Below, piece by piece: positions 1 through 64,000 of a stretch of DNA of 64,000 nt. Source of the stretch: an uncultured Bacteroidota bacterium (GTDB lineage Bacteria; Bacteroidota; Bacteroidia; B-17B0; Aurantibacillaceae); NCBI GenBank assembly GCA_937873155.1, contig CALMVZ010000024.1:1-64000 (forward strand), in the 5' to 3' direction. Position 1 is the first letter of the stretch. The number at the start of each line of letters is the position of its first letter. The notes under the pieces are model-generated. The model saw only the letters and a list, made by a program, of their open reading frames with translations. It was not told the origin of the DNA and made no database searches. A program made the translations under genes and the position numbers.

Positions 1-262
1 CCTACGGGATTTTTTAAGTTTTCCGTTGTGTTGTTTTACCGCTATTGAATCCCTACGGGATTTTTTAAGTTTTCCGTTGTGTTGTTTTACCGATATTGAA
101 TCCCTACGGGATTTTTTTCAAATCTTTTGTTGTAGTGTTTACTAATATTTAATTCCTATTGAATCGCGTTTATAAGTTCGAAAAAATAAAATTGTCCCAT
201 AGGGACTAAATGTCGGTAGAAACCAATTATAAAAGAGAAACAGAATCCCGTAGGGATTCAAC
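1..262. repeat. Cluster of palindromic REP-like intergenic repeats
   Basis: Two tandem 51 bp units (1-51 and 52-102) are nearly identical, and a third, degenerate copy follows to about 165. Each contains the palindrome GAATCCCTACGGGATT preceded by TTTTACCGATATT. An inverted relative starts at about 196 (TCCCATAGGGACTAAATGTC followed by GGTAGAAA). A palindrome-only copy lies at 244-261. Aligned in one orientation, the copies share TCCCrTAGGGAyT-nAAT-rTCGGTArAAA. This is a REP-type element placed downstream of uvrB. No spacer-like unique sequence separates the units, so it is not a CRISPR array. Confidence 0.75.
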
Positions 263-275
263 AATTGGAGAACGC

Positions 276-2303
276 TTAACCTTTTTTATTTTCAAGAATT
301 TTTTCCAATCCGAACATTTCATCACGTAAGCGGGCGGCTTCATTGAAATCCATTTCTTTTGCAGCGCGGAGCATAGCGCTTTTTACTTTGCCGATCTGTT
401 TCCGTAATTCTTCAGGCTCCATATATTGAACAACAGGATCAGCTGCAATACTAAAACTATCTGTTTCCGCGTAAGCTTTTACAATTTTCCCGTCCATTTC
501 TACTTCCACACCAAAGCCCGGCGTTGCGGAAGCTTTTTTACCGGCTTGTTTTGGAATAATGTTATGTTTCGTGTTGTATTCAATTTGTTTGGCGCGGCGA
601 CGCTCTGTTTCGTTAATGGTGTACTCCATGCTTTTTGTGATCTTATCCGCGTACATGATCACTCTTCCGTTTACATTTCGTGCAGCGCGGCCTGAAGTTT
701 GTACTAAACTTCTTTCGTTTCGTAAAAATCCTTCTTTGTCTGCATCGAGAATAGCTACTAAAGAAACCTCAGGTAAGTCTAATCCTTCGCGCAATAAATT
801 TATACCTACCAACACGTCAAACATGCCGACACGAAGCTGACGTAAAATTTCTATTCTGTCCAACGTATCCACTTCAGAGTGGATGTAACGGCAACGTACA
901 TTTAATTTAGTAAGATATTTAGTAAGTTCTTCCGCCATTCGTTTTGTCAGGGTGGTAACAAGAACACGTTCATCTTTTGCGGCAATTTTATGGATCTCAT
1001 CTAAAAGGTCATCTACCTGATTTAAGCACGGACGAACTTCAATGATCGGATCTAAAACGCCGGTCGGACGAATTAATTGCTCTACAACAACACCTTCAGC
1101 TCTTTCTAATTCATATTCTGCAGGCGTTGCGCTTATAAAAATATTTTGATTCAATAAAGACTCCCACTCTTCAAATTTCAAAGGGCGGTTATCCAAAGCA
1201 GAAGGTAAACGGAAACCAAATTCTACTAGATTTTGCTTACGCGAAAAATCCCCGCCGTACATAGCACGGATCTGCGGGATGGTCACATGACTTTCGTCAA
1301 CTATCAATAAATAATCATTCGGAAAATAATCCATTAAACAGAAAGGACGTGTGCCGGGTTGTCTGCCGTCAAAATAACGTGAATAATTTTCGATGCCGCT
1401 GCAGTAGCCGAGTTCGCGCATCATTTCCAGGTCGTAATTCACACGCTCTTCAATACGTTTTGCTTCCAGAGTCTTTCCAATCGATTTGAAGAATTCCACA
1501 TGTTTCACCATGTCTTCCTGAATGGCCTGAATGGATTGTTGCATGGTATCGGGTGCGGTCACGAAAATGTTGGCAGGATAAATATTAAAACCCTGAAATT
1601 TTTGGATCACATATCCGTTCGCCGGATCAAAAGTTTCAATGCTTTCTATCTCATCGCCAAAAAAAGAAACACGTACAGAATGATCTGCGTAAGCTAAATT
1701 AACATCCACCGTATCACCTTTAACCCTGAAATTTGCTCTTTGGAATTCTTCTGTTGTCCTGCTATATAAAGCACTTACTAATTGATGTAAGAATTTATTC
1801 CGTGAAATAGTTTGACCGACCTCTATGGAAATTACATTTTTCTTAAAATCTGTAGGATTTCCGATACCATAAATGCAGGAAACAGAACATACAACAATCA
1901 CATCTCTTCTGCCCGATAATAAAGAAGATGTTGCACTTAAACGAAGCTTTTCTATCTCATCATTGATGGCCAGATCTTTTTCGATGTAAGTATCAGTTGT
2001 AGGTAAATAAGCTTCCGGCTGATAGTAATCGTAATAACTTACAAAATACTCAACTGCATTGTTCGGAAAGAATTGTTTGAACTCACTGTATAACTGCGCC
2101 GCTAAAGTTTTGTTATGACTTAATATAAGTGTAGGCTTGTTAACATTTTTTATAACATTCGCAGCTGTGAACGTTTTTCCGGAACCTGTAACGCCAAGTA
2201 GCACTTGATCCTTTGTTCCTTGTTTTAAACCTTCTGTCAGCTGACGTATGGCTTCGGGTTGATCGCCCGTTGGTTGGAAGTCGGAAATTAGTTCGAAAGC
2301 CAT
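276..2303 (-). CDS. uvrB: UvrABC excinuclease subunit B
   Basis: UvrB is the DNA-damage verification helicase of nucleotide excision repair. It is loaded by UvrA and recruits UvrC for dual incision in the cytoplasm. The 675-residue product has the usual family length. It shows Walker A GVTGSGKT at residues 37-44, the Tyr-rich beta-hairpin YYDYYQPEAYLP near residue 90, the DEAD-type box VDESH near 335, the helicase motif VGINLLREGLDLPEV near 500 and a C-terminal UVR motif that binds UvrC. A TAnnTTTG box ends four bases before the ATG, so the transcript may be leaderless. It is divergent from the LemA gene. Confidence 0.98.
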   Translation of the reverse strand: MAFELISDFQPTGDQPEAIRQLTEGLKQGTKDQVLLGVTGSGKTFTAANVIKNVNKPTLILSHNKTLAAQLYSEFKQFFPNNAVEYFVSYYDYYQPEAYLPTTDTYIEKDLAINDEIEKLRLSATSSLLSGRRDVIVVCSVSCIYGIGNPTDFKKNVISIEVGQTISRNKFLHQLVSALYSRTTEEFQRANFRVKGDTVDVNLAYADHSVRVSFFGDEIESIETFDPANGYVIQKFQGFNIYPANIFVTAPDTMQQSIQAIQEDMVKHVEFFKSIGKTLEAKRIEERVNYDLEMMRELGYCSGIENYSRYFDGRQPGTRPFCLMDYFPNDYLLIVDESHVTIPQIRAMYGGDFSRKQNLVEFGFRLPSALDNRPLKFEEWESLLNQNIFISATPAEYELERAEGVVVEQLIRPTGVLDPIIEVRPCLNQVDDLLDEIHKIAAKDERVLVTTLTKRMAEELTKYLTKLNVRCRYIHSEVDTLDRIEILRQLRVGMFDVLVGINLLREGLDLPEVSLVAILDADKEGFLRNERSLVQTSGRAARNVNGRVIMYADKITKSMEYTINETERRRAKQIEYNTKHNIIPKQAGKKASATPGFGVEVEMDGKIVKAYAETDSFSIAADPVVQYMEPEELRKQIGKVKSAMLRAAKEMDFNEAARLRDEMFGLEKILENKKG

Positions 2304-2307
2304 GTCT

Positions 2308-2315
2308 CAAAGTTA
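2308..2315 (-). promoter_or_regulatory. -7 box of the uvrB promoter (TAACTTTG)
   Basis: On the minus strand the sequence reads TAACTTTG-AGAC-ATG. The octamer matches the Bacteroidota sigma-A -7 consensus TAnnTTTG exactly. Only four bases separate it from the uvrB start codon, which implies transcription starting at or next to the ATG. Confidence 0.55.
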
Positions 2316-2353
2316 AGAAATATATATACCTTTATCTTATAAAATTTAAAATT

Positions 2354-2944
2354 ATGAGCAAAGGATTAATAGTAGCAATTGTATTTGGTATAATAATAAT
2401 GTTTGGAGGCTTTTGGGCCTGTAACAAACGTAACAGTTTTGTAGGCTTACGTGAAGAAGCAAAAGCGCAATGGCAACAGGTGGAAAGTCAGTACCAGCGC
2501 CGTAGTGATCTTATCCCAAACATTGTAGCAACTGTAAAAGGAGAAGCGAATTTTGAGAAGAGTACTTTAGAAGCGGTTGTTCAGGCTCGTGCGTCTGCGA
2601 CACAAGTAAAAGTGAATTTGGATGATATGAATGAAGCATCTATCGCAAAATATAAAGCTGCACAAGGTGAATTGAGTAATGCTTTGGGCCGTTTATTAAT
2701 GGTCACTGAAAATTATCCGAATTTAAAAGCCAATGCAGCGTTTGCTGACCTGCGTGTTGAGCTGGAAGGTTGTGAGAACAGAATTTCAACCGAACGGATG
2801 AAGTATAATAATGCAGCGAAAGACTACAACAAAGCAATTCAAATGTTCCCGGGCAGTTTAATTGCAGGAAGCAGTTTTCAGCCTCAGCCATACTTTGAAT
2901 CAGAAGCGGGCGCAGAAAAAGCACCGAAGGTAAGTTTCGAATAG
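2354..2944 (+). CDS. LemA family protein
   Basis: This is a 196-residue LemA-family protein. It has an N-terminal membrane helix (residues 4-24, hydrophobic Ile/Val/Phe/Gly) followed by a long helical domain with the typical family run RNSFVGLREEAKAQWQQVE and RRSDLIPN. LemA proteins are membrane-anchored helical bundles of unclear role. The reading frame is open upstream to 2213, but that part overlaps uvrB and its promoter, so the ATG at 2354 is chosen. Two TPM-domain genes follow on the same strand, a common LemA-TPM association. Confidence 0.92.
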   Translation: MSKGLIVAIVFGIIIMFGGFWACNKRNSFVGLREEAKAQWQQVESQYQRRSDLIPNIVATVKGEANFEKSTLEAVVQARASATQVKVNLDDMNEASIAKYKAAQGELSNALGRLLMVTENYPNLKANAAFADLRVELEGCENRISTERMKYNNAAKDYNKAIQMFPGSLIAGSSFQPQPYFESEAGAEKAPKVSFE

Positions 2945-3034
2945 TTTCTTGTTAAGGTTATAACTGATCTGAATAACAATAAACCCGAAATTGACGACTG
3001 TTTTTAAATAAATGATCTCATAAATTAAAACCAA

Positions 3035-3511
3035 ATGCCATTAGCATACGCAATACTTAAAAATCTTTTTGTAAACCAGGCCGAGCGCTTTTTTACAAAA
3101 GAGGAACAGGGCCTGGTAGTAGAAGCTATTCAAACGGCTGAGAAAAATACTTCAGGTGAAATTCGTGTACATTTGGAAAGCTTTTGTTGGGGCGATGCGA
3201 TGGAACGTGCGCAAAAAGTTTTTAATAAGATCGGTATGGCTGGTACCAAAGAGCAAAATGGTATTTTAATTTATATCGCAACTGAAAGTCATAAGATCGC
3301 TATCATTGGGGATGCGGGAATTTATAAGAAATTGGGAAAAGAATATTGGGATAAGATCGTACAAGGTGTAGTTTCTAAATTCAAAGAAGGAAAACATGCT
3401 CAGGGTTTAGCGGATGCCATTATTGATTGCGGGCATCAATTAAAGCAATATTTTCCTTATGCAAGTGATGATAAGAATGAGTTGAACGATTCAATATCTT
3501 TTAAGAAATGA
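3035..3511 (+). CDS. TPM domain protein, cytoplasmic or peripheral type
   Basis: A 158-residue protein carrying a TPM (YgcG-type) domain. Residues 20-55 (EEQGLVVEAIQTAEKNTSGE then IRVHLES) and the GILIYIATESHKIAIIGDAG segment are typical. No signal peptide or membrane helix is evident, unlike the next gene. TPM domains in other bacteria have been linked to phosphatase-like or photosystem-repair roles; the role here is unknown. Its stop overlaps the ATG of the following TPM gene (ATGA at 3508-3511), so the two are probably translationally coupled. Confidence 0.88.
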   Translation: MPLAYAILKNLFVNQAERFFTKEEQGLVVEAIQTAEKNTSGEIRVHLESFCWGDAMERAQKVFNKIGMAGTKEQNGILIYIATESHKIAIIGDAGIYKKLGKEYWDKIVQGVVSKFKEGKHAQGLADAIIDCGHQLKQYFPYASDDKNELNDSISFKK

Positions 3512-4251
3512 GAAAATTATTTGCTTTAACATTTCTTTTCGCAACGCTTTTTTCTTTTTCGCAGGTTACACAGCGTCCTGATCCCCCTAAACTATATAAT
3601 AATTTATCCCGGGAGTTTCCGAATTTCTTAAGCGAGTCGGAAGCGGCCACTATTGAAGCGAAACTCGAAGCTTTCAGTAAAGAGACCAGTAACCAAATTG
3701 TTGTAGTAATTGTAGATGATATTGGCGGGACCGATCCTGCTTCTTTTGCTACAGAGTTAGGAACATCGTGGGGCGTTGGTAAAAAAGACGCTAATAACGG
3801 AATTGTTGTTTTACTGAAACCAAACACGCATGATCTTTTTATTGCTGTTGGCTATGGACTAGAAGGTGCGATCCCGGATCTCGCTACAAAAAAAATAAGA
3901 GAAGAAGAGATGAACCCTTATTTAAAGAATGGCGAGAATTTCGCAGCGATAAATAATGGTACTGATAAATTGATGGCTCTTGCAAAGGGAGAGATCAATG
4001 TAAAAGATTATGCTAAGGAACCTGTGAATATTGACAAATGGTTCAAGATCATAATGCTCATTATTGTTGCTATTGCCTTCATTAAAATATTTTTCGGGAA
4101 GGGTGGAGGAACAGGTTATGGAGGTGGCGGTCGTTATTACAGCGGCGGCGGTTTCAGCGGTGGAAGTTTCAGAAGCAGCGGGGGTGGCGGCGGCTTCGGT
4201 GGTTTCGGTGGCGGAAGTTTTGGCGGCGGCGGATCCGGCGGGAAGTGGTAA
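3508..4251 (+). CDS. TPM domain protein with Gly-rich tail (YgcG family)
   Basis: A 247-residue exported membrane protein. It has a signal peptide (residues 1-18, ending FSFSQ), a TPM domain from about 45 to 165 (SNQIVVVIVDDIGGTDPASF; GIVVLLKPNTHDLFIAVGYG), one transmembrane helix near 180-195 (IIMLIIVAIAFIKIFFG) and a Gly/Ser-rich tail of about 50 residues ending GSGGKW. The layout is the classical YgcG arrangement. It forms the third gene of the LemA-TPM-TPM cluster. Confidence 0.92.
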   Translation: MRKLFALTFLFATLFSFSQVTQRPDPPKLYNNLSREFPNFLSESEAATIEAKLEAFSKETSNQIVVVIVDDIGGTDPASFATELGTSWGVGKKDANNGIVVLLKPNTHDLFIAVGYGLEGAIPDLATKKIREEEMNPYLKNGENFAAINNGTDKLMALAKGEINVKDYAKEPVNIDKWFKIIMLIIVAIAFIKIFFGKGGGTGYGGGGRYYSGGGFSGGSFRSSGGGGGFGGFGGGSFGGGGSGGKW

Positions 4252-4261
4252 CTGACTAAAG

Positions 4262-4759
4262 TTATTTTCCCAGTTTAATTTCGTTTTGAATTTCAACGTA
4301 AGTCTTTAATGAAATTAATTCTTCCATTGAGGTATAAGCATCAACTTCTGCTGTGATAGCTTGTTGGATTGGTGCACTTACAGTATAACCATATAGAAAA
4401 TGAGCAAACGTCTTTCGGCGGATATAATATCCTAATGTCATATCCTCGATAGCGATCTCACTTTTATCCAGGACTTCCAATTTATTATTAGTCCATGTGT
4501 TCAGGTTATTTTCAATAAGATCGCTTATTGTACCCTTCACAAGCCCTTCAAGTATTTGTCTGTTAGATTCGAGACTCAGAGCGACCAATTCTTTTTCAGG
4601 CATTTTTGCTAGCGGTTTTAGCATCGGAAGGTCCAATTCGCGGCAGAATCTTATACTAACAGTAACAAATTCTTCCAGTTTATTTTTCAATATATGATCT
4701 GCATAGTCAGGTAAATATCGAAATTTGAACTTGCTTTTATCTACTGATAGTTTCTTCAT
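4262..4759 (-). CDS. Conserved hypothetical, resembles N-terminal region of Bacteroidota PAS sensor kinases
   Basis: A 165-residue, mostly helical soluble protein without signal peptide. The segments FRYLPDYADHILKNKLEEF, CRELDLPMLKPLAKMPEKEL and EDMTLGYYIRRKTFAHFL resemble, from memory, the helical N-terminal region found ahead of PAS domains in some Bacteroidota hybrid sensor kinases. Here it stands alone with no PAS or kinase domain, so it may be a free-standing sensory or adaptor domain. That assignment is inference. A TAAATTTG box lies 28 bases upstream of the ATG. Confidence 0.7.
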   Translation of the reverse strand: MKKLSVDKSKFKFRYLPDYADHILKNKLEEFVTVSIRFCRELDLPMLKPLAKMPEKELVALSLESNRQILEGLVKGTISDLIENNLNTWTNNKLEVLDKSEIAIEDMTLGYYIRRKTFAHFLYGYTVSAPIQQAITAEVDAYTSMEELISLKTYVEIQNEIKLGK

Positions 4760-4787
4760 TGTAAAACAACCCCGGGCTGTAATTTCG

Positions 4788-4795
4788 CAAATTTA
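4788..4795 (-). promoter_or_regulatory. -7 box TAAATTTG upstream of the 4262-4759 gene
   Basis: Minus-strand TAAATTTG is an exact match to TAnnTTTG. It lies about 28 bases upstream of the start codon at 4759, giving a predicted leader of roughly 25 bases. Confidence 0.45.
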
Positions 4796-4951
4796 CTTAA
4801 TAGTTCTAATCCGAACATCCTCATAAAAGATAATATATAAGGGGGAATTAACCACATTAAGTAATTTATTACCATTTAATATCAGTCTTTTATCGAAATA
4901 TTAATAAGAGGATGTCTCAGCCATATTAATTTCAATATAAAAAACAATAGT

Positions 4952-5221
4952 ATGATAACCGGACAAGATGAGGTCGTTAAGTTTAAAAAAAATGTGCTTA
5001 TAAAATTTGGTCAGCACATAGTAGAATTAAGGAGATCTCAAAACATCACATCCGCCGAATTGGCAAGACGCAGCGACCTGACAGCCTCCAATATGTCGAG
5101 AATGGAAATGGGCAGATCAAACCCAACGCTGATCACTTTAATTAAAATTGCCAATGCATTTTGCACCAGTTTAGAAGGTCTGATGAAAGGCTTTTGTTTC
5201 GGAAAACACCGGCCTTTATAA
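4952..5221 (+). CDS. XRE-family helix-turn-helix regulator
   Basis: An 89-residue DNA-binding protein with a single Cro/CI-type HTH domain at residues 15-75. The segments RRSQNITSAELARRSDLTAS, NMSRMEMGRSNPTL and TLIKIANAFCTSLEGLM give helix 2, the recognition helix and the closing helices. It has no partner domain. A strong terminator follows directly. Its targets are unknown; the closest neighbours are a divergent conserved gene and a convergent T9SS cargo gene. Confidence 0.9.
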   Translation: MITGQDEVVKFKKNVLIKFGQHIVELRRSQNITSAELARRSDLTASNMSRMEMGRSNPTLITLIKIANAFCTSLEGLMKGFCFGKHRPL

Positions 5222-5223
5222 AC

Positions 5224-5258
5224 AAAAAAGGCCTCCTGTCGAACAGGAAGCCTTTTTT
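5224..5258. terminator. Bidirectional intrinsic terminator
   Basis: A hairpin with stem AAGGCCTCCTGT / ACAGGAAGCCTT is flanked by A-runs on the left and T-runs on the right. It can end transcription of both the XRE gene (+) and the convergent T9SS cargo gene (-). Confidence 0.85.
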
Positions 5259-5274
5259 ATTGAGGGTGAAAATG

Positions 5275-7668
5275 TTATTTACATATCAATTTCTGAGCAG
5301 CTATCACTTTACCGTTATCAATTAAATTAATAAAGTAAATACCTGCTGCTAAATTTGTATTGAAAGTGGTTTTCTCTGCAGTTAAAACATCCTGGTAAAC
5401 TAATTTACCAATTGTATTATAGATCTCAACAGAAGGATTCTTCTCTGATCCTGTTAAAGAGATAGTGAACTCACCGTTGTTTGGATTTGGATAAACTACA
5501 AACTCCGAACTCTGAACTCCGAACTGTTGCATTCCTGTACAAGCAGAAACGCTTTGTGTGAAGCTGGTCATATTCTCGCAGCCGTTTGCGTCTGTTCCGG
5601 TAACTGTATACACCGTTGTTACGCTTGGCGATACAGAAATAGAAGAACTGATGGCTGATGTGTTCCAAGTGTAAGTTGAAGCTCCGCCTGCAGTGATCGT
5701 TACTGTTTGTTGGAATGGAGGTCCGCAAATTACAGGACTTGCCGAACTTGCAGTAATGGTTGGAAGCGCGTTCACACCGATAGATTGTACGGTTGATCCG
5801 CTGCATCCGTTGCCGCTATCAGTTCCGGTTACAGTGTACGTCGCGTTAGTGCTTGGCGTAACAACGATCGATGTAGTGTTAGCACCTGTACTCCAGGTTT
5901 GAGTTGTTGCAGAACTTATTAAACTGATGGTTGCGCTTGCACCTGCACAAATAGAATTTGAAGATGCACTTACTGACATAGTTGGAGGTGTAGTGTTACT
6001 AAAAACACCTGTAGTTACCGGAGCAGATATACAACCTGTAGCATCAGATCCTATTAAAGTATAATTACCAACTGCATTTACTGTAGGTGTAGAAGTGTTA
6101 CCACCGGCTACAATTCCGGGGCCGCTCCATGTATATGATGTAACTCCCGAACCGCTTAATGTTTGTGTTGTTGAAGCACATGTGATACTTCCTCCTGAAA
6201 TTGCATTAGCAGTTGGAGTTGTGTTCACTAGAACCGCAACAGTTGCGATCCCTGTACAACCTAATGCTGTAACAGAAGCAGTATAAACACCTGCATTGGA
6301 TGAAGCCGCACCCGGAATGTTCGGATTTTGTGTAGCTGCAGTAAATGAACCCGGGCCGCTCCATTGATAAGTAGCACCGATGATAGAACTGGATGATAAA
6401 TTAATAGTTAAGTTAGAACAAACAGGACTGTTACTTGAAAGTGTCGGAGCAGGAATAGGATTTACGTTAACTGCGGCAACAGCCTGTGCGGTACAACCGT
6501 TAGCTGCAGTTCCGGTAACAGTATAATTATTTGTTGAAGGAGGAACGAATGGTGTATTATTGCTGATGCCGCCGGTCCATGTATAAGTGAACGCGCCGCC
6601 GCCATTCAATGTAACATTTGAGCCGTTACAAACAGTTGTAGAACTTGGACTAGCTGTTACAGTCGGTGAAGGATTTACGGTAATAGTTCTTGAAGTAGCA
6701 GCAAGAGAACCGCAAGCGTCTTCAACAAGTAAAATGGTTGTAAATGTTCCTGCTGCAGGATAAGTAGCCATAGTTGTTGCTCCGGTTGCCGATGGTGTAG
6801 GAATAGAACCAAAGTACCATTCAAAAATTCCCCCGGTAGTTGAACCAGCTGAATTGTAATTGATGGTTTGTCCTGAACAAATTGTATTGCCTGGCGTAGC
6901 TGTCATTGAAGCAGTCATTGGCGTTGATCTCAGGAAAGGGTGGATCAATAAAGAAATATCCAATTGCCATGAACTGGCATTATCGTAACGGTACCATGCA
7001 TTGGTGCTCCATTTTTCCCATGTTTGGGTCGGGATTGTTTGAGGATCGCTATTACTTACAATGCTCAATGAATCTTTTATTGCTCCCCACGATAATCCTG
7101 AAACGTCAACACTCACAAAGAATCTTTTAGATGCCGGTAAATTAATCGGAGTAGGGAAGATCAATAATGTATACTGGTTATTCGTTACATCAGTCATAAT
7201 GGTTGCCATGCTGATCGTTCCTGTTCCCAATGTTGCTCCGGGAGTTCCGCTGCTGCCATCATATACTTTTATAGCCACAGTTTTTGTAGGCGTTGCACTA
7301 TACGCGTGATCAAAACCAACATACACTTGGGTCATCAATGTATTCGCACTTGCTGAAGCATCAAAATACATTGCTTTTTCACGGTCTCCGTACGTATTGT
7401 TACCGTTCACGAAACCATCAGCGAAAATTGGTGTACCTGTTCCGTAATTTACAAGCGACCATGTTGCAGGTGCAGGTAAGTTGATAGACATACAACTTGT
7501 AGTAGTTGTTGATGTAATGGCTTGAGGCGTTGATTTTGGATTAATTGTTGTTTTGTTGAATGAGTGAGTTCCGGATGTTGAAACATTCGTTCTGTTTTGT
7601 TGTGCTAACGCAAAATGCGCAACGAACAAAGTGAAGAAAATAGAGATACCGAGTAATTGTTTTTTCAT
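5275..7668 (-). CDS. T9SS type A sorting domain adhesin with PKD and Ig-like repeats
   Basis: A 797-residue secreted surface protein. It has a signal peptide (residues 1-22, ending FALAQ), an N-terminal region of about 230 residues that looks like a beta-sandwich, a PKD domain near 250-330 (GGIFEWYFGSIP; CGSLAATSRTITVNPSPTVT), then about five Ig-like repeats of roughly 80 residues with the pattern NGC/TGC...YTWSG...YTVTGTDANGC. The C-terminal T9SS domain (FVVYPNPNNGEF to GKVIAAQKLICK) directs export across the outer membrane. No catalytic motif was seen, so a structural or adhesive role is likely. A -7 box sits 20 bases upstream of the start. Confidence 0.9.
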   Translation of the reverse strand: MKKQLLGISIFFTLFVAHFALAQQNRTNVSTSGTHSFNKTTINPKSTPQAITSTTTTSCMSINLPAPATWSLVNYGTGTPIFADGFVNGNNTYGDREKAMYFDASASANTLMTQVYVGFDHAYSATPTKTVAIKVYDGSSGTPGATLGTGTISMATIMTDVTNNQYTLLIFPTPINLPASKRFFVSVDVSGLSWGAIKDSLSIVSNSDPQTIPTQTWEKWSTNAWYRYDNASSWQLDISLLIHPFLRSTPMTASMTATPGNTICSGQTINYNSAGSTTGGIFEWYFGSIPTPSATGATTMATYPAAGTFTTILLVEDACGSLAATSRTITVNPSPTVTASPSSTTVCNGSNVTLNGGGAFTYTWTGGISNNTPFVPPSTNNYTVTGTAANGCTAQAVAAVNVNPIPAPTLSSNSPVCSNLTINLSSSSIIGATYQWSGPGSFTAATQNPNIPGAASSNAGVYTASVTALGCTGIATVAVLVNTTPTANAISGGSITCASTTQTLSGSGVTSYTWSGPGIVAGGNTSTPTVNAVGNYTLIGSDATGCISAPVTTGVFSNTTPPTMSVSASSNSICAGASATISLISSATTQTWSTGANTTSIVVTPSTNATYTVTGTDSGNGCSGSTVQSIGVNALPTITASSASPVICGPPFQQTVTITAGGASTYTWNTSAISSSISVSPSVTTVYTVTGTDANGCENMTSFTQSVSACTGMQQFGVQSSEFVVYPNPNNGEFTISLTGSEKNPSVEIYNTIGKLVYQDVLTAEKTTFNTNLAAGIYFINLIDNGKVIAAQKLICK

Positions 7669-7687
7669 AGGTTAATTTTTTAAGTTG

Positions 7688-7695
7688 CAAATGTA
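7688..7695 (-). promoter_or_regulatory. -7 box TACATTTG of the 5275-7668 gene
   Basis: Minus-strand TACATTTG matches TAnnTTTG exactly. It lies about 19 bases before the ATG at 7668, so the predicted leader is about 15 bases. Confidence 0.5.
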
Positions 7696-7865
7696 CCCTT
7701 TTAAAAACGATAATCCGCAGTTTAATCGCTTGAGAAGCAAGTTTTTGTGAATTTAAATCGATAAAGGAAATACTAAACAAATTTAGATTGTTGTGATCGT
7801 CTTCTTCGATGGGCATATGAATAAGTATTAGAAGGAAGACTGTATTTCAATTTTAGTTTCTCCTA

Positions 7866-7892
7866 GTTACTTTTTTGCGGAAAAAAAGTAAC
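7866..7892. repeat. Short inverted repeat GTTAC...GTAAC
   Basis: GTTACTTTTTT-GCGG-AAAAAAAGTAAC forms a near-perfect 11 bp stem. It sits in the 350 bp gap between 7668 and 8021, next to a separate terminator hairpin. It has no T-run of its own and looks like a dispersed intergenic palindrome. I see nothing else in the gap. Confidence 0.6.
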
Positions 7893-7903
7893 AGAAGACC
7901 AAC

Positions 7904-7935
7904 AAAAAAGCTCCGAACATGAAACGGAGCTTTTT
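7904..7935. terminator. Intrinsic terminator downstream of the serine hydrolase gene
   Basis: The hairpin AAAAAAGCTCCG...CGGAGCTTTTT has both an A-run before and a T-run after it. It lies about 85 bases past the stop of the minus-strand serine hydrolase gene and can terminate it. Confidence 0.75.
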
Positions 7936-8020
7936 GTTTTAATCAATAAACCAACTGCACTTTATCTACTTTCTTGTTGTTACTACACGTATAATGCATT
8001 AAAAGTTCATTAGTAACAAA

Positions 8021-9361
8021 TTATTTTATTTTTTTTGCCGGCATTTTAGCACCGCCCTGGAATAAAGTAAGTGAAGCAATGTTCCCTTTCTCATCTTTAT
8101 TGAATTCGAATTGAGCATCCACCACTTTCACAAAGTATTTGTATTCACCTTCCGGAAAGATCTCAATTTTCGGCTGGTTGGTCGCCTGGGCAAATAATTT
8201 ACCGGCTTCTGTGGTTACATTGAAAACAAAACCGGGCTGCAATTCATATTCACCCACAAATGTTTTGTAAACGTTTGTATTAATAGCAGCGATCTTACGT
8301 TCAACCGGCAACTCAAACTTCTGGTCTAACATGATAGCGCGGGAAATTTTATGGGCAGGAAAGAAAGTCTGGTTGTCGAAGTTCTTGAGGATAACAATAT
8401 ACAATTCATCATCAGGAAAGCGATATGTGATCGTTGCGAATCCTTCAATGCCTCCTGAATGAGTTATCATTTTATGGTTCGCATAACTGTCCACTTTTAC
8501 CCCATAAGCATAATTGTCTTTGAAAGGTGTGAATATTTTTTCGAGACTGCTTTTCTTCACTAATTTCTCGGTATACAAAGCCTGGTCCCATAAGTACATA
8601 TCCTCAACAGTAGAGTAGAGTGCACCGGCCCCGCTTGGAATGCTCATGTCAATATAAGCCACGTTCACCGGGCCGTTATCGGTTTCAGAATAACCCAAAG
8701 CTATGTTCTTTAAAACTTCCTGGTTTGTAAATAACCCGGAATTTTTCATGCCTAATGGTTTAAAGATGTTTTCCTGCATGAACTCACCGTATTTTTTTCC
8801 TGAAGCTTTCTCAATGATATAACTCAGTAATATGTAACCTGAATTACTGTAATCCATTTTAGTACCGGGCTCGAATTCAAGTGGCTTGTTCTTGAAATGA
8901 GCGATCAATTGTTCGTGAGAGTGAGGCATTACTTTTATGGAGTCAAAGGATGGTAAACTTGTCACATTCGTGATCCCTGACGTGTGTGTTATTAAATTGT
9001 ATACTGATATTTTATCTCCTTTCGGATAATCGGGAATGTATTTCGATAATTTATCGTCAACACCCAATTTTCCTTTTTCCTGCAATATCATGATCGCCAT
9101 GGCGGTGAATTGTTTGGAAACAGAAGCTAATTTGAATTTGGTGGTTGATGTATTTGCTATGTCGTAATTATAGTTTGCCATTCCATAACCTTTAGCTAAA
9201 AGTGTTTTTCCTTTATGGCCTATAAGTACAGAGCCGTTAAATTTATTTTGTTTGGCATAAACCGTTAAGATCGAATCCACCCGGGCTGCTTTTTGTTGGT
9301 TTGGTTGTGCAAGACCACAAAATACGGTCAAGGTAATTGCTATAATGAGTATCTTTTTCAT
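8021..9361 (-). CDS. Secreted serine hydrolase, class C beta-lactamase fold
   Basis: A 446-residue penicillin-binding-protein-like hydrolase. A signal peptide (residues 1-18) is followed by the beta-lactamase domain with the nucleophile motif S80-V-S-K83, the Y171-S-N173 motif and an HSGG motif near 300 in place of KTG. A C-terminal domain of about 100 residues (from ERKIAAINTNVYKTFVGEYE) resembles the extra domain of Bacteroidota peptidases in this group. It probably acts in the periplasm on peptides or cell-wall fragments. The motifs do not show true beta-lactamase activity. It is monocistronic. Confidence 0.92.
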   Translation of the reverse strand: MKKILIIAITLTVFCGLAQPNQQKAARVDSILTVYAKQNKFNGSVLIGHKGKTLLAKGYGMANYNYDIANTSTTKFKLASVSKQFTAMAIMILQEKGKLGVDDKLSKYIPDYPKGDKISVYNLITHTSGITNVTSLPSFDSIKVMPHSHEQLIAHFKNKPLEFEPGTKMDYSNSGYILLSYIIEKASGKKYGEFMQENIFKPLGMKNSGLFTNQEVLKNIALGYSETDNGPVNVAYIDMSIPSGAGALYSTVEDMYLWDQALYTEKLVKKSSLEKIFTPFKDNYAYGVKVDSYANHKMITHSGGIEGFATITYRFPDDELYIVILKNFDNQTFFPAHKISRAIMLDQKFELPVERKIAAINTNVYKTFVGEYELQPGFVFNVTTEAGKLFAQATNQPKIEIFPEGEYKYFVKVVDAQFEFNKDEKGNIASLTLFQGGAKMPAKKIK

Positions 9362-9404
9362 TGTTTCCAGTTGTGAGACGTATGTCTCCGTTAAATAGTT
9401 ACAG

Positions 9405-9528
9405 TTTGTGGGAATTAAAGAGACTAAAGGGACTCAGGAGACTGAAGGGATTGAAGAGACAAAATAACCTGGTCATTAATCTCTTTTGTCTTTTAGGTCC
9501 CTGAAGTCTCTTCTCTCCCTTAAGTCAG
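9405..9528. repeat. Purine-strand imperfect inverted repeat
   Basis: The left half is rich in GAGACT/GGGACT/GAAGGGA motifs (about 9417-9465). The right half (about 9480-9528) is its imperfect reverse complement (TCTCTTTTGTCTTTTAGGTC, CCTGAAGTCTCTTC, TCCCTTAAG). It fills the whole gap between the serine hydrolase and PspC genes. It is either a MITE-like element or a dispersed intergenic repeat, and encodes nothing. Confidence 0.6.
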
Positions 9529-11397
9529 TTATTTTTCTCCCTTTTCACCTTTATTTCCCTTTTCACCTTTTGTATCAATGTGAATCCCGTTCTCACCAAT
9601 ATTTACATCAGCGTCCTTTGATTTAACATGAATACCGTTCTTATCAATATTCACTTTAGCATCTTCGGCGTGTACATTAATGGCACCAGGTTCTGCGGGA
9701 GTTCCCGGAGGCGGCGGAGGGTTAAGGTGTTGTTGTTTATAAAACTCTTCTTCATCAAAATCCAGGCCTTCACAATCAATACATTCCAGGCCATTTTGAC
9801 CCATTATCCATCGGCGGTCTACCATGTCAGCATCGTAAGTATTGGTAGTATTCTCTATATCGTAAATGATATTCACTAAACTTTTATCAAGGAAAACAAC
9901 CTTACCTCTTGGTACTTTTAAGATCACATCAATTTCCTGCATTCTGAATTTTTCGTTCGCCGTTACAGTGAATATTTCGTTGAATTTTATAGTGCTGTCG
10001 GTTGCATTCAGTTTGTAATCGATATTCTTCGCTCTTTCTACTGCAGCACGTTTATCGGTGCCTCTTGCTTTTTTGATAACATACATTTCAAATCTATCGC
10101 CGGAGGCAGGTAAGATGTTCAGCTTTGCAAATCCGATGATGAATTTTTTATCGTTTGCTTTTGCAACAATATAATCATCACTGTGGCCACCACGTCTCGT
10201 CCTGTGATTACCATGACTGTCGTAATCTTCCAGATCTTCTTCTTTTACATTCAGGTGTTCGTACAATTCTTTGCTGTCAGCAAGGCTTAAATGCAAGGTG
10301 TCGCGGGTAATATTAAGTTGCACAGGTTCTTTTACTTTTCCAACCTCATTAAAATCCTGCCCGGTACTGATCCCTACAAATAATACTGTGATTAAACCGA
10401 TCAGCCAAAAAATACCTGCAGAGATGTTCAACCAACGGTTACTGTAATGGATCTTGAATAATAATTTAACCCCGCCGTAGATCATCATGATGAAAGGAAT
10501 ACCGAAGAATAAACAGATACCGATCAATCCTAAAGTATAATGACTTCTTTCCATAAAGAACAAGTTGATCCAGTCATTCAATTCAGTGTTAGCGCCAACA
10601 ATCGAGAAACCGAATACACTTGAGATCAGTCCTAACATGAACATTACACCGAAGATCAATAAGATCAGGCCAATGATGCGGGCAAAGAATTTAGTAAAGA
10701 GAATTAAAAAATCTTTTATGAAGTCTGCTACTTTTTCAAAAAAATTCTTTGGTACATTTCCATGCTGGTCACGGAGTTCACTTCCGAATTTTTCGGCGCG
10801 TTTTTTAAATTGTTGTGCTTCTTCTTTTACTGTTTTGGATATATTATTGATGTCGATCTTCTCGCCTTTCATTGCTAATTTATCAGCAGTAGTTTTTGCT
10901 TCCGGGATAACTATCCAAAGGATGATATAAACCCATAAACTTAAGCCACCGAAGAAAACCAACAGGAACATAGCTAAACGCACCCAGATCATATCAATAT
11001 CGAAATAAGCTGCGATCCCTGAACAAACACCACCAACAGCTTTATGATCCGGGTCGCGGAACAAACGTTTCTTAACGCCTTCAGTGGTTGTTGTGTATTC
11101 TTCTTCTTCGTTGTTTGATGAAGTTTCGCCGGCTCCCTCTGCAAATTCTTCCGGCTTGCCCATGGTCTCAATAACTGAATCCACATCAGCCATTAATACA
11201 ACTTGTTTAATAGCGCTTGTTTTACCTTGCAGCATTTCAGCGATACGCGCTTCAATATCGCTCATGATCTCGCTGCCGCCATCCGTTTTACTGAAGTAAC
11301 CTTTAATGGTACCCAGGTATTTGCTAAGCTTATCGAATGCATCTTCTTCTATATGGAAAATGATCCCGCTTATATTTATGGTAACTGTCTTGTTCAT
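9529..11397 (-). CDS. Large PspC domain membrane protein
   Basis: A 622-residue envelope protein. Residues 1-95 form a soluble domain. A PspC domain follows at about 108-168 (KKRLFRDPDHKAVGGVCSGI; FLLVFFGGLSLWVYIILWIV). Three or four more membrane helices lie at about 230-340, and a large extramembrane domain occupies the rest. The tail is low-complexity, with repeated D-A-D/K-VNI-[DG]-x-NGIH units and a Pro-rich linker. PspC-type proteins belong to phage-shock/envelope-stress responses. It follows the PadR gene by 24 bases, the usual PadR-PspC arrangement, so PadR probably controls it. Confidence 0.92.
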   Translation of the reverse strand: MNKTVTINISGIIFHIEEDAFDKLSKYLGTIKGYFSKTDGGSEIMSDIEARIAEMLQGKTSAIKQVVLMADVDSVIETMGKPEEFAEGAGETSSNNEEEEYTTTTEGVKKRLFRDPDHKAVGGVCSGIAAYFDIDMIWVRLAMFLLVFFGGLSLWVYIILWIVIPEAKTTADKLAMKGEKIDINNISKTVKEEAQQFKKRAEKFGSELRDQHGNVPKNFFEKVADFIKDFLILFTKFFARIIGLILLIFGVMFMLGLISSVFGFSIVGANTELNDWINLFFMERSHYTLGLIGICLFFGIPFIMMIYGGVKLLFKIHYSNRWLNISAGIFWLIGLITVLFVGISTGQDFNEVGKVKEPVQLNITRDTLHLSLADSKELYEHLNVKEEDLEDYDSHGNHRTRRGGHSDDYIVAKANDKKFIIGFAKLNILPASGDRFEMYVIKKARGTDKRAAVERAKNIDYKLNATDSTIKFNEIFTVTANEKFRMQEIDVILKVPRGKVVFLDKSLVNIIYDIENTTNTYDADMVDRRWIMGQNGLECIDCEGLDFDEEEFYKQQHLNPPPPPGTPAEPGAINVHAEDAKVNIDKNGIHVKSKDADVNIGENGIHIDTKGEKGNKGEKGEK

Positions 11398-11421
11398 TGT
11401 CTTGTTTTTAAAAAGTTTTTA

Positions 11422-11763
11422 TTATGAATTTTTTGGTGCAATGGTTTTGTTTACGATATCTGTCAGCTCGAACCAGGATTGTTGTATCTCTTTTAAATAC
11501 TGTTCTCCTATTTCGGTGAGTTTGTAATATTTTCTTGGCGGACCGGAAGTACTTTCTTCCCAGCGGTAGGCCAGGAGGCCGGTGTTCTTCAAGCGTGTTA
11601 AGAGCGGGTAAAGGGTTCCTTCAACTACTACTAACTTTGTTTCCTTCAGCTTATCAATTATTTCGGTTGGATAAGCATCGCCTTGCGAGAGGATCGAAAG
11701 TATGCATAGTTCAAGAACACCTTTTCGCATTTGGGCCTTTGTGTTCTCTGAATTTACTGACAT
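11422..11763 (-). CDS. PadR family transcriptional regulator
   Basis: A 113-residue winged-helix repressor of the PadR family. MRKGVLELCILSILSQGDAY followed by PTEIIDKLKE and VVEGTLYPLLTRL is diagnostic. The C-terminal helix for dimerisation is short. It lies between a small secreted protein gene (2 bp gap) and the PspC gene, so it probably autoregulates this operon in response to envelope signals. Confidence 0.95.
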   Translation of the reverse strand: MSVNSENTKAQMRKGVLELCILSILSQGDAYPTEIIDKLKETKLVVVEGTLYPLLTRLKNTGLLAYRWEESTSGPPRKYYKLTEIGEQYLKEIQQSWFELTDIVNKTIAPKNS

Positions 11764-11765
11764 GG

Positions 11766-12119
11766 TTAAATAGTTTTAAAGTTTAATACTACGCTGTAAG
11801 CAACATTAGCTTTCAGTTTACTTAAGTTAAGTTTCGAGAATTGTTTTTCAATTTCGGCTTTCGCTTCTTTGTTATCAGTTTTTGCCAGAACAAAATTCAC
11901 GTTACCATTTTCAGATGTAGTGAAGATCACTTCAATTTTTTGTTCTTTCTGAACCGGTAAGATCAGTTTCGGGAACTTAACGTGCTCTTTAATTGTTTTT
12001 TCGGTTGCTACGGCTATTTCATTTCCATTACTTGCTTTTAATAGGAACGAGCCAAGTGTTAATGCAACAAGCGCTGCTGCTTTAATTACTTTTCCTGTGA
12101 TGCTTGCTTTCGTTTTCAT
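11766..12119 (-). CDS. Small secreted protein of unknown function
   Basis: A 117-residue protein with an N-terminal signal sequence (residues 1-30, hydrophobic AAALVALTLGSFLL). The remaining domain of about 85 residues has alternating strand/helix character (KIEVIFTTSENGNVNFVLAK, then a helical AEIEKQFSKLNLSKL). I do not recognise a named family. It is the first gene of the operon with padR and pspC, so it may sense or respond to the same envelope stress. Confidence 0.8.
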   Translation of the reverse strand: MKTKASITGKVIKAAALVALTLGSFLLKASNGNEIAVATEKTIKEHVKFPKLILPVQKEQKIEVIFTTSENGNVNFVLAKTDNKEAKAEIEKQFSKLNLSKLKANVAYSVVLNFKTI

Positions 12120-12222
12120 TTTTCTTAATGTTTTTTATATATTTTGTTTTTAAGTTCTTTTTTCCTTTTCAAGCTTTTTAACTGTACTGCAGGTTCAGTG
12201 TATTAGCTATTAGTTGGTGATA

Positions 12223-12230
12223 CAAAGATA
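12223..12230 (-). promoter_or_regulatory. -7 box TATCTTTG ahead of the padR-pspC operon
   Basis: Minus-strand TATCTTTG matches TAnnTTTG, with TTGC about 24 bases upstream as a possible -33 element. The predicted leader before the ATG at 12119 is about 100 bases, long for this genome and a plausible site for regulation. Confidence 0.45.
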
Positions 12231-12330
12231 AGTGGTTAAAAAGGTATTATGCAAGACATAGTACTAAAATAATTAGTAAGTGATTGAAAATCAAATAGAA
12301 TAATTTTTTAGTATTCCCATAAAAAACCCA

Positions 12331-12338
12331 TAACTTTG
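12331..12338 (+). promoter_or_regulatory. -7 box TAACTTTG of the terC promoter
   Basis: TAACTTTG is an exact match to the Bacteroidota -7 consensus. The TTG inside it is in frame with the TerC gene and could be mistaken for its start codon. The true ATG lies 18 bases downstream. Confidence 0.6.
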
Positions 12339-12356
12339 CCCCGTTACATTAAACAA

Positions 12357-13148
12357 ATGCACGATTACGGTCAGGATTTCCATCAACTTTTAAGCATACC
12401 GGGCATCATCAGTCTCCTTACTTTATCGGTAATGGAGATCGTGTTAGGGATCGATAACATCATTTTCATTTCTATTATTGCCGACCGCCTTCCTAAAGTC
12501 AATCAGCAAAAAGCGAGAAGAATAGGTTTGGTTTTAGCCTTGGTAGTGCGTTGTTGTTTATTGTTCTCGATCAACTGGATCACTTCTCTGATCGATCCGT
12601 TGTTCCATTTAGGTATTTACGGTGTGTCGGGCAGGGGATTAATTTTATTTGCAGGCGGTGTATTCCTTCTTTATAAAACATGGGGCGAAATAATGGAGAA
12701 AGTGAATGGCATCGATCATGAGATGAGTTCAAAAAAAGGAACAGATACATTCCGGGCGGTAGTACTTCAGATCGTCCTTATCGATATCGTTTTCTCTTTC
12801 GATTCTATTTTAACGGCTGTTGCCATCTCAAATAACATCATCATCATGGTTGGCGCTGTAATTATCTCGATGATATTGATGATCATGTTCTCAGGTATGG
12901 TAGCGGAATTCATTAACCGTAATCCCGGCATTAAAATGATCGCATTAACGTTCTTACTGGCAATAGGAGGTATATTGTTAGCTGAAGCTTTAGTTGATGC
13001 TTATAACACAACCGTTAGTCATGATCATCACGTTGAAATAAATAAGAATTACGTTTACGTTGCTTTATTATTCGCTATGATAATTGAGAGCTTCAACATG
13101 TGGGAGAAAAGGAATAAACGCAAAAAAGATTTCGAACAGAACAATTGA
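12357..13148 (+). CDS. TerC family integral membrane protein
   Basis: A 263-residue protein with about seven membrane helices. The motifs LSVMEIVLGIDNIIFISIIA and LIDIVFSFDSILTAVAISN carry the conserved acidic residues within membrane segments that define TerC/YkoY proteins. Family members have been tied to metal (manganese) handling during secretion and to tellurium resistance. The upstream TTG at 12336 is part of the promoter box, so the ATG at 12357 is used. It is monocistronic. Confidence 0.93.
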   Translation: MHDYGQDFHQLLSIPGIISLLTLSVMEIVLGIDNIIFISIIADRLPKVNQQKARRIGLVLALVVRCCLLFSINWITSLIDPLFHLGIYGVSGRGLILFAGGVFLLYKTWGEIMEKVNGIDHEMSSKKGTDTFRAVVLQIVLIDIVFSFDSILTAVAISNNIIIMVGAVIISMILMIMFSGMVAEFINRNPGIKMIALTFLLAIGGILLAEALVDAYNTTVSHDHHVEINKNYVYVALLFAMIIESFNMWEKRNKRKKDFEQNN

Positions 13149-13275
13149 TTACGAATTTGTACAAAATACGGATTACGAATAAGTACGAGTATAACGAATT
13201 GATAATTTTTGCGAATCCAGATCAGAATACTTAGGCGGTCAGATTCGTATATTCGTAGTTATCCGTAATCAATTC
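13143..13275. repeat. MITE-like inverted repeat between convergent genes
   Basis: The gap begins with AATTGATTACGAATTTG and ends with GTTATCCGTAATCAATTCA, which are imperfect reverse complements. Internal ATTACGAATAAG and ATTCGTATATTCGTAG segments extend the symmetry. The terminal arms overlap the stop regions of both flanking genes. The remaining bases hold no ORF or terminator. Confidence 0.6.
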
Positions 13276-13934
13276 ACTTTATCTAATTTCTTCCTGATCT
13301 CATCAGTCACTTTTTTCTGAGCCTCTATTTCAGATTTCTTTTTCGCCTGTGCAGATTCATTATCTTTTATATCGCTCTCAGCTTTTGTGATCTTCTTTTT
13401 GTAATCTTCAATATCATCCTTGTAACCTTTGTTCTTTTTCTCAAGGTCTTTCTGGTCATCTTCAAGATTACCTAATATTTTTTCAGCAGCAGAAACCTGG
13501 TCTTTGATATTGTCTTTACTCAGATCAACGGCAAATTCCTTCATTAATTTTTCAATGTATTTGTATTTATCTTTATCAGACGAAGTTAAATAGGTGCCTC
13601 CAAGATCAACAGCGACGTGCATGGTCACTATCTTTTTGTCTTTATCTTCATCGAACTTCGAATAGATATCCACAGGATTATTTCCCCAATCTTTTATTTC
13701 AATATTATCACCAAAGATCTCATCACCTTTCCATTTTACTTTCTCATCCTTAAAACTGTTCAATTTGCTTTTCCATTTGGTCATAGCTTTATCTTTATCG
13801 CCCTCAAAAATCTGGGTGGTTAAGCAATCATGACTCCCTGAAGAGAATTTCTCGTTCCCGCTTTTAACTTTTACTTCCTGCGCGAACGAATAAGCGCTTG
13901 CCATGATAAGAAGGCCTGTTGTAATGTTTTTCAT
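13269..13934 (-). CDS. Secreted coiled-coil protein
   Basis: A 221-residue protein of no recognised family. The signal peptide (residues 1-18, ending AYSFAQ) supports the ATG at 13934. An upstream open extension to 14018 crosses a palindromic repeat and is rejected. Residues 20-140 form a mixed alpha/beta domain with many Lys/Asp. Residues about 145-221 are a strongly charged coiled coil (DDQKDLEKKNKGYKDDIEDY and following), with heptad-like hydrophobics. It is probably periplasmic. Confidence 0.85.
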   Translation of the reverse strand: MKNITTGLLIMASAYSFAQEVKVKSGNEKFSSGSHDCLTTQIFEGDKDKAMTKWKSKLNSFKDEKVKWKGDEIFGDNIEIKDWGNNPVDIYSKFDEDKDKKIVTMHVAVDLGGTYLTSSDKDKYKYIEKLMKEFAVDLSKDNIKDQVSAAEKILGNLEDDQKDLEKKNKGYKDDIEDYKKKITKAESDIKDNESAQAKKKSEIEAQKKVTDEIRKKLDKVN

Positions 13935-13976
13935 AGTTTCTGTTTTTAAATTGTTAAAGCGGTGACTGAGCTTGTC

Positions 13977-13996
13977 GTCCCGATAGCTACCGGGAT
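13977..13996. repeat. Palindrome CCCGATAGCTACCGGGA, intergenic copy
   Basis: GTCCCGATAGCTACCGGGAT lies in the leader region of the coiled-coil gene. It differs by one base from the palindrome found inside two T9SS genes at 23011-23030 and 33966-33985. Confidence 0.7.
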
Positions 13997-14235
13997 CAAA
14001 ATTCGATATCCCAAACACTTTTGCGCTTGCGGTAAAAAGACGGCTTGAAATAATATTTATGCTCTAAAATAAAAGCCATGATAAAATAAATGATGATCGG
14101 GCTCCCAAACGTGAAGAAAGAAAGGTAAATAAAATACAGACGGATATTCGTGGTCTTGATCCCTAACTTCTTCCCCCACCATTCACAAACCCCGAAAGCT
14201 TGCTGTTCAAACCAGGCTACAATACGGTTTACCAT
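13996..14235 (-). CDS. Short PspC domain protein
   Basis: A 79-residue membrane protein consisting almost only of a PspC-like domain (FGVCEWWGKKLGIKTTNIRL, then the helix FFTFGSPIIIYFIMAFILEH). Such mini-PspC proteins are common in Bacteroidota. It lies upstream of the coiled-coil protein gene on the same strand, about 60 bases away, and the two may be cotranscribed. Confidence 0.85.
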   Translation of the reverse strand: MVNRIVAWFEQQAFGVCEWWGKKLGIKTTNIRLYFIYLSFFTFGSPIIIYFIMAFILEHKYYFKPSFYRKRKSVWDIEF

Positions 14236-14284
14236 AATACAAATATATAAAAAAATACGAGTTACGAGCGACGATTGACGAGTG

Positions 14285-14395
14285 AAAAATGAAGAATTCT
14301 GAATCCCAAAGGGATGATAGTATTATAGAATATAGGTAAAGAACAAAATAAACCCCGAAGGGGGTGACATCCGGCACAGGACGGTAGGCAAATAT
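14285..14395. repeat. Two REP-type palindromes in the 14236-14409 gap
   Basis: One copy carries AATCCCAAAGGGATGATAG followed by TATTATAGAATATAGGTAAAG. A second carries AACCCCGAAGGGGGTGACAT. Both have the CCC-nnn-GGG core and single-stranded tail typical of Bacteroidota REP elements. Nothing else is seen in this gap. Confidence 0.65.
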
Positions 14396-14409
14396 TTTTT
14401 CGATATTTA

Positions 14410-15681
14410 TTATTTTAACAATAGGTTCGTAGCCACCCCGCATTCCAGGCAACGGCTATTTTTACAATAAGTATCAAAAAGTTGAATTATTCCCTGGCTT
14501 TCTCCTGCATTCCTGAATTTAAGCCCTGCTTTAACGAAGTTCCGGGTTTTCACATTATCCTCAAAAGGAAGACTTTCAAAACACTCTACAGCGGCTTCAA
14601 TGAATTTATCTTTCCCTGTTTGTTGTCCGTAAAAGAATAAGAAAGGTGCCATGGTATTGATAATGATATTCCCAATGGAATTCTTTCCAATGCCTTTTAG
14701 AACTGGAACTTTTGGCCCATCTAATTTATAATGTTCAGAAAAATAACCTTCGTGTTGGTGAGAGATCGCTTTATGTAAAGTATCAACAGAATTATAATTT
14801 TCCGGATTCCTGAAAAGTTCAGGACATTTATGGATCACCATCGAAAATTGCCATAACCTAACAGTAGGGAAATTAGCAGGACGCAACCTTAAAAATTTCC
14901 AGAGATCCACTTCCAGCTCTTTCAGTTTATATTTATTCTTTAAGAACTCAAACTCATTCTGTAATTGTTGGACGTATTTTTCTTTATAAGTATTGTTCAA
15001 AAATCCGGCGCATCCAAACACCAATGCTTCTAACTGAAATAAATTGGAAGAATGTTTAAGGAGAACAGTAAGTGGTAAATGTTTTGCCAATAATTCAAAT
15101 GGTTCCGAATTCACTTTGAAGCCAAAATTTCTGGCCAGCATTAAGTATAGGGTCTGTGAAAGATCGTTTTGTGTTAAGGCGAAAACTTGTCTCGCGTATT
15201 CTGTTTTACTTTCTAATCTTTCAATTAACATCCGTTGAAGCCATGATCTCATTTTCAATTCTTCAACCGAACTAATTTCTTTTGAGCAGGGCAGAGGATA
15301 AGAGGAGGAAACAAGCGAATTGTATTTTTTGATCACTTTTTCATCGAGGTAATTCTTTAGTTCGAGAACTTCAACATTGTTCTTTGTGTTCTGTTCAATG
15401 GCTTTATCGTAGTTGTAAACTACATGGAGAATTAAATTATCGTAGGATTTATCATTCTCATGACCGTGTTTTTTCCAGTCAGATGAGTTCACATGGATCT
15501 CAATATTTCCTGCAAGTGTAATGCCATCCACTTCGATCTTAGCATTGAAAAAATCCGGACCTGCATCTTTATTTAATTCTCCCTGGTGAAAGATTTTTAT
15601 AGGTGTTCCATTCACGCTTTTCAATCCTTTCAGATCCAGAAGACGAAAATTCCATATGAAGTGTAATAATTCTTCTTTCAA
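14410..15681 (-). CDS. DUF2851 family protein
   Basis: A 423-residue soluble protein conserved in Bacteroidota. Typical segments are EELLHFIWNFRLLDLKGL, GELNKDAGPDFFNAKIEVDG, the GNIEIHVNSSDWKKHGHEND and YDNLILHVVY regions near the N-terminus, and a C-terminal Cys cluster (CKNSRCLECGV). The N-terminal half looks like a nuclease-like beta-alpha fold, but I cannot assign a reaction. It lies 4 bases downstream of the YdcF-type gene, so the two are likely cotranscribed. Confidence 0.9.
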   Translation of the reverse strand: MKEELLHFIWNFRLLDLKGLKSVNGTPIKIFHQGELNKDAGPDFFNAKIEVDGITLAGNIEIHVNSSDWKKHGHENDKSYDNLILHVVYNYDKAIEQNTKNNVEVLELKNYLDEKVIKKYNSLVSSSYPLPCSKEISSVEELKMRSWLQRMLIERLESKTEYARQVFALTQNDLSQTLYLMLARNFGFKVNSEPFELLAKHLPLTVLLKHSSNLFQLEALVFGCAGFLNNTYKEKYVQQLQNEFEFLKNKYKLKELEVDLWKFLRLRPANFPTVRLWQFSMVIHKCPELFRNPENYNSVDTLHKAISHQHEGYFSEHYKLDGPKVPVLKGIGKNSIGNIIINTMAPFLFFYGQQTGKDKFIEAAVECFESLPFEDNVKTRNFVKAGLKFRNAGESQGIIQLFDTYCKNSRCLECGVATNLLLK

Positions 15682-15685
15682 GATC

Positions 15686-16453
15686 TTAAGCCCAGCCCCT
15701 CATTTTGTAGACTATATGTCCGATCCACTCGTGAATTAACATGTTTAAGTTTGTCAAAGCTTCTGCGTTAGGAAGCAAGCAAAAATCCCAATCAAACCGG
15801 CGCGGTCCGCTCATGCGGTTGGTGATGTAAGGCGTGATATTTGCATACCCCGCTTTTTTAAATGTCGCGAGTGCGCGCGGCATATGATAAGCTGATGTAA
15901 CAAGCAACATTGAGCCTTTGAACTGCAAACTGTCCAATATTTTTTTTGAGAAAGCCGCATTCTCATAGGTATTCTTAGATTCGTTCTCAATAATAACTGC
16001 TGAATCAGGAACATGAATGGTGTGCAAATATTTTTTTACATAAGCGCCTTCTTTATGATCAGGGTAACGGATACTTCCCGATCCTCCTGTGAACATAATT
16101 TGTTTTATTCTCCCGCGGTGATAAAGCTCCAAGGTTTGAAATAAACGGTCGCCGGCTGTCATAAAATCAAAACGGTGCTGGCGTTCATCTATTCTTCCTA
16201 TACCTCCCAATACAATAGCAATGTCATATTTTTCTGAGGTCATGTAAGTATCATCGGTTACAGGTTCCCAGGCTCTTGCCAATTCATCAACAAAAAAAGA
16301 ATTGCAGCAAACGTAGATCACAATACATGCAGAAATGAGTAACTTTTTTTTACGGCGCTCATCTTTTGTCTTTAGGCCCCAGATCAATAAGGCAAAGAAC
16401 CAAACCATAGGTGAGCTTAAAAAAGTTAATACTTTCGACAAAAAGAAAAACAT
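15686..16453 (-). CDS. YdcF/ElyC-type DUF218 membrane protein
   Basis: A 255-residue protein with two N-terminal membrane helices (residues 2-22 and 36-52) and a DUF218 domain. Key segments are DIAIVLGGIGRID, GRIKQIMFTGGSGSI, IIENESKNTYENA and GSMLLVTSAYHMPRALATFK. ElyC/SanA-type members act in envelope and peptidoglycan-precursor homeostasis. The family is normally about 250 residues long, as here. The upstream region is short and faces the aminopeptidase gene. Confidence 0.9.
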   Translation of the reverse strand: MFFFLSKVLTFLSSPMVWFFALLIWGLKTKDERRKKKLLISACIVIYVCCNSFFVDELARAWEPVTDDTYMTSEKYDIAIVLGGIGRIDERQHRFDFMTAGDRLFQTLELYHRGRIKQIMFTGGSGSIRYPDHKEGAYVKKYLHTIHVPDSAVIIENESKNTYENAAFSKKILDSLQFKGSMLLVTSAYHMPRALATFKKAGYANITPYITNRMSGPRRFDWDFCLLPNAEALTNLNMLIHEWIGHIVYKMRGWA

Positions 16454-16509
16454 AATATCACGAAATTAGTCATTTTATCCTTCAGCAAGCTCAAGATGAC
16501 AAAGAGATT

Positions 16510-17514
16510 ATGAAACTGATCAAAATAATTTCTAACATTATACTTTGGACCTTTTTGTTCCTGTGTTCGGTGAATTATGAAACAACTGTGTACCTGTTCC
16601 ATCAGTCACGCGGACAGGTTTCTATTTTAATGAACAGGCAGGATTTTGAAGTGTTTGTTTCTGAGAATCAATTAACGGAAAAACAAAAACTTAACCTTGA
16701 ACTGATCACGAAGATCAGGAAATACTCGGTAGATAGTTTGAATTACAGGCCGACAAAGAATTTCATGAAGATCTTCAATCAAAAAAATTCCCCTGTTCTA
16801 TGGGTAATAACTGCTTCTGAAAAGTATAAAATAAAGCCTTACTATTGGAAATTCCCTGTTGTCGGGACCGTTTCCTATAAGGGTTTTTTCAATGAACAAA
16901 GAGCAATTGCTGCTAAAGATCATTTATTAAGTAAAGGTTATGATGTTGATCTCCGTTCTGTTTCGGCCTGGTCCACGCTTGGTTGGTTCAGTGATCCGGT
17001 TTTAAGTTCGATGCTGAACAGGAGCAAGGGTCAATTGTGTGATCTCATCTTTCATGAATTATTCCACGCCACTTATTACGCAAAAAGTTCAGTAGATTTT
17101 AATGAGAATCTTGCTTCCTTTATCGCGCGTAAAGCAACCATACAATTTTTAAGGCCTGATACTATAGAATTAAGAGAGTATCTTGAAAGTTATAACGACC
17201 ATAAGGTGATAGACGCCCACATTGAAAGTGAATTGAGGATATTGAACCGTTTTTATGATAGTATAGCAGGTTTTAGCGAAGAGCAAAAGAACATTTTACG
17301 GTTGCAAAAGCTGACCCGAATATCCCGTTCGTTTGATAAGCTTAAGCTTGCAGATCCTGATAGGATAAAACGGGTACAGAACAATATTTTATCCTTTAAA
17401 AATGCCTGGTTCGTTGATTTTGGCCAGTATAACAGCCTGCAGGACTCTCTGGAGGGGGTTTTTAACAAATTTTATCAGGGCAACCTGGCTAAAATGGTAC
17501 AATCTTTGAAATAA
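16510..17514 (+). CDS. Putative membrane-anchored zinc aminopeptidase (Aminopep family)
   Basis: A 334-residue protein with an N-terminal membrane helix (residues 5-22) and the zinc motif H182-E-L-F-H186, followed by a likely third ligand in ENLASFIA near 200. The segments GFFNEQRAIAAKDHLLSKGYD and DVDLRSVSAWSTLGWFSDP match the putative aminopeptidase family PF10023. It is probably periplasmic. A dispersed-repeat-like string (CCTTCAGCAAGCTCAAGATG) lies immediately before the start codon. Confidence 0.9.
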   Translation: MKLIKIISNIILWTFLFLCSVNYETTVYLFHQSRGQVSILMNRQDFEVFVSENQLTEKQKLNLELITKIRKYSVDSLNYRPTKNFMKIFNQKNSPVLWVITASEKYKIKPYYWKFPVVGTVSYKGFFNEQRAIAAKDHLLSKGYDVDLRSVSAWSTLGWFSDPVLSSMLNRSKGQLCDLIFHELFHATYYAKSSVDFNENLASFIARKATIQFLRPDTIELREYLESYNDHKVIDAHIESELRILNRFYDSIAGFSEEQKNILRLQKLTRISRSFDKLKLADPDRIKRVQNNILSFKNAWFVDFGQYNSLQDSLEGVFNKFYQGNLAKMVQSLK

Positions 17515-17542
17515 AAGCCTCTGTAAATTATACCATTTAAAG

Positions 17543-17550
17543 TATATTTG
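17543..17550 (+). promoter_or_regulatory. -7 box TATATTTG, four bases from the start codon
   Basis: The arrangement TATATTTG-ATTT-ATG matches that of uvrB. The predicted transcription start falls at the ATG, so a leaderless message is likely. Confidence 0.55.
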
Positions 17551-17554
17551 ATTT

Positions 17555-19081
17555 ATGAAGAAACCTATCCTCGCCATTCTCATTTTTGTAGCTTTTTTCG
17601 CCCGTTCCCAGGGGTATGAAATTAAAATTACGGTCAAAAATTTCCCTGATTCAGTAGCTTACCTGGCTAAGCATAATTTTGGTAAGCAATACATTGTTGA
17701 TACCTGTAAAACAGCATATAAAGGCATCATTATTTTCAAAGGCAAAAAAGAATTAGATAAAGGATTATATTTTTTAGCGAGTATTGATAAGGAAGGAAAG
17801 GCCGTTCACCGTTTCGATTTTATTATTGATGATAGCTATAAATTCAGTCTTTCAACCGATATGAAAGACCTTCAGTATAATCTGAAGTCTGACGGATCAA
17901 AATTGAATGAACAGTTTTTCGAATACACCCGTTTTTTCATTAATAAGAATAAAGAATTTGGTGAGCTTATGCCGAAAACAAAAGGCATGAATAAAGCTGA
18001 TTCCACAAAATTCATGCAGGATAAAGCGAAACAATTCACTGAGGATGTAATGAAATTTGAAGCAGATTACGCAAAACAGCATGAGAAAGATTTCATTGGC
18101 ATGTGGTTGAACCTGAAAACAGAAAAGCTGGTAAAAAAATATCCTGATGGCCTTAAAACGACTGCTGACAGTACCATGTTCCGTTTTAATTATTATAAAA
18201 GTCATTATTGGGATGGCGTTGATTTTAAAGACGGCAGGGTTATCCGCAACCAGTTCTTTGATGGCCGTTTAAAGAAATATTTCGAGCAGGTTGTAAATCA
18301 ATTAGGCCCGGATTCAGTAGCACATGAAATTGATAAGATCTTATCACAGTGTGAGCCGGGAAGTGAGATGTTCAATTTCCTTTTTGTTCACTTCATGGTA
18401 GAATATGAGAACCCGAAATTGGTTGGGTTTGATAAAGTATTCGTGATGCTGGTAGATAAATATATCCGCACAAAGAAATCAGGAAATATCTATGACGAGA
18501 AGACGACACAGAAGATCATTGAAAAAGCAGATATAGTTGGGCCGTTATTAATAGGTAAAGTGGCACCCGATCTTTATATGATAGATACCATAAACGGAAA
18601 GATAGTAAGTAAAATGGGTTTCGATACTGCGAAAACAAGCGAGGTCATCACTAAGTTGTATTATAAGAACATGGATAAGCTTGCCCCTTTGTACAAAACA
18701 CTATCATCGGTACAGGCAAAATATATTGTACTTGTTTTCTGGGATGTGGATTGCGGTCACTGCCAAACGGAGATCCCCAAATTATTAGAGATCTATCATG
18801 ACCTCAGGAAGACAATTGATGTGAAAGTATTCTCGGTGTATACAGTTGATGAATTTGATAAATGGCGGAAGTATATAATTGATAAAAAACTGGATTGGAT
18901 AAATGTGTACGATCCTGTGCATATCAATAATTTAAAAACGAAGTACGATATTTTCTCTACCCCGAAAGTTTATTTATTGGATAAGGATAAGATCATAAAA
19001 TCGAAACATATGCCTGTAGATAAGATCCCTGAATTGATCAAAATTTATGAGGAAGAGGAGAAGGCAAAAAAGCCTAAATAG
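17555..19081 (+). CDS. TlpA-like thioredoxin-fold protein (DUF4369/DUF5106 type), copy 1
   Basis: A 508-residue secreted protein. It has a signal peptide (residues 1-19), an N-terminal DUF4369-like beta domain (VKNFPDSVAYLAKHNFGKQY), a long helical DUF5106-like middle region and a C-terminal thioredoxin fold with the redox motif C400-G-H-C403 in FWDVDCGHC. TlpA-type proteins act as periplasmic disulfide reductants. It is followed 51 bases later by a paralogue of nearly equal length, a tandem duplication. Confidence 0.9.
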   Translation: MKKPILAILIFVAFFARSQGYEIKITVKNFPDSVAYLAKHNFGKQYIVDTCKTAYKGIIIFKGKKELDKGLYFLASIDKEGKAVHRFDFIIDDSYKFSLSTDMKDLQYNLKSDGSKLNEQFFEYTRFFINKNKEFGELMPKTKGMNKADSTKFMQDKAKQFTEDVMKFEADYAKQHEKDFIGMWLNLKTEKLVKKYPDGLKTTADSTMFRFNYYKSHYWDGVDFKDGRVIRNQFFDGRLKKYFEQVVNQLGPDSVAHEIDKILSQCEPGSEMFNFLFVHFMVEYENPKLVGFDKVFVMLVDKYIRTKKSGNIYDEKTTQKIIEKADIVGPLLIGKVAPDLYMIDTINGKIVSKMGFDTAKTSEVITKLYYKNMDKLAPLYKTLSSVQAKYIVLVFWDVDCGHCQTEIPKLLEIYHDLRKTIDVKVFSVYTVDEFDKWRKYIIDKKLDWINVYDPVHINNLKTKYDIFSTPKVYLLDKDKIIKSKHMPVDKIPELIKIYEEEEKAKKPK

Positions 19082-19107
19082 CCATTTTGCGGGTATTATC
19101 TATTAAT

Positions 19108-19115
19108 TAACTTTG
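19108..19115 (+). promoter_or_regulatory. -7 box TAACTTTG of TlpA-like copy 2
   Basis: TAACTTTG is an exact -7 match, with TTTTGC about 21 bases upstream as a candidate -33 element. The second copy therefore has its own promoter. The GTG overlapping this box is in frame but is not the start. Confidence 0.6.
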
Positions 19116-19132
19116 TGTACATTATTAATGTT

Positions 19133-20635
19133 ATGAAAAAAATAAGTTTTCTTTTATTCACATTCATCTGCGGATTTATTTATTCGCAGACCGGTTTCGA
19201 TATTAAGGTCAATCTTAAGGGGGCTAAAGACTCTGTCGCGTATCTCGCACGTTATAATTTCGATAAGCAATACATTGTTGATACCTGTAAAAAAGTAAAA
19301 GCAGGTAACATGGTATTCAAAGGAAAACGCAACCTGGATAAAGGTGTTTACTTTTTGGTGAGTCAGGAAAAGGTACGTTATTTTGATTTTTTTGTCAATG
19401 AAAGCAGTAAGCTGACTATCAATAGTGATATTTCAGATGTAGTGAACACTTTAAAAGCACCGGGTTCAAAAGAGAACGAAGAATTCTTTAGTTACATCAA
19501 GTTCATTACCAATAAGAATGTTGAATTCAATAAAGTAAAAGCAGAAGCGAAAGGAAAGAGCAAAGCAGATTCTCTCAAATTCATGACTGAAAAAATGAAA
19601 ATGCTGAATGAAGAAGTTGCAAAATTCGATGCGGATTTTTTAAAGGCGCATTCAGGAACTTTCCTAGGTGATGTTCTGAATATAAAAACTGATAAGGAAA
19701 TGAAGGATGTTCCTAAAGCAAGTAATGGCCGTCCGGATAGTGTAGCACAATACAAATATTATAAATCGCATTATTGGGATGGTTTGAATTTTAAAGATGA
19801 CCGCATTTTGCGTACGCCATTCTTTGCGGATAGAGTGAAGCGTTATTTCGACAGGGTTATCCTGCAATTACCGGATACAATTTCTGTTGAGATCGACCGC
19901 ATGATGAGTCAATGCGTTCCCGGAAGCGATATGTATAAATTCCTGTTAGCTTATTTTATGCCAACTTACGAGCAAAGTAAGATCATGGGATTTGATAAAG
20001 TGTTCTGTAACCTGGTTGACAAATACGTTCGTACCGGTTTAGCAAAAGGCGTGTATGATGAAAAAACTTCAGAGAAAATAATTGAGCGCGTTGATATTCT
20101 GAAACCATTATTATTGGGTTCTCATGCCCCGGATCTGTTGATGATCGATACCGTGAATTCGAAAGCGGTGAACAAAATGGGATTTGATACGGCAAAAACA
20201 AGCCAGTCGGTTACCAAATTGTATTACGATAATCTTCAGAAGTTAACACCATTATTCACTACTTTATACGGAACAAAAGCTAAATACACGATCTTGGTTT
20301 TCTGGGATGTGGATTGCAGCCATTGTAAAACAGAAATGCCGAAGCTAAAAGATGCGTATGCCGAATTAAGAAAGAAATACGATGTAAAAGTATTTTGTGT
20401 TTATACACAGCATGAATATGACAAGTGGAGGAAGTATTTAATTGAGAATAAATTGGGTGATTTCACCAACGTTTGGGATCCTGTCCATATAAATAACATA
20501 AAGACCAAATACGATATCTTCTCGACACCGGTAATTTATTTATTGGATAAAGACAAGATCATTAAAGCAAAACGCCTTTCAGTTGAGCAAGTGCCTGATG
20601 TGATCAAGGCACTTGATGCACAGGAGAAGAAGTAA
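19133..20635 (+). CDS. TlpA-like thioredoxin-fold protein (DUF4369/DUF5106 type), copy 2
   Basis: A 500-residue paralogue of the preceding gene with the same order: signal peptide (residues 1-18, ending IYSQ), DUF4369-like domain (GAKDSVAYLARYNFDKQYIV), helical middle and thioredoxin fold with C395-S-H-C398. The active-site dipeptide differs (SH against GH), which may change redox potential. The start at 19133 is preferred over the in-frame GTG at 19115, which lies in the promoter box. It is followed by a strong terminator. Confidence 0.9.
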   Translation: MKKISFLLFTFICGFIYSQTGFDIKVNLKGAKDSVAYLARYNFDKQYIVDTCKKVKAGNMVFKGKRNLDKGVYFLVSQEKVRYFDFFVNESSKLTINSDISDVVNTLKAPGSKENEEFFSYIKFITNKNVEFNKVKAEAKGKSKADSLKFMTEKMKMLNEEVAKFDADFLKAHSGTFLGDVLNIKTDKEMKDVPKASNGRPDSVAQYKYYKSHYWDGLNFKDDRILRTPFFADRVKRYFDRVILQLPDTISVEIDRMMSQCVPGSDMYKFLLAYFMPTYEQSKIMGFDKVFCNLVDKYVRTGLAKGVYDEKTSEKIIERVDILKPLLLGSHAPDLLMIDTVNSKAVNKMGFDTAKTSQSVTKLYYDNLQKLTPLFTTLYGTKAKYTILVFWDVDCSHCKTEMPKLKDAYAELRKKYDVKVFCVYTQHEYDKWRKYLIENKLGDFTNVWDPVHINNIKTKYDIFSTPVIYLLDKDKIIKAKRLSVEQVPDVIKALDAQEKK

Positions 20636-20639
20636 ATAA

Positions 20640-20667
20640 AAAAGCCCCCACTACTGCGGGGGCTTTT
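20640..20667 (+). terminator. Intrinsic terminator after the TlpA-like pair
   Basis: AAAAGCCCCC...GGGGGCTTTT forms a GC-rich 10 bp stem with a T-run and begins 4 bases after the stop codon of copy 2. Confidence 0.9.
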
Positions 20668-20744
20668 GTTTGAGACTTATCCTGAAAATATTTTTTTCGC
20701 TTCTTTAAGGATTATCCGCTTCAGGCGGATGATAGCAGAGGGGT

Positions 20745-20890
20745 TTACTCCTTCACAAACTTCCTTGTCACTGTTCCCACCTTCACAAAATAGATCCCAT
20801 TCGCATGTTCATTTAAATTTATCTCAGTCGTTTCCGTTTTTTATTCTGTACTTAGTATCGTTGATAACGGATTAACTCCAACTGATTGTA
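20745..20890 (-). pseudogene. Decayed remnant of a T9SS cargo gene
   Basis: Minus-strand translation from about 20840 to the TAA at 20745 gives KTETTEINLNEHANGIYF then VKVGTVTRKFVKE, a complete end of a T9SS sorting domain close to that of the genes at 22800 and 33755. An in-frame TAA sits just before it, replacing the Leu found in intact copies. Further upstream, LQSVGVNPL matches the QSIGVNPLP segment of the Ig-like repeats, but the intervening domain of about 90 residues is missing. The remnant is therefore an internal deletion plus nonsense mutation. A short palindrome (ATCCGCTTCAGGCGGAT) lies beside it. The rest of the 20668-21115 gap shows nothing coding. Confidence 0.8.
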
Positions 20891-21115
20891 AGACATATTA
20901 AAGAGTACAGCAAAACGAATCATACATTATTGAAATGACAAATAAAAATATTTGAAATTGCCGGGAGGAAAGAAGGTGAGACTCTGGCAAAGTGAAGAAA
21001 TAAGCCTTATTATTTTTTGTTTCAATAATAGCACAAAAAATCAAATGTACACCTAACCTTATTGTGTTTGATGCCGTATAGTTCATTATATTTATAAGCC
21101 TTAACTCTATTGTCC

Positions 21116-22615
21116 ATGAAAAAAATAAGTTTACTGATCTTTTTGTTTATTTGCCTTACCGCCAAAACCCAGAATACATATTATAAAGGAGCAAATGGAG
21201 AAGCAAAAGCAATTATTAAAACCATGAGCGGACACCTTGCCATGTTAATAAATGATACCACTTTAAACTTGTATAAGACCGACCTGAACGGAAATATAAT
21301 CTGGGTGAAACAGTTCCATAATTCACCAAAATTTCAACTCCCAATGCGATTGACCCAGGATTTGGTGGATAGTAGTTATTATATATCTACCGGTTATTTT
21401 GGCAACACTAATGCCAACCTGATGAAAGTAGACAGATCGGGGAATTTAGTATGGTCAAAAACACTCCTTCTGAATGTAGTAAATATCCATGCCAGTATGG
21501 GCGGCGGATTTATTTTGTCTGCCAACGCTAATTATGATAGCTATGTTTTAAGGTTCGACAACAGCGGAAATATAGTTTGGCAGAATCGTTATCAAAGAAG
21601 CCCTCCTAATGGAGGTTCTTATTTATCATATATTTTCCAATGTAAGAATGGCGATTATTTGTTCAGCGGAAGCTGTTTAAATAACGCGTTCGATCCGCTA
21701 ATATTCAGGATAGACTCTTCCGGGGTACTGAAGTGGTTAAATATATACGATCTTGGTTCCGATAATGAATACGTAAATTTGTCGGTAGAAAGCAATGATA
21801 AAAGTATTTTAGTTTGTGGCACTATAAGTAATTCTGCCTATTACCAGGACTTTTATTTCAGGGTCGATTCCCTCGGAAATGTTTTAAACTTCAAAAAATA
21901 TCATAATACACACGACCCAAGATTTGACGTAATCTTAAGCACAGGGCCAAACAGAGTGCTAATGGCAGGGAACGCGTTTTATACCGGCCCGAAAAATGTA
22001 CAAAACCTCTATACTTATACTGATTATACCGGAACTCCGATCTGGACTAAAACATCAGGAAATACATTACCTAGTAGCCCCGGTTATGATGCTGCAGAAT
22101 GTGGTGTCATTGCTTCTTCAAATAGTTTTATTTTAGCCGGGTCGGTTTTCGTTGCAATGATAGATTCTTCTGGAAATGGTTTTTGTAACTCTGATACCAT
22201 TGTATTAAAAGACACCACTTTTACCATTCCGGTTCTTACGCCGCCAATAACGACGGGGGTTGTTAACTATTCAACCACAAACAATGCGCCTTCAGTGACC
22301 ATACCCTCTGCAATATTCACAACCTATTGTAATTTTACGCTTGGATTAAATGCTGAAACGGATGGAGGAGAACAAACGACTGTGTTTCCTAATCCGGTCA
22401 GTACAAATTCTTTCTTCGAATTAATAAGCGACGCTCTGCCGGAAGATTCGGAAATTAGTATCAACGACGTTTTAGGCAGGCAGATCTTATCATCAAAATT
22501 GTGGCCAGGAATAAACAGGATAGATACACATGATTGGAAGAATGGGGTTTATTTCTTCACCATAAGTAAAGAAAACAAATTAATAAGCTCCGGAAAAATC
22601 TGTGTTGTTGATTAG
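21116..22615 (+). CDS. T9SS type A sorting domain protein
   Basis: A 499-residue secreted protein. Its signal peptide (residues 1-18, ending LTAKTQ) is followed by about 330 residues of repeats of the form D-x-x-G-N-[IL]-[VI]-W-x-[KN] (TDLNGNIIWVKQF, VDRSGNLVWSKTL, FDNSGNIVWQNRY), which suggests a beta-propeller, and a C-terminal sorting domain (VFPNPVSTNSFFEL to GKICVVD). The start is the ATG at 21116; a TTG six bases upstream is in frame but less likely. Binding partners are unknown. Confidence 0.9.
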   Translation: MKKISLLIFLFICLTAKTQNTYYKGANGEAKAIIKTMSGHLAMLINDTTLNLYKTDLNGNIIWVKQFHNSPKFQLPMRLTQDLVDSSYYISTGYFGNTNANLMKVDRSGNLVWSKTLLLNVVNIHASMGGGFILSANANYDSYVLRFDNSGNIVWQNRYQRSPPNGGSYLSYIFQCKNGDYLFSGSCLNNAFDPLIFRIDSSGVLKWLNIYDLGSDNEYVNLSVESNDKSILVCGTISNSAYYQDFYFRVDSLGNVLNFKKYHNTHDPRFDVILSTGPNRVLMAGNAFYTGPKNVQNLYTYTDYTGTPIWTKTSGNTLPSSPGYDAAECGVIASSNSFILAGSVFVAMIDSSGNGFCNSDTIVLKDTTFTIPVLTPPITTGVVNYSTTNNAPSVTIPSAIFTTYCNFTLGLNAETDGGEQTTVFPNPVSTNSFFELISDALPEDSEISINDVLGRQILSSKLWPGINRIDTHDWKNGVYFFTISKENKLISSGKICVVD

Positions 22616-22762
22616 AACTTTATATTCAGGTTAAGGATGAGTACTTCCGCAAACCAATAACCAAAACAAAAGTTACTTCATAAAAATTCGTCAGATAAAG
22701 GAAGATAGCAAGGTTTCTGCCACCTGATCTTAAAAGTCGCACCGGTTCAAATTGAATTCAAT

Positions 22763-22796
22763 AAAAAGCCCCCGAACAATTCTGTTGGGGGCTTTT
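22763..22796. terminator. Bidirectional terminator between convergent T9SS genes
   Basis: AAAAAGCCCCC-gaacaattctgtt-GGGGGCTTTT has flanking A and T runs and serves both the plus-strand gene ending at 22615 and the minus-strand gene ending at 22800. The preceding GAATTCAATAAAAAGCCCC string recurs at 32346-32365. Confidence 0.85.
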
Positions 22797-22799
22797 CTT

Positions 22800-25427
22800 T
22801 TATTCTTTGATGATCTTCTTTGTCCCCGAACCTGCCTTAATTAAATAAATTCCATTCGCCTGATCGGTTAAATTTATCTCAGTCGTTTCCGTTTTTAATT
22901 CAGCCGACAAGATCAATTCACCGATTGCATTGTAAACAGCTATTTGTAAACCAATTTTTGCTTTCACAGTTAGAATTCCCGAACTTGGATTTGGATATAC
23001 TACGAACTCCGTCCCGATAGCTATCGGGATGCCAACTCCGAACTGCTCAACGCCGGTACAGGCAGAAACACTTTGCGTAAATGAAGTTGAGTTCATACAA
23101 CCGTTAGCGTCCGTTCCAGTCACGGTATAAACCGTAGTTACACTTGGAGAAACTGCAATTGCTGTTGTAGTTGCAGATGTGTTCCATGTATAAGTAGAAG
23201 CTCCGCTCGCGGTAATAGTTGTTGTGCCCTGGAAAGGTGGTCCGCAGATAATACTTGCACTGGTGTTAGCCGTTACTGTCGGTAACGGATTTACTCCAAT
23301 GGATTGGTTGATCATACTCGTACAACCATTTACTGTATTTGTTCCTGTAACAATGTAATTTGTTGTTGTGGTTGGACTCACTACAATTGAAGTAGCTGTT
23401 GAGCTTGTACTCCAGCTATAAGTATTAGCGCCGCTTGCAGTTAACGTTGCAGAGTTGCCAACGCAAATTGAATTTGAACTTACTGCAACAGAAAGAGTAG
23501 GGGCAATTGTGTTAGTTGAAACAATTACAGTTGCTGTATTTGAATTGCAACCGCTTGTTGAACCCACAAGAGAATAAGTGCCAGCCATATTCACTACAGG
23601 TGAAGAAGTATTCCCTCCTGAAACAATTCCGGGACCACTCCATGTGTAAGTTGAAACACCGGATCCTGTAAGATTTACGTTAGCTGAAACGCAAGTTATG
23701 GTTTGAGATGAACCTGCGGTTGCAGTTGGAGTAGGGTTAAGAGTAACATTTAAAGTAGAAGCAGAGCTTGAACCGCAGGCATTATTGGCAGTTACAGAAA
23801 TAGTTCCGGAAATACTGCCTGTTATTACTCCAATTGTATTAGTTGTTGATGAGCCTGTTGTTCCGGATGGAAGTAGCCACGTATAAGAAGTAGCGCCTGG
23901 GTCATTAACTACACTATAAGTTTGGGAAGTGCCTGCGCAAAGAAATGTGTTGCCTGACACAGAAGAAGGTTGATTAGGTGGAGAACCCACACAGGCATTA
24001 TATTTTGCAAAAAAAACATCATCACTGCCTGAACTTGTAAGCATTGCTGTTGAGGCACTAAAATCAAAATCACATGTGTTTCGGAACATGCCTGTAACAT
24101 ATACGGATGTATTTACCTGAATGCCTCTTCCTTCAGAAGTAATATTGCCGGGCATGTTAGCAAAGAGGTAAGCACCAGATGAAGTATAACCTGCTAAATA
24201 CATAGTACTCGAACTGGCCGTTAGCACTGCTGAAGAAGCGCTGGGATCAAAATCAATATTAGTGCCTTGAAATTTACCAGTTATATAAACATTATTGCTG
24301 CCGTCTAAACCTAATCCATAACAATAATCATTCGTAGTTCCTCCAGTTCCATTGACCCACGTTAAGTTTCCATTCACATCATATTTCGAAACAAACAGAT
24401 CGCCTTGCCCTGCACTTGCTAAAGTAAAGGTGGCAACGGTTGGATTAAAATCACAAACCGTAGAAAAAACACCACCGAGATAAACATTTCCGGAAGCATC
24501 CGGTACAACGCCGAAACCAATATCAACACCGGTTCCGCCGATTTGTTTTGCATATGTGTATGCTCCTGCGGGAGTATATTTAGCTAAAAAAATATCCAGC
24601 TGAGTTAAACTGCTTGTAGAAAGATTAGCAGTTCCTGCATTCGGATCAAAATCATTTGAAGTTGCATAAGAACCCGTTAGATATATATTTCCGGCCGCAT
24701 CAATATTAATATCATCTGCTTCGGAATAACCTCCTACAATTTGTTTAGCAAATGTATAAGCGCCTGTTGCGGAGTATTTACCAAAGAAAGCATTATAGGT
24801 TCCGCTTACAGGGAATGTTACTGTGCCTGCTCCCGGATCCATATCCGCATTAGCACCAATGAAACCTGATACATAAACATTTTGTGAATTATCAACTACA
24901 ATTCCAATTACTCTGTCATTACCTGTGCTGCCAATCCTGTCGCGCCAGAGTAAAGCACCATTCACATCATACTTTGCAAAAAAACCATCGCCATCCGGAC
25001 CACCTCCCAACGAAGTAAGGCTGTTGGTTGTTGCGCTTGGATCAAAATCAATTGTGCCCATAAAGATTCCTGCTAAATATACTCCGCTGGCATCTGCTGT
25101 CAGATCGAAAGGACGTTCTGTATTTGTACCTGCAATTTGTTTGACCCATATAAAATTACCGCTGGCATCATATTTCGCTAAAAAAATATCCTGACTACCG
25201 GAGATACTAGTCAGGGTAGTAGTACCAACTCCCGGATCAAAATCAACTAGCCCGGTAAAAATACCTGTAACATAAACGTTACCACTCGGATCAGAAGCAA
25301 TGGCTTGCCCATATTCTGAATTAGCTGCCGAGCCTGCCGAACCACCCCACTGATAGGTAAGCTGGGCATTAAGGGGCTTGATAAGAGCTATTAATAAATA
25401 AAAAATTATTACATTGAAAGTTCTCAT
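22800..25427 (-). CDS. T9SS cargo with seven-repeat beta-propeller and Ig-like domains, copy 1
   Basis: An 875-residue secreted protein. A signal peptide (residues 1-21, ending LNAQ) precedes seven repeats of about 55 residues (D-x-S-G-N-V-Y-x-T-G-x-F...DFDPx...FLAKYDxxGNFxW), consistent with one seven-bladed propeller (SBBP type). A PKD-like segment (AGTSQTYSVVNDPGATSYTW) and three or four Ig-like repeats follow, then the T9SS domain ending KKIIKE. The final segment contains an extra GIPIAIGTE created by a palindromic insertion. The last 178 coding bases before that are identical to the gene at 33755. No enzymatic motif was seen. Confidence 0.9.
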   Translation of the reverse strand: MRTFNVIIFYLLIALIKPLNAQLTYQWGGSAGSAANSEYGQAIASDPSGNVYVTGIFTGLVDFDPGVGTTTLTSISGSQDIFLAKYDASGNFIWVKQIAGTNTERPFDLTADASGVYLAGIFMGTIDFDPSATTNSLTSLGGGPDGDGFFAKYDVNGALLWRDRIGSTGNDRVIGIVVDNSQNVYVSGFIGANADMDPGAGTVTFPVSGTYNAFFGKYSATGAYTFAKQIVGGYSEADDINIDAAGNIYLTGSYATSNDFDPNAGTANLSTSSLTQLDIFLAKYTPAGAYTYAKQIGGTGVDIGFGVVPDASGNVYLGGVFSTVCDFNPTVATFTLASAGQGDLFVSKYDVNGNLTWVNGTGGTTNDYCYGLGLDGSNNVYITGKFQGTNIDFDPSASSAVLTASSSTMYLAGYTSSGAYLFANMPGNITSEGRGIQVNTSVYVTGMFRNTCDFDFSASTAMLTSSGSDDVFFAKYNACVGSPPNQPSSVSGNTFLCAGTSQTYSVVNDPGATSYTWLLPSGTTGSSTTNTIGVITGSISGTISVTANNACGSSSASTLNVTLNPTPTATAGSSQTITCVSANVNLTGSGVSTYTWSGPGIVSGGNTSSPVVNMAGTYSLVGSTSGCNSNTATVIVSTNTIAPTLSVAVSSNSICVGNSATLTASGANTYSWSTSSTATSIVVSPTTTTNYIVTGTNTVNGCTSMINQSIGVNPLPTVTANTSASIICGPPFQGTTTITASGASTYTWNTSATTTAIAVSPSVTTVYTVTGTDANGCMNSTSFTQSVSACTGVEQFGVGIPIAIGTEFVVYPNPSSGILTVKAKIGLQIAVYNAIGELILSAELKTETTEINLTDQANGIYLIKAGSGTKKIIKE
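22868..23045 (-). repeat. 178 bp exact repeat, copy 1 (with 33823-34000)
   Basis: By eye this stretch is identical base for base to 33823-34000, while flanking coding sequence differs at many synonymous positions. It encodes the T9SS sorting domain linker and core. It indicates recent gene conversion or duplication. Confidence 0.85.
23011..23030. repeat. Palindrome GTCCCGATAGCTATCGGGAT inside a coding region
   Basis: The palindrome interrupts the conserved QFGV...EFVVYPNP junction and adds the residues GIPIAIGT in frame. The homologous site in the gene at 5275 reads QFGVQSSEFVVYPNP and lacks it. Confidence 0.85.
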
Positions 25428-25472
25428 ATTAAATAATTTATAATTTGAAATAGATCACGTGTAAAAAGTTGA

Positions 25473-25703
25473 TTACTTTTCTTCTTTCAACTCCTCATTT
25501 TCCCATTTAAAAACAGGAAATATTCTCACTGAAATATACACAGTAAAGAAAAGAAAATAAACCTGTAAAAGCAGCACAGCTGAAATTAAAATTCTTGTGG
25601 AAACTGCTGTTTGTGGAGAATCCAAAATTGAGGAATAGATCATGTTTGTAAGTAACATTAATCCAACACTTGCAACAACACCTATAAAGGATAGTATTCT
25701 CAT
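25473..25703 (-). CDS. Small two-helix membrane protein
   Basis: A 76-residue protein with two predicted membrane helices (residues 4-24 and about 36-62) and a short charged tail (WENEELKEEK). I do not recognise it. It lies in the same orientation between two large T9SS cargo genes, 45 bases from each, so it may be part of their transcript. No function is assigned. Confidence 0.65.
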   Translation of the reverse strand: MRILSFIGVVASVGLMLLTNMIYSSILDSPQTAVSTRILISAVLLLQVYFLFFTVYISVRIFPVFKWENEELKEEK

Positions 25704-25748
25704 CAGTTAATTCAGAAAGAGCAGGAACATGTGCTCCTGCTCTCTGTT

Positions 25749-28700
25749 TTAGTTTTTAATTATTTTTTTAGTTATCAGGCCAATCCTTATAAAATAAACT
25801 CCTGTGCTTTGATCGTTTAGATTTATTTCAGTATTTTCTTCTTCACTCACCGATTGGTAGATCAATGAACCTAAAGCATTGAATATTTGGAAAGGATAAT
25901 GTGTTCCATTTGTAACAAGTGTTATTTTATTATGGAATGGATTAGGATAAACATTTATTTCGGGTGTTACAATTGAAATTTGACCCACACCGGAGCAAGT
26001 TGAAACTGATTGTGTAAATGTAGTTGAATTTTCACATCCGTTAGTGTCAGTACCCGTTACAGTATAGTTTGTAGTTATGCTTGGAGATACTGCAATTGAA
26101 GTAGTAGTTGCTGCCGTGTTCCATGTATAGGTTAAAGCGCCACTCGCAGTAATTGTTGCTGTTCCCTGGAACGGAGGCCCGCAAATTATAGAGGCGCTTG
26201 TGTTGGCACTCACAGTTGGTAATGGGTTTACCGAAACGTTGAAAACAGCAGTATTTGTACAAGAACCACTTGAACCAATAATAGAATAAGTTGTGTTTAC
26301 AGAAGGAGTAGGAGAAATGCTGGTAGTTGTAGCGCCAGTGTTCCAGGTATATGTTGTCGCACCTCCTGCGGTTAAAATTACTGCACTGCCGTCACAAATA
26401 GAATTTGCGCCGCTGATCGTTAAAGTTAATGTCCCCGCAACGGTAACTGTTATGATTGCAGGTGCCGCCATACAGCCTGCTGCGGAAGCGCCATCAATAG
26501 TATAACTTGTTGTAGATCCCGGAGAAACAACTTGAGATCCTCCTGAGTAAGTATAGCTTGATGCTCCGATCGGATTAATTGTAAAAGAATTACCCGGACA
26601 AATTGCACCACCTGTTACCGATATAGTAGGAGTTGTATTAACTGCAATTGCTTGTGATGAAGATGCTGAACAGCCATTTATTGCATTTGTTCCTGTTACC
26701 GTATAAGTTTGCGAAGAACCCGGCGCTACAACAATACTTGTTGAATTTGAAGATGTACTCCATGTATAAGTATTAGCACCGCTTGCTGTTAGTGTAACGG
26801 AGGAGCCACTGCAAATAGTGGTGGTTGAAGGACCAATGGAAACAAAAGGCGCAACAGTGTTTGTTGAAACAATGACCGTTGCAGTATTTGAATTACATCC
26901 CGTCGTCGAACCAACCAAAGAATAAGTACCTGCCATGTTTACAAGAGGAGATGAAGTATTACCTCCTGAAACAATTCCTGGTCCTGTCCAGGTGTATGAG
27001 GAAACTCCGGAACCAGTCAGATTCACATTAGAAGAAATACAGGTAATGGTTTGTGATAAACCTGCATTGGCAGTTGGAGTACTGACAACCATTACACTTG
27101 AAGTAGCAGTGCCCGCTGCAACACATCCTACAGAACTTGTACCATTAACTGTATAAGTTGCATTTGAACCCGGGCTAACAACAGAACTTCCACCTTGAAT
27201 TGTATATGTACTCGCACCACTTGGTATGATCGTAAATGAAGATCCAGAGCAAATACTTCCGCTATTTACTGAAATAGTTGGAGTAGTATTAACAACAACA
27301 TTCGAAACAGCAGTATTAGATCCAACACAACCGGTAGCACTTGTTCCCGTAACAGAATAGTTGGTAGTTGAAGCCGGGGAAACTGTCGCACTTCCACTAC
27401 TGAAAGAATATGTACTTGCTCCTGATGGTACTATTACGAAATTTTGTCCGCTGCAAATAGTTCCGTTATTTACAGAGATTGTTGGAGTAGTATTAACAAC
27501 AACATTCGAAACAGCAGTATTAGATCCAATACAACCTGCCATACTGGTTCCTGTAACAGAATAGTTCGTAGTTGACGCAGGTGAGACAGTCGCAGTCCCG
27601 CTACTAAAAGTATAAGTACTTGCACCAGAAGGGATCATAACAAAATTCTGTCCGCTACATATAGTTCCATTATTTACAGAAATTGTTGGCGTTGCATTAA
27701 CTGTAACATTTAAAACTGAAGCCGCACTTGCGCCACAGGCATTACTTGCTGTAACAGAAATGTTTCCGCTCACACTGCTGGTTGTAAGCGAAATACTATT
27801 CGTTGTACTGGATCCGCTCCAGCCAGCGCCGGGTAAAGTCCACGAGTAAGATGTGGCACCGCTAATCGCTGCAACAGAATAATTTTGAATGGAAGATGCC
27901 CCGCAAATAGAAGCTAAACCATTGATGACGCCCGGTTGTGATGGTGCTGCGCAGGAATTATATTTAGCAGTGTAAATGTCATAACTACCAAAAGAAGTCA
28001 AATTAAAAGTACCGGCTCCCATATCAAAATCGTTTGTATTACTGAAAAGTCCGGTCATATAGTAATTGCCGGCTGCGTCCATTGCAGTCCCTATACAATT
28101 GTCCGTTTGCGTGCCTCCAATCCTGGCGGCGGCAGCAAAATTACCGGAGGCATCCAGTTTCCAAACGAAAATATCGGAGTTACCAGCTGAAGTCAGTGAA
28201 TAAGAACCGGGTCCGGGATCAAAATCTACACTACCATTAAAATAACCAGAAGTAAGTGAGCTTCCTGAAGCGTCAAATTGTATAGAATAAGCGGTTTCCG
28301 ATCCTGTATTTCCAAGTTTAACGGCCCAAACAAAATTTCCGGAATTATCGAGTTTGCTTATATAAGCATCCGGAGATGACCCGGGAGCAGAGAGATTAAA
28401 AACACCGGTCCCGGGATTAAAATCACCGGTTCCTGTAAACTGCCCTGTAGTGTAAATATTACCTAAAGCATCAAGGTTGATACCTTCTGTAATATCGTTC
28501 CCCGTACCTCCTAATTGCCTTGCCCATACAAAATTTCCTGCAGCATCTAATTTGCTCACAAACGAATCACTCGATCCAAAAGCAGTAAAGGTAAAGGTAC
28601 CCGGACCCGGATCAAAATCCCCTGTATTTTGAAAAAAGCCCCCGGAATAAATATTACCGGAAGCGTCTAAAACTATAGCTGAGGTTTCACTTACACCTGT

Positions 28701-29378
28701 AAATTGTTTTGCCCATACAAAATTTCCGGTAGCATCCAGTTTGCATACAAAACCATTCTGAAATCCACCGTTCATAGTAAAAGTAGCAGGACCAGGATCA
28801 AAATCAACGGTGTTTTGAAAAAAACCGCCGAGAATAGTATTACCCGAAGCATCCGTTTTTACAGATAAACCCCAGTCGGTGCCTGTTCCTCCAAACGATC
28901 TTGCCCACACAAAATTACCAGAGGCGTCGAACTTGCAAACAAACGCGTCTTGCGTAGTGCCGCTTGCGCTCAGTGTATATGCTCCTGGACCCGGATCAAA
29001 ATCCACTACATTGGAAAAAGAGCCGGAAAAGTAAATATTGTTTGTATTGTCAACAGTAACGCTAAAGCCCTGATCAAGTTGTGTTCCGCCAATTTGCCTT
29101 GCCCAAACAAAATTACCGTTCGCATCGAGTTTCGAAAGGAACACATCGGTACTAACACCAAGGCCTGCCATTGTAAATGTGCCTGGCCCCGGATCAAAAT
29201 CAACTGCGCCGGTGAAATTTCCCGTGGTAATTACATCACCGTTGTTATCTACGGCTAATGTGTTGGCGCCTTCCAAACCAGTACCACCCATTTGTTTGGC
29301 CCAGGTAAATGAGGGTTGAGCAAAGCAATTGAAGGAGATAATAATTGTTGTGATAATTGTAAAATGGATTTTTTTCAT
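25749..29378 (-). CDS. T9SS cargo with seven-repeat beta-propeller and Ig-like domains, copy 2 (long)
   Basis: A 1209-residue secreted protein, the longest in the window. A signal peptide (residues 1-20, ending NCFAQ) precedes seven DFDPG-type repeats to about residue 440 (ASGNFVWARQIGGT; VDFDPGPGTFTM). A PKD-like segment (CGASSIQNYSVAAISGATSY) and about eight Ig-like repeats follow; three are very similar to each other (TPTISVNNGTICSGQNF), showing internal duplication. The T9SS domain ends ITKKIIKN. It lacks the GIPIAIGT insertion of copies 1 and 3. It probably acts as a surface-exposed binding or adhesion protein. Confidence 0.9.
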   Translation of the reverse strand: MKKIHFTIITTIIISFNCFAQPSFTWAKQMGGTGLEGANTLAVDNNGDVITTGNFTGAVDFDPGPGTFTMAGLGVSTDVFLSKLDANGNFVWARQIGGTQLDQGFSVTVDNTNNIYFSGSFSNVVDFDPGPGAYTLSASGTTQDAFVCKFDASGNFVWARSFGGTGTDWGLSVKTDASGNTILGGFFQNTVDFDPGPATFTMNGGFQNGFVCKLDATGNFVWAKQFTGVSETSAIVLDASGNIYSGGFFQNTGDFDPGPGTFTFTAFGSSDSFVSKLDAAGNFVWARQLGGTGNDITEGINLDALGNIYTTGQFTGTGDFNPGTGVFNLSAPGSSPDAYISKLDNSGNFVWAVKLGNTGSETAYSIQFDASGSSLTSGYFNGSVDFDPGPGSYSLTSAGNSDIFVWKLDASGNFAAAARIGGTQTDNCIGTAMDAAGNYYMTGLFSNTNDFDMGAGTFNLTSFGSYDIYTAKYNSCAAPSQPGVINGLASICGASSIQNYSVAAISGATSYSWTLPGAGWSGSSTTNSISLTTSSVSGNISVTASNACGASAASVLNVTVNATPTISVNNGTICSGQNFVMIPSGASTYTFSSGTATVSPASTTNYSVTGTSMAGCIGSNTAVSNVVVNTTPTISVNNGTICSGQNFVIVPSGASTYSFSSGSATVSPASTTNYSVTGTSATGCVGSNTAVSNVVVNTTPTISVNSGSICSGSSFTIIPSGASTYTIQGGSSVVSPGSNATYTVNGTSSVGCVAAGTATSSVMVVSTPTANAGLSQTITCISSNVNLTGSGVSSYTWTGPGIVSGGNTSSPLVNMAGTYSLVGSTTGCNSNTATVIVSTNTVAPFVSIGPSTTTICSGSSVTLTASGANTYTWSTSSNSTSIVVAPGSSQTYTVTGTNAINGCSASSSQAIAVNTTPTISVTGGAICPGNSFTINPIGASSYTYSGGSQVVSPGSTTSYTIDGASAAGCMAAPAIITVTVAGTLTLTISGANSICDGSAVILTAGGATTYTWNTGATTTSISPTPSVNTTYSIIGSSGSCTNTAVFNVSVNPLPTVSANTSASIICGPPFQGTATITASGALTYTWNTAATTTSIAVSPSITTNYTVTGTDTNGCENSTTFTQSVSTCSGVGQISIVTPEINVYPNPFHNKITLVTNGTHYPFQIFNALGSLIYQSVSEEENTEINLNDQSTGVYFIRIGLITKKIIKN

Positions 29379-29388
29379 AAAGTTTTTT

Positions 29389-29598
29389 TTAGAATTTTAC
29401 TTGAACTTCTCTGTTAATGTATTTTTTGGTGTTTAAAAGTTTTCCATCTGAATTGTTTTCCTTCCACACGTGATCCATTTTTTCAACTTTAATGCGGTCA
29501 GTATGCCAAACTGAAAGATCGTCCTGAACTTTGGTATTTGAAAAGAATAAAAGTAAAAAGGTATAAGCAAAAAAGGTGGTTTTAATCATAGGTCTCAT
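29389..29598 (-). CDS. Short secreted protein of unknown function
   Basis: About 69 residues if started at 29598 (MRPMIKTTFFAY) or 66 from 29589; the frame is open up to 29664. It has a signal sequence (IKTTFFAYTFLLLFFSNTKV) and a short charged domain (WHTDRIKVEKMDHVWKENNS) ending in KKYINREVQVKF, which faintly recalls the tail of the YwqK-like protein at 36603. It sits 10 bases upstream of the long propeller gene and could be a leader gene or a fragment of a larger one. Confidence 0.5.
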   Translation of the reverse strand: MRPMIKTTFFAYTFLLLFFSNTKVQDDLSVWHTDRIKVEKMDHVWKENNSDGKLLNTKKYINREVQVKF

Positions 29599-29715
29599 TA
29601 TTTTGTATCTCAGGTTCATGAAGGCTAAAGTATAGAAGCTTGATGAAAAGTCTTTGCCGTTCACAAGGATTATTACACGTTATTTAAAAACAACTTTAGA
29701 CTAACTCTTTATCTT

Positions 29716-29723
29716 TATATTTG
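29716..29723 (+). promoter_or_regulatory. -7 box TATATTTG of the LytS-like kinase gene
   Basis: TATATTTG matches TAnnTTTG and lies five bases before the in-frame TTG at 29729, again giving little or no leader. Confidence 0.5.
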
Positions 29724-29728
29724 TTGTA

Positions 29729-31531
29729 TTGCCCCAAATCCTTAAATATCTATTCGTTGTGATTTCAGTATTATCGGTAAATTCTTTTACCTACGCACAA
29801 ACTGACCGAATCATTGACAGTCTGAACCGTGAGATCGCAAGTGATATGGCAGATACAATAAAACTACAAGCTAAACTTAACCTCGTTTGGTATTACCGCT
29901 CCCGCGATAATAAAAAAGGCATTGAACTTGGAAAAAAATATCTTGATCAAGCTATTAAAATGAATTATAAACGTGGCATTGGATGGGCATACACCCATCT
30001 GGGGGTTGTATATGCTTACGGAAGAAATAACCCAATGGCTGTAGAAAATTATATTAAGGCACTTAAGGTCTTCGAACCATTAAAAGACAGTGCAGAGTTG
30101 CCAAGCATTTATAACAATCTCGCTTTGGTGTATTCCGATCAAATGAATTTTGATGCTGCTTTAATGTATTATGAAAAATCACTGGCAATAAAAAAGGCAG
30201 GAAATAAAAAGAAAGGGATAGCCGCTACATTATCCAATATCGGTGTGTTGTATGGACGGCAGGAAAAGTATGAAAAAGCATCCAAATTATTCAAAGAAGC
30301 TCTTGTCTTGGAAAAGGAATTAGGATTGGCAAGATCTATTGCTGAATCGTATCAAAGTCTAGGTAATGTAGCTTGCTACACTAAGAAATACAATGAAGCT
30401 GCAATGTATTATGATAGCGCAAGGGTTATTTATGATGAAATAAACGATGTAGAAAATAAAGCGGGTTTATTGTCTGCAGTTTCAGAATTGTTCAGTGAGA
30501 CAAACCGGCCGAAAGAAGCTATTAAATATGGCCTACAGGCGATGGAGGTGGTCAATAAATATAATATTGACAGAGAAGGAACTTACAAAGCGCTTGTTAT
30601 GGCCTATGAAAAAGATGGGAATTTGGCCGAGGCTTTGAATTATCAGAGAAAATTAATGAGTTTCCACGACAGTATTTACAATGTGGAACTTGCTGAAAAT
30701 ACCTCTGAATTACAAACCAAATACGAAACCGAAAAGAAAGAACAGGAAATCAAACTTCTTGAGAACGAAAATGCATTCCTTAATGAAAAAGCTGAGAAAC
30801 GTAAATTATATATAGTCTTCGCTCTTGGAGGAGGTCTGATCCTTGTGATACTTGTATTAATAATTGCTGACTATAGAAGAAAACAACAAAGATCCGAGCA
30901 AGAAAAAGATAAAGCTGTATTTGAATTGCAGGCGCTCATGGCGCAAATGAATCCCCATTTTATTTTTAACGCACTTAATAGTATTCAGCATTTTATTCTC
31001 GAAAAAGGAAAGCAGGAAGCTTACGATTACCTTGCCAAGTTTAGTAAGCTGGTGCGAATGGTCCTCAACAACTCCGAAGATAAAATGGTGAGCCTGCAAA
31101 AAGAACTGGAACTTATTGGTCTTTATGTGGAGCTGGAACAATTGCGTTTCAACAATGGATTTGAGTATCAGCTTAAAATTTCAGAAAATGTTAATCCCGA
31201 GAACATTGAATTGCCAACCATGCTTATTCAGCCTTATGTGGAGAATGCCATTTGGCACGGATTAATGAATCTCAAAAGCGAGCGCAAAGGCTTATTGAAG
31301 ATAGATATAAGTAAAGCAAATGATAAATTAAAAATAAGTATTGAAGACAATGGAGTAGGACGAAAGCTTGCCAAGCAATTCCGAAAAGATGAAATGCATA
31401 AGTCAAAAGGAATGAAACTCTCTGAACGTCGTTTACAAATGATAAATGCGATGAAAGATTACGAGAATACTTCAGTAACTATTATTGATCTTCCTAATGA
31501 TTCTGGAACTAAAGTCGAAATACTCTTATAA
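29729..31531 (+). CDS. TPR-containing LytS-type sensor histidine kinase
   Basis: A 600-residue membrane kinase. It has a signal peptide (residues 1-23, ending FTYAQ), about six TPR units (GWAYTHLGVVYAYGRNNPMA; SIYNNLALVYSDQMNFDAAL), a coiled coil, a membrane helix near 365-385 and a His_kinase domain with QMNPHFIFNALNSIQHFI (phospho-acceptor His) and an ATPase domain with N-box VENAIWHG and G-box DNGVG. It uses a TTG start (29729); a downstream GTG would shorten the signal peptide. It pairs with the LytTR regulator that follows. Confidence 0.93.
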   Translation: MPQILKYLFVVISVLSVNSFTYAQTDRIIDSLNREIASDMADTIKLQAKLNLVWYYRSRDNKKGIELGKKYLDQAIKMNYKRGIGWAYTHLGVVYAYGRNNPMAVENYIKALKVFEPLKDSAELPSIYNNLALVYSDQMNFDAALMYYEKSLAIKKAGNKKKGIAATLSNIGVLYGRQEKYEKASKLFKEALVLEKELGLARSIAESYQSLGNVACYTKKYNEAAMYYDSARVIYDEINDVENKAGLLSAVSELFSETNRPKEAIKYGLQAMEVVNKYNIDREGTYKALVMAYEKDGNLAEALNYQRKLMSFHDSIYNVELAENTSELQTKYETEKKEQEIKLLENENAFLNEKAEKRKLYIVFALGGGLILVILVLIIADYRRKQQRSEQEKDKAVFELQALMAQMNPHFIFNALNSIQHFILEKGKQEAYDYLAKFSKLVRMVLNNSEDKMVSLQKELELIGLYVELEQLRFNNGFEYQLKISENVNPENIELPTMLIQPYVENAIWHGLMNLKSERKGLLKIDISKANDKLKISIEDNGVGRKLAKQFRKDEMHKSKGMKLSERRLQMINAMKDYENTSVTIIDLPNDSGTKVEILL

Positions 31532-31580
31532 CATTTAACTCTAAATCTCTCCGAACTGCCAACTCCAAACTACGAACTAA

Positions 31581-32333
31581 ATGAAACGCACAGCCATAAT
31601 AGTCGACGACGAAGAAAAAAGCAGGAAGGTTTTAAAAAGCCTGCTTGCCGGTTTTTTTCCGGAAGTAGAATTGTTGGGTGAAGCTGCGAACGTAGAGGAT
31701 GCATACGTATTAGTGGAAGAAAGAAAACCACAATTAGTTTTTCTGGATATCCAAATGCCACGCGCTAATGGTTTTAGCCTGCTGAAAAAATACGATACAA
31801 TCCCTTTCGAAGTGATCTTCGTTACCAGTTACGATAAATATGCTATCAATGCAATTAAATTCAGCGCACTGGATTATCTCATGAAACCTATTGAAGTGAA
31901 AGATCTGAAAGAAGCAATGGAAAGGGCCGGAAAAATGATTGATCTGAAAAATAACAGGAATGTGCAGCTCATTAACCTTCTTAACTCCGTAACTCCGGAA
32001 GAAAAAATAAGAAAGATCGCCATTCATGAAAATGATTTTGTGAAATTAATAGATAGTGAAAAAGTAGTGAGCATTGAGGGCGATGGAAGCTACTGTAATA
32101 TTATAACCTGCGATAGCGAAAGATATACTTTGGCTAAGTACATAAAAGACTTTGAAGATTACCTGGGCGAAACGCATAATTTTATTCGAATACACAAGGG
32201 CTGCCTGCTTAATCTCAAACATATCACTAAATACAGTAAAGGTGAACCGTGTATTATTGAAATGAGTAACGGACAAAGTTTCGAGGTCTCAAGAAGAAAG
32301 AAACAGGAAGTGTTAGAAAAACTGAAAAGTTAA
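31581..32333 (+). CDS. LytTR family response regulator (pair 1)
   Basis: A 250-residue regulator. It has a receiver domain with acidic pocket DDEE near residue 10, phospho-acceptor Asp in LVFLDIQMPRANG near 56 and conserved Lys in LDYLMKPIE near 105, then a LytTR DNA-binding domain (IRKIAIHENDFVKLI to RRKKQEVLEKL). It follows the TPR kinase by 49 bases, and that gap contains a degenerate CCGAACTGCCAACTCC repeat. It is the cognate partner of that kinase and may regulate the nearby T9SS cargo genes; that target is inference. Confidence 0.95.
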   Translation: MKRTAIIVDDEEKSRKVLKSLLAGFFPEVELLGEAANVEDAYVLVEERKPQLVFLDIQMPRANGFSLLKKYDTIPFEVIFVTSYDKYAINAIKFSALDYLMKPIEVKDLKEAMERAGKMIDLKNNRNVQLINLLNSVTPEEKIRKIAIHENDFVKLIDSEKVVSIEGDGSYCNIITCDSERYTLAKYIKDFEDYLGETHNFIRIHKGCLLNLKHITKYSKGEPCIIEMSNGQSFEVSRRKKQEVLEKLKS

Positions 32334-32352
32334 GGGATCACAATGGAATTCA

Positions 32353-32402
32353 ATAAAAAGCCCCGCTTGTCGTTATGGGCCTGACGAATGACAGGACTTT
32401 TA
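32353..32402. terminator. Weak imperfect terminator between convergent genes
   Basis: AAAAGCCCCGCTTGTCGTT...CCTGACGAATGACAGGACTTTT pairs imperfectly and is flanked by A and T runs. It resembles the strong hairpin at 22763 but has mismatches. It lies between the LytTR gene and the convergent T9SS gene. Confidence 0.5.
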
Positions 32403-32405
32403 TTT

Positions 32406-33689
32406 TTATTCCTTAATTATTTTTCTTGTAACAGAACCAATTCTAACAAAATAAATGCCGCTTGGTAGTTGTTTTAAGTCAATTTCAGCCTGATGTTTCG
32501 TCTTCAATGAAGAAGGATCTGTATACACAACCTGACCGAATACGTTGTAAATATTAATTTGTTGCTCTGAGGCGCTTGTAACAATAGTTATTTTAGCATT
32601 GAAAGGATTAGGATAAATGTTTAGACTTGAAGAGGTTTCAATGAAAACCGAATGGACAGAAGCTAAAATATTTTGATTTTTAAATACCTTTTTTGTAGCA
32701 TCAGTGAAGTAGGCTACGTTTCCAAAACTAAATATCTGATTAATTTGTTGAGTGGTGTTGCTTATTTCAGCAGTCCAGCTAATGCCGTAATTAATTGTTT
32801 TAAATAAAGTGCCAGAAGCGCCTCCGATAAACCCAACAGAATCGTTTACAAAGCGAATTGCAAAGTAATTTCCGGCAGGAGCAGAGCCAAGAGGTGTCCA
32901 TGATGCTCCGAAATTCGTACTGCCTGTTACGTTACCATCTTGTCTGCTTAAATAAATATAACCTGAAGGTAGAATATGATAATCGCTGATTGGATTTATA
33001 GAATCAACTAATACCGGAAGCCAAGTGCTACCATAGTTTAAGGTTCTCAATAAAGCCGTTTTTGATGTATTTGATTTAAAATTGGCTAATGTAAATCCAA
33101 CACTATCGTTAAAGAACTGAAGTTTATCGGGAATAACATTGTAAAGAAAATTTGTTTTTTTAGGCATTGCAATTCCTGTTTGGGTTGCCCTGAATGTACG
33201 CATAGAATCACTTCCACTCATTTGAAAAAGACTGTATACAAAATTGGGAGTAATACAGGTAGCTTTTCCGGAAGGCATAGAATAATTATTTAAGTTTGAA
33301 ATGCTGGAAAGATTATTGTTTGTGAATTTAACTATTGAAATACCTGATTGCGATTGAATATATGAAAATGTAGAATCGTTAAATGAACTCATGTTATATA
33401 CTGGGCAACAGCCTAAGCCGGAGGCTGTATGTTTTATTTGCATTGAGAACATATCGTCTGTTGACAGTTGAATAAAAACCTCACCACCACTAGATGCGGT
33501 TTTCTGACAATCTGTGGTATAAAGTATTTTACCATTAGCAACGGGTTGGATTACATTTGGAATAGTCAAAGAGATCATGCAAGCATTAGGTCCGGAATAA
33601 GGACCTAATGCATTAGGCAAAGCTGTCCATTGTGCATAAGCATTAACGTTTAGTAAAATGCACCCGAAAAAAAGAAATATACTTTTCAT
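32406..33689 (-). CDS. T9SS type A sorting domain protein, YCF48-like propeller
   Basis: A 427-residue secreted protein. A signal peptide (residues 1-19, ending VNAYAQ) precedes about 320 residues with repeats of the form [TS]-x-[NF]-[YF]-G-x-[ST]-W (TLNYGSTWLPVL; STNFGASWTPLG; TINYGISWTAEI) and NDSVGFIGGASGTLFKT, as in YCF48/BNR-type propellers. The sorting domain (LNIYPNPFNAKITI to VTRKIIKE) ends it. No catalytic residues were recognised. Confidence 0.88.
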   Translation of the reverse strand: MKSIFLFFGCILLNVNAYAQWTALPNALGPYSGPNACMISLTIPNVIQPVANGKILYTTDCQKTASSGGEVFIQLSTDDMFSMQIKHTASGLGCCPVYNMSSFNDSTFSYIQSQSGISIVKFTNNNLSSISNLNNYSMPSGKATCITPNFVYSLFQMSGSDSMRTFRATQTGIAMPKKTNFLYNVIPDKLQFFNDSVGFTLANFKSNTSKTALLRTLNYGSTWLPVLVDSINPISDYHILPSGYIYLSRQDGNVTGSTNFGASWTPLGSAPAGNYFAIRFVNDSVGFIGGASGTLFKTINYGISWTAEISNTTQQINQIFSFGNVAYFTDATKKVFKNQNILASVHSVFIETSSSLNIYPNPFNAKITIVTSASEQQINIYNVFGQVVYTDPSSLKTKHQAEIDLKQLPSGIYFVRIGSVTRKIIKE

Positions 33690-33754
33690 ACTATTATTTT
33701 AACTCCTAAGTTACAAAAAATAAGAGGAAGTTATCTATTGTTTAATGCAATTTT

Positions 33755-36589
33755 TTATTGTTTGATGATCTTTCTTGTAATAGAACCAATCCGGATGAAA
33801 TAAATACCATTCGACTGTTCATTTAAATTTATCTCAGTCGTTTCCGTTTTTAATTCAGCCGACAAGATCAATTCACCGATTGCATTGTAAACAGCTATTT
33901 GTAAACCAATTTTTGCTTTCACAGTTAGAATTCCCGAACTTGGATTTGGATATACTACGAACTCCGTCCCGATAGCTATCGGGATGCCAACTCCGAACTG
34001 TTGCACGCCGGTACAAGCTGAAACACTTTGTGTAAATGAAGTAGAGTTCATACAACCGTTAGAATCTGTTCCTGTTACTGTGTACACGGTAGTTACACTT
34101 GGAGAAACTGCGATAGCTGTTGTGGTTGCACTTGTATTCCATGTATAAGTTGAAGCGCCACTTGCTGTGATAGTTGCTGTGCCCTGGAATGGCGGACCGC
34201 AGATTATCGAGGCACTTGTGTTTGCTGTGACAACAGGTAGTGGGTTAACTCCTATGGATTGGTTTGTAGAGTTAGTACAACCATTTGAAGTATTTGTTCC
34301 TGAAAGAATATAATTTGTTGTTGTGATAGGGCTAACAACAATTGAAGTAGCAGTTGAACTTGTACTCCAGCTATAAGTATTTGCTCCGCTTGCAGTTAAT
34401 GTTGCAGAGTTACCAATACAAATTGAATTACTTGTTGCTGTAACAGAAACTGAAGGTGCAATTGTATTTGAAGTTAAACTTACTGTTGCAATGTTTGAAA
34501 CACAACCACTTGTTGTACCAACTAATGAATAAGTACCAGCCATGTTTGCGGTGGGTGTTGCAGAGTTACCACCTGAAACAATTCCCGGTCCACTCCATGT
34601 ATATGTTGAAACACCCGAACCATTCAATGTTGCGGTTGTGTTTATACATGTTAAAGTTTGTGTTGTGCTTGCAGAAGCAACAGGAATTGAATTTACAGTA
34701 ACACTTGCAACTGCTGTAGTAGAGCCAACGCAACCGGCTGTACTTGTTCCGGTAACAGAGTAAGATGAGTTTGCAGTTGGAGAAACAATTGCTGAACCGC
34801 TACTGAATGTATAGGTACTTGCTCCGCTTGGTGCCATTGTGAATGAGGAGCCTGAGCAAATTGTGCCATTGTTTACAGTTATTGTTGGTGATGCATTAAC
34901 CGTTACACTTAAAGTTTGCGCGGCAGAACTCCCACATGCATTATTTGCAGTTATTGATATCGTGCCACTTGTGATTCCTGATGTAACACCAATTGTATTT
35001 GTAGAACTCGTTCCTGACCAACCACTTGGAAACAGCCAGGAATAAGAAGTTGCTCCTGCCACTGCTGACACACTGTAAGTAGTAGCGGAGCCTGAACAAA
35101 TTGATGTAATTCCTGAAATCGTGGCGGGCTGTGAAGGTGAAGTGGTGCAATCTGAAAGTTTGAGAGTGAATGCATCTGTATTACCATTGGAAATTAAATT
35201 AGAAACACCGGCACCTGGGTCAAAATCAGTAGTTGACATAAATTCACCTGCCACATAAACATTTCCGGCAGTATTTACGGATATGCCACGACCATTCTCA
35301 TCAATTGTTCCGCCTACGTTAACCGCCCATACAAAATTTCCTAAAGCGTCCAGCTTGGAAACAAATGTATCGTAACTACCACCTGTTGAGTTCAAATTAA
35401 AGGTACCTGCGCCCGGATCAAAATCGGCTGTTCCATAAAAATTTCCGGTAGTAAAAACATTTCCTGATGCGTCGACAGTTATTGCGTACCCTTGATCAAC
35501 AGGTGAACTTGCGCCGCCTATTCCCTTTGCCCAAACGAAATTACCGGAAGCATCAAGTTTAGAAATAAACATATCATTAAAACTACCGAATGAGGAAAGT
35601 ATGAACGAACCGGCTCCGGGATCAAAATCACCAAAACCACTAAAATACCCTGTTGTATAAACATTTCCGGATGCATCCGTGGTTATTCCGTAGCCCCGGT
35701 CAATAGACCCGCCCCCCAATTGTTTTGCCCAAACGAAATTGCCTGATGGATCCAATTTCGAAACAAAAATGTCGGTGTTAGGACCAGTAGCGCTAAATGT
35801 ATAAGTACCTGCACCAGGGTCAAAATCAGCTACGCCTGCAAATAAGCCGGTGGTCAGTGCGTTTCCACCTGCATCCACAGCTATTGAAAATCCATTATCT
35901 GTTGCAGGACCGCCTAAACTTTTAGCATAAACAAAATTACCGGACGCATCTAACTTCGAAACAAAAATATCTTCTAAACCCGCAGATACTAAATTAAAAA
36001 TACCTGCTCCGGGATCGAAATCTGAAGTTCCGAGGAAATAACCGCAAGTATAAACATTCCCCAATGCGTCAACAGCAATGCCTCTTCCTTCATCAACGTT
36101 TCCGCCGCTGTTACCTAATTGTTTGGCCCAAACAAAATTGCCGGCTGCATTTAGTTTTAAAATAAAAATATCCCTACCACTTGCAGAAAGAGTAAAAATT
36201 CCGGCGCCCGGATCAAAATCAGCTGCGGACCCAAAATCTCCGCTGACATATATATTACCGGCAGCATCCAATGCAATGCCATAACCATAATCGGGATTAT
36301 TACCGCCAACATTTTTTGCCCACACTAAATTGCCGGAAGCATCTAATTTGGAAATAAATACATCTTCACTTGAAGCGGTTAAATTAAAAGTACCCGGTCC
36401 TGGATCGAAATCTACTGTTCCTCGAAAATAGCCGGTTGTATATACATTACCTGAAGCATCTGTTGCTACGGAATAACCGCGATCATCGAGTGTGCTACCT
36501 ATTGGTTTAGCCCATTGGTAAGTGGGAGATTGTGCGACTAAATTTATTGTAAGCAGCAATCCTGAAATTAAGCTGTGTATTTTTTTCAT
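33755..36589 (-). CDS. T9SS cargo with seven-repeat beta-propeller and Ig-like domains, copy 3
   Basis: A 944-residue secreted protein. A signal peptide (residues 1-18, ending INLVAQ) supports the start at 36589; the frame is open upstream only through the YwqK-like gene. It has seven DFDPG-type repeats (residues about 20-400), a PKD-like domain (CSGSATTYSVSAVAGATSYS), about five Ig-like repeats and a T9SS domain ending TRKIIKQ. It carries the same GIPIAIGTE insertion as copy 1 and shares 178 identical bases with it. It lies 13 bases after the YwqK-like gene. Confidence 0.92.
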   Translation of the reverse strand: MKKIHSLISGLLLTINLVAQSPTYQWAKPIGSTLDDRGYSVATDASGNVYTTGYFRGTVDFDPGPGTFNLTASSEDVFISKLDASGNLVWAKNVGGNNPDYGYGIALDAAGNIYVSGDFGSAADFDPGAGIFTLSASGRDIFILKLNAAGNFVWAKQLGNSGGNVDEGRGIAVDALGNVYTCGYFLGTSDFDPGAGIFNLVSAGLEDIFVSKLDASGNFVYAKSLGGPATDNGFSIAVDAGGNALTTGLFAGVADFDPGAGTYTFSATGPNTDIFVSKLDPSGNFVWAKQLGGGSIDRGYGITTDASGNVYTTGYFSGFGDFDPGAGSFILSSFGSFNDMFISKLDASGNFVWAKGIGGASSPVDQGYAITVDASGNVFTTGNFYGTADFDPGAGTFNLNSTGGSYDTFVSKLDALGNFVWAVNVGGTIDENGRGISVNTAGNVYVAGEFMSTTDFDPGAGVSNLISNGNTDAFTLKLSDCTTSPSQPATISGITSICSGSATTYSVSAVAGATSYSWLFPSGWSGTSSTNTIGVTSGITSGTISITANNACGSSAAQTLSVTVNASPTITVNNGTICSGSSFTMAPSGASTYTFSSGSAIVSPTANSSYSVTGTSTAGCVGSTTAVASVTVNSIPVASASTTQTLTCINTTATLNGSGVSTYTWSGPGIVSGGNSATPTANMAGTYSLVGTTSGCVSNIATVSLTSNTIAPSVSVTATSNSICIGNSATLTASGANTYSWSTSSTATSIVVSPITTTNYILSGTNTSNGCTNSTNQSIGVNPLPVVTANTSASIICGPPFQGTATITASGASTYTWNTSATTTAIAVSPSVTTVYTVTGTDSNGCMNSTSFTQSVSACTGVQQFGVGIPIAIGTEFVVYPNPSSGILTVKAKIGLQIAVYNAIGELILSAELKTETTEINLNEQSNGIYFIRIGSITRKIIKQ
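33823..34000 (-). repeat. 178 bp exact repeat, copy 2 (with 22868-23045)
   Basis: Partner of the repeat at 22868-23045. It encodes the same T9SS domain segment with no visible base difference, although the Ig-like repeats further upstream have diverged. Confidence 0.85.
33966..33985. repeat. Palindrome GTCCCGATAGCTATCGGGAT, second coding copy
   Basis: Identical to the copy at 23011-23030 and in the same position of the homologous reading frame, so it was present before the 178 bp segment was shared or was spread with it. Confidence 0.85.
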
Positions 36590-36602
36590 AGTATTGAGTT
36601 TA

Positions 36603-37781
36603 TTAATTCTGTTTTTCTCCGTTAATATATTTTTCTGTTTCTTCAAGAACTCCATTTTTATAATGTTTCCATGCGCCATCTTTTTTCCCGTTCTTATAAT
36701 TGCCGTTCCATTCGATCTTGCCATCCGAAAAAATGACATACAGTCCATCTTCAATTCCATTGGTGTAAATAATTATCTTTTCCAGGGCATTACTTTCATA
36801 CTCCCGTACTTCCCCATGATAAACACCCGGTGAAGTTTGGTATCCATTGCGGTACATGAATTTTTTATCATCGGATTTTTCTTCGAAATAACCCGGTTTA
36901 GTTTTATCAAGTGGTTTTATGGCTGAAGCAGAAGTTGGCGCAACAGCCGTAATTATTGTTTTGCCGCTTGCGCTTGAGGTTTTAACTGGCGCAGTTGTTT
37001 TTGCAGATGTGTTATTTATAGAAGCTGAATTTGTATTTGAATTGTTTGTTGAGTTTAACGAACTACCACTGGTACTTGAGCTATTAAAATCTATTTTAGT
37101 ACCAGGATAAGAGCATGGAACAGTAAATTCAGCCGGATCCAATTTTTCTTTTGCTTTGCGTTGAGTTCTGCCTGTACAAACCAGTTTATATGTTTTTGTT
37201 AATTTTTTTGTTGAATACTGTGGAGTTTTTTTTATGCAATTACAAGTCGGTGAAAACTCTTCTTTAATTCCCGTTTGCGTTACGCCATATAGATCAAAGT
37301 TTAACTCCTCATCAGGTAGCTCTCTCGCTTTTCCCATATAAATTGCCTCATATTTTAGCATCCATCTATATAAATAGAAATCTTCGGTTTGACCTGAAAT
37401 ATTTATATCATGAACGCCAATACTTGAGTAGCTTCCCTTCTCAAGTAAAGAACCTTCTTCAAAACTAATGTCGTTGTCCTTATAAATTGTGTAAACCAAG
37501 GTTGTACCCTTAATGTAGTTGTTAATTGCTTTTATCGGTATCATTTTTACGCCTCCCCATTCGCTTTTACCTTTGTAAATATGTACACTTATAAATTCAT
37601 ATACTTCCCATTCTGATTTGTACGGAACTGCGACCTGAAAACTACCAAATGAATAACATGTCAGTCTATCAACTTTTACTCCATCAGCGAACCAACCGGA
37701 TCTTTCGTCCTGCCCTATGGTTCGGATACAGGTTAGTAGTAAAAAAATAAAAGCCAAAAAATGTAGTCCGGAATTTTTCAT
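36603..37781 (-). CDS. Secreted YwqK/MORN-like repeat protein
   Basis: A 392-residue protein. It has a signal peptide (residues 1-22, ending IRTIGQ), a large N-terminal domain of unknown fold (residues 25-200), a Ser/Thr/Asn-rich low-complexity linker (about 225-300) and a C-terminal set of MORN-type units (YESNALEKIIIYTNGIEDGL; IEWNGNYKNGKKDGAWKHY; KNGVLEETEKYINGE) as in YwqK-family proteins. Its start overlaps the stop of the upstream LytTR gene by four bases, so the two are translationally coupled. Function is unknown. Confidence 0.85.
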   Translation of the reverse strand: MKNSGLHFLAFIFLLLTCIRTIGQDERSGWFADGVKVDRLTCYSFGSFQVAVPYKSEWEVYEFISVHIYKGKSEWGGVKMIPIKAINNYIKGTTLVYTIYKDNDISFEEGSLLEKGSYSSIGVHDINISGQTEDFYLYRWMLKYEAIYMGKARELPDEELNFDLYGVTQTGIKEEFSPTCNCIKKTPQYSTKKLTKTYKLVCTGRTQRKAKEKLDPAEFTVPCSYPGTKIDFNSSSTSGSSLNSTNNSNTNSASINNTSAKTTAPVKTSSASGKTIITAVAPTSASAIKPLDKTKPGYFEEKSDDKKFMYRNGYQTSPGVYHGEVREYESNALEKIIIYTNGIEDGLYVIFSDGKIEWNGNYKNGKKDGAWKHYKNGVLEETEKYINGEKQN

Positions 37782-38260
37782 ATGTAGTTTTCTAATTCGT
37801 TTAACAAATGTTCTTTTTTGCGGATTGCTACCGGTAATTTTGTTCCATTGTTTAGAATCAGGTGTCCTCCTTCACCTTTCACATATTTTTCTATGTAATT
37901 AATGTTTACTAAATGGGATTGATGAATGCGAACAAATTGTTTTTTGTTGATGGATTCTTCAAATTGTTTTAACGTTTTGGTAGCGGTAATAGTTTTTCCA
38001 TTTGTTAAATGCAGTTGTGTATAACTATGGTGACTCTGGCAATGTATTATATCATTCAGTTTGATCAGATGTAAATGATTAGATGAATTAATAACGATCA
38101 GGTTTTTTTGTAAAGCCGGACTCAGACCATTAAGTGCAGATTCAATATTTTTCAGTCCGGCGTCTATTTTTGCTTTATATAATACAGCTTCCTTATTTTT
38201 AAGGAATAGTTGAAATTCACTTCTGATCTTGGTATCGTTAACTATTAAAAACCAGTTCAT
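37778..38260 (-). CDS. Receiver-less LytTR DNA-binding protein
   Basis: A 160-residue protein with a LytTR domain at about 50-158 (LIVINSSNHLHLIKLNDIIH; FVRIHQSHLVNINYIEKYV) and a short N-terminal helical region (residues 1-45) where a receiver domain would normally be. It lacks the Asp pocket, so phosphorelay control is unlikely. It overlaps the downstream YwqK-like gene (ATGA-type junction) and lies about 210 bases after a full LytTR regulator. It probably regulates its own operon. Confidence 0.9.
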   Translation of the reverse strand: MNWFLIVNDTKIRSEFQLFLKNKEAVLYKAKIDAGLKNIESALNGLSPALQKNLIVINSSNHLHLIKLNDIIHCQSHHSYTQLHLTNGKTITATKTLKQFEESINKKQFVRIHQSHLVNINYIEKYVKGEGGHLILNNGTKLPVAIRKKEHLLNELENYI

Positions 38261-38384
38261 TAAATGCGTTTTTTGTTTAAAAATACATATAAGAACAAGT
38301 CTGGGAACAGCTAATTGAAAAGCGTTCAGGGATATTTGATAAGCGTGGGTTTTTTAACTAAAAGCGTATGTCCCTCCTTTTTTC

Positions 38385-38450
38385 AGCCGCTTCCATTTGA
38401 CCCCCTCCCGGCTAAAGCCGTACTCCCCCTTTGAAAAAAGGGGGAGTAAT
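38385..38450. repeat. REP-type palindromes in the 38261-38468 gap
   Basis: CGGCTAAAGCCG (38409-38420) is directly followed by TACTCCCCCTTTGAAAAAAG and GGGGGAGTA (38421-38448), a strong hairpin without a T-run on either side. The pair looks like a dispersed element rather than a terminator. Nothing coding is seen in the gap. Confidence 0.6.
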
Positions 38451-38468
38451 ATTTCGTTTTTTAAAAAA

Positions 38469-39218
38469 TTAAAGCTTGGAGAGGATCTGCATGAGCCGCT
38501 CTTTTTTTCGGGTGGCGACAGGTAAGTTGGTGTTGTTGGAGAGAATGATCTTACCGCCGTCTCCCTTTTCGTAACGGCTTACGAAATTCAGGTTCACTAA
38601 ATAAGATTGGTGAATGCGCATGAAATTGTAAGGCGATAATAGTTCATCGTAATCACCAAGCCCTCGGGATACCATAATGTGTGAACTGTTATTTAAATGG
38701 AATTTGGTGTAGCTGTGATCTGATTCACAAAAGATAATATCGTGAATATTTACTATGTAAATGTTATCAGATGTTTTAAGTGTGATCTTCTTCGGGCCTT
38801 TAGAAATATTTTCAATATTAGATAAAAACGAATCGATCTTTAAACTGAGTTTGTCGCGGTCAATTTTATCGCTTGCTGTATGAATAGCTTTAATTAATTC
38901 GTTCGGGTCGACAGGTTTTAATAAATAATCCAATGCAGAGAATTTAAAAGCTTCAATAGCATGGTTCTGATAGGCGCTGACAAAAATAACTTTAAATGAA
39001 GGAGAGGGGAATTGTTTTAAAACATCAAAACCTGTGCCATCTCCCATTTCAACATCTAACAGAACCACATCAGGAGAATGTTGCTTAATAGCATCAATGG
39101 TTGCCGCTACGTTATTGGTGGCTGCTACTATTTTGGTATCTGTACTATATTGCCGGATCATCTCTGAAAGAGATTCACGTATATTGTCCACGTCATCTGC
39201 TATAATGATATTAAGCAT
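38469..39218 (-). CDS. LytTR family response regulator (pair 2)
   Basis: A 249-residue regulator with a receiver domain (DDVD near residue 9; phospho-acceptor Asp in VVLLDVEMGDGTG near 57; Lys in LDYLLKPVD near 105) and a LytTR domain (ITLKTSDNIYIVNIHDIIFC to RKKERLMQILSKL). It lies 30 bases after the TPR kinase gene, its likely partner. A -7 box in that short gap suggests it can also be transcribed separately. Confidence 0.95.
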   Translation of the reverse strand: MLNIIIADDVDNIRESLSEMIRQYSTDTKIVAATNNVAATIDAIKQHSPDVVLLDVEMGDGTGFDVLKQFPSPSFKVIFVSAYQNHAIEAFKFSALDYLLKPVDPNELIKAIHTASDKIDRDKLSLKIDSFLSNIENISKGPKKITLKTSDNIYIVNIHDIIFCESDHSYTKFHLNNSSHIMVSRGLGDYDELLSPYNFMRIHQSYLVNLNFVSRYEKGDGGKIILSNNTNLPVATRKKERLMQILSKL

Positions 39219-39233
39219 AAGGTTTGATTAGAT

Positions 39234-39241
39234 CAAATATA
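39234..39241 (-). promoter_or_regulatory. -7 box TATATTTG of the LytTR regulator gene
   Basis: Minus-strand TATATTTG lies 15 bases before the ATG at 39218. It overlaps the end of the intergenic gap after the kinase gene, so the regulator may have an internal promoter. Confidence 0.5.
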
Positions 39242-39248
39242 TGATAAT

Positions 39249-41036
39249 TTAAGTTAGAGGTAAAACAATGGTTACCTTAACACCCTTATTTTGCTCTGAT
39301 GAAAAGGCATCAGTAATAGTAAAAGAAGCATTTGTTTTATTCCTTTTATTGTAGAGTTCGATCCTCTCCTTCGTAATAGTTGTCGCCAGTGAACGGTGTT
39401 CTTTTATTTCAGCAGGACTTATTCCCTTTCCGTTATCTATGATCTCTAATATCATATACCGTTTTGTTTGAGCGAATATAATCTTGATCAATCCTCCTTC
39501 GTTAATTTCTTTCAAGCCATGTTCAATTGAATTTTCAATAAAAGGTTGCGCTAACATCGGAGGGATTTCAATATACTCCACATCCAGATCAGGGGAAATA
39601 GTTATTTCATAAGTAAATTTTTGTCCATGCAACAGGCGTTGTAGGTTCAGATAATGTTCTAGTAAAGTGATCTCTTTTTTCAGCGATACCAATTCTGTAC
39701 GTGAGTTCTCCAGAACTGAACGTGTTAAAGCTCCGAAAGCGCTTAAATAAAAAGTGGCTTGCTTCCCATCATTTTTTAAAGTAAAGTTTTGGATGGCCTG
39801 CAAACAATTAAAGATAAAATGAGGATTCATTTGAGAACGTAATAATTTTTGTTCGAGCTGAATAGCTTTTTGTTCAGACTGTAATTTATTTTGCCGTATT
39901 ACCAACCACGCGATCAATCCAAGAAGTAGAATAGCTGCTCCTAATCCATAAACAAGAGATAAGGTTTGATTGAGTTCAATTTCTTTTGCCTGCATCTCAT
40001 TAATAAGTATGAGATTCTCCTTTTCTTTTTCTCCGGTTTCGAATTTTATTCTCCACTCGGCCAGTTTCGAATCAGTCTCTTCTTTAGCAATGGAATCATT
40101 GAAAGCAAGCAGTTTTTCAAGATACCGGTTTTGCGATACTGGATCTTTCAAACCTTCATAAGCTTTTATTACGCTTACATAACCATATTTGACCCAGATC
40201 TTGTTTCCTGTCCAATTGGCATAGTTAATTCCTTTTTCGGCATATTGTAACGCATCCCTGAATTTATTTTGCTTTATATAGATATCGGCTATACCGATAT
40301 AAGCGTTCGGCAAATAAGAATCGTGCCCGATCTTAAGGGAAATATCCAGTGTTTTTTGATACCAGGATAAGGCCTCTTCATCAAATCCCGGTATCTCATC
40401 GTAAACAAGGCCTTTATTAAAAAAACAAGCGGCAAGCAGGATACTGTCATTCAGTGTGTGGTTGATCTTTTCCGAAAGGTCAATGTATTTAAGAGCGCTA
40501 TCGTATTTCAGCTTATCTTTATAGGTCATGCCCAGCGAATTGTAGGCAATGGCTAGAGAACGCACCGCCTTGGGATCTGCCAGATCTTTTAAAAGGTTTA
40601 TTTTTTTATGCTGGTAAACAATGGCATTATCGGAATCCAGAAGGTCGCCGTAAACGCCTGCAATATCACCGTATGACTTCGCGATGGTTAATTTATTGCC
40701 GCGTTTTTGATTGATCGTAAGGCCTTCCAAATAACATTTCAGTGCTTCTTTATAATTCAGTTCTAATTGGTAGGTCCGACCCATGTTGATGATGCCGATG
40801 GCTTTTCCTCTTTCGTAATTTAATTTTTCAGAGAGATTCACAGAAGCCTTTGCATATTGAAAGGCCTCCTTCGCATCTGTTTTAAAGATATCCTGGCTGA
40901 TGTAATTTAATAGCAGGACCTTATTGGTATCTTCCTTTGCAGTTTTAAGTTCGTTCAATAAACTATCGAGATATTGGGTTTGTGAAATGCAAACTGTAAA
41001 ACAAAAAAAGAATAAGGCAGTCAAAAGTTTTTTCAC
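39249..41036 (-). CDS. TPR-containing LytS-type sensor histidine kinase (pair 2)
   Basis: A 595-residue kinase with a signal peptide (residues 1-18), about six TPR units (YERGKAIGIINMGRTYQLEL; NSLGMTYKDKLKYDSALKYI), a membrane helix near 362-380 (LSLVYGLGAAILLLGLIAWL) and a His_kinase domain with QMNPHFIFNCLQAIQNFTL and ATPase boxes IENSIEHG and DNGKG. The start codon is GTG (41036); no ATG is available nearby. The domain order is the same as in the kinase at 29729, so the two pairs are paralogous. Confidence 0.93.
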   Translation of the reverse strand: MKKLLTALFFFCFTVCISQTQYLDSLLNELKTAKEDTNKVLLLNYISQDIFKTDAKEAFQYAKASVNLSEKLNYERGKAIGIINMGRTYQLELNYKEALKCYLEGLTINQKRGNKLTIAKSYGDIAGVYGDLLDSDNAIVYQHKKINLLKDLADPKAVRSLAIAYNSLGMTYKDKLKYDSALKYIDLSEKINHTLNDSILLAACFFNKGLVYDEIPGFDEEALSWYQKTLDISLKIGHDSYLPNAYIGIADIYIKQNKFRDALQYAEKGINYANWTGNKIWVKYGYVSVIKAYEGLKDPVSQNRYLEKLLAFNDSIAKEETDSKLAEWRIKFETGEKEKENLILINEMQAKEIELNQTLSLVYGLGAAILLLGLIAWLVIRQNKLQSEQKAIQLEQKLLRSQMNPHFIFNCLQAIQNFTLKNDGKQATFYLSAFGALTRSVLENSRTELVSLKKEITLLEHYLNLQRLLHGQKFTYEITISPDLDVEYIEIPPMLAQPFIENSIEHGLKEINEGGLIKIIFAQTKRYMILEIIDNGKGISPAEIKEHRSLATTITKERIELYNKRNKTNASFTITDAFSSEQNKGVKVTIVLPLT

Positions 41037-41192
41037 AAAACGAAAATAAGCAGAAAAAATGAAAATGAGTTTATCAATCCACGGATTCTATATTCACTCC
41101 AGCTTACGTTGGTCATCTCAAAATTCCGAATGTTCTCCTGTATTCAAAAATTGATCGCCTGCTGCCACTGCCAACTCCCTGCTAAATACTTC

Positions 41193-43115
41193 CTACTTCT
41201 TCTTCTCATCAGTCTTACCGCCGTCTTCTACCATCTTTTTAGTGATGCCTTCTAATAATTGCAAACCTAATAATCCGCTTATCGGTCCGTTAGCGCCATC
41301 GCCGCCTCCGGTGATCAATACTTCAGGAATTATTTTAATGCGCTCTTTACCTATAGCTTCTGTTACTTTTAATTTAGTGAAGTTATCGCCGCCCATCGCA
41401 CCAACCGATAATTTATAAGCTTCAGCATTTGATTTACCGATCGCTAAGATCTTCTCAGCTTCCGCATTACCCGTAACAGATATTTTTTCTGCTTCCGCAT
41501 TTGCTAATGCTTTTACTTTTTCAGCTTCCGCGTTAGCTAATAGTTTTGTTTTTTCAGCATCCGCTGCCGCAATTACTTTTAACCGTTCTGCTTCTGCATT
41601 GGATGAGATCTTTACACCGCTCGCATCACCGGTTGCTTTTTTTACAGTGGCGTCTGCAATACGTTCAGCAATTAATACACCCTGGTCGGCTTTCACAATT
41701 TCTTTTTGCATATCAGCTACAGCTGTTTCTTTTTCTAAAGCCTGGCGCGTGATCTCTGCTTTCTTCTGAGTTTCAAAAGTTGTATTCTGTTCTTCCGCTA
41801 TCTTACGGTCAGTTAAAGTTTTCATTAAACTTTCCGGCGGAACGATATCCCCGATTAATGTATCAACACCATTTACATTATATTGGTCTAACACTTCACT
41901 GATACGTTTCTTTGCAGCGTCCTGTCTTTCTTTACGCGAACTTAAAAAAGCAATTACATCACTATCCTGCGCCGAGTTACGGAAATAGTTGCCAATAGTC
42001 GGCTCCAGAACTTGTCCAACCAGGTTTATCATATTTCCAAATCTCGCAATAACTTTCGGAGCTTCCGTAGTTGGAATGTGAATGATCTGGCTCACATCTA
42101 AATTAAACGGGAAACCATCTCTCGAACGCACTGTAATTGTACTTAAATGTTTATCGAGTTGATGCGCTTCACTTCTGGCATTCGCCCAGTTTAATACAAG
42201 GTTTGTTGTAGGCACCAATTCAACACGCATGATATATGTATTGATAGGATATTTTCCCGGACCTAATGGTTCTGCCCAAACTCCTTTTTCTCCTTTACTC
42301 ACAATATTACCATGTTTAAAATCGGCACCGCTCAGGTCTTTTCCATCCTGGCCAACATAAGAAATAACAACCCCAACCGAACCGATCGGGATCTCTGTCA
42401 TTTTTATTTGTTCAACAGTCGCAAACCACGGATTCAAATAGTAAGAACCCGCTAAAATAACCTGCGGCTGTAAACCTTTGTTACCATTATTATTTAAAAA
42501 ACCGTCTGTATCCTGGAAATTATTATGGCCTGTAATATTTTTACCCGCAATACTGCCTTCTTCAATTGGCATACCATCAAGGGTAGTAACGATGCCTACC
42601 ATGTTCTCATTTACAGTGAACATATCTACTGTAAAGATCTCGAATAAGAAGGTATTGATACGGTAAGTACCTGCAGTAATGTGAGCACTCTGCCGGCCTT
42701 TTCGTCCGCCTTTGGTTAAAAAACCAACGGCATCCTGGAAGCCATCACATTCTACTTTACGGGCTAAAATGTGACCTGTTTCTAATTCGGCTCCGTCTTT
42801 TGCCACCAATAAACCGATCTTTCCCTGCGGAATAATGGTTAAGGCCTGCAAAGTGATCTCATATTGCCAGATCCATTTCCAGAAATAAATTCCCGGAGCT
42901 AAAGTTTGGGCCTGGAAACCTGCTTCTCCTTCTACAGCAACGATGCGGCCCGGAGGAAGTTCGGATTTACCGAAGAGAACAAATTTTTTGGTGACTAAAC
43001 CAATTTTGTCTTCAGGAATGATAATGATACCAAATAAACGAAAAAACAATTTGTAAAAGATCAATACGAATACGGGGATTATGGTCCACCAGTAATTAAC
43101 TAGGAAGGTCATCAT
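41193..43115 (-). CDS. Flotillin-like SPFH domain protein
   Basis: A 640-residue membrane-associated protein. An N-terminal hydrophobic anchor (residues 7-32) precedes a long SPFH/band-7 region (DGFPFNLDVSQIIHIPTTEA; VLEPTIGNYFRNSAQDSDVI) and a flotillin-type coiled coil rich in the repeat N-A-E-A-E-K/R-x-[KLV] (KLLANAEAEKVKALANAEAE). The N-terminal half is longer than in typical flotillins and includes duplicated G-N-N-x-F-Q-D/GFLxxxGxKG segments. Flotillins organise membrane microdomains. It is monocistronic. Confidence 0.92.
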   Translation of the reverse strand: MMTFLVNYWWTIIPVFVLIFYKLFFRLFGIIIIPEDKIGLVTKKFVLFGKSELPPGRIVAVEGEAGFQAQTLAPGIYFWKWIWQYEITLQALTIIPQGKIGLLVAKDGAELETGHILARKVECDGFQDAVGFLTKGGRKGRQSAHITAGTYRINTFLFEIFTVDMFTVNENMVGIVTTLDGMPIEEGSIAGKNITGHNNFQDTDGFLNNNGNKGLQPQVILAGSYYLNPWFATVEQIKMTEIPIGSVGVVISYVGQDGKDLSGADFKHGNIVSKGEKGVWAEPLGPGKYPINTYIMRVELVPTTNLVLNWANARSEAHQLDKHLSTITVRSRDGFPFNLDVSQIIHIPTTEAPKVIARFGNMINLVGQVLEPTIGNYFRNSAQDSDVIAFLSSRKERQDAAKKRISEVLDQYNVNGVDTLIGDIVPPESLMKTLTDRKIAEEQNTTFETQKKAEITRQALEKETAVADMQKEIVKADQGVLIAERIADATVKKATGDASGVKISSNAEAERLKVIAAADAEKTKLLANAEAEKVKALANAEAEKISVTGNAEAEKILAIGKSNAEAYKLSVGAMGGDNFTKLKVTEAIGKERIKIIPEVLITGGGDGANGPISGLLGLQLLEGITKKMVEDGGKTDEKKK

Positions 43116-43249
43116 GGGTTTTAATTTTGATTAAATGTAGGAGGCTTATGCACGCCAACGCTAAAAACATATCAACCGAAAACAGGCGTTTTTAACAGTC
43201 TGAGGCCCAGAAAAATTAAAAATAAATGTTAAAGTGTAACCGTTAGCAC

Positions 43250-43257
43250 TAAATTTG
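43250..43257 (+). promoter_or_regulatory. -7 box TAAATTTG of the OmpA-family gene
   Basis: An exact TAnnTTTG match. An in-frame TTG overlaps the box (43255), but the true ATG is at 43276, 18 bases after the box. Confidence 0.55.
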
Positions 43258-43275
43258 CTTATATATTGTTTGAAT

Positions 43276-45372
43276 ATGCGCCATCTTTTACCTCTTATAT
43301 TGATCTGCTTGTGTTTCCCTTTATTCTCACAGGATGAGGAAGAGGGCGAAAAGAAATTCTGTAAAGAGATCGATAAAAAACTTGAGAAACTTTACCTGAA
43401 AGGTACCGACCGGAAAACACCAAAACCGGAGCGTTTGAAATATTTAAAGCAATGTCTGGATGAAGATCCGGATTTCGCTGAAGCAAATCTTAGAATGGGT
43501 TTTGAATATATCGTCCATCTGAAACTTGAGGAAAAATCGTTCATGCCAACTGTCCCTTATTTCATGAAGGCAATTGCTCAGTGTCCAGATATCCATTCTG
43601 AACCTTATTATTATATCGGTTTCGCTTATTATGAGGAAATGAAGAATGATTCAGCTGTAAAGTATCTGAATAAATTCATCAAGTTCACAAGTAACGATGA
43701 AAAAAAATTCGGGAAAGATTATAACGCCGAACTATATAATGCAAAGGAAATGGTAAAGTCGGCAAAAAAGGAAGCTGAGTTAGACAAGCTGACTGTTCCA
43801 TTCGATCCGAAATTAGTTGATGGTGTTTCCACTGAGAGAGATGAATACTTAGCTTACATCTCTCCTGATGACAGGAATTGTCTTTATGTTAGGAAAATGC
43901 CTGTTAATAATAAGAACCTGGTTTATCAAACCGATAAAGAGCAGGAAGTGTTTATGCGTTCGCGGAAAGATAAAACAAATGTGTTTGATAAAGGTGAAGA
44001 AATGCCTTTTCCTTTCAATGCAACAAATGATAACCAGGGAGGTTGTACGATCACAATGGATAATAAATACCTTTTCTTCGCCATGATGCGCGATGAAGGT
44101 GGTGCACAAAAGAATTGTGATATATACGTGAGCAGAAATCATGATGATGAATGGAAACCTTTCAGCAAAGCGCCGTTCAATGATCCGGTCTATTGGGATT
44201 CGCAGCCGACAGTTTCTGCTGATGGAAATACACTTATTTTTGCCAGCGACCGTAAAGGGGGATTTGGCGGCGTTGATCTGTATCAATCGAACAGGGATCC
44301 TAAAACGGGAGCGTGGGGCCCGGCAATAAATCTCGGTCCTAAAGTAAATACACCGGGACATGAAAAAACACCTTTCATTCACATGGATAGTAAAACACTT
44401 TATTTTTGTAGTGGTCCTGATAAGGCAGGCAACGGCGGGCATATGGGATTCGGTGGTTTTGATATTTTTTATATCCGGAAGAATGATAAAGGTGAGTGGG
44501 GTGAAGCTAAGAATATCGGAAAACCAATTAATGGACCCGGTGATGATACGGGGTTCTTTGTAAGTACTGATGCACAAACAGGTTATTTTGTTTCTTTTGC
44601 GGGAGAAAAAGTGAGTACAAATAAATCGGCCGGACGTTATGATCTTTATTCATTTCCATTATATAAAGAAGCGCAGCCGGAAGAGATGGCTTTAACAGGA
44701 GGAAAGGCGGTTGATAGAGATGGAGAACCAATTAAAGGTGCGCAGGTGGAAGTGAAAACACTCGGAACCAATGAAAAGATAAAAGCGCGTGTAGATTCAG
44801 CAACAGGTGAATTCATGTTTGCTATCAATGCAAAAAAACATGATAAAGTTGTTGTAAGTGTAAAGAAAGAGGGTATGGTCTACAATTCTGCTGTTGTAGA
44901 TGTGAAGCAAGCTGTGGCCACATTTAATGGGCCGCCTAAAACAAATACATCTCCAACGAAAACAGTTGAGGCTGAAAGTTCAGAACCTATAAAGCCTATT
45001 GTTATTAAAATGGATTCCGTGAAAGTCGGAAGTTCATTTGTGATCAATGATATTTATTATAACAGTAACAGTGCCGATCTTCATGAAGAATCAAAAAAGG
45101 TATTAGAGAGTTTTGCGGAGTATTTAAAAGAGAACCCGAAAATGATCATCGAGATCCAGGGTCATACCGATAATGTCGGCAGCGCTTCAGCAAACCAGGC
45201 TTTATCTGCCAATCGTGCGTTTACAGTGAAAGCCACATTAGAAGGTTTTGGAATTCACGGTGACAGGATCAAAGCAAAAGGTTATGGTCCGAGCAGACCG
45301 GTTGCAGACAATTCATCTGAAGCAGGGCGTGCAAAAAATCGCAGAACAGAATTTTTGATTGAAGAGAATTAA
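43276..45372 (+). CDS. PorE-like OmpA family protein (TPR, PD40, CRD, OmpA)
   Basis: A 698-residue envelope protein. A signal peptide (residues 1-19, ending FPLFSQ) precedes TPR-like helices to about 165, a PD40/WD40-like propeller at about 190-450 (SADGNTLIFASDRKGGFGGV), a carboxypeptidase-regulatory-like domain near 475-540 (GKAVDRDGEPIKGAQVEV) and a peptidoglycan-binding OmpA domain (IQGHTDNVGSASANQALSAN; GRAKNRRTEF). This is the domain order of the T9SS component PorE, which fits the T9SS cargo genes in this window. Unlike PorE it shows no lipobox Cys. Many Bacteroidota encode several such proteins, so the PorE role is inference. Confidence 0.9.
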   Translation: MRHLLPLILICLCFPLFSQDEEEGEKKFCKEIDKKLEKLYLKGTDRKTPKPERLKYLKQCLDEDPDFAEANLRMGFEYIVHLKLEEKSFMPTVPYFMKAIAQCPDIHSEPYYYIGFAYYEEMKNDSAVKYLNKFIKFTSNDEKKFGKDYNAELYNAKEMVKSAKKEAELDKLTVPFDPKLVDGVSTERDEYLAYISPDDRNCLYVRKMPVNNKNLVYQTDKEQEVFMRSRKDKTNVFDKGEEMPFPFNATNDNQGGCTITMDNKYLFFAMMRDEGGAQKNCDIYVSRNHDDEWKPFSKAPFNDPVYWDSQPTVSADGNTLIFASDRKGGFGGVDLYQSNRDPKTGAWGPAINLGPKVNTPGHEKTPFIHMDSKTLYFCSGPDKAGNGGHMGFGGFDIFYIRKNDKGEWGEAKNIGKPINGPGDDTGFFVSTDAQTGYFVSFAGEKVSTNKSAGRYDLYSFPLYKEAQPEEMALTGGKAVDRDGEPIKGAQVEVKTLGTNEKIKARVDSATGEFMFAINAKKHDKVVVSVKKEGMVYNSAVVDVKQAVATFNGPPKTNTSPTKTVEAESSEPIKPIVIKMDSVKVGSSFVINDIYYNSNSADLHEESKKVLESFAEYLKENPKMIIEIQGHTDNVGSASANQALSANRAFTVKATLEGFGIHGDRIKAKGYGPSRPVADNSSEAGRAKNRRTEFLIEEN

Positions 45373-46484
45373 GCTAAAGCTTCGTTGATATCGGGTAGTC
45401 TTCCTAACTTTCTTAAAGCAACCATGTGGGCACGCATCGCGTCCATAAAAGTGATATTCTCTAAATAAGGGACACCGTATTCTTCAGCAGTGGCTTTTAC
45501 GATCTCAGCGATCTCAGGATAATGTACGTGACAAATAAGAGGAAATAAATGATGTTCCACCTGGAAATTCAAGCCGCCAACGTACCACGAGATCAATTTA
45601 CTTTTTCTTGAAAAATTAATTGTGGTATTCATTTGGTGAATGGCCCAGTTATTTTCTATCGTATTATTTTCGTCAGGTCTCGGATATGTTGTTCCGTCAA
45701 CAGTGTGTGCTAATTGGAAAATAGTAGTTAATACTAATCCTGCAATAAAATGCATGATCAGAAAGCCGCATATTAAAGGCAACACAGGCACGTGAAAAAT
45801 CAGAAGAGGTAAAATTAAAATATATAAAAAGTAAATTACTTTTTGTAAGGTCATTTTAACGAACGTCACTCTGTTTTGTGCAGGTGTATTTGGATTAACA
45901 CCACGTTTGGTATAATTCACAAACTGGATCAGATCTTTTAACAATACCCAGTACAAAGTAAGGATCCCGTAAAAGAAAAAGGCGTAAACCCACTGAAATT
46001 TGTGATACCATTTTACTTCTGTATGGGGCGAAAAACGTAATACCAATTTATCATCAATATCATCATCCATTTTAACGATGTTCGTGTAGGTATGATGAAG
46101 CACATTGTGTTGCAATTTCCAGTTAAAGACCGAGCCGCCTAATAAATTTAATGTATGACCTAAAAGTGAGTTTATTTTTTTGTTAGATGAATAAGCGCCA
46201 TGATTAGCATCGTGCATAACACTCATGCCAATACCTGCTAAAGCAAAACCCATAATGGTCCACAATAACATAGACACCCAGAATGTCGGTTGTATAAATA
46301 AGAACATTGCAAAAGGAACCAGGTAAGCGGCCAATAAAATAATGGTTTTGATGACCATTGTTGAATTAGCGTGTTTCGAGATATTTTTGTCTTTAAAGTG
46401 CTTATCTACTCTTTGACGTAAAGTTGAAAAGAATTCGTTGCCTTTGCTATTGGTTGCAAATCGTATAGGTTTGTGCGTTTTCAT
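45369..46484 (-). CDS. Membrane fatty acid desaturase (acyl-lipid/acyl-CoA type)
   Basis: A 371-residue integral membrane di-iron desaturase. The three His boxes are present: H91-D-A-N-H95, H126-N-V-L-H-H131 and Q-V-E-H-H near 316. The third box with Gln as first residue is typical of front-end (delta-5/delta-6-like) desaturases. Four to six membrane helices lie at 45-95 and 150-260. It probably modifies membrane lipids at low temperature. Its stop overlaps that of the convergent OmpA gene through a shared TTAA. Confidence 0.95.
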   Translation of the reverse strand: MKTHKPIRFATNSKGNEFFSTLRQRVDKHFKDKNISKHANSTMVIKTIILLAAYLVPFAMFLFIQPTFWVSMLLWTIMGFALAGIGMSVMHDANHGAYSSNKKINSLLGHTLNLLGGSVFNWKLQHNVLHHTYTNIVKMDDDIDDKLVLRFSPHTEVKWYHKFQWVYAFFFYGILTLYWVLLKDLIQFVNYTKRGVNPNTPAQNRVTFVKMTLQKVIYFLYILILPLLIFHVPVLPLICGFLIMHFIAGLVLTTIFQLAHTVDGTTYPRPDENNTIENNWAIHQMNTTINFSRKSKLISWYVGGLNFQVEHHLFPLICHVHYPEIAEIVKATAEEYGVPYLENITFMDAMRAHMVALRKLGRLPDINEALA

Positions 46485-46491
46485 TAAGAGA

Positions 46492-46499
46492 CAAAGATA
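46492..46499 (-). promoter_or_regulatory. -7 box TATCTTTG of the desaturase gene
   Basis: The minus strand reads TATCTTTG-TCTCTTA-ATG. It is an exact -7 match seven bases before the start codon, giving a leader of only a few bases. Confidence 0.55.
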
Positions 46500-46511
46500 G
46501 TGATATTATTT

Positions 46512-47168
46512 TTAACTTCCTTTTTTTCTAAAAATGAGAGCTTCGGTATACCGGCTGTTACCTTCCTTGTAATAAGTCTCATAGCCCGCATTTTCCCACA
46601 CATTCTTGAATTGGGGATTCACGTAAATTATGAATATTTCTGAACCATTGTGAATTTGCCTGGCGCTGATGTTCTTTTCCACTTCTTTCATGATGTTTTC
46701 CGAGAAGGGATTAAAGAAATAAAATACGCCGGTATTTTCAGGAATTACAAAATGAAGGGCGTTTTCACACACGAATTTGAAATGACTTTCCTTCCGTTTT
46801 AACAGGTATTTTCCAATATTCTCATTGGCAATATCAACTAATTCCCGGTCGAGCTCAACACCAATTAAACTATTAAAACCGGAATATTCAGCGCAAAATA
46901 AAGCACGTCCTTTACCACTGCCGATATCAACAAAATTTTTGTTTTTCAAGTATTCAGGCAATTTTTTGAAAAGATCTAAAAGCACTAAATAACTGGCGCC
47001 CTGGTAATGGAAATTCTGCTCGTCATCCGACTTTTTTATCTGCATCGTCTTAATGCCAAACAGCCGTTCGTAACGGCCTTCATACCTGAGCATTTTAAAG
47101 GTTTTAAACAAACCCCGATAATAAACAGAGCGAAAAAAGTAATATATGTATAGAAAAATGGTTCTCAA
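46512..47168 (-). CDS. Class I SAM-dependent methyltransferase
   Basis: A 218-residue enzyme. The SAM-binding motif FVDIGSGKGRALFCAEYSGF near residue 77 and the acidic strand end LIGVELDREL are clear; FYFFNPFSENIM provides the post-motif strand. The substrate is unknown. The start is TTG at 47168, chosen because the N-terminal FFRSVYYRGLFKTF region looks like genuine protein; the first in-frame ATG would remove about 25 residues. Confidence 0.88.
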   Translation of the reverse strand: MRTIFLYIYYFFRSVYYRGLFKTFKMLRYEGRYERLFGIKTMQIKKSDDEQNFHYQGASYLVLLDLFKKLPEYLKNKNFVDIGSGKGRALFCAEYSGFNSLIGVELDRELVDIANENIGKYLLKRKESHFKFVCENALHFVIPENTGVFYFFNPFSENIMKEVEKNISARQIHNGSEIFIIYVNPQFKNVWENAGYETYYKEGNSRYTEALIFRKKGS

Positions 47169-47222
47169 CTTTTATATATTTGGAATTGGTTGTAAATTTA
47201 ATCATTCAAATTTTGTCCTCCT

Positions 47223-49424
47223 ATGGAAATTGACCTGGAAGCTGAACGTAAAGAGATCCTGAATCGCTACAAATCCCTCATCCAGGCCTGTAAGCGAACC
47301 CTTGAAAAAGGCGATAAGGAGATGATTCGGAAAGCTTTTGAGGTTGCTGTTGAGTCACACAAGGAAATGCGCCGTAAGTCTGGCGAACCTTACATTTATC
47401 ACCCGATTGCAGTAGCTCACATTTGTGCAGAAGAAATTGGTTTAGGAGCAACAGCTATAGTTTGCGCTTTACTACATGATACAGTTGAGGATACTGATCT
47501 TACTTTAGACGATATTAAAGGATTATTTGGTCCGAAAGTAGCGGCGATCATTGACGGGTTGACAAAAATTTCAGGAGTGATCGATCAGTCTTCCTCTATC
47601 CAGGCTGAGAATTTCAGGAAAGTATTATTAACGATGGCAGAAGATATCAGGGTGATCCTGATAAAACTGGCCGATCGTTTGCATAACATGCGCACGCTCG
47701 AACACATGAAGCGTGATAAGCAGATGAAGATAGCCAGCGAAACATTATACCTGTACGCACCGCTGGCACACCGTTTAGGATTGAACACGATAAAATCAGA
47801 ACTGGAAGATCTGTCATTAAAATATACTGATGAAGCCGGATTTGAAGAGATCGTAAGTAAACTCGAAGAAACAGAACCGGAACGTAAGAAATTCATTCAG
47901 AAATTCATTGATCCGCTGAAGGAAATATTGCAGGAACAAGGATTCAAATTCAAAATATTCGGCAGGCCGAAATCTGTTTTTTCTATTTACAATAAAATAA
48001 AGAACAAAGGGGTAAGATTTGAAGAGATCTATGATCTGTTCGCGATCCGTATTGTTATTGACACGCCTGTTGAACAGGAAAAATCGGATTGCTGGAAAGT
48101 GTATTCTATCATCACGGATTTTTATCACCCAAGCCCCGATCGTTTACGTGATTGGATCTCTACGCCAAAAAGTAATGGCTACGAGAGTTTACATACTACA
48201 GTGATGGGCCCTGAAGGGAAATGGGTGGAAGTGCAGATCCGTACTGTGAGGATGGATGAATTAGCAGAGAAAGGGTATGCAGCGCATTGGAAATACAAAG
48301 AATCAGCGGCAGAGAAAGAAAATAATTTAGAAGGCTGGTTAAAGAAGATCCGTGAGATGCTGGAGAACCCGGACGCAAATGCATTGGAATTCCTTGACGA
48401 TTTCAAATTGAATTTATTTTCAGACGAGATCTTTGTGTTCACACCAAAGGGGGATATGAAAACATTGCCAAGCGGTGCAACAGCTTTAGATTTTGCATTT
48501 GATATTCATACCAAGATAGGCGAACATTGTATTGGCGCTAAAGTGAATCATAAATTGGTACCATTAAGTTATGAGATCAAGAGTGGGGATCAGATCGAAA
48601 TTCTTACTTCAGGTAAACAAACCCCGAAAGAAGATTGGATCAGTTATGTAATTACCGCGCGTGCTAAATCGAAAATAAAGAACGCTTTAAAAGAGCAGCG
48701 TAAAAAAGTGGCGGACAGCGGCAGAGAATTGCTGGAAAAGAAATTCTACAAGTGTAAACTGGATTTTACATTGCAGAACGTTAATGATTTTTATAAATAT
48801 TTGCGTTTACCTAATTCCCAGGAGTTATTCTACCGTGCTGCTTTAGGGAATGTTGATACGAAAGAGATAAAAGAATTCCAAAAACATAAAGAACATCCTG
48901 AAAAAGCAACGCCGCGTAAAACAGAAAGCAAAAAGATCGAACAGTTAGTAAGCAGCGCACGTGGTTCGAGTGATATGTTGGTAATAGGTGATGATCTTCA
49001 AAAACTGGATTATAAATTATCAAGCTGCTGCAACCCGATCCCCGGCGACGATGTTTTTGGTTTTATTTCAGTTGGAGAAGGTATCAAGATCCATCGCGTA
49101 AATTGTCCGAATGCCGTTAAATTATTATCCAATTATGCTTACCGTGTTGTAAAAGCAAAATGGATGAACGAACATCTTATCTCGTTCTTAGCAGGTATCA
49201 AGATCATCGGTACGGATGAATTGGGTATTGTGAACAACATCACAAAAGTGATCTCGAATGAGAACAACATCAATATGCGCTCTATAACCTTTGATACAGA
49301 TGATGGTATCTTTGAAGGAACAATAATGGTATATGTACACGATACCAAACATCTAAACCATTTAATGGATAAACTCAAAAAAGTGAAGGGCGTAAATAAT
49401 GTCATCCGCGTTGATGAGAAGTGA
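47223..49424 (+). CDS. rsh: Bifunctional (p)ppGpp synthetase/hydrolase, RelA/SpoT family
   Basis: A 733-residue stringent-response enzyme. It has an N-terminal HD hydrolase domain with intact HDTVEDT near residue 85, a synthetase domain (about 250-370; YDLFAIRIVID, DWISTPKSNGYESLHTTVMG), a TGS domain (VFTPKGDMKTLPSGATALDF), a zinc-finger-like segment with Cys in YKLSSCCNPIPGDDVFG and a C-terminal ACT domain. Both activities appear intact, as expected when only one long RSH is present. It is followed by a cluster of REP-type repeats. Confidence 0.97.
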   Translation: MEIDLEAERKEILNRYKSLIQACKRTLEKGDKEMIRKAFEVAVESHKEMRRKSGEPYIYHPIAVAHICAEEIGLGATAIVCALLHDTVEDTDLTLDDIKGLFGPKVAAIIDGLTKISGVIDQSSSIQAENFRKVLLTMAEDIRVILIKLADRLHNMRTLEHMKRDKQMKIASETLYLYAPLAHRLGLNTIKSELEDLSLKYTDEAGFEEIVSKLEETEPERKKFIQKFIDPLKEILQEQGFKFKIFGRPKSVFSIYNKIKNKGVRFEEIYDLFAIRIVIDTPVEQEKSDCWKVYSIITDFYHPSPDRLRDWISTPKSNGYESLHTTVMGPEGKWVEVQIRTVRMDELAEKGYAAHWKYKESAAEKENNLEGWLKKIREMLENPDANALEFLDDFKLNLFSDEIFVFTPKGDMKTLPSGATALDFAFDIHTKIGEHCIGAKVNHKLVPLSYEIKSGDQIEILTSGKQTPKEDWISYVITARAKSKIKNALKEQRKKVADSGRELLEKKFYKCKLDFTLQNVNDFYKYLRLPNSQELFYRAALGNVDTKEIKEFQKHKEHPEKATPRKTESKKIEQLVSSARGSSDMLVIGDDLQKLDYKLSSCCNPIPGDDVFGFISVGEGIKIHRVNCPNAVKLLSNYAYRVVKAKWMNEHLISFLAGIKIIGTDELGIVNNITKVISNENNINMRSITFDTDDGIFEGTIMVYVHDTKHLNHLMDKLKKVKGVNNVIRVDEK

Positions 49425-49427
49425 TCC

Positions 49428-49670
49428 CGGTCTTTCAGGGCTAAAGCCCATTTGTTCTATTATCTATTAACCCCAGACTGAAGTCTGGGGTTAATATTTT
49501 TCAAGGACATATCTATCCCTAAATGCATTCCTTCATTAATCCCCGATTGAAGTCTTGAGCTAAGTATTTTGAGGATACGCCATGTCTATAATAATATTTT
49601 TTAACCTCGGACTTTAGTCCGAGGTTTGCGGATATAGCTAATAAAGGGCTTTAGCCCTGATAGTTCTTTT
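49428..49670. repeat. Cluster of four REP-type palindromes
   Basis: GGGCTAAAGCCC (49439-49450), CCCCAGACTGAAGTCTGGGG (49471-49490), a degenerate CCCCGATTGAAGTCTTGAGC (from about 49541) and CCTCGGACTTTAGTCCGAGG (49604-49623), then GGGCTTTAGCCC (49646-49657). All share the design core-CT(T/A)AAG or GAAGTC-core and may fold into a large clover-like structure. They fill the gap after the RelA/SpoT gene. Confidence 0.8.
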
Positions 49671-49676
49671 TTTTAG

Positions 49677-49684
49677 TATTTTTG
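49677..49684 (+). promoter_or_regulatory. -7 box TATTTTTG of the glycosyltransferase gene
   Basis: An exact TAnnTTTG match located between the REP cluster and the gene. The in-frame TTG at 49682 is inside the box; the ATG at 49694 is nine bases after it. Confidence 0.5.
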
Positions 49685-49693
49685 CCCCTGAAA

Positions 49694-50881
49694 ATGCAGG
49701 AAAAAGAAATAACCAAAGCTAAATTCAAAGCACTTAAGACCTGCGTTCTTATCCCGACTTATAATAATGCGAAAACATTAGAAGAGGTTATTACAAAAAC
49801 ATTGGAGTATTGTGATGAGGTAATGGTGGTGAATGACGGTGCAACTGATGATACCCCAAACATTATTTCAAAATTCAAAAACCTTATTGTTGTTACGCAT
49901 CCTAAAAATAAAGGAAAGGGAATGGCTTTGCGGAACGGTTTTAAAAAAGCTGTTGAGTTAGGTTTTGAATATGTAATTACAATTGACAGTGACGGCCAAC
50001 ATTATCCTGAAGATTTTATAACGTTCTTAAATAAGATAGAAGAGCAACCCGGAAGTTTAATTATAGGCGCGCGTAATATGAGTGTCGATAATGTCCCGAA
50101 CAAAAGTACATTTGGCAACAAATTCAGTAATTTCTGGTTTTGGGTGGAGACAGGAATTAAAATGGAAGACACGCAAAGCGGTTACCGTTTGTATCCTGTT
50201 CAACGCTTAAAAAAGATCCGGCTCTTCACAACAAAGTTCGAATTAGAAATTGAAGTGATAGTAAAAGCGGCGTGGAGAGGCATTCCTGTTGTTTCCGTTC
50301 CGGTCAAAGTGTATTATGCCCCCCAAGGAGAAAGAGTAACGCATTTCCGTCCGGGAAAAGATTTTACTCGTATCAGTTTACTGAATACATATTTGGTGAT
50401 CCTAACAGCGATCTGGTGGAAACCCGTCATGTTGCTCCGCAAATTTACCTGGACCAATATTAAAAAGATCTGGAAGGAAGAAATTATTGCGAAGCATGAA
50501 AGTCCGGCATCAAAAGCCAATTCAGTTGCGTTAGGTTTATTTTTTGGGATCGTTCCTATCTGGGGATTTCAATTCGCCACAGCATTAATTATAGCGCATT
50601 TGTTGAAATTAAATAAAGTAGTTGTTGGTTTAACGGCACAGATCAGTGTTCCTCCAATGATTCCTTTCATATTATACGGAAGTATAAAAACAGGGGAGTG
50701 GATTTTAAATGAGGAAGTACACATTAAATTCAGCAGGATGTTAAGCGTAGAAACATTGAACAATATTTATGTTTATGCTGTAGGTGCTTGTGTTCTTTCT
50801 GTCATTGCTGCTGTTGCGGGCTGGATCGCAACTTTCCTTTCTTTAAAATTATTCAGGTATAAAGCTACACCTGTTCAATGA
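49694..50881 (+). CDS. Glycosyltransferase family 2 fused to DUF2062
   Basis: A 395-residue protein with two parts. Residues 12-230 form a GT2 domain (VLIPTYNNAKTLEEVI; VVNDGATDDTPNII; DSDGQHYPEDF; DTQSGYRLYP), like dolichol-phosphate-mannose-type enzymes. Residues about 265-390 form a DUF2062 membrane domain (ANSVALGLFFGIVPIWGFQF; LTAQISVPPMIPFILYGSIK). The two are often separate proteins; their fusion suggests the membrane domain positions the enzyme for lipid glycosylation. It overlaps the next gene by 4 bases. Confidence 0.93.
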   Translation: MQEKEITKAKFKALKTCVLIPTYNNAKTLEEVITKTLEYCDEVMVVNDGATDDTPNIISKFKNLIVVTHPKNKGKGMALRNGFKKAVELGFEYVITIDSDGQHYPEDFITFLNKIEEQPGSLIIGARNMSVDNVPNKSTFGNKFSNFWFWVETGIKMEDTQSGYRLYPVQRLKKIRLFTTKFELEIEVIVKAAWRGIPVVSVPVKVYYAPQGERVTHFRPGKDFTRISLLNTYLVILTAIWWKPVMLLRKFTWTNIKKIWKEEIIAKHESPASKANSVALGLFFGIVPIWGFQFATALIIAHLLKLNKVVVGLTAQISVPPMIPFILYGSIKTGEWILNEEVHIKFSRMLSVETLNNIYVYAVGACVLSVIAAVAGWIATFLSLKLFRYKATPVQ

Positions 50882-51474
50882 TGGAATTACGTTATTTCGT
50901 TATATACAAACCTTACAAAATGGTCTCCCAGTTTGTGAGTTCCCACAAATTACGTTTACTCTGTGACCTGGATTATAAATTCCCGGAAGGAACGAATGCG
51001 GTTGGCCGATTAGATAATGATAGTGAAGGCCTCCTGATCTTAACTAACGATAAAAGTTTAGTTGGGAAATTAATGCACCCTGACAGAAAACGAAGCAAGC
51101 GTTATGTTGTACAGGTGGAAAAAGTAGTTTCTGAAGAAAAATTAAATATCCTGAGAACAGGCATGGATATTTTGGTAAAAGGAAAAGGTGTTTACCGCAC
51201 ACAGGAATGCGAAGTGAACATTATTGAAAAGCCAACCTATTTACCTGAACGCGGACATGCTTTCAGGGAAGATCTACCTCAATCGTGGTTAGAGTTCATT
51301 TTAAAAGAAGGAAAGAATCGTCAGATCCGTAAAATGTGTTCAGGTGTAAGGCATGATTGCAAGCGCCTCATCAGAACTCATATCGAAAATGTGAATATCA
51401 TAGGTATGCAAGCCGGCGAAGTGAGAGAAGTAGAACGTAAGGAGTTATTTTCCCAATTAGGTTTGGATCTTTAG
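50878..51474 (+). CDS. RNA pseudouridine synthase, RsuA/RluE type
   Basis: A 198-residue enzyme with the catalytic motif GRLDNDSEGLLILTND near residue 41 (Asp nucleophile) and the later KRYVVQVE and EGKNRQIRKM motifs. It lacks an S4 domain and is short, which fits the RluE subfamily (23S rRNA) rather than RluB/RsuA. Two ATG codons lie side by side at 50878 and 50881. It is translationally coupled to the glycosyltransferase gene by a 4-base overlap. Confidence 0.93.
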   Translation: MMELRYFVIYKPYKMVSQFVSSHKLRLLCDLDYKFPEGTNAVGRLDNDSEGLLILTNDKSLVGKLMHPDRKRSKRYVVQVEKVVSEEKLNILRTGMDILVKGKGVYRTQECEVNIIEKPTYLPERGHAFREDLPQSWLEFILKEGKNRQIRKMCSGVRHDCKRLIRTHIENVNIIGMQAGEVREVERKELFSQLGLDL

Positions 51475-51481
51475 AAATTGA

Positions 51482-51895
51482 TTATTCAAATGGCATAAGA
51501 TCCGGTTCTAAATACGTGTTCTTTGCTTTCTCATCAGTGAAAATATTAATTCCGTAATGAAAGGCCAGCAGGTCTTTAAAATTTGTTCTCAAGTGGGGGA
51601 ATTCATTCATAAAATCTGTAAAGGAATCTGAAACCGACTTCTGAACGAAATGCTCAATTACTTTTACTGAGGCGATGGTTACTGTTGTATTGAATTTCGT
51701 TCCGTTGCCAAAAGTTTGATCAAATCGCGCGATCTGTTCACATAAATTTTTTGCAGCTTTTTCACTTCCGTATTTTATAACATGGATCCAGGCTAACCTT
51801 AAATGAGCTTCATGTACAAATAATCCGGGATCTAAAGTACATTCAGAGAAGTGCGTCTCAAGATCCTTATCATTTAGTTGTAAGTGAGAATTCAT
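51482..51895 (-). CDS. Conserved hypothetical protein with HEAHLRLAW motif
   Basis: A 137-residue helical soluble protein. The segment FVHEAHLRLAWIHVIKYGSE followed by later His-containing helices (HFVQKSV; LLAFHYGINIF) suggests a small helical bundle that may bind a metal. I recall related uncharacterised proteins with H-x-x-H-L-R-x-A-W in other phyla, but know of no function. It is convergent with the pseudouridine synthase gene, only 7 bases away. Confidence 0.75.
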   Translation of the reverse strand: MNSHLQLNDKDLETHFSECTLDPGLFVHEAHLRLAWIHVIKYGSEKAAKNLCEQIARFDQTFGNGTKFNTTVTIASVKVIEHFVQKSVSDSFTDFMNEFPHLRTNFKDLLAFHYGINIFTDEKAKNTYLEPDLMPFE

Positions 51896-52032
51896 AGCGT
51901 TTTAACAGGATCTATGCTGTAAATGTAGTAAAAAGGCCTTCTTTTTTGTCAAATTCCTTACATGGGTAACCTAATACCTGATCTGTTATTTAAAATAAGT
52001 GAATGCCAGGCGATATTTGCCCAAAAAAACAA

Positions 52033-52296
52033 ATGACGATTTTTGATTTTGCTAAACTAAAACGTTCCCAACAGGAATTAACAATTCAGGAAGTTGCAGT
52101 GCTTTTTGAAAGTTACATTGAGAAGGATATCCGGGTAACTGTTTATTATATGCCAAGCTTTTTTATTGAAGTAAACACTTGCATGGAAAAGAATGAAATA
52201 ATAGACATCATTCCATACAGGAGAGGCGCAAAAATTGAGAAGGAAAAGGATATTGTGTATAAAGAATTTCGCAATATGTTCCTGCTTGTAGCTTAA
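52033..52296 (+). CDS. Small conserved Bacteroidota protein
   Basis: An 87-residue protein beginning MTIFDFAKLKRSQQELTIQE; related small proteins starting M-T-[IL]-x-[DE]-F-x-x-L seem common in Bacteroidota. It predicts as a short alpha/beta fold with strands VTVYYMPSFFIEVNT and EIIDIIPYRRG. An earlier in-frame ATG (52003) would add 10 residues (MPGDICPKKQ); the later start is favoured by a near-match -7 box (GATATTTG) between the two. Function is unknown. It shares its stop TTAA with the convergent HPP gene. Confidence 0.65.
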   Translation: MTIFDFAKLKRSQQELTIQEVAVLFESYIEKDIRVTVYYMPSFFIEVNTCMEKNEIIDIIPYRRGAKIEKEKDIVYKEFRNMFLLVA

Positions 52297-52847
52297 AACA
52301 ATTTCTTGTAAGGGTAATTCCTGTTCTTCGGAATGTTATTTACTATCAATGCAACGATGAGCAGAATCAGAACTCCGCTCATGACCGGGGAAAGGATATA
52401 ATAAAATCCGAGCGCTTTTATTTTTTCAGAACCAATATTGGCGATCAGTGCTGTTGCGCCCCCTGGAGGATGCATGGTTTTTGTTATTTGCATCGCTACG
52501 ATGGAAAGTGAAACGGAAAGAGCAGAGGAGAGCCATAATTCACCCGGGATAAGTTTGTAAACGCAAACGCCAACTATAGCAGAAATGAAATGCCCGAAAA
52601 TCAAATTACGTGGTTGAGCTAATGGACTATTAGTGGCGCCGAAAATAAGAACAGCCGAGGCTCCGAAAGAACCTATTAAAAAAACAAAGTCCTGTTCTGT
52701 GAATAACCTGCTTTGAATAAAGCCAATGATACCGATCCCTAAAAAAGCACCTATAAAGGTCCAAATGTGATCTTCCGGTTCAACTATGGTTTGCCTGTAC
52801 ACTACATATTTGGCAACGCGGTAACTTCTTTTGATCTTTTGTTTCAT
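52293..52847 (-). CDS. HPP family integral membrane protein
   Basis: A 184-residue protein with four or five membrane helices. The eponymous motif is present as TMHPPGGATALIANIGSEKI near residue 120, and GSFGASAVLIFGATNSPLAQ PRN near 75 is equally typical (the run is split here only for length). Members of this family have been reported to transport nitrite in chloroplasts and cyanobacteria; the substrate here is not known. It is monocistronic. Confidence 0.93.
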   Translation of the reverse strand: MKQKIKRSYRVAKYVVYRQTIVEPEDHIWTFIGAFLGIGIIGFIQSRLFTEQDFVFLIGSFGASAVLIFGATNSPLAQPRNLIFGHFISAIVGVCVYKLIPGELWLSSALSVSLSIVAMQITKTMHPPGGATALIANIGSEKIKALGFYYILSPVMSGVLILLIVALIVNNIPKNRNYPYKKLF

Positions 52848-52906
52848 GTTGTAAAATTATGACATGAAGCAAAGTATAACAAACTTTATAGCTGAATTAA
52901 CCGTAT

Positions 52907-53203
52907 TTATTGCTTAGAAGGACATTTGTGAGTACCATAAGTACAAAATACACAGCAATCTTTTTCGTCGGGATATAACTCCGCTCTGCAATTTGTGCAA
53001 GTGTATTTTAACAGGCACTGATCCGTAGGCATCATTTCTTTTTTCCTGAAATTACATTTCGGACAAGTGATCTCTGATTCTAAAGAAAGTCCGGGAGGGT
53101 TTGTTATTACAGTATCTTTTTGTGGTAATACAGCCTTAGGTGTTTCAGTTCGTGTGCACGAAAAAATAATAAGACATATCAGTAAACTAAAAAAGTAGTT
53201 CAT
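52907..53203 (-). CDS. Lipoprotein with GDCCVxC-type Cys-rich domain
   Basis: A 98-residue protein. The N-terminal lipobox (LLICLIIFSC, Cys17) indicates a lipid anchor. The C-terminal domain has CPKC, CLLKYTCTNC and EKDCCVFCTYGTHKCP, matching the GDCCVxC family (some members are selenoproteins) except that the Gly is replaced by Lys. Such proteins are usually cytoplasmic, so a lipoprotein version is unusual. Its ATG overlaps the TAA of the upstream methyltransferase gene by one base, so an earlier in-frame start at 53239 is rejected. Confidence 0.82.
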   Translation of the reverse strand: MNYFFSLLICLIIFSCTRTETPKAVLPQKDTVITNPPGLSLESEITCPKCNFRKKEMMPTDQCLLKYTCTNCRAELYPDEKDCCVFCTYGTHKCPSKQ

Positions 53204-53955
53204 TATTTGATACGTTTTACTTCTATCATCCAATCCCATGGATAAGGTTTTCCTAAATTCTTCGGCGGATCGGTGAATTCACTGTCCCAACCGAACTCAA
53301 TTTTTTTAATGGCTTCTATCGAAAAATCAGAGGTGTTGAATAAAGTATAAAGTTCCTGGAGCAAATAATGTTTTGTAGGGTGACCGTCGATCGCTACAAT
53401 TCCGTTCTGAATCCAATCCGGATTAAAATGTTTAGGATCCAATTCATCTTTCGGGATCTTATTGACCTTAACTCCATCTTTCCTGTACAGCTTTAATAAT
53501 TGCATGAAAGATAAAGAGGCTGATTCGTAAGAAGGAATAACAATTACTGCCGCTCCTCCCTTTTTTAAACCATCAACAACCGTTTTTAAAATGGCATAGT
53601 TCTTTTTATTGTCATCGCAAATAGCAACATTACAGCAATAAGCAAAATCTGCTTTGGGTACGTTTTGTTTTTTGGTGAGGTCACCTTGTTTTAAAGCAAC
53701 GTTCTTTAATTTTAATTTGGCGGCCTGATCTAATAGTTTTTTGGAGATATCGATACCTATAACTTTTTTAAAATTTGGAGCTAAAAAAGGTAATGCATAA
53801 CCTATCCCGCAACCGAAGTCGATCGCTAATTTATTTTTACCAATGTGTTTCGCAATGTGTTTTTTAACGACATTTTTTTTGTCGGAGTGAAGTACGCTGA
53901 AAATTTCTTTATCGTAATTATAACCTACGGTATCCCAAACTATTTTTTCGTTCAT
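53203..53955 (-). CDS. Class I SAM-dependent methyltransferase
   Basis: A 250-residue soluble enzyme with motif I LAIDFGCGIGYALPFL near residue 46, the acidic loop VIGIDISKKLLDQA and a later DFAYCCNVAICDDNK region. The substrate is unknown. It is translationally coupled to the downstream Cys-rich lipoprotein gene (TAATG). The downstream partner may be relevant if the substrate is a metal(loid), but that is speculation. Confidence 0.9.
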   Translation of the reverse strand: MNEKIVWDTVGYNYDKEIFSVLHSDKKNVVKKHIAKHIGKNKLAIDFGCGIGYALPFLAPNFKKVIGIDISKKLLDQAAKLKLKNVALKQGDLTKKQNVPKADFAYCCNVAICDDNKKNYAILKTVVDGLKKGGAAVIVIPSYESASLSFMQLLKLYRKDGVKVNKIPKDELDPKHFNPDWIQNGIVAIDGHPTKHYLLQELYTLFNTSDFSIEAIKKIEFGWDSEFTDPPKNLGKPYPWDWMIEVKRIK

Positions 53956-53966
53956 AAATGCGGATT

Positions 53967-54000
53967 AAAAAAACTTCCTTCCCCGGTTTGGAGAAGGAAG
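53967..54000 (-). terminator. Intrinsic terminator of the Gly-rich T9SS gene
   Basis: On the minus strand CTTCCTTC-tccaaacccgggg-GAAGGAAG (spacer approximate) is followed by a run of seven T, 10 bases after the stop of the gene at 54011. The A-run on the plus strand is the same T-run. Confidence 0.75.
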
Positions 54001-54010
54001 CCGGAAGATA

Positions 54011-54985
54011 TTATTGTTTCACTAATTTAATTACTGAAGTTGTATTCAGGACCTTTAAAAAATAAACGCCATTTGATAAAGAAGAGAAATCCTGCTCTTC
54101 AATATTCTTTCCGACAAAAATTTGTTGTCCTAATGCATTTACAAATTCATAAACTTCGTTGCCTGTGGCAGCCTGGATGTTTATTTTAGAAGTGAATGGA
54201 TTCGGGAATACAATGACATTACTTTTCGATAATCCGACAATTCCTGTAGAAACTGATGGCCATGAGAAACGCGCTGCACCTCCGCCGCCGTTACCAGGAG
54301 TAGAGCCTACACCGTTTCCGCCGCCTCCGCCACCTCCGAAGAAGCCGCCGTTAGCTGCAGGATCTGTTTGTGTACAACCTGAATTTAAAAAACCTGCGCC
54401 TTTACCGCCTGCACCTACAGGAAAACCGGGACTTGTTCCGCCTGCACCGCCGGGTTGTAAACAATTACTTCCTGTATAAGCCATGCAATTTCCTCCATTG
54501 TTGCCATTTCCCAAAGGTCCCGCTGCAGCGCCACCGCCACCGCCGAAGTAAGTCCAGTAACCACCACCACCTGTACCACCTGTTGTGTTGATCATTCCGC
54601 CTGAACCAACGCCGCCTGCACCACCACCGCCAACCGAAGGATTTGGAACTGTTGTTCCGTTTGCTCCGCCTGTAGCAACAATGTAACCTGTAATGCTTGA
54701 TGTGCCAACAGTAGGGTTAACGCCTGCGCTTCCAACTCTGACAGCTAAAGTGGAACCGGGAACTACAGTGAAAACACCGCCCGCGTATCCACCGCCACCG
54801 CCTCCACCACCGCCGTTGTTAATTCCGCGGCCACCGGCACCCATAACTTCCATCGTCATTGATGTAACACCGGTTGGAATAGTAAAAGTGAAATTTCCTG
54901 AGAAGGAATAGGTCATTGATGAGATCTGTCCTAACGACACATCTGCAAGAAGCGCAATAAAAATAAAAGTGTAAAGTTTTTTCAT
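54011..54985 (-). CDS. Gly-rich T9SS type A sorting domain protein
   Basis: A 324-residue secreted protein. A signal peptide (residues 1-19, ending SLGQ) precedes a short beta domain (FSGNFTFTIPTGVTSMTMEV), a long Gly-rich region (residues about 50-240, with runs of up to nine Gly and GGAGG/GGGGG units) and a T9SS sorting domain (VIFVFP-type start near 245, ending SVIKLVKQ). Gly-rich regions with embedded TGG/VGGGG recall adhesive or flexible spacer proteins. No catalytic motif was seen. Confidence 0.88.
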   Translation of the reverse strand: MKKLYTFIFIALLADVSLGQISSMTYSFSGNFTFTIPTGVTSMTMEVMGAGGRGINNGGGGGGGGGYAGGVFTVVPGSTLAVRVGSAGVNPTVGTSSITGYIVATGGANGTTVPNPSVGGGGAGGVGSGGMINTTGGTGGGGYWTYFGGGGGAAAGPLGNGNNGGNCMAYTGSNCLQPGGAGGTSPGFPVGAGGKGAGFLNSGCTQTDPAANGGFFGGGGGGGNGVGSTPGNGGGGAARFSWPSVSTGIVGLSKSNVIVFPNPFTSKINIQAATGNEVYEFVNALGQQIFVGKNIEEQDFSSLSNGVYFLKVLNTTSVIKLVKQ

Positions 54986-55055
54986 GAGCTTGAATTTATA
55001 AGGTTTGTATTTACTAAGGTAGTAAAGTTTGGGAGTAAAGCAAAAAATATCCGTG

Positions 55056-55189
55056 TGACCTCACCGTCCACCCTGTGGGTGGACTTACTCTCCTCAGAGG
55101 AGAGTATAATCTCTGAACCAAATAGAATCCTGTATTTTTCTCTCCTCAGAGGAGAGTAATATCCGCCCCTGGCGGATAGGTGAGGTTAT
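55056..55189. repeat. MITE-like element with nested palindromes
   Basis: The ends GTGACCTCACC and GGTGAGGTTAT are inverted. Inside are CGTCCACCCTGTGGGTGGAC, two copies of CTCTCCTCAGAGGAGAGTA (about 55090 and 55141) and ATCCGCCCCTGGCGGAT. The element lies in the 200 bp gap between the Gly-rich gene and the acetyltransferase and encodes nothing. Confidence 0.75.
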
Positions 55190-55716
55190 TTGAAATCAGC
55201 CTTCCTTATCCTGTAAACAAAATTAAGATTACAATCCTCTCCAAAGTAATTGATCTCCTGCTCATCAATTTTAACAGCACCTAATCTTTCAATAGCTTTT
55301 TGTGAACGGATATTATTAGCGCCAATGTGGAAAATTACATTATTCACGTATTGGAATGCATGATGTATCATTAACTGTTTCGCTGAAGGATTATATTTCC
55401 CGCCCCAATGACTTCGGATATAAAATGTATAACCTATTGACACTTCACTTTTTTCCGGATCGTGGTCATAGAAACGTGAGCTGCCTATCACTTCGTTTGT
55501 CTTTGCATTATAAATTAAAAATGCGCCTTTACTTTCTATCGCACCTTTAAAATAGTTTTGGAAGACTTCACGTTGCCACCGGTTCTTGTTCGGGTGTTGT
55601 TCCCAGATCAAAGGGTCACTTGCGGCTTTGTATAAAATTTCGAAATCACTTTCTTTGAGCGGAACCAATTTTACAAATTCGTTCTGAAGTGTTGGCTGAA
55701 GATCGAAGTTTGACAT
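55186..55716 (-). CDS. GNAT family N-acetyltransferase (RimJ/RimL-like)
   Basis: A 176-residue acetyl-CoA-dependent acetyltransferase. It has an N-terminal FVKLVPLKESDFEILYKAAS segment, the acetyl-CoA loop region SIGYTFYIRSHWGGKYNPSA and IHHAFQYVNNVIFHIGANNI RSQKAIERLGA (split for length), typical of RimJ/RimL-type enzymes that acetylate amino groups. The substrate is unknown. It abuts the downstream-strand methyltransferase gene with a one-base overlap (TAATG-like) and is likely cotranscribed. Confidence 0.93.
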   Translation of the reverse strand: MSNFDLQPTLQNEFVKLVPLKESDFEILYKAASDPLIWEQHPNKNRWQREVFQNYFKGAIESKGAFLIYNAKTNEVIGSSRFYDHDPEKSEVSIGYTFYIRSHWGGKYNPSAKQLMIHHAFQYVNNVIFHIGANNIRSQKAIERLGAVKIDEQEINYFGEDCNLNFVYRIRKADFK

Positions 55717-56465
55717 TACTTTTTACAAAAATAAATTTCGGTATCCGGTTTCAATCCCATTTTTTTGATCTCAGCTTCATTGCAAAAGTCTGATGTTTTG
55801 AAAATGGAAACTTTAAATCCAGCTGATTCTAATCTCGTCTTATAATCCGTTCCATAAATGCGTTTGTGATCATGATGTCCGAATACTCTCTGGCGTTCAT
55901 CCGGATCAGTTACAGAAGGGTCTTCAAATGTTTCTGTCCTCGAATAATCGATCGGCGCTAAATGAATAGACCAGCCTTCTTTCTTCTGAACACGGTACAA
56001 TTCTTTCATTGCTTTGAGATCGTCATTCACATGTTCTAAAACATGGCTGCTTAATAATACATCAAAAGAATTATCCGGGTATTGAATGTCGGTCATGTCG
56101 ATCTCAACCATTGCTCTCGGAGAACCGATATCGGCAGAGAGGTATTTTAAATTCTTCAATTTGCGGAACACCCTGTAAAAACAATGTTCCGGTGCGAAAT
56201 GCAGAACTGAGAGTTCACTTTTGAAAAAATCGGTCTTACGTTCCAAAAATAACCAAATGGTACGGTGACGGATCCCTGCAGCACATTTAGGGCAGCTTTT
56301 TTCTTTGAATTTTTTGAGACCACTTTTGCAGACAGGACAATGAAATTCTGTTCCTGAGTAACCAATACTTTGAATGCCGAGATAGAAATTTAAAAGCGGT
56401 TCGTAAACTTGTTTGGGTATGAATGCTTTGATCTTATACCAGCTTTTTTTCTCAGTGATCGACAT
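55716..56465 (-). CDS. SAM-dependent methyltransferase with N-terminal zinc-ribbon-like motif
   Basis: A 249-residue enzyme. Residues about 40-75 hold two Cys pairs (FHCPVCKSGLKKFKEKSCPK CAAGIRHRT, split for length) that probably bind zinc. The methyltransferase type 11 core follows, with HFAPEHCFYRVF, YLSADIGS and FDVLLSSHVLEHVNDDLKAM. The HxLEHV motif is typical for the type 11 family. It is first in line before the acetyltransferase on the minus strand. The substrate is unknown, possibly a cell-surface sugar. Confidence 0.9.
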   Translation of the reverse strand: MSITEKKSWYKIKAFIPKQVYEPLLNFYLGIQSIGYSGTEFHCPVCKSGLKKFKEKSCPKCAAGIRHRTIWLFLERKTDFFKSELSVLHFAPEHCFYRVFRKLKNLKYLSADIGSPRAMVEIDMTDIQYPDNSFDVLLSSHVLEHVNDDLKAMKELYRVQKKEGWSIHLAPIDYSRTETFEDPSVTDPDERQRVFGHHDHKRIYGTDYKTRLESAGFKVSIFKTSDFCNEAEIKKMGLKPDTEIYFCKK

Positions 56466-56502
56466 AATGGGGTTCAGCTACCTGTAAATGTACAATTTAT
56501 TA

Positions 56503-56991
56503 TCACTTCTTTTTTATGGGGATATAAAGATCTTCCTCCGACTCAGGATCATTGTTCTTGTATTTGGCACCCATAATGTCAAAATGCGGACGGTCATCAA
56601 GGATATATTCCGAATTCGGGATCCACCGGCTGAAAATGTATTGGAAAATGCTGAAATCCGTATTTAATCCTTTGTAATGGAAAATAGCATAAAGTCCTTC
56701 AGGTACTTGAAATGTTTCCATTCCTTCCGGAATATTACTGAAGTCATTTACTTCCATCAAAGCCCATTTCTCAAACGTATTAGTCGGAGAGAAATTCTTG
56801 AAATAGTCCGGCGAATAAGTTTTCAGGCAAAAAATATCCGAACTGATTGTATTCTTGATCTCATTCCGCTTTGGCATGAAGCCGCTGAATAAAGTGAACG
56901 TTTTATTATCGGCCAGGCTCATGGTTATCCGCTTACCGATTAATTTTTTTGAAGGAATTGTTTTTATTGTAGGTTGGATACTAGTTTGCAT
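56503..56991 (-). CDS. GyrI-like effector-binding domain protein
   Basis: A 162-residue soluble protein made of a single GyrI-like (AraC effector-binding) domain (KTIPSKKLIGKRITMSLADN; MPKRNEIKN; FQVPEGLYAIFHYKG; FDIMGAKYKNNDP). Such domains bind small hydrophobic or cationic molecules and some hydrolyse cyclopropanes. No DNA-binding domain is present. Its 5' end overlaps the upstream SRPBCC gene by 11 bases, so they form one transcript. Confidence 0.92.
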   Translation of the reverse strand: MQTSIQPTIKTIPSKKLIGKRITMSLADNKTFTLFSGFMPKRNEIKNTISSDIFCLKTYSPDYFKNFSPTNTFEKWALMEVNDFSNIPEGMETFQVPEGLYAIFHYKGLNTDFSIFQYIFSRWIPNSEYILDDRPHFDIMGAKYKNNDPESEEDLYIPIKKK

Positions 56992-57373
56992 TTTCGATGT
57001 TCAGGAATAATTGTTTGTGTTGTTTCTCAAAGATCTTTGTCATGATACCTTTTACAGGAAGCGGGGACTTAAAAGAAACTATTTCACGGATGAGGGTATG
57101 GTCATCTTCGCTTTTAATAGTAAAATTCATTTCGATATGTGTGAGTTTCATTACAACCGCTTTAATATTCACGGTTTTATTTTGAGGGTTCCCTGTAACG
57201 GTTGCTGAGTAAGTAAAAGAAACAAAACCTAATTTTTCATAAACTTTGTAAGTGTTGTTCCCAAGATCATCCATTTTGTAAATGATAGGATGGATAGAAA
57301 CAAATTTTTTCATATCCGTTAAATGATCGAACACAACATCAGCTGACTTTTTTATTTTGTGTTCCAGGATCAT
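56981..57373 (-). CDS. SRPBCC (START-like) family protein
   Basis: A 130-residue small-ligand-binding protein of the SRPBCC/polyketide-cyclase fold (VFDHLTDMKKFVSIHPIIYK; TYKVYEKLGFVSFTYSATVT; LIREIVSFKSPLPVKGIMTK). It has no catalytic signature. It overlaps genes on both sides (11 bases downstream, 4 upstream), placing it inside an operon of small ligand-binding and cupin proteins. Confidence 0.88.
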   Translation of the reverse strand: MILEHKIKKSADVVFDHLTDMKKFVSIHPIIYKMDDLGNNTYKVYEKLGFVSFTYSATVTGNPQNKTVNIKAVVMKLTHIEMNFTIKSEDDHTLIREIVSFKSPLPVKGIMTKIFEKQHKQLFLNIENAN

Positions 57374-57708
57374 TTTAAGAAATCGCCATCCACAATTAAA
57401 AGTTTAACACCATTCTCAGAATAGGAGCGGTGAGAGCTTAAATTATCGGAAACTACATAACTTTCGCCTTTATGCAATTTTGTTTTCTCTCCTGTTTTTA
57501 ATTCAGTAATGAAATCTCCCTCCAGGCAATGTACCACATGGCCTTTCTCGCACCAATGGTCGGCTAAATAGCCTTCGCCATATTCTACAATACGGATCCT
57601 TAAGCCTCCTAATTGTACTGTTTGCCAGGTTGAAGTTCCTGTTTCTCCTTTATGTTCAGTTTTAGCGATCGAACTCCAATCGATGGTTGTAAACGGGATA
57701 CTGTTCAT
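57370..57708 (-). CDS. Cupin with DHWC motif (DHCW-type family)
   Basis: A 112-residue single-domain cupin. The segment YLADHWCEKGHVVHCLEGDF near residue 48 carries the motif seen in the DHCW cupin-fold family, with likely metal-binding His residues. It may bind a small polar ligand. Its start overlaps the stop of the upstream NYN gene by one base (TAATG) and its end overlaps the SRPBCC gene by four. Confidence 0.88.
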   Translation of the reverse strand: MNSIPFTTIDWSSIAKTEHKGETGTSTWQTVQLGGLRIRIVEYGEGYLADHWCEKGHVVHCLEGDFITELKTGEKTKLHKGESYVVSDNLSSHRSYSENGVKLLIVDGDFLK

Positions 57709-58448
57709 TATTTTGTTTTTATATAAATGTGTTTGATGTTCCTGTTGCCTGTCTCCCGTTGGTCAATTTCGAAGCGGTTAGTACTTTTAATAAGGGGTAA
57801 TAACTTTGAAAATCCGTAATTCCTGGGATCAAAGTCGGTTTTCTTTTTCAGGATAAAGCTTCCGAGTTCCCCTAAAAAGGTCCAGCCGCTTTCGTCTGCA
57901 AGATCAATTACACTTTCTGTTAAAAGATTGATCAATGCATCATCAACTCTGTTTAAAGGATGGCTTTCTGTTTTTACTTTGTTTGGTTTGCCGGTTTCTT
58001 TTGCTGGCTGTTTTATTGATTTTAAGATCTCTATATAAACGAATTTATCGCAGGCTTTAATAAACGGTGCCGGCGTTTTTTTCTCACCGATACCTATTAC
58101 TTTCATGCCGGCTTCTCTTAAGCGTGTAGCAAGCCTTGTAAAATCACTATCGCTCGATACAATGCAAAAACCATCTACTTTTTCGGAATATAAAATATCC
58201 ATGGCGTCTATGATCAGGGCGCTGTCGCTCGAGTTTTTGCCCGTTGTATAGCTATATTGCTGAATAGGCGTGATCGCGTTTTCAAGTAAAACGTTCTTCC
58301 ATCCGGCAAGAGTGGGGCGGGTCCAATCAGCATAAATTCTTTTTATAGTAGGCGTACCGCTTTTCGCGATCTCTTCTAACATTTCTTTAATGTGGGAATA
58401 AGGCACATTGTCGGCATCAATTAATACAGCGAGGCGCAGGTCGGTCAT
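57708..58448 (-). CDS. NYN domain (DUF88) ribonuclease-like protein with C-terminal LOTUS/OST-HTH domain
   Basis: A 246-residue soluble protein. The N-terminal PIN-like NYN domain has the acidic metal-binding residues in LIDADN (near 10), SSDSALIIDAMD (near 75) and CIVSSDSDF (near 95). A basic linker precedes a C-terminal OST-HTH/LOTUS domain (ESGWTFLGELGSFILKKKTD; YGFSKLLPLI) that binds RNA. The architecture matches the Limkain/DUF88 family of putative RNases. It is the first gene of the minus-strand operon to 55186 and the last gene before the cassette-like island. Confidence 0.93.
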   Translation of the reverse strand: MTDLRLAVLIDADNVPYSHIKEMLEEIAKSGTPTIKRIYADWTRPTLAGWKNVLLENAITPIQQYSYTTGKNSSDSALIIDAMDILYSEKVDGFCIVSSDSDFTRLATRLREAGMKVIGIGEKKTPAPFIKACDKFVYIEILKSIKQPAKETGKPNKVKTESHPLNRVDDALINLLTESVIDLADESGWTFLGELGSFILKKKTDFDPRNYGFSKLLPLIKSTNRFEIDQRETGNRNIKHIYIKTK

Positions 58449-58583
58449 AATATTTTTTTAACACCTAAAGGTAGTTCATTAGGACACCGATTGCAAATCC
58501 GGTAATATCCAGTTAACTGTGTAAACGTAAGAATACTATCCTCGACCCAAAGGTAATATTTTTAGATCTAATTTTATTTTGTC

Positions 58584-58616
58584 TAACGGACAAATGCTGT
58601 TACCACGTCGTAGGGC
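58584..58616. repeat. Collapsed attC-like element A and end of unit 1
   Basis: TAACGGACAAATGCTGTTA (58584-58602) has the TAAC...GTTA ends of the larger elements B and C but only 11 bases between them. The outward sequence GTTACCACGTCGTAGGGC (58599-58616) is the inverted partner of GCCCTATGCGTGGTAAC at 59031-59047. The rest of the 58449-58663 gap contains no ORF. Confidence 0.65.
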
Positions 58617-58663
58617 GCACCTAGTTTACGTCTTGCATACGCGTCTGCAAACCAGCGGAATGT

Positions 58664-58999
58664 CTACTTGATTTTTAGAGGTTGTTTTTGATTTTCTGTT
58701 TCAGGTTCTTTAACGATAATTTGGTGTTTTCCTTCTTCCGGCACTTTCCAAATTATTTTTTGTACAACATTGTCTTTGTAAATTAATGTGTCAGAAGAAC
58801 CGTGTTCGTTTTTTTCTATCCATATGCCTTGCTTAAGTCCGTTTGCGTCAATTAAGTTAATGGTGTCAAACACTCCAGTTTTTTTTGCTTGTATTTCGTA
58901 AGAAGGTCCATTTTGTTGTGTTGCTGCAACACTGTCCTTGTGTTGTTGTCCGCAAGAGAAAAGTAAGATTAAAAATGTTAAAAGGTATAACATTTTCAT
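58664..58999 (-). CDS. Small lipoprotein in cassette unit 1
   Basis: A 111-residue protein with a lipobox (LLTFLILLFSCGQQ, Cys16) and a domain of about 95 residues resembling two or three short beta hairpins (VFDTINLIDANGLKQGIWIE; SSDTLIYKDNVVQKIIWKV). The G-L-x-Q-G-x-W motif recalls MORN/YwqK-type units. I do not recognise a family function. It is the only gene of a unit bounded by 17-18 bp inverted sequences (58599-58616 and 59031-59047). Confidence 0.8.
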   Translation of the reverse strand: MKMLYLLTFLILLFSCGQQHKDSVAATQQNGPSYEIQAKKTGVFDTINLIDANGLKQGIWIEKNEHGSSDTLIYKDNVVQKIIWKVPEEGKHQIIVKEPETENQKQPLKIK

Positions 59000-59030
59000 G
59001 TCAAAAGTTTTTTCATTAAAAAAATTGTCC

Positions 59031-59047
59031 GCCCTATGCGTGGTAAC
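59031..59047. repeat. Inverted end of unit 1
   Basis: GCCCTATGCGTGGTAAC pairs with GTTACCACGTCGTAGGGC at 58599-58616 with one mismatch and a one-base bulge. The last four bases (TAAC) begin element B. Confidence 0.7.
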
Positions 59048-59226
59048 GGTTTCGCGGTTGGCGCAGTTTTTACTTTGCGCTTCCAGAAACCCTTTAATAA
59101 AGATAATGATTTTATTTTGAAACTCTTTCTTAAGGCTAGCGTTTTAAGTTCCGCCGTCGGCGGGCAATTTGTCCGCGCGATGCCCGTGAAGGCGCAAAGG
59201 AAAAATTGTCGCCACGACCCGTGTTA
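59044..59226. repeat. attC-like imperfect inverted-repeat element B (183 bp)
   Basis: It starts TAACGGTTTCGCGG and ends CCACGACCCGTGTTA. The arms TTTTTACTTTGCGCTTCC (59067-59084) and GAAGGCGCAAAGGAAAAA (59188-59205) pair with few mismatches. The whole lies between the lipoprotein gene and the two-gene unit. Its length matches element C. Confidence 0.75.
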
Positions 59227-59235
59227 GTGCCAGTG
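59223..59235. repeat. Inverted end of unit 2, left
   Basis: GTTAGTGCCAGTG pairs with CATTGGCACTAAC at 60843-60855 (12 of 13). The two ends bound the two-gene unit. Confidence 0.75.
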
Positions 59236-59236
59236 T

Positions 59237-60199
59237 TTAGTCCGCAGTAGATTCGAATATAACTTGTTTTCGTAGTTGTCCGAGTTTTTCGTCTGAGAAA
59301 ACAAAAGGCCCCTGAGATTTATTCTCGATGTCTTCTAAAATTTCCTTTATTCTATTAATGGTTTTGATTCTTAAAGTTGTATTTACTTCGTTAACATCAC
59401 TCTCAGTCCAGGATTTTAGGTTTTGTGAAAACCTGGTTAGATAAGATTTATTCTTTATTCTACTTTCAATAATATCGAACTCTTTTTTTAGATAGTCATT
59501 GATATAGTCTAAAGCACTGATTGCAGTGTATTTTCTGTCGAATGTAGAAATTGTCTCATCAAAATTACCAAAGACTTCTTTTACTACTTTTTTTATTACA
59601 GTTCTTTTGTCAACCGCCAAGAGGCTGTCATTTGATTTTGACGGAATTTCCTTAGTTACTACTGGGTCTATATCTTTTTTGACGAACCAGCCGTATTCCG
59701 CAGCAAGTAAAGCTAAGCCAATCAAGACAGGTATTACAATGAGTGTCCAAAATTTTGAGAGCCAAGATTTTTTTGGTTCTATATTTTCACCGTCGCCTGC
59801 CTTAATAAAAAGATCACCGCCCTTTCCACCGAAATGCCCATTACCTGCTTGTATAATTAAATCACCTCCGTCGCCATTAGGACCACCGTCACCTGCTTTA
59901 AAGCTAATGTCCTTGTTCGATTTTGGATTATTTATTTCTTCAAGATACTTGATGCCGTCCGGGAGTATTTTGGCGGAGATTTTATTTGTTTTGTTATTGA
60001 AGCTTGAACCATCAGGGAATAGAAAGTGATATTCACCTGAGGACTTTACTTGAAGCTTCTTTTCTTTAGCCAGTGCCGAACATGCAGATTTAATATTCTC
60101 GGGCTTTAAGTCAGGAAGCTTTTCAGTAATTTCTATAAACTCTCCGTCATGCGAATGTTCTTTAAGAACCGATAATATTTTGTAATAAATGTCATTCAT
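59237..60199 (-). CDS. Winged-helix-like, Gly-rich, single-TM protein of cassette unit 2
   Basis: A 320-residue protein of no recognised family. Residues 1-90 look like a winged-helix domain (YYKILSVLKEHSHDGEFIEI; NIKSACSALAKEKKLQVKSS). Residues about 98-138 are a Gly/Asp-rich repeat (FKAGDGGPNGDGGDLIIQAG; GKGGDLFIKAGDGE). A membrane helix follows at about 150-170 (LIVIPVLIGLALLAAEYGWF), then a helical domain of about 150 residues. Its ATG overlaps the stop of the upstream gene by four bases, so the pair is coupled. The mixture of a putative nucleic-acid or sensor domain with a membrane anchor suggests signalling or defence, but this is inference. Confidence 0.85.
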   Translation of the reverse strand: MNDIYYKILSVLKEHSHDGEFIEITEKLPDLKPENIKSACSALAKEKKLQVKSSGEYHFLFPDGSSFNNKTNKISAKILPDGIKYLEEINNPKSNKDISFKAGDGGPNGDGGDLIIQAGNGHFGGKGGDLFIKAGDGENIEPKKSWLSKFWTLIVIPVLIGLALLAAEYGWFVKKDIDPVVTKEIPSKSNDSLLAVDKRTVIKKVVKEVFGNFDETISTFDRKYTAISALDYINDYLKKEFDIIESRIKNKSYLTRFSQNLKSWTESDVNEVNTTLRIKTINRIKEILEDIENKSQGPFVFSDEKLGQLRKQVIFESTAD

Positions 60200-60831
60200 G
60201 TCTTTTGCACGGGCTTTTTTTCAACGCCAATTAATTCTCTAAAGTCCAACAACAGTTGATCTAATGCGGGTTGAATTTTTTCAGTCACTCTTTCGCCAGC
60301 TTCTTTTGATTTCTCCCATGAGAAATTTGTGCTTGAGCGTAGTTGTCGGGCAATGGTATAATCATGGTAGCTACTAAAATAGTCGCTTTTTATTTTTTCA
60401 ACTTTGGCAATTGTTTCGTGCGGTATGAAAATTTGATTTTCCATATAGAAGTTTAAAAAATCATTGTAGGCTTCGGCTGCTTTATTTATTCTATCACTTT
60501 CCTCTTGTTCAGCGTCTTTAACGATGAGTTTCATCAAAGCTGTCATTTCACGCATAGCTTGATTAAGCTTAGCTAATTTTCGATGAAGTTCAACAACTGC
60601 GTTTAGTTGTCGCTCGTATATTTGAGTTGACTTATAGTTGTGTAAGTTTAATTCAGCTCTATAAAGTTCCATTTTGCTATCTAAGGTCGCCTGAAACTCT
60701 CTCGATTTGTGGTCAAGTTCTGTTTTATAGGTTTCAAATTTCCTATCTGCCGATTTGGAGAGAAGCAATTGAATAAACCACATTGCTAGTCCAAAAATTC
60801 CTATGTCCTTAAGTACGTTTAATATTTCCAT
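60196..60831 (-). CDS. N-terminally anchored coiled-coil protein, partner of the winged-helix protein
   Basis: A 211-residue protein with one N-terminal membrane helix (residues 9-26) followed by a long helical, probably coiled-coil, body (KFETYKTELDHKSREFQATL; LYRAELNLHNYKSTQIYERQ). No catalytic motif is evident. It is the first gene of unit 2 and overlaps the winged-helix protein gene by four bases, which implies a stable two-protein membrane module. No function is assigned. Confidence 0.82.
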   Translation of the reverse strand: MEILNVLKDIGIFGLAMWFIQLLLSKSADRKFETYKTELDHKSREFQATLDSKMELYRAELNLHNYKSTQIYERQLNAVVELHRKLAKLNQAMREMTALMKLIVKDAEQEESDRINKAAEAYNDFLNFYMENQIFIPHETIAKVEKIKSDYFSSYHDYTIARQLRSSTNFSWEKSKEAGERVTEKIQPALDQLLLDFRELIGVEKKPVQKT

Positions 60832-60842
60832 GTCTGTCTATA

Positions 60843-60855
60843 CATTGGCACTAAC
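60843..60855. repeat. Inverted end of unit 2, right
   Basis: CATTGGCACTAAC is the partner of GTTAGTGCCAGTG at 59223-59235. Its last four bases start element C. Confidence 0.75.
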
Positions 60856-61029
60856 GTTTGGCAGCTACTGGCCGTTGGGCTTTCGAAGCATCAACTTTCT
60901 TTTACCTACCAAAGGTTATTTGAAGATACAAATGTTTATTAGCCGCCGCAAATTAAATTTCGCGAAGCGACCTTGTTAATAGCGCGCGGCGATGAGATAC
61001 TTCCGCCCAATGGCCAGTAGGTGCTGTTA
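60852..61029. repeat. attC-like imperfect inverted-repeat element C (178 bp)
   Basis: It starts TAACGTTTGGCAG and ends GGTGCTGTTA. The arms CTACTGGCCGTTGGGC (60865-60880) and GCCCAATGGCCAGTAG (61005-61020) pair at 15 of 16 positions, with extra unpaired bases in one arm as in integron attC sites. The centre holds no ORF. Confidence 0.8.
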
Positions 61030-61040
61030 TAGGCAGTGCA
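61026..61040. repeat. Inverted end of unit 3, left
   Basis: GTTATAGGCAGTGCA pairs with TTGCATTGCCTATAAC at 62794-62809 with two mismatches; the two bound the DUF262 gene. Confidence 0.75.
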
Positions 61041-61045
61041 GAAAA

Positions 61046-62713
61046 TTAATAGTTTATTTTCCAAACAGTCGAAGCTTTATTCGACATGTCGGCTTGTCTT
61101 GAAGAAATGCTAGTTACATTCCAAGTATTATAATTTAGATTTTTACTAGTCAGAACATAATTACTAGTTTGATAAATAGTCGATTTATCCGCAAATGATT
61201 TTCTGTCGGCATCTTTATTTTTTGCAGATTCAAGAAGTGTAAGGTTTCCTAACCTAAAAATATAATCCAATACATCTACGTTCTGAAAATGGTTGGTCCA
61301 CTCGTCAGTTGGAGTCTCGGGTAGAATATGCTCTATTGTTAAATTCTTGTTATTTAACTCTAATTCAGCCCCGCCATATTGTACCTCAAGTTTTGAAAGG
61401 ATATAACGAACGAGTAAATTGTATTTGTTTGTATTAATTTGTTTGTTTTTAAAATCGTTTTTAAAACTGTTGTCATCAATATAGATTTCTTTCAAATGTT
61501 TTCCGAAGAGATCCTTTGAAGTTGTAATTTCATTATTAAAGACTGCTACCGAAGCTTTTCCGTAAACTCTTTCAAGTTCGTTCGGATTAAGTCCCCCGAT
61601 GGTGTTATACCTAAATGAAATGGCAACGATGTCTCGTAGTAATTTCGTAAATTCTTGATCTGAGAACTTCTGTTTTGCAACTAAAATTAAAGGATAACAT
61701 TGAGAAACATCAAGTATGTTTATCTCGTTAATATACTTTGATTGTTCATCAACCCAAATTTCGCTATCTGGATTAGTTAAAGCAGAATATATTAATACGC
61801 CTTCGTCTAGAGCATTGATCATTCCGATTGATCTTTCGTAATTGTCAATTTTCTTTTTTATTGTCTTGAAAAGCGTGGTCTTTCTTTCGGTCGGATAGTT
61901 TTTAGAATTCCAAAAATGTCGGATGTAATTAGTGATATCAGTTTTACCCAAAAGATCATTAATTCGATACCATTTTTTTTCCAGTATTTCGACTTCACCT
62001 TCGGCGTGAGAAAAAACTTTGGAGAACAAATAATTTTTTAATAAGTCAGCAGTTGACAATTTTACGCCTCTCGCATTCAACGTTTCGAATACTTTGTAAG
62101 CGTTAATGTCATCTCCTACCGTAATTGAGGTGAAAAAAAGTTTTTCATCAACCTTTCTACTAATAAAAGCTGCTATGTCTTGGGTAGTACGGCTTTCAAA
62201 ATGCTTTTGAAGCTCGTTATAAAAATATTTGTAGGCTCCTACCAATCTTTTTTCCGATGGCTTTAGTCCAGCCGTATATTGTGGAACTTGTAATTGGAGA
62301 AGTTGAGAAGCGTAAACATAGTCATTGTTTCTGTTTAGCTTTAATTTAGTCTTGTGGATAAGAGAAGACGGTTCTTTATAACTTAAATAAGTGTTTCTTA
62401 ACAAGTCTGATCTTTCAGAATCTCCTCTGTCTTGTAATAGTTTAACGGCTGCAATTACCAAAGTGCTAATTGTGGTTATCCTTTGTTGACCATCAATAAT
62501 CAAGAATTTTTTACTTTCTTTTGTCTCTTGTAGAACAACGTAACCCATGTAATGATCACCTTCTTCGTCTAATCCGATCAGGTCTAGCCAAAGGTCTTCC
62601 CATTCTTCTTTATCCCAACTATAGTCACGTTGAAACGGGGGTACTTCGAAAGTTCTTCCGTTGCCAACTAGACCGCCAAAAGTCGGTTGTTCTTGTTTCA
62701 ATAGAGTAGACAT
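61046..62713 (-). CDS. DUF262/DUF1524 (GmrSD-type) restriction-like nuclease
   Basis: A 555-residue protein. The N-terminal DUF262 domain has FQRDYSWDKEEWEDLWLDLI near residue 27 and the nucleotide-binding motif DGQQRITT near 74. The C-terminal DUF1524 HNH-like domain has LTIEHILPE near 455 and LGNLTLLESAKNKDAD. Both halves are in one chain, as in GmrSD-type enzymes that restrict DNA with modified cytosines. A defence role against phage or plasmids is likely but not shown. It is the sole gene of unit 3. Confidence 0.93.
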   Translation of the reverse strand: MSTLLKQEQPTFGGLVGNGRTFEVPPFQRDYSWDKEEWEDLWLDLIGLDEEGDHYMGYVVLQETKESKKFLIIDGQQRITTISTLVIAAVKLLQDRGDSERSDLLRNTYLSYKEPSSLIHKTKLKLNRNNDYVYASQLLQLQVPQYTAGLKPSEKRLVGAYKYFYNELQKHFESRTTQDIAAFISRKVDEKLFFTSITVGDDINAYKVFETLNARGVKLSTADLLKNYLFSKVFSHAEGEVEILEKKWYRINDLLGKTDITNYIRHFWNSKNYPTERKTTLFKTIKKKIDNYERSIGMINALDEGVLIYSALTNPDSEIWVDEQSKYINEINILDVSQCYPLILVAKQKFSDQEFTKLLRDIVAISFRYNTIGGLNPNELERVYGKASVAVFNNEITTSKDLFGKHLKEIYIDDNSFKNDFKNKQINTNKYNLLVRYILSKLEVQYGGAELELNNKNLTIEHILPETPTDEWTNHFQNVDVLDYIFRLGNLTLLESAKNKDADRKSFADKSTIYQTSNYVLTSKNLNYNTWNVTSISSRQADMSNKASTVWKINY

Positions 62714-62792
62714 AAGTCAAAGATAATGAATTTTTGGAATCTTCTGTTTGCAGTCTAGAAACCAAGCGATTACACAGTGTTTAATCGGTCCT

Positions 62793-62835
62793 GTTGCATT
62801 GCCTATAACTAGTGGATTGGCGCCACAAACAAATG
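62793..62835. repeat. Partial attC-like element D and right end of unit 3
   Basis: GTTGCATTGCCTATAAC is the inverted partner of 61026-61040. Beyond TAAC follows TAGTGGATTGGCGCCAC, matching in reverse the GGCGCAGT/GCGCCAA arm region of element B, but the second arm is missing. The island therefore ends here, next to the RNA methyltransferase gene. The rest of the gap to 62890 contains only short AT-rich palindromes (AAGCGCTT). Confidence 0.6.
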
Positions 62836-62890
62836 TTTACAAATGCTTATAAGCGCTTATCCTGTTTTGTAAGATTAAATATACAAAAAT

Positions 62891-64000
62891 TTATTCCTGC
62901 TTTGGCTGTAGCTTATGAATTTTCTTAGTGCCTGCGTACATCTCAAATTTAAAGAGGCGGCATTCGAGGGAGCCGTTGAAGAGCGTTATTTTGCGGGTAG
63001 GACGGAGGCCGATGAATTTAGCGGCATCGAGATTGGATGTGATGATCCAGCAGGTCCAGCCGCTGAAATCTTTTTTTAGTTTGTCGCCGATGTGTTTGTA
63101 GAAATCAGCAATGTCTTCTTTCTTCATCCGTTCATCGTAAGGAGGATTCAACAGAACTGTTCCCATTGGTTTATCTACTTTCACATCAAAGAAAGATTTA
63201 CGTGTGAATTTTATAGCATCATCCACTTTCGCAACAGCTACATTCACTTTTGCAACATTCAGGCTTTTATCTGAGATATCATTCGCAGTAATATTAGGAA
63301 TATCTTCTTTAATTCTGCTTACAGCCGATTCATATATGGTATCGTATAATTTCTCATCGTAATTCTTCCAGCGCATGAAACCGAATTCTTTCCTGAAGAT
63401 ACCTGCCGGAATATTTCCGGCGAACAAAGCTGCTTCAATTGCTAAAGTGCCACTTCCACACATCCCATCGATCAAAGGTAAATGCGGCTGCCATCCGGAA
63501 ATAAGAACAATTCCTGCTGCTAAAACTTCTTTGATAGGCGCTTCAATAATATCTTCACGGTAACCGCGCTTGTATAAAATATCGCCGCTGCTATCTAGAC
63601 TAACGCTTACATCATCTTTAAAGATGTGAACGTAAATACGAAGTGTAGGAGCTTTCAGGTCAACACTCGGACGTTTATCCCCGCTAATTTCCCTGAAGCG
63701 GTCACAAATAGCATCTTTTGTTTTCTGTTCTACATATAAACTATGCTGGAAATATTCTGAATTCGGAACCCCTTCAACTGCTAATGTATCCGTCACTTTC
63801 ATGAAATCATCCCAGGGGAATTTTTTCATGCCATCGTACAATTCCTGGTCACTGCTTGCTTTGAATTTGAAGATCGGGATCAGAACACGTAAAGCTACAC
63901 GTGAACATAAATTCACTTTGTATAAATATCCAAGATCTCCTGTAACAGAAACACCGCGTTTGAACGGTTCGATATTCTTTCCTCCCAAACGTAAAAGTTC
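62891..64000 (-). CDS. THUMP domain class I SAM-dependent RNA methyltransferase (RlmL type), 5' end outside window
   Basis: About 370 residues are visible. The frame is open to the window edge (ELLRLGGKNIEPFKRGV), so the true start lies beyond 64000; an apparent start at 63988 is only an internal TTG. A THUMP-like domain precedes the methyltransferase with motif DGMCGSGTLAIEAALFAGNI and the NPPY motif (VLLNPPYDERM) that targets an amino nitrogen of a base. RlmL/RlmKL-type enzymes make m2G in 23S rRNA. The final residues (TKKIHKLQPKQE) are basic. Confidence 0.93.
   Translation of the reverse strand, partial: ELLRLGGKNIEPFKRGVSVTGDLGYLYKVNLCSRVALRVLIPIFKFKASSDQELYDGMKKFPWDDFMKVTDTLAVEGVPNSEYFQHSLYVEQKTKDAICDRFREISGDKRPSVDLKAPTLRIYVHIFKDDVSVSLDSSGDILYKRGYREDIIEAPIKEVLAAGIVLISGWQPHLPLIDGMCGSGTLAIEAALFAGNIPAGIFRKEFGFMRWKNYDEKLYDTIYESAVSRIKEDIPNITANDISDKSLNVAKVNVAVAKVDDAIKFTRKSFFDVKVDKPMGTVLLNPPYDERMKKEDIADFYKHIGDKLKKDFSGWTCWIITSNLDAAKFIGLRPTRKITLFNGSLECRLFKFEMYAGTKKIHKLQPKQE

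Follow-up and report, generated by a model that had tools for sequence, protein, structure and literature searches.

An integron-type cassette carrying two overlapping genes for predicted membrane proteins in an uncultured Bacteroidota bacterium

A two-gene cassette in a three-cassette array

We analysed a window of 64,000 nucleotides from an uncultured Bacteroidota bacterium, in which two genes, B and A, follow each other on the minus strand and share four bases (Table 1). A sequence-only reading of this DNA had described the overlap, and both this four-base overlap, which reads ATGA, and the two open reading frames were recovered where it placed them. The overlap and the same-strand order imply that B and A are expressed jointly in this genome.

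Table 1. Coordinates of the two genes, their cassette, the adjoining cassettes and attC sites, and recombinases of related genomes (L numbers are loci; all other positions refer to the window).
Feature	Position	Strand	Remarks
Gene B	60196..60831	(-)	211 aa, upstream member of the pair
Gene A	59237..60199	(-)	320 aa, downstream member of the pair
ATGA overlap	60196..60199	(-)	4 bases, B stop plus A start; putative translational coupling
A+B gene cassette	59047..60855	(-)	from GTTAGTGCCA (60855-60846) via its own attC to the next crossover G (59047)
Upstream GmrSD cassette	61026..62809	(-)	ends GTTATAGGCA (62809) and TGCCTATAAC (61026), around gene 61046-62713
Downstream cassette	58599..59047	(-)	ends GTTACCACG (59047) and CGTGGTAAC (58599), around a 111-aa lipoprotein-like gene, 58664-58999
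attC of the GmrSD cassette	60846..61035	(-)	190 nt, fold z -2.7
attC of the A+B cassette	59041..59232	(-)	192 nt tested, fold z -3.2
Promoter-like element TTGC-N19-TATCTTCA	60921..60951	(-)	inside the GmrSD attC, points at B
TATCTTTA box	59098..59105	(-)	inside the A+B attC; no TTGC at the usual spacing
attC loops with the looser box	60921..60951	(-)	in the window; further loops in L100, L102, L104, L105, L108, L112, L113, L118, L119
Tyrosine recombinase	L024:11414-12457	(-)	beside an attC-type cassette array
Tyrosine recombinase	L100:7629-8777	(+)	beside an attC-type cassette array
Tyrosine recombinase	L086:329-1372	(+)	beside an attC-type cassette array

The two genes are enclosed by the ends of one cassette. 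Read on the minus strand, it opens with GTTAGTGCCA (60855) and closes with TGGCACTAAC (59223), each the exact reverse complement of the other. The complementary ends of this cassette and of the cassettes adjoining it measure 10, 10 and 9 bp for the three adjacent cassettes. None of 5000 dinucleotide shuffles of the four gene gaps reached all three end pairs, and the end pairs of single cassettes were reached with frequencies of 0.001, 0.0036 and 0.007 in 5000 such shuffles. Counted over the whole 64 kb, end pairs are near chance (a k=10 chain of two in 27 of 200 shuffles, a k=9 chain of three in 34 of 200), so that the significance comes from the placement of the ends in the gene gaps.

The attC sites of the GmrSD and A+B cassettes fold (Table 1), and about 1.6 kb lies between them; the CALIN definition requires at least two attC sites less than 4 kb apart (PMC9668308). 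The attC after the lipoprotein-like gene has no fold better than its shuffles (z 0.08). In this last site (58581-58607, minus strand) a proper left end is followed by GTTAGAC just about 11 bases on, and it has probably decayed by internal deletion. With integron cassettes and CALINs the array shares complementary ends with a G^TT core, foldable attC sites, a single orientation of all three cassettes and, in relatives, homologous attC sites close to a tyrosine recombinase; it differs from them in the length of its attC sites, about 190 nt, and in that no integrase, a gene which a CALIN does not require, was detected in its own genome. A+B is thus one two-gene integron-type cassette in a three-cassette array, and the claim that the pair forms a single cassette unit is borne out by the complementary ends, the attC folds and the similar attC sites of relatives. 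As the first step of a proposed mechanism, a mobile unit of this integron type can be assumed with near certainty, given that its ends pair, that its attC folds and that relatives have homologous attC sites next to a recombinase.

The gene of the upstream cassette encodes a protein with both GmrSD domains (Pfam) that matches the PADLOC family HEC-06 at E 6.2e-190. GmrSD_N is the former DUF262, and the DUF262 nuclease noted earlier beside the pair is a GmrSD/HEC-06 protein that does adjoin it, in a separate cassette of its own. We note that a complete GmrSD (HEC-06) gene rides an integron-type cassette here. Just outside the array, at 56503-58448 on the minus strand, lies a tight run of overlapping genes that includes an NYN-LOTUS protein and a Cass2/GyrI-like protein (Pfam 'integron-associated effector binding protein'), with cupin-like and START-like genes, both named by eye, between them. 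Further on, at 55058-55186, a large imperfect inverted repeat with 53-nt arms (72% complementary) and two copies of CTCTCCTCAGAGGAGAG separates genes for a Gly-rich protein and an acetyltransferase-like protein, both also named by eye.

Two predicted membrane proteins of no known family

We compared A and B with several family and structure collections. Neither protein reached a curated cut-off in Pfam (best E 0.0016, for A) or in NCBIfam, where A had no match at all and B one at E 0.03 at best, and neither matched a PADLOC family (best E 0.011 and 0.014). PHROGs gave nothing significant for either (0.03 at best), no PDB chain matched A or B at E <= 1, and a PDB search with the Gly-rich stretch of A gave no match. 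A back-translated pattern search for near relatives of A and B found none in the genome contigs or in viral contigs, a phage search found no match to B, and a plasmid search found none to A or to the A-like protein of L021. At the RNA level, Rfam gave two matches over 52000-64000, each under the gathering score of its family. The earlier statement that no named system holds this pair agrees with the result that no known family covers either protein in Pfam, NCBIfam or PADLOC.

Protein B has one N-terminal hydrophobic segment at about residues 6-24 and is helical in the remainder, the sequence-only reading having described an N-terminally anchored coiled coil; the structure model is all helical as well (pLDDT 58, pTM 0.48), and the C-terminus carries an FRELIG motif that is partly common to the B family. 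Because the flank following the hydrophobic segment contains four Lys/Arg residues and the preceding flank none, the positive-inside rule predicts that the body of B is cytoplasmic.

For protein A, the Gly/Asp repeats, the membrane segment and the helical C-terminal domain of the earlier description were all found, while its winged-helix-like fold is no more than plausible. The AlphaFold2 single-sequence model has a mean pLDDT of 39 and reaches 51-75 in the N-terminal domain only (means of 10-residue blocks), where residues 2-75 form three helices and four short strands. A profile of A matched winged-helix Z-alpha domains weakly (E 0.09-0.12), behind its best PDB match, a 'ToxA protein' at E 0.018; these matches make a winged-helix-like domain at residues ~1-77 plausible but unproven. 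Foldseek gave no match with E < 0.2 for the A and B models, both of them poor, and none at E <= 0.001 for the A model. The Gly/Asp repeats follow the unit D-[LI]-x3-AG[DN]G, starting at residues 97, 113 and 129 (span 97-137). One hydrophobic segment, the putative membrane helix, lies at about 146-168, and the C-terminal domain is all-helical in the model and 34% charged. The charges flanking the membrane segment of A are balanced (3 and 3) and favour neither orientation.

By hydropathy, the pair is firmly predicted to be membrane cargo of no known family on a single cassette. Judged from charge and hydropathy, the inner membrane would quite likely anchor both proteins: B through its N-terminus, leaving the helical body in the cytoplasm, and A through its middle membrane helix, with the winged-helix-like domain probably cytoplasmic.

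A probable integron-like platform with promoter-like elements in attC loops

The window's own genome, a draft of 39 contigs that could miss such a gene, has no integron-integrase match over the cut-off of TIGR02249. Among 87 genomes of the window's family, 58 encode tyrosine recombinases of one lineage (E <= 1e-60, 39-73% identity), and six of the seven other species of its genus carry a member; in the window's own genome no relative was found at E <= 1e-60 (best E 3.5e-30, 35%). That genome does hold three adjacent pairs of tyrosine recombinase genes on contig C18 (at ~8.4-9.9, 15.9-17.2 and 53.9-55.7 kb), which perhaps belong to another mobile element.

In the relatives, recombinases of the lineage stand beside attC-type cassette arrays (Table 1). 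Seven of them scored 202.6-210 bits on the TIGR02249 integron-integrase model, whose cut-off is 265, so that none of the seven passes and, by score, the recombinases of this lineage are not IntI; on NF040815 they scored 212.7-224 against a cut-off of 220, which two of the seven pass. The IntI model yields two matched stretches in these proteins, the better of which ends at model position 174-179 of 315. This end point and the protein lengths suggest that the middle of the model, and with it the IntI-specific additional domain (near patch III), may be missing. The recombinase points in the same direction as its cassettes in L024 and L086, judged by open reading frames, and in L100, L102 and L113, judged by the orientation of matching attC sites. 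A classical intI gene is usually directed away from its cassettes. The lineage therefore differs from integron integrases in scoring below their cut-off and in being co-directional with the cassettes wherever direction could be determined.

The attC sites of the window have counterparts in these loci. That of the GmrSD cassette aligns with an attC of L113 (genome G024), located about 1 kb downstream of the recombinase; in this comparison, made without shuffles, the right end is identical in 54 of 59 alignment columns and the left end in 29 of its first 32. It also matches an attC of L100, from a congener (G053) in which the recombinase is followed by the cassette chain that contains the matching site; here one arm agrees in 21 of 23 bases and the other in 22 of 25, more than in any of 100 shuffles. 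The right arm of the A+B attC is identical at 18 of 20 positions to an attC of a second congener (G052, L102), and no relative's attC matched its left arm above shuffles. Altogether, five of 24 arm-by-locus comparisons exceeded every shuffle.

Distant relatives of A occur in the same setting. The first 175 residues of A are 33% identical to a protein of genome G425 (E 7.5e-5, a match to the first half of A). The gene for this protein occupies a cassette by itself, in an array whose cassette ends follow the same pattern, and a tyrosine recombinase of 347 aa lies alongside. In genome G728 another A-like gene comes immediately after a recombinase of this kind. The G425 protein has the membrane-segment motif of A and, like A, travels on a cassette, but both proteins lack the Gly/Asp repeats and the C-terminal domain of A, and no B lies nearby.

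These observations make it likely that the array belongs to an integron-like platform of Bacteroidota, with a recombinase that was not detected in the window's genome. For Bacteroidetes, IntegronFinder 2.0 is described as having at first found integrase-only elements alone and later one complete integron, in Salinibacter (PMC9024848); Bacteroidota are among the phyla listed with integrons (PMC8618304), and intI was recorded for the Bacteroidetes/Chlorobi group in a survey of 2008 (PMC2426708). Among the open-licence literature we found no paper on the platform described here. The recombinase family is possibly an overlooked Bacteroidota integron class, with attC recombination as its predicted activity.

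The loop of the attC preceding B contains a promoter-like element, TTGC-N19-TATCTTCA, which runs from 60951 to 60921 and ends 90 nt upstream of the B start. Promoters of Bacteroidota have the motifs TTTG and TAnnTTTG, which the attC element resembles. In the window array and six recombinase loci, the strict form with TTGC, N19 and the box occurred eight times, in every case on the cassette strand; one of the eight matches (L100, 1740) lies outside any evident attC. Both strands of the rest of the window held three occurrences, and 92.7 kb upstream of the recombinases' ends held none. In 20 further loci, where many contigs end soon past the recombinase, the strict form was split two to two between the strands, and one of the two (L121) again lies outside any evident attC.

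We also used a looser test, devised after seeing the data and shaped by the strict one, which requires TATCTT[TC][AG] to be followed by CGTTA within 40-110 bases. Across 26 recombinase loci it gave 13 matches on the cassette strand and none on the other, namely 8 vs 0 in the six loci where the pattern had first been noticed and 5 vs 0 in the remaining 20. Elsewhere in the window the two strands had 0 and 2 matches. The box alone occurred 20 times on the cassette strand and four times on the other. The recurrence of the element suggests that the pair is probably transcribed from the promoter-like element in the upstream attC, the strict form of which was not reproduced in the 20 further loci. 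As a second step of the mechanism, we consider it rather probable that transcription would start from this element and run through B and then A, with translation coupled at the ATGA. Cassette-borne promoters are known in other integrons (PMC8876359, PMC11014356), and in the portions of these two papers that we drew on a promoter built into an attC was not found.

Company of the relatives and possible function

Relatives of B are scattered. Within Bacteroidota they were found in one of 86 other genomes and in two of 394 in another set. A profile built from five members matched four of 294 genomes, one at just 3.6e-4 and one already in the profile, and a nine-member profile matched three of 86 genomes, again with one already in the profile. 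In the genus of genome G170 the nine-member profile matched 26 of 249 genomes, 16 of them at E <= 1e-20; two of these 16 were already in the profile, and the loci of all 16 were included in the analysis together with two weaker ones. Outside the phylum, a Synechococcus plasmid carries a partial relative (E 2e-5), reached via another member, and the Haloferax mediterranei plasmid pHME132 a full-length one (L006:4974-5561, plus strand; 26%, E 3e-13 by tblastn), which suggests a cross-domain transfer of the family. Family members have an N-terminal hydrophobic segment, long helices, a C-terminus resembling FR-x-L-x-G and a single invariant column. B thus belongs to an unnamed, scattered family of membrane-segment-plus-helix proteins.

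The sequence-only reading had treated A and B as a coupled module and had named pairs that never co-occur outside this locus as an observation that would count against it. Within the loci searched, the pair is known only from the window and appears not to be conserved as a module. None of 24 B loci contained a real A relative by the A profile (a match in L080 at E 0.0072 was taken as noise), and none of the four A-like loci contained a B relative by the B profile, over 20 kb for one of them and 3.2-3.3 kb for the other three. Within this limited sampling the pair did not co-occur elsewhere, which weakens the module, although the four-base overlap argues for joint expression. Two of the A-like loci matched in part only, L087 in the linker and membrane segment and L088 in the N-terminal part (E 1.4e-4). 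Five other candidate relatives of A were dropped: L004 (G080), L005 (G001) and L022 (G193), in which the chance match covers part of a longer, apparently unrelated protein, L023 (G280), likewise attributed to chance, and L089 (G769), a protein with multiple membrane segments.

It is conceivable, at less than an even balance, that A and B are cassette-mates and nothing else: B a self-sufficient membrane-segment-plus-helix protein, A a self-sufficient winged-helix membrane protein, with no joint mechanism and an overlap that reflects compactness. The A-like loci lacking B fit this explanation, as does the by-eye observation that most B relatives in the 24 loci stand alone between housekeeping genes, with tandem copies in two loci. 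Coupled expression, as implied by the ATGA overlap and the same-strand order, and the membrane anchoring of both proteins by hydropathy argue against it.

In four loci a B relative stands directly beside a specific defence gene. In L019 (genome G170) the immediate neighbour of the B relative is AriA-like and the next gene AriB-like. The B relative, the AriA-like ATPase and the AriB-like DUF4435 gene form one row there (7707-10555, minus strand), possibly a three-gene PARIS variant with a membrane protein. The B relative of this PARIS-like locus lies 58 bases upstream of the pair and on its strand, whereas the A+B genes of the window have no adjacent AriA or AriB; to our knowledge, B is no component of PARIS as defined. 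Other B relatives directly adjoin TIR-TM, DUF3800_VII and PD-T7-1 genes, the last being one system of an E. coli selection study (PMC9519451).

The ten neighbours of the first PADLOC look had been chosen by eye; its even-handed version compares the 38 genes next to B relatives with 50 control genes lying four or more genes away. It covered 19 of the 24 loci (L038, L039, L036, L006 and L020 were dropped, mostly for less sure calling of open reading frames). Among the matches listed, which for the neighbours comprise 25 of 43 families, and by a division of PADLOC families into specific and generic that is our own judgement, specific defence genes made up four of the 38 neighbours and none of the 50 controls (one-sided Fisher test by hand, ~0.03). 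Generic matches of the ATPase, helicase and methyltransferase type were present in neighbours and controls alike. One control gene matches an AriA model at 8.7e-9 and was taken as generic; if it is counted, the comparison becomes 4/38 vs 1/50 (Fisher ~0.11). The enrichment near defence genes that had been proposed as a check was thus seen for B relatives, but is weak and depends on this one control.

Based on the neighbouring GmrSD cassette, the company of the B relatives and the share of defence cassettes elsewhere, phage defence is our leading guess for the function of A+B, a tentative one. The idea that defence is plausible gains from the B relatives placed directly beside AriA/AriB-like, TIR-TM, PD-T7-1 and DUF3800_VII genes and loses by the weakness of the enrichment; against it also stands that A and B have no known effector domain and no PADLOC family, that the pairing is not conserved in the loci searched and that B relatives, by eye, are mostly solitary among housekeeping genes. 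Integron cassettes that confer phage defence number at least 16 of 179 in V. cholerae and nine of 57 tested in V. parahaemolyticus, as reported in PMC12409362. The defence cassettes of sedentary and mobile integrons described there (Darracq et al. 2025 and a concomitant study, via PMC12409362) likewise include small uncharacterised cargo beside a restriction-type cassette; A+B differs from them in belonging to another phylum, having no known defence family and being known from sequence alone. In the last step of the mechanism, which is speculative, A and B may act as a membrane-tethered defence pair in which the helical body of B serves as an oligomeric scaffold or effector and the N-terminal domain of A senses infection, through nucleic acid or protein, and gates B. 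Taken jointly, the integron-type cassette and such a defence pair are a shade less probable than the defence pair by itself.

Two other functions were weighed against phage defence. A signalling pair for membrane or envelope stress, with A as a membrane-tethered winged-helix regulator, B as its partner and no relation to phages, appears rather unlikely. A winged-helix-like domain on a membrane anchor does resemble membrane-tethered regulators, but the defence genes adjoining B relatives and the restriction-type gene in the neighbouring cassette speak against signalling. The membrane is the commonest reported location of cassette products (PMC8618304), which would suit a signalling pair. Some two-ORF cassettes encode toxin-antitoxin pairs (PMC8618304); together with the overlap of the two genes, this would suit a toxin-antitoxin-like function in which A and B stabilise the array, one of them being a harmful membrane protein and the other neutralising it. 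We regard this last function as very unlikely: neither protein belongs to a toxin or antitoxin family at the curated cut-offs of Pfam and NCBIfam, and B relatives usually have no evident partner by eye. Both A and B are also large for a type II toxin-antitoxin pair.

Phage defence, our leading guess, also enters the widest form of the proposal. It would give this Bacteroidota lineage an integron-like platform of its own, with a co-directional recombinase that lacks the IntI-specific domain and attC sites as long as ~200 nt, many of them with a promoter-like element in the loop that expresses the following cassette, and it would make A+B a previously unrecorded membrane-anchored phage-defence cargo; that all of these parts hold together seems quite unlikely.

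If the platform is an active integron, cassette shuffling would be common across this Bacteroidota family yet go unnoticed, since the recombinase falls under the integron-integrase cut-off, and attC sites with promoters of their own would allow each cassette to be expressed wherever it lands. The A+B cassette would then provide a concrete, testable cargo of unassigned role whose neighbour is a restriction-type cassette, and the B family a starting point for finding membrane proteins that occur alongside defence genes.
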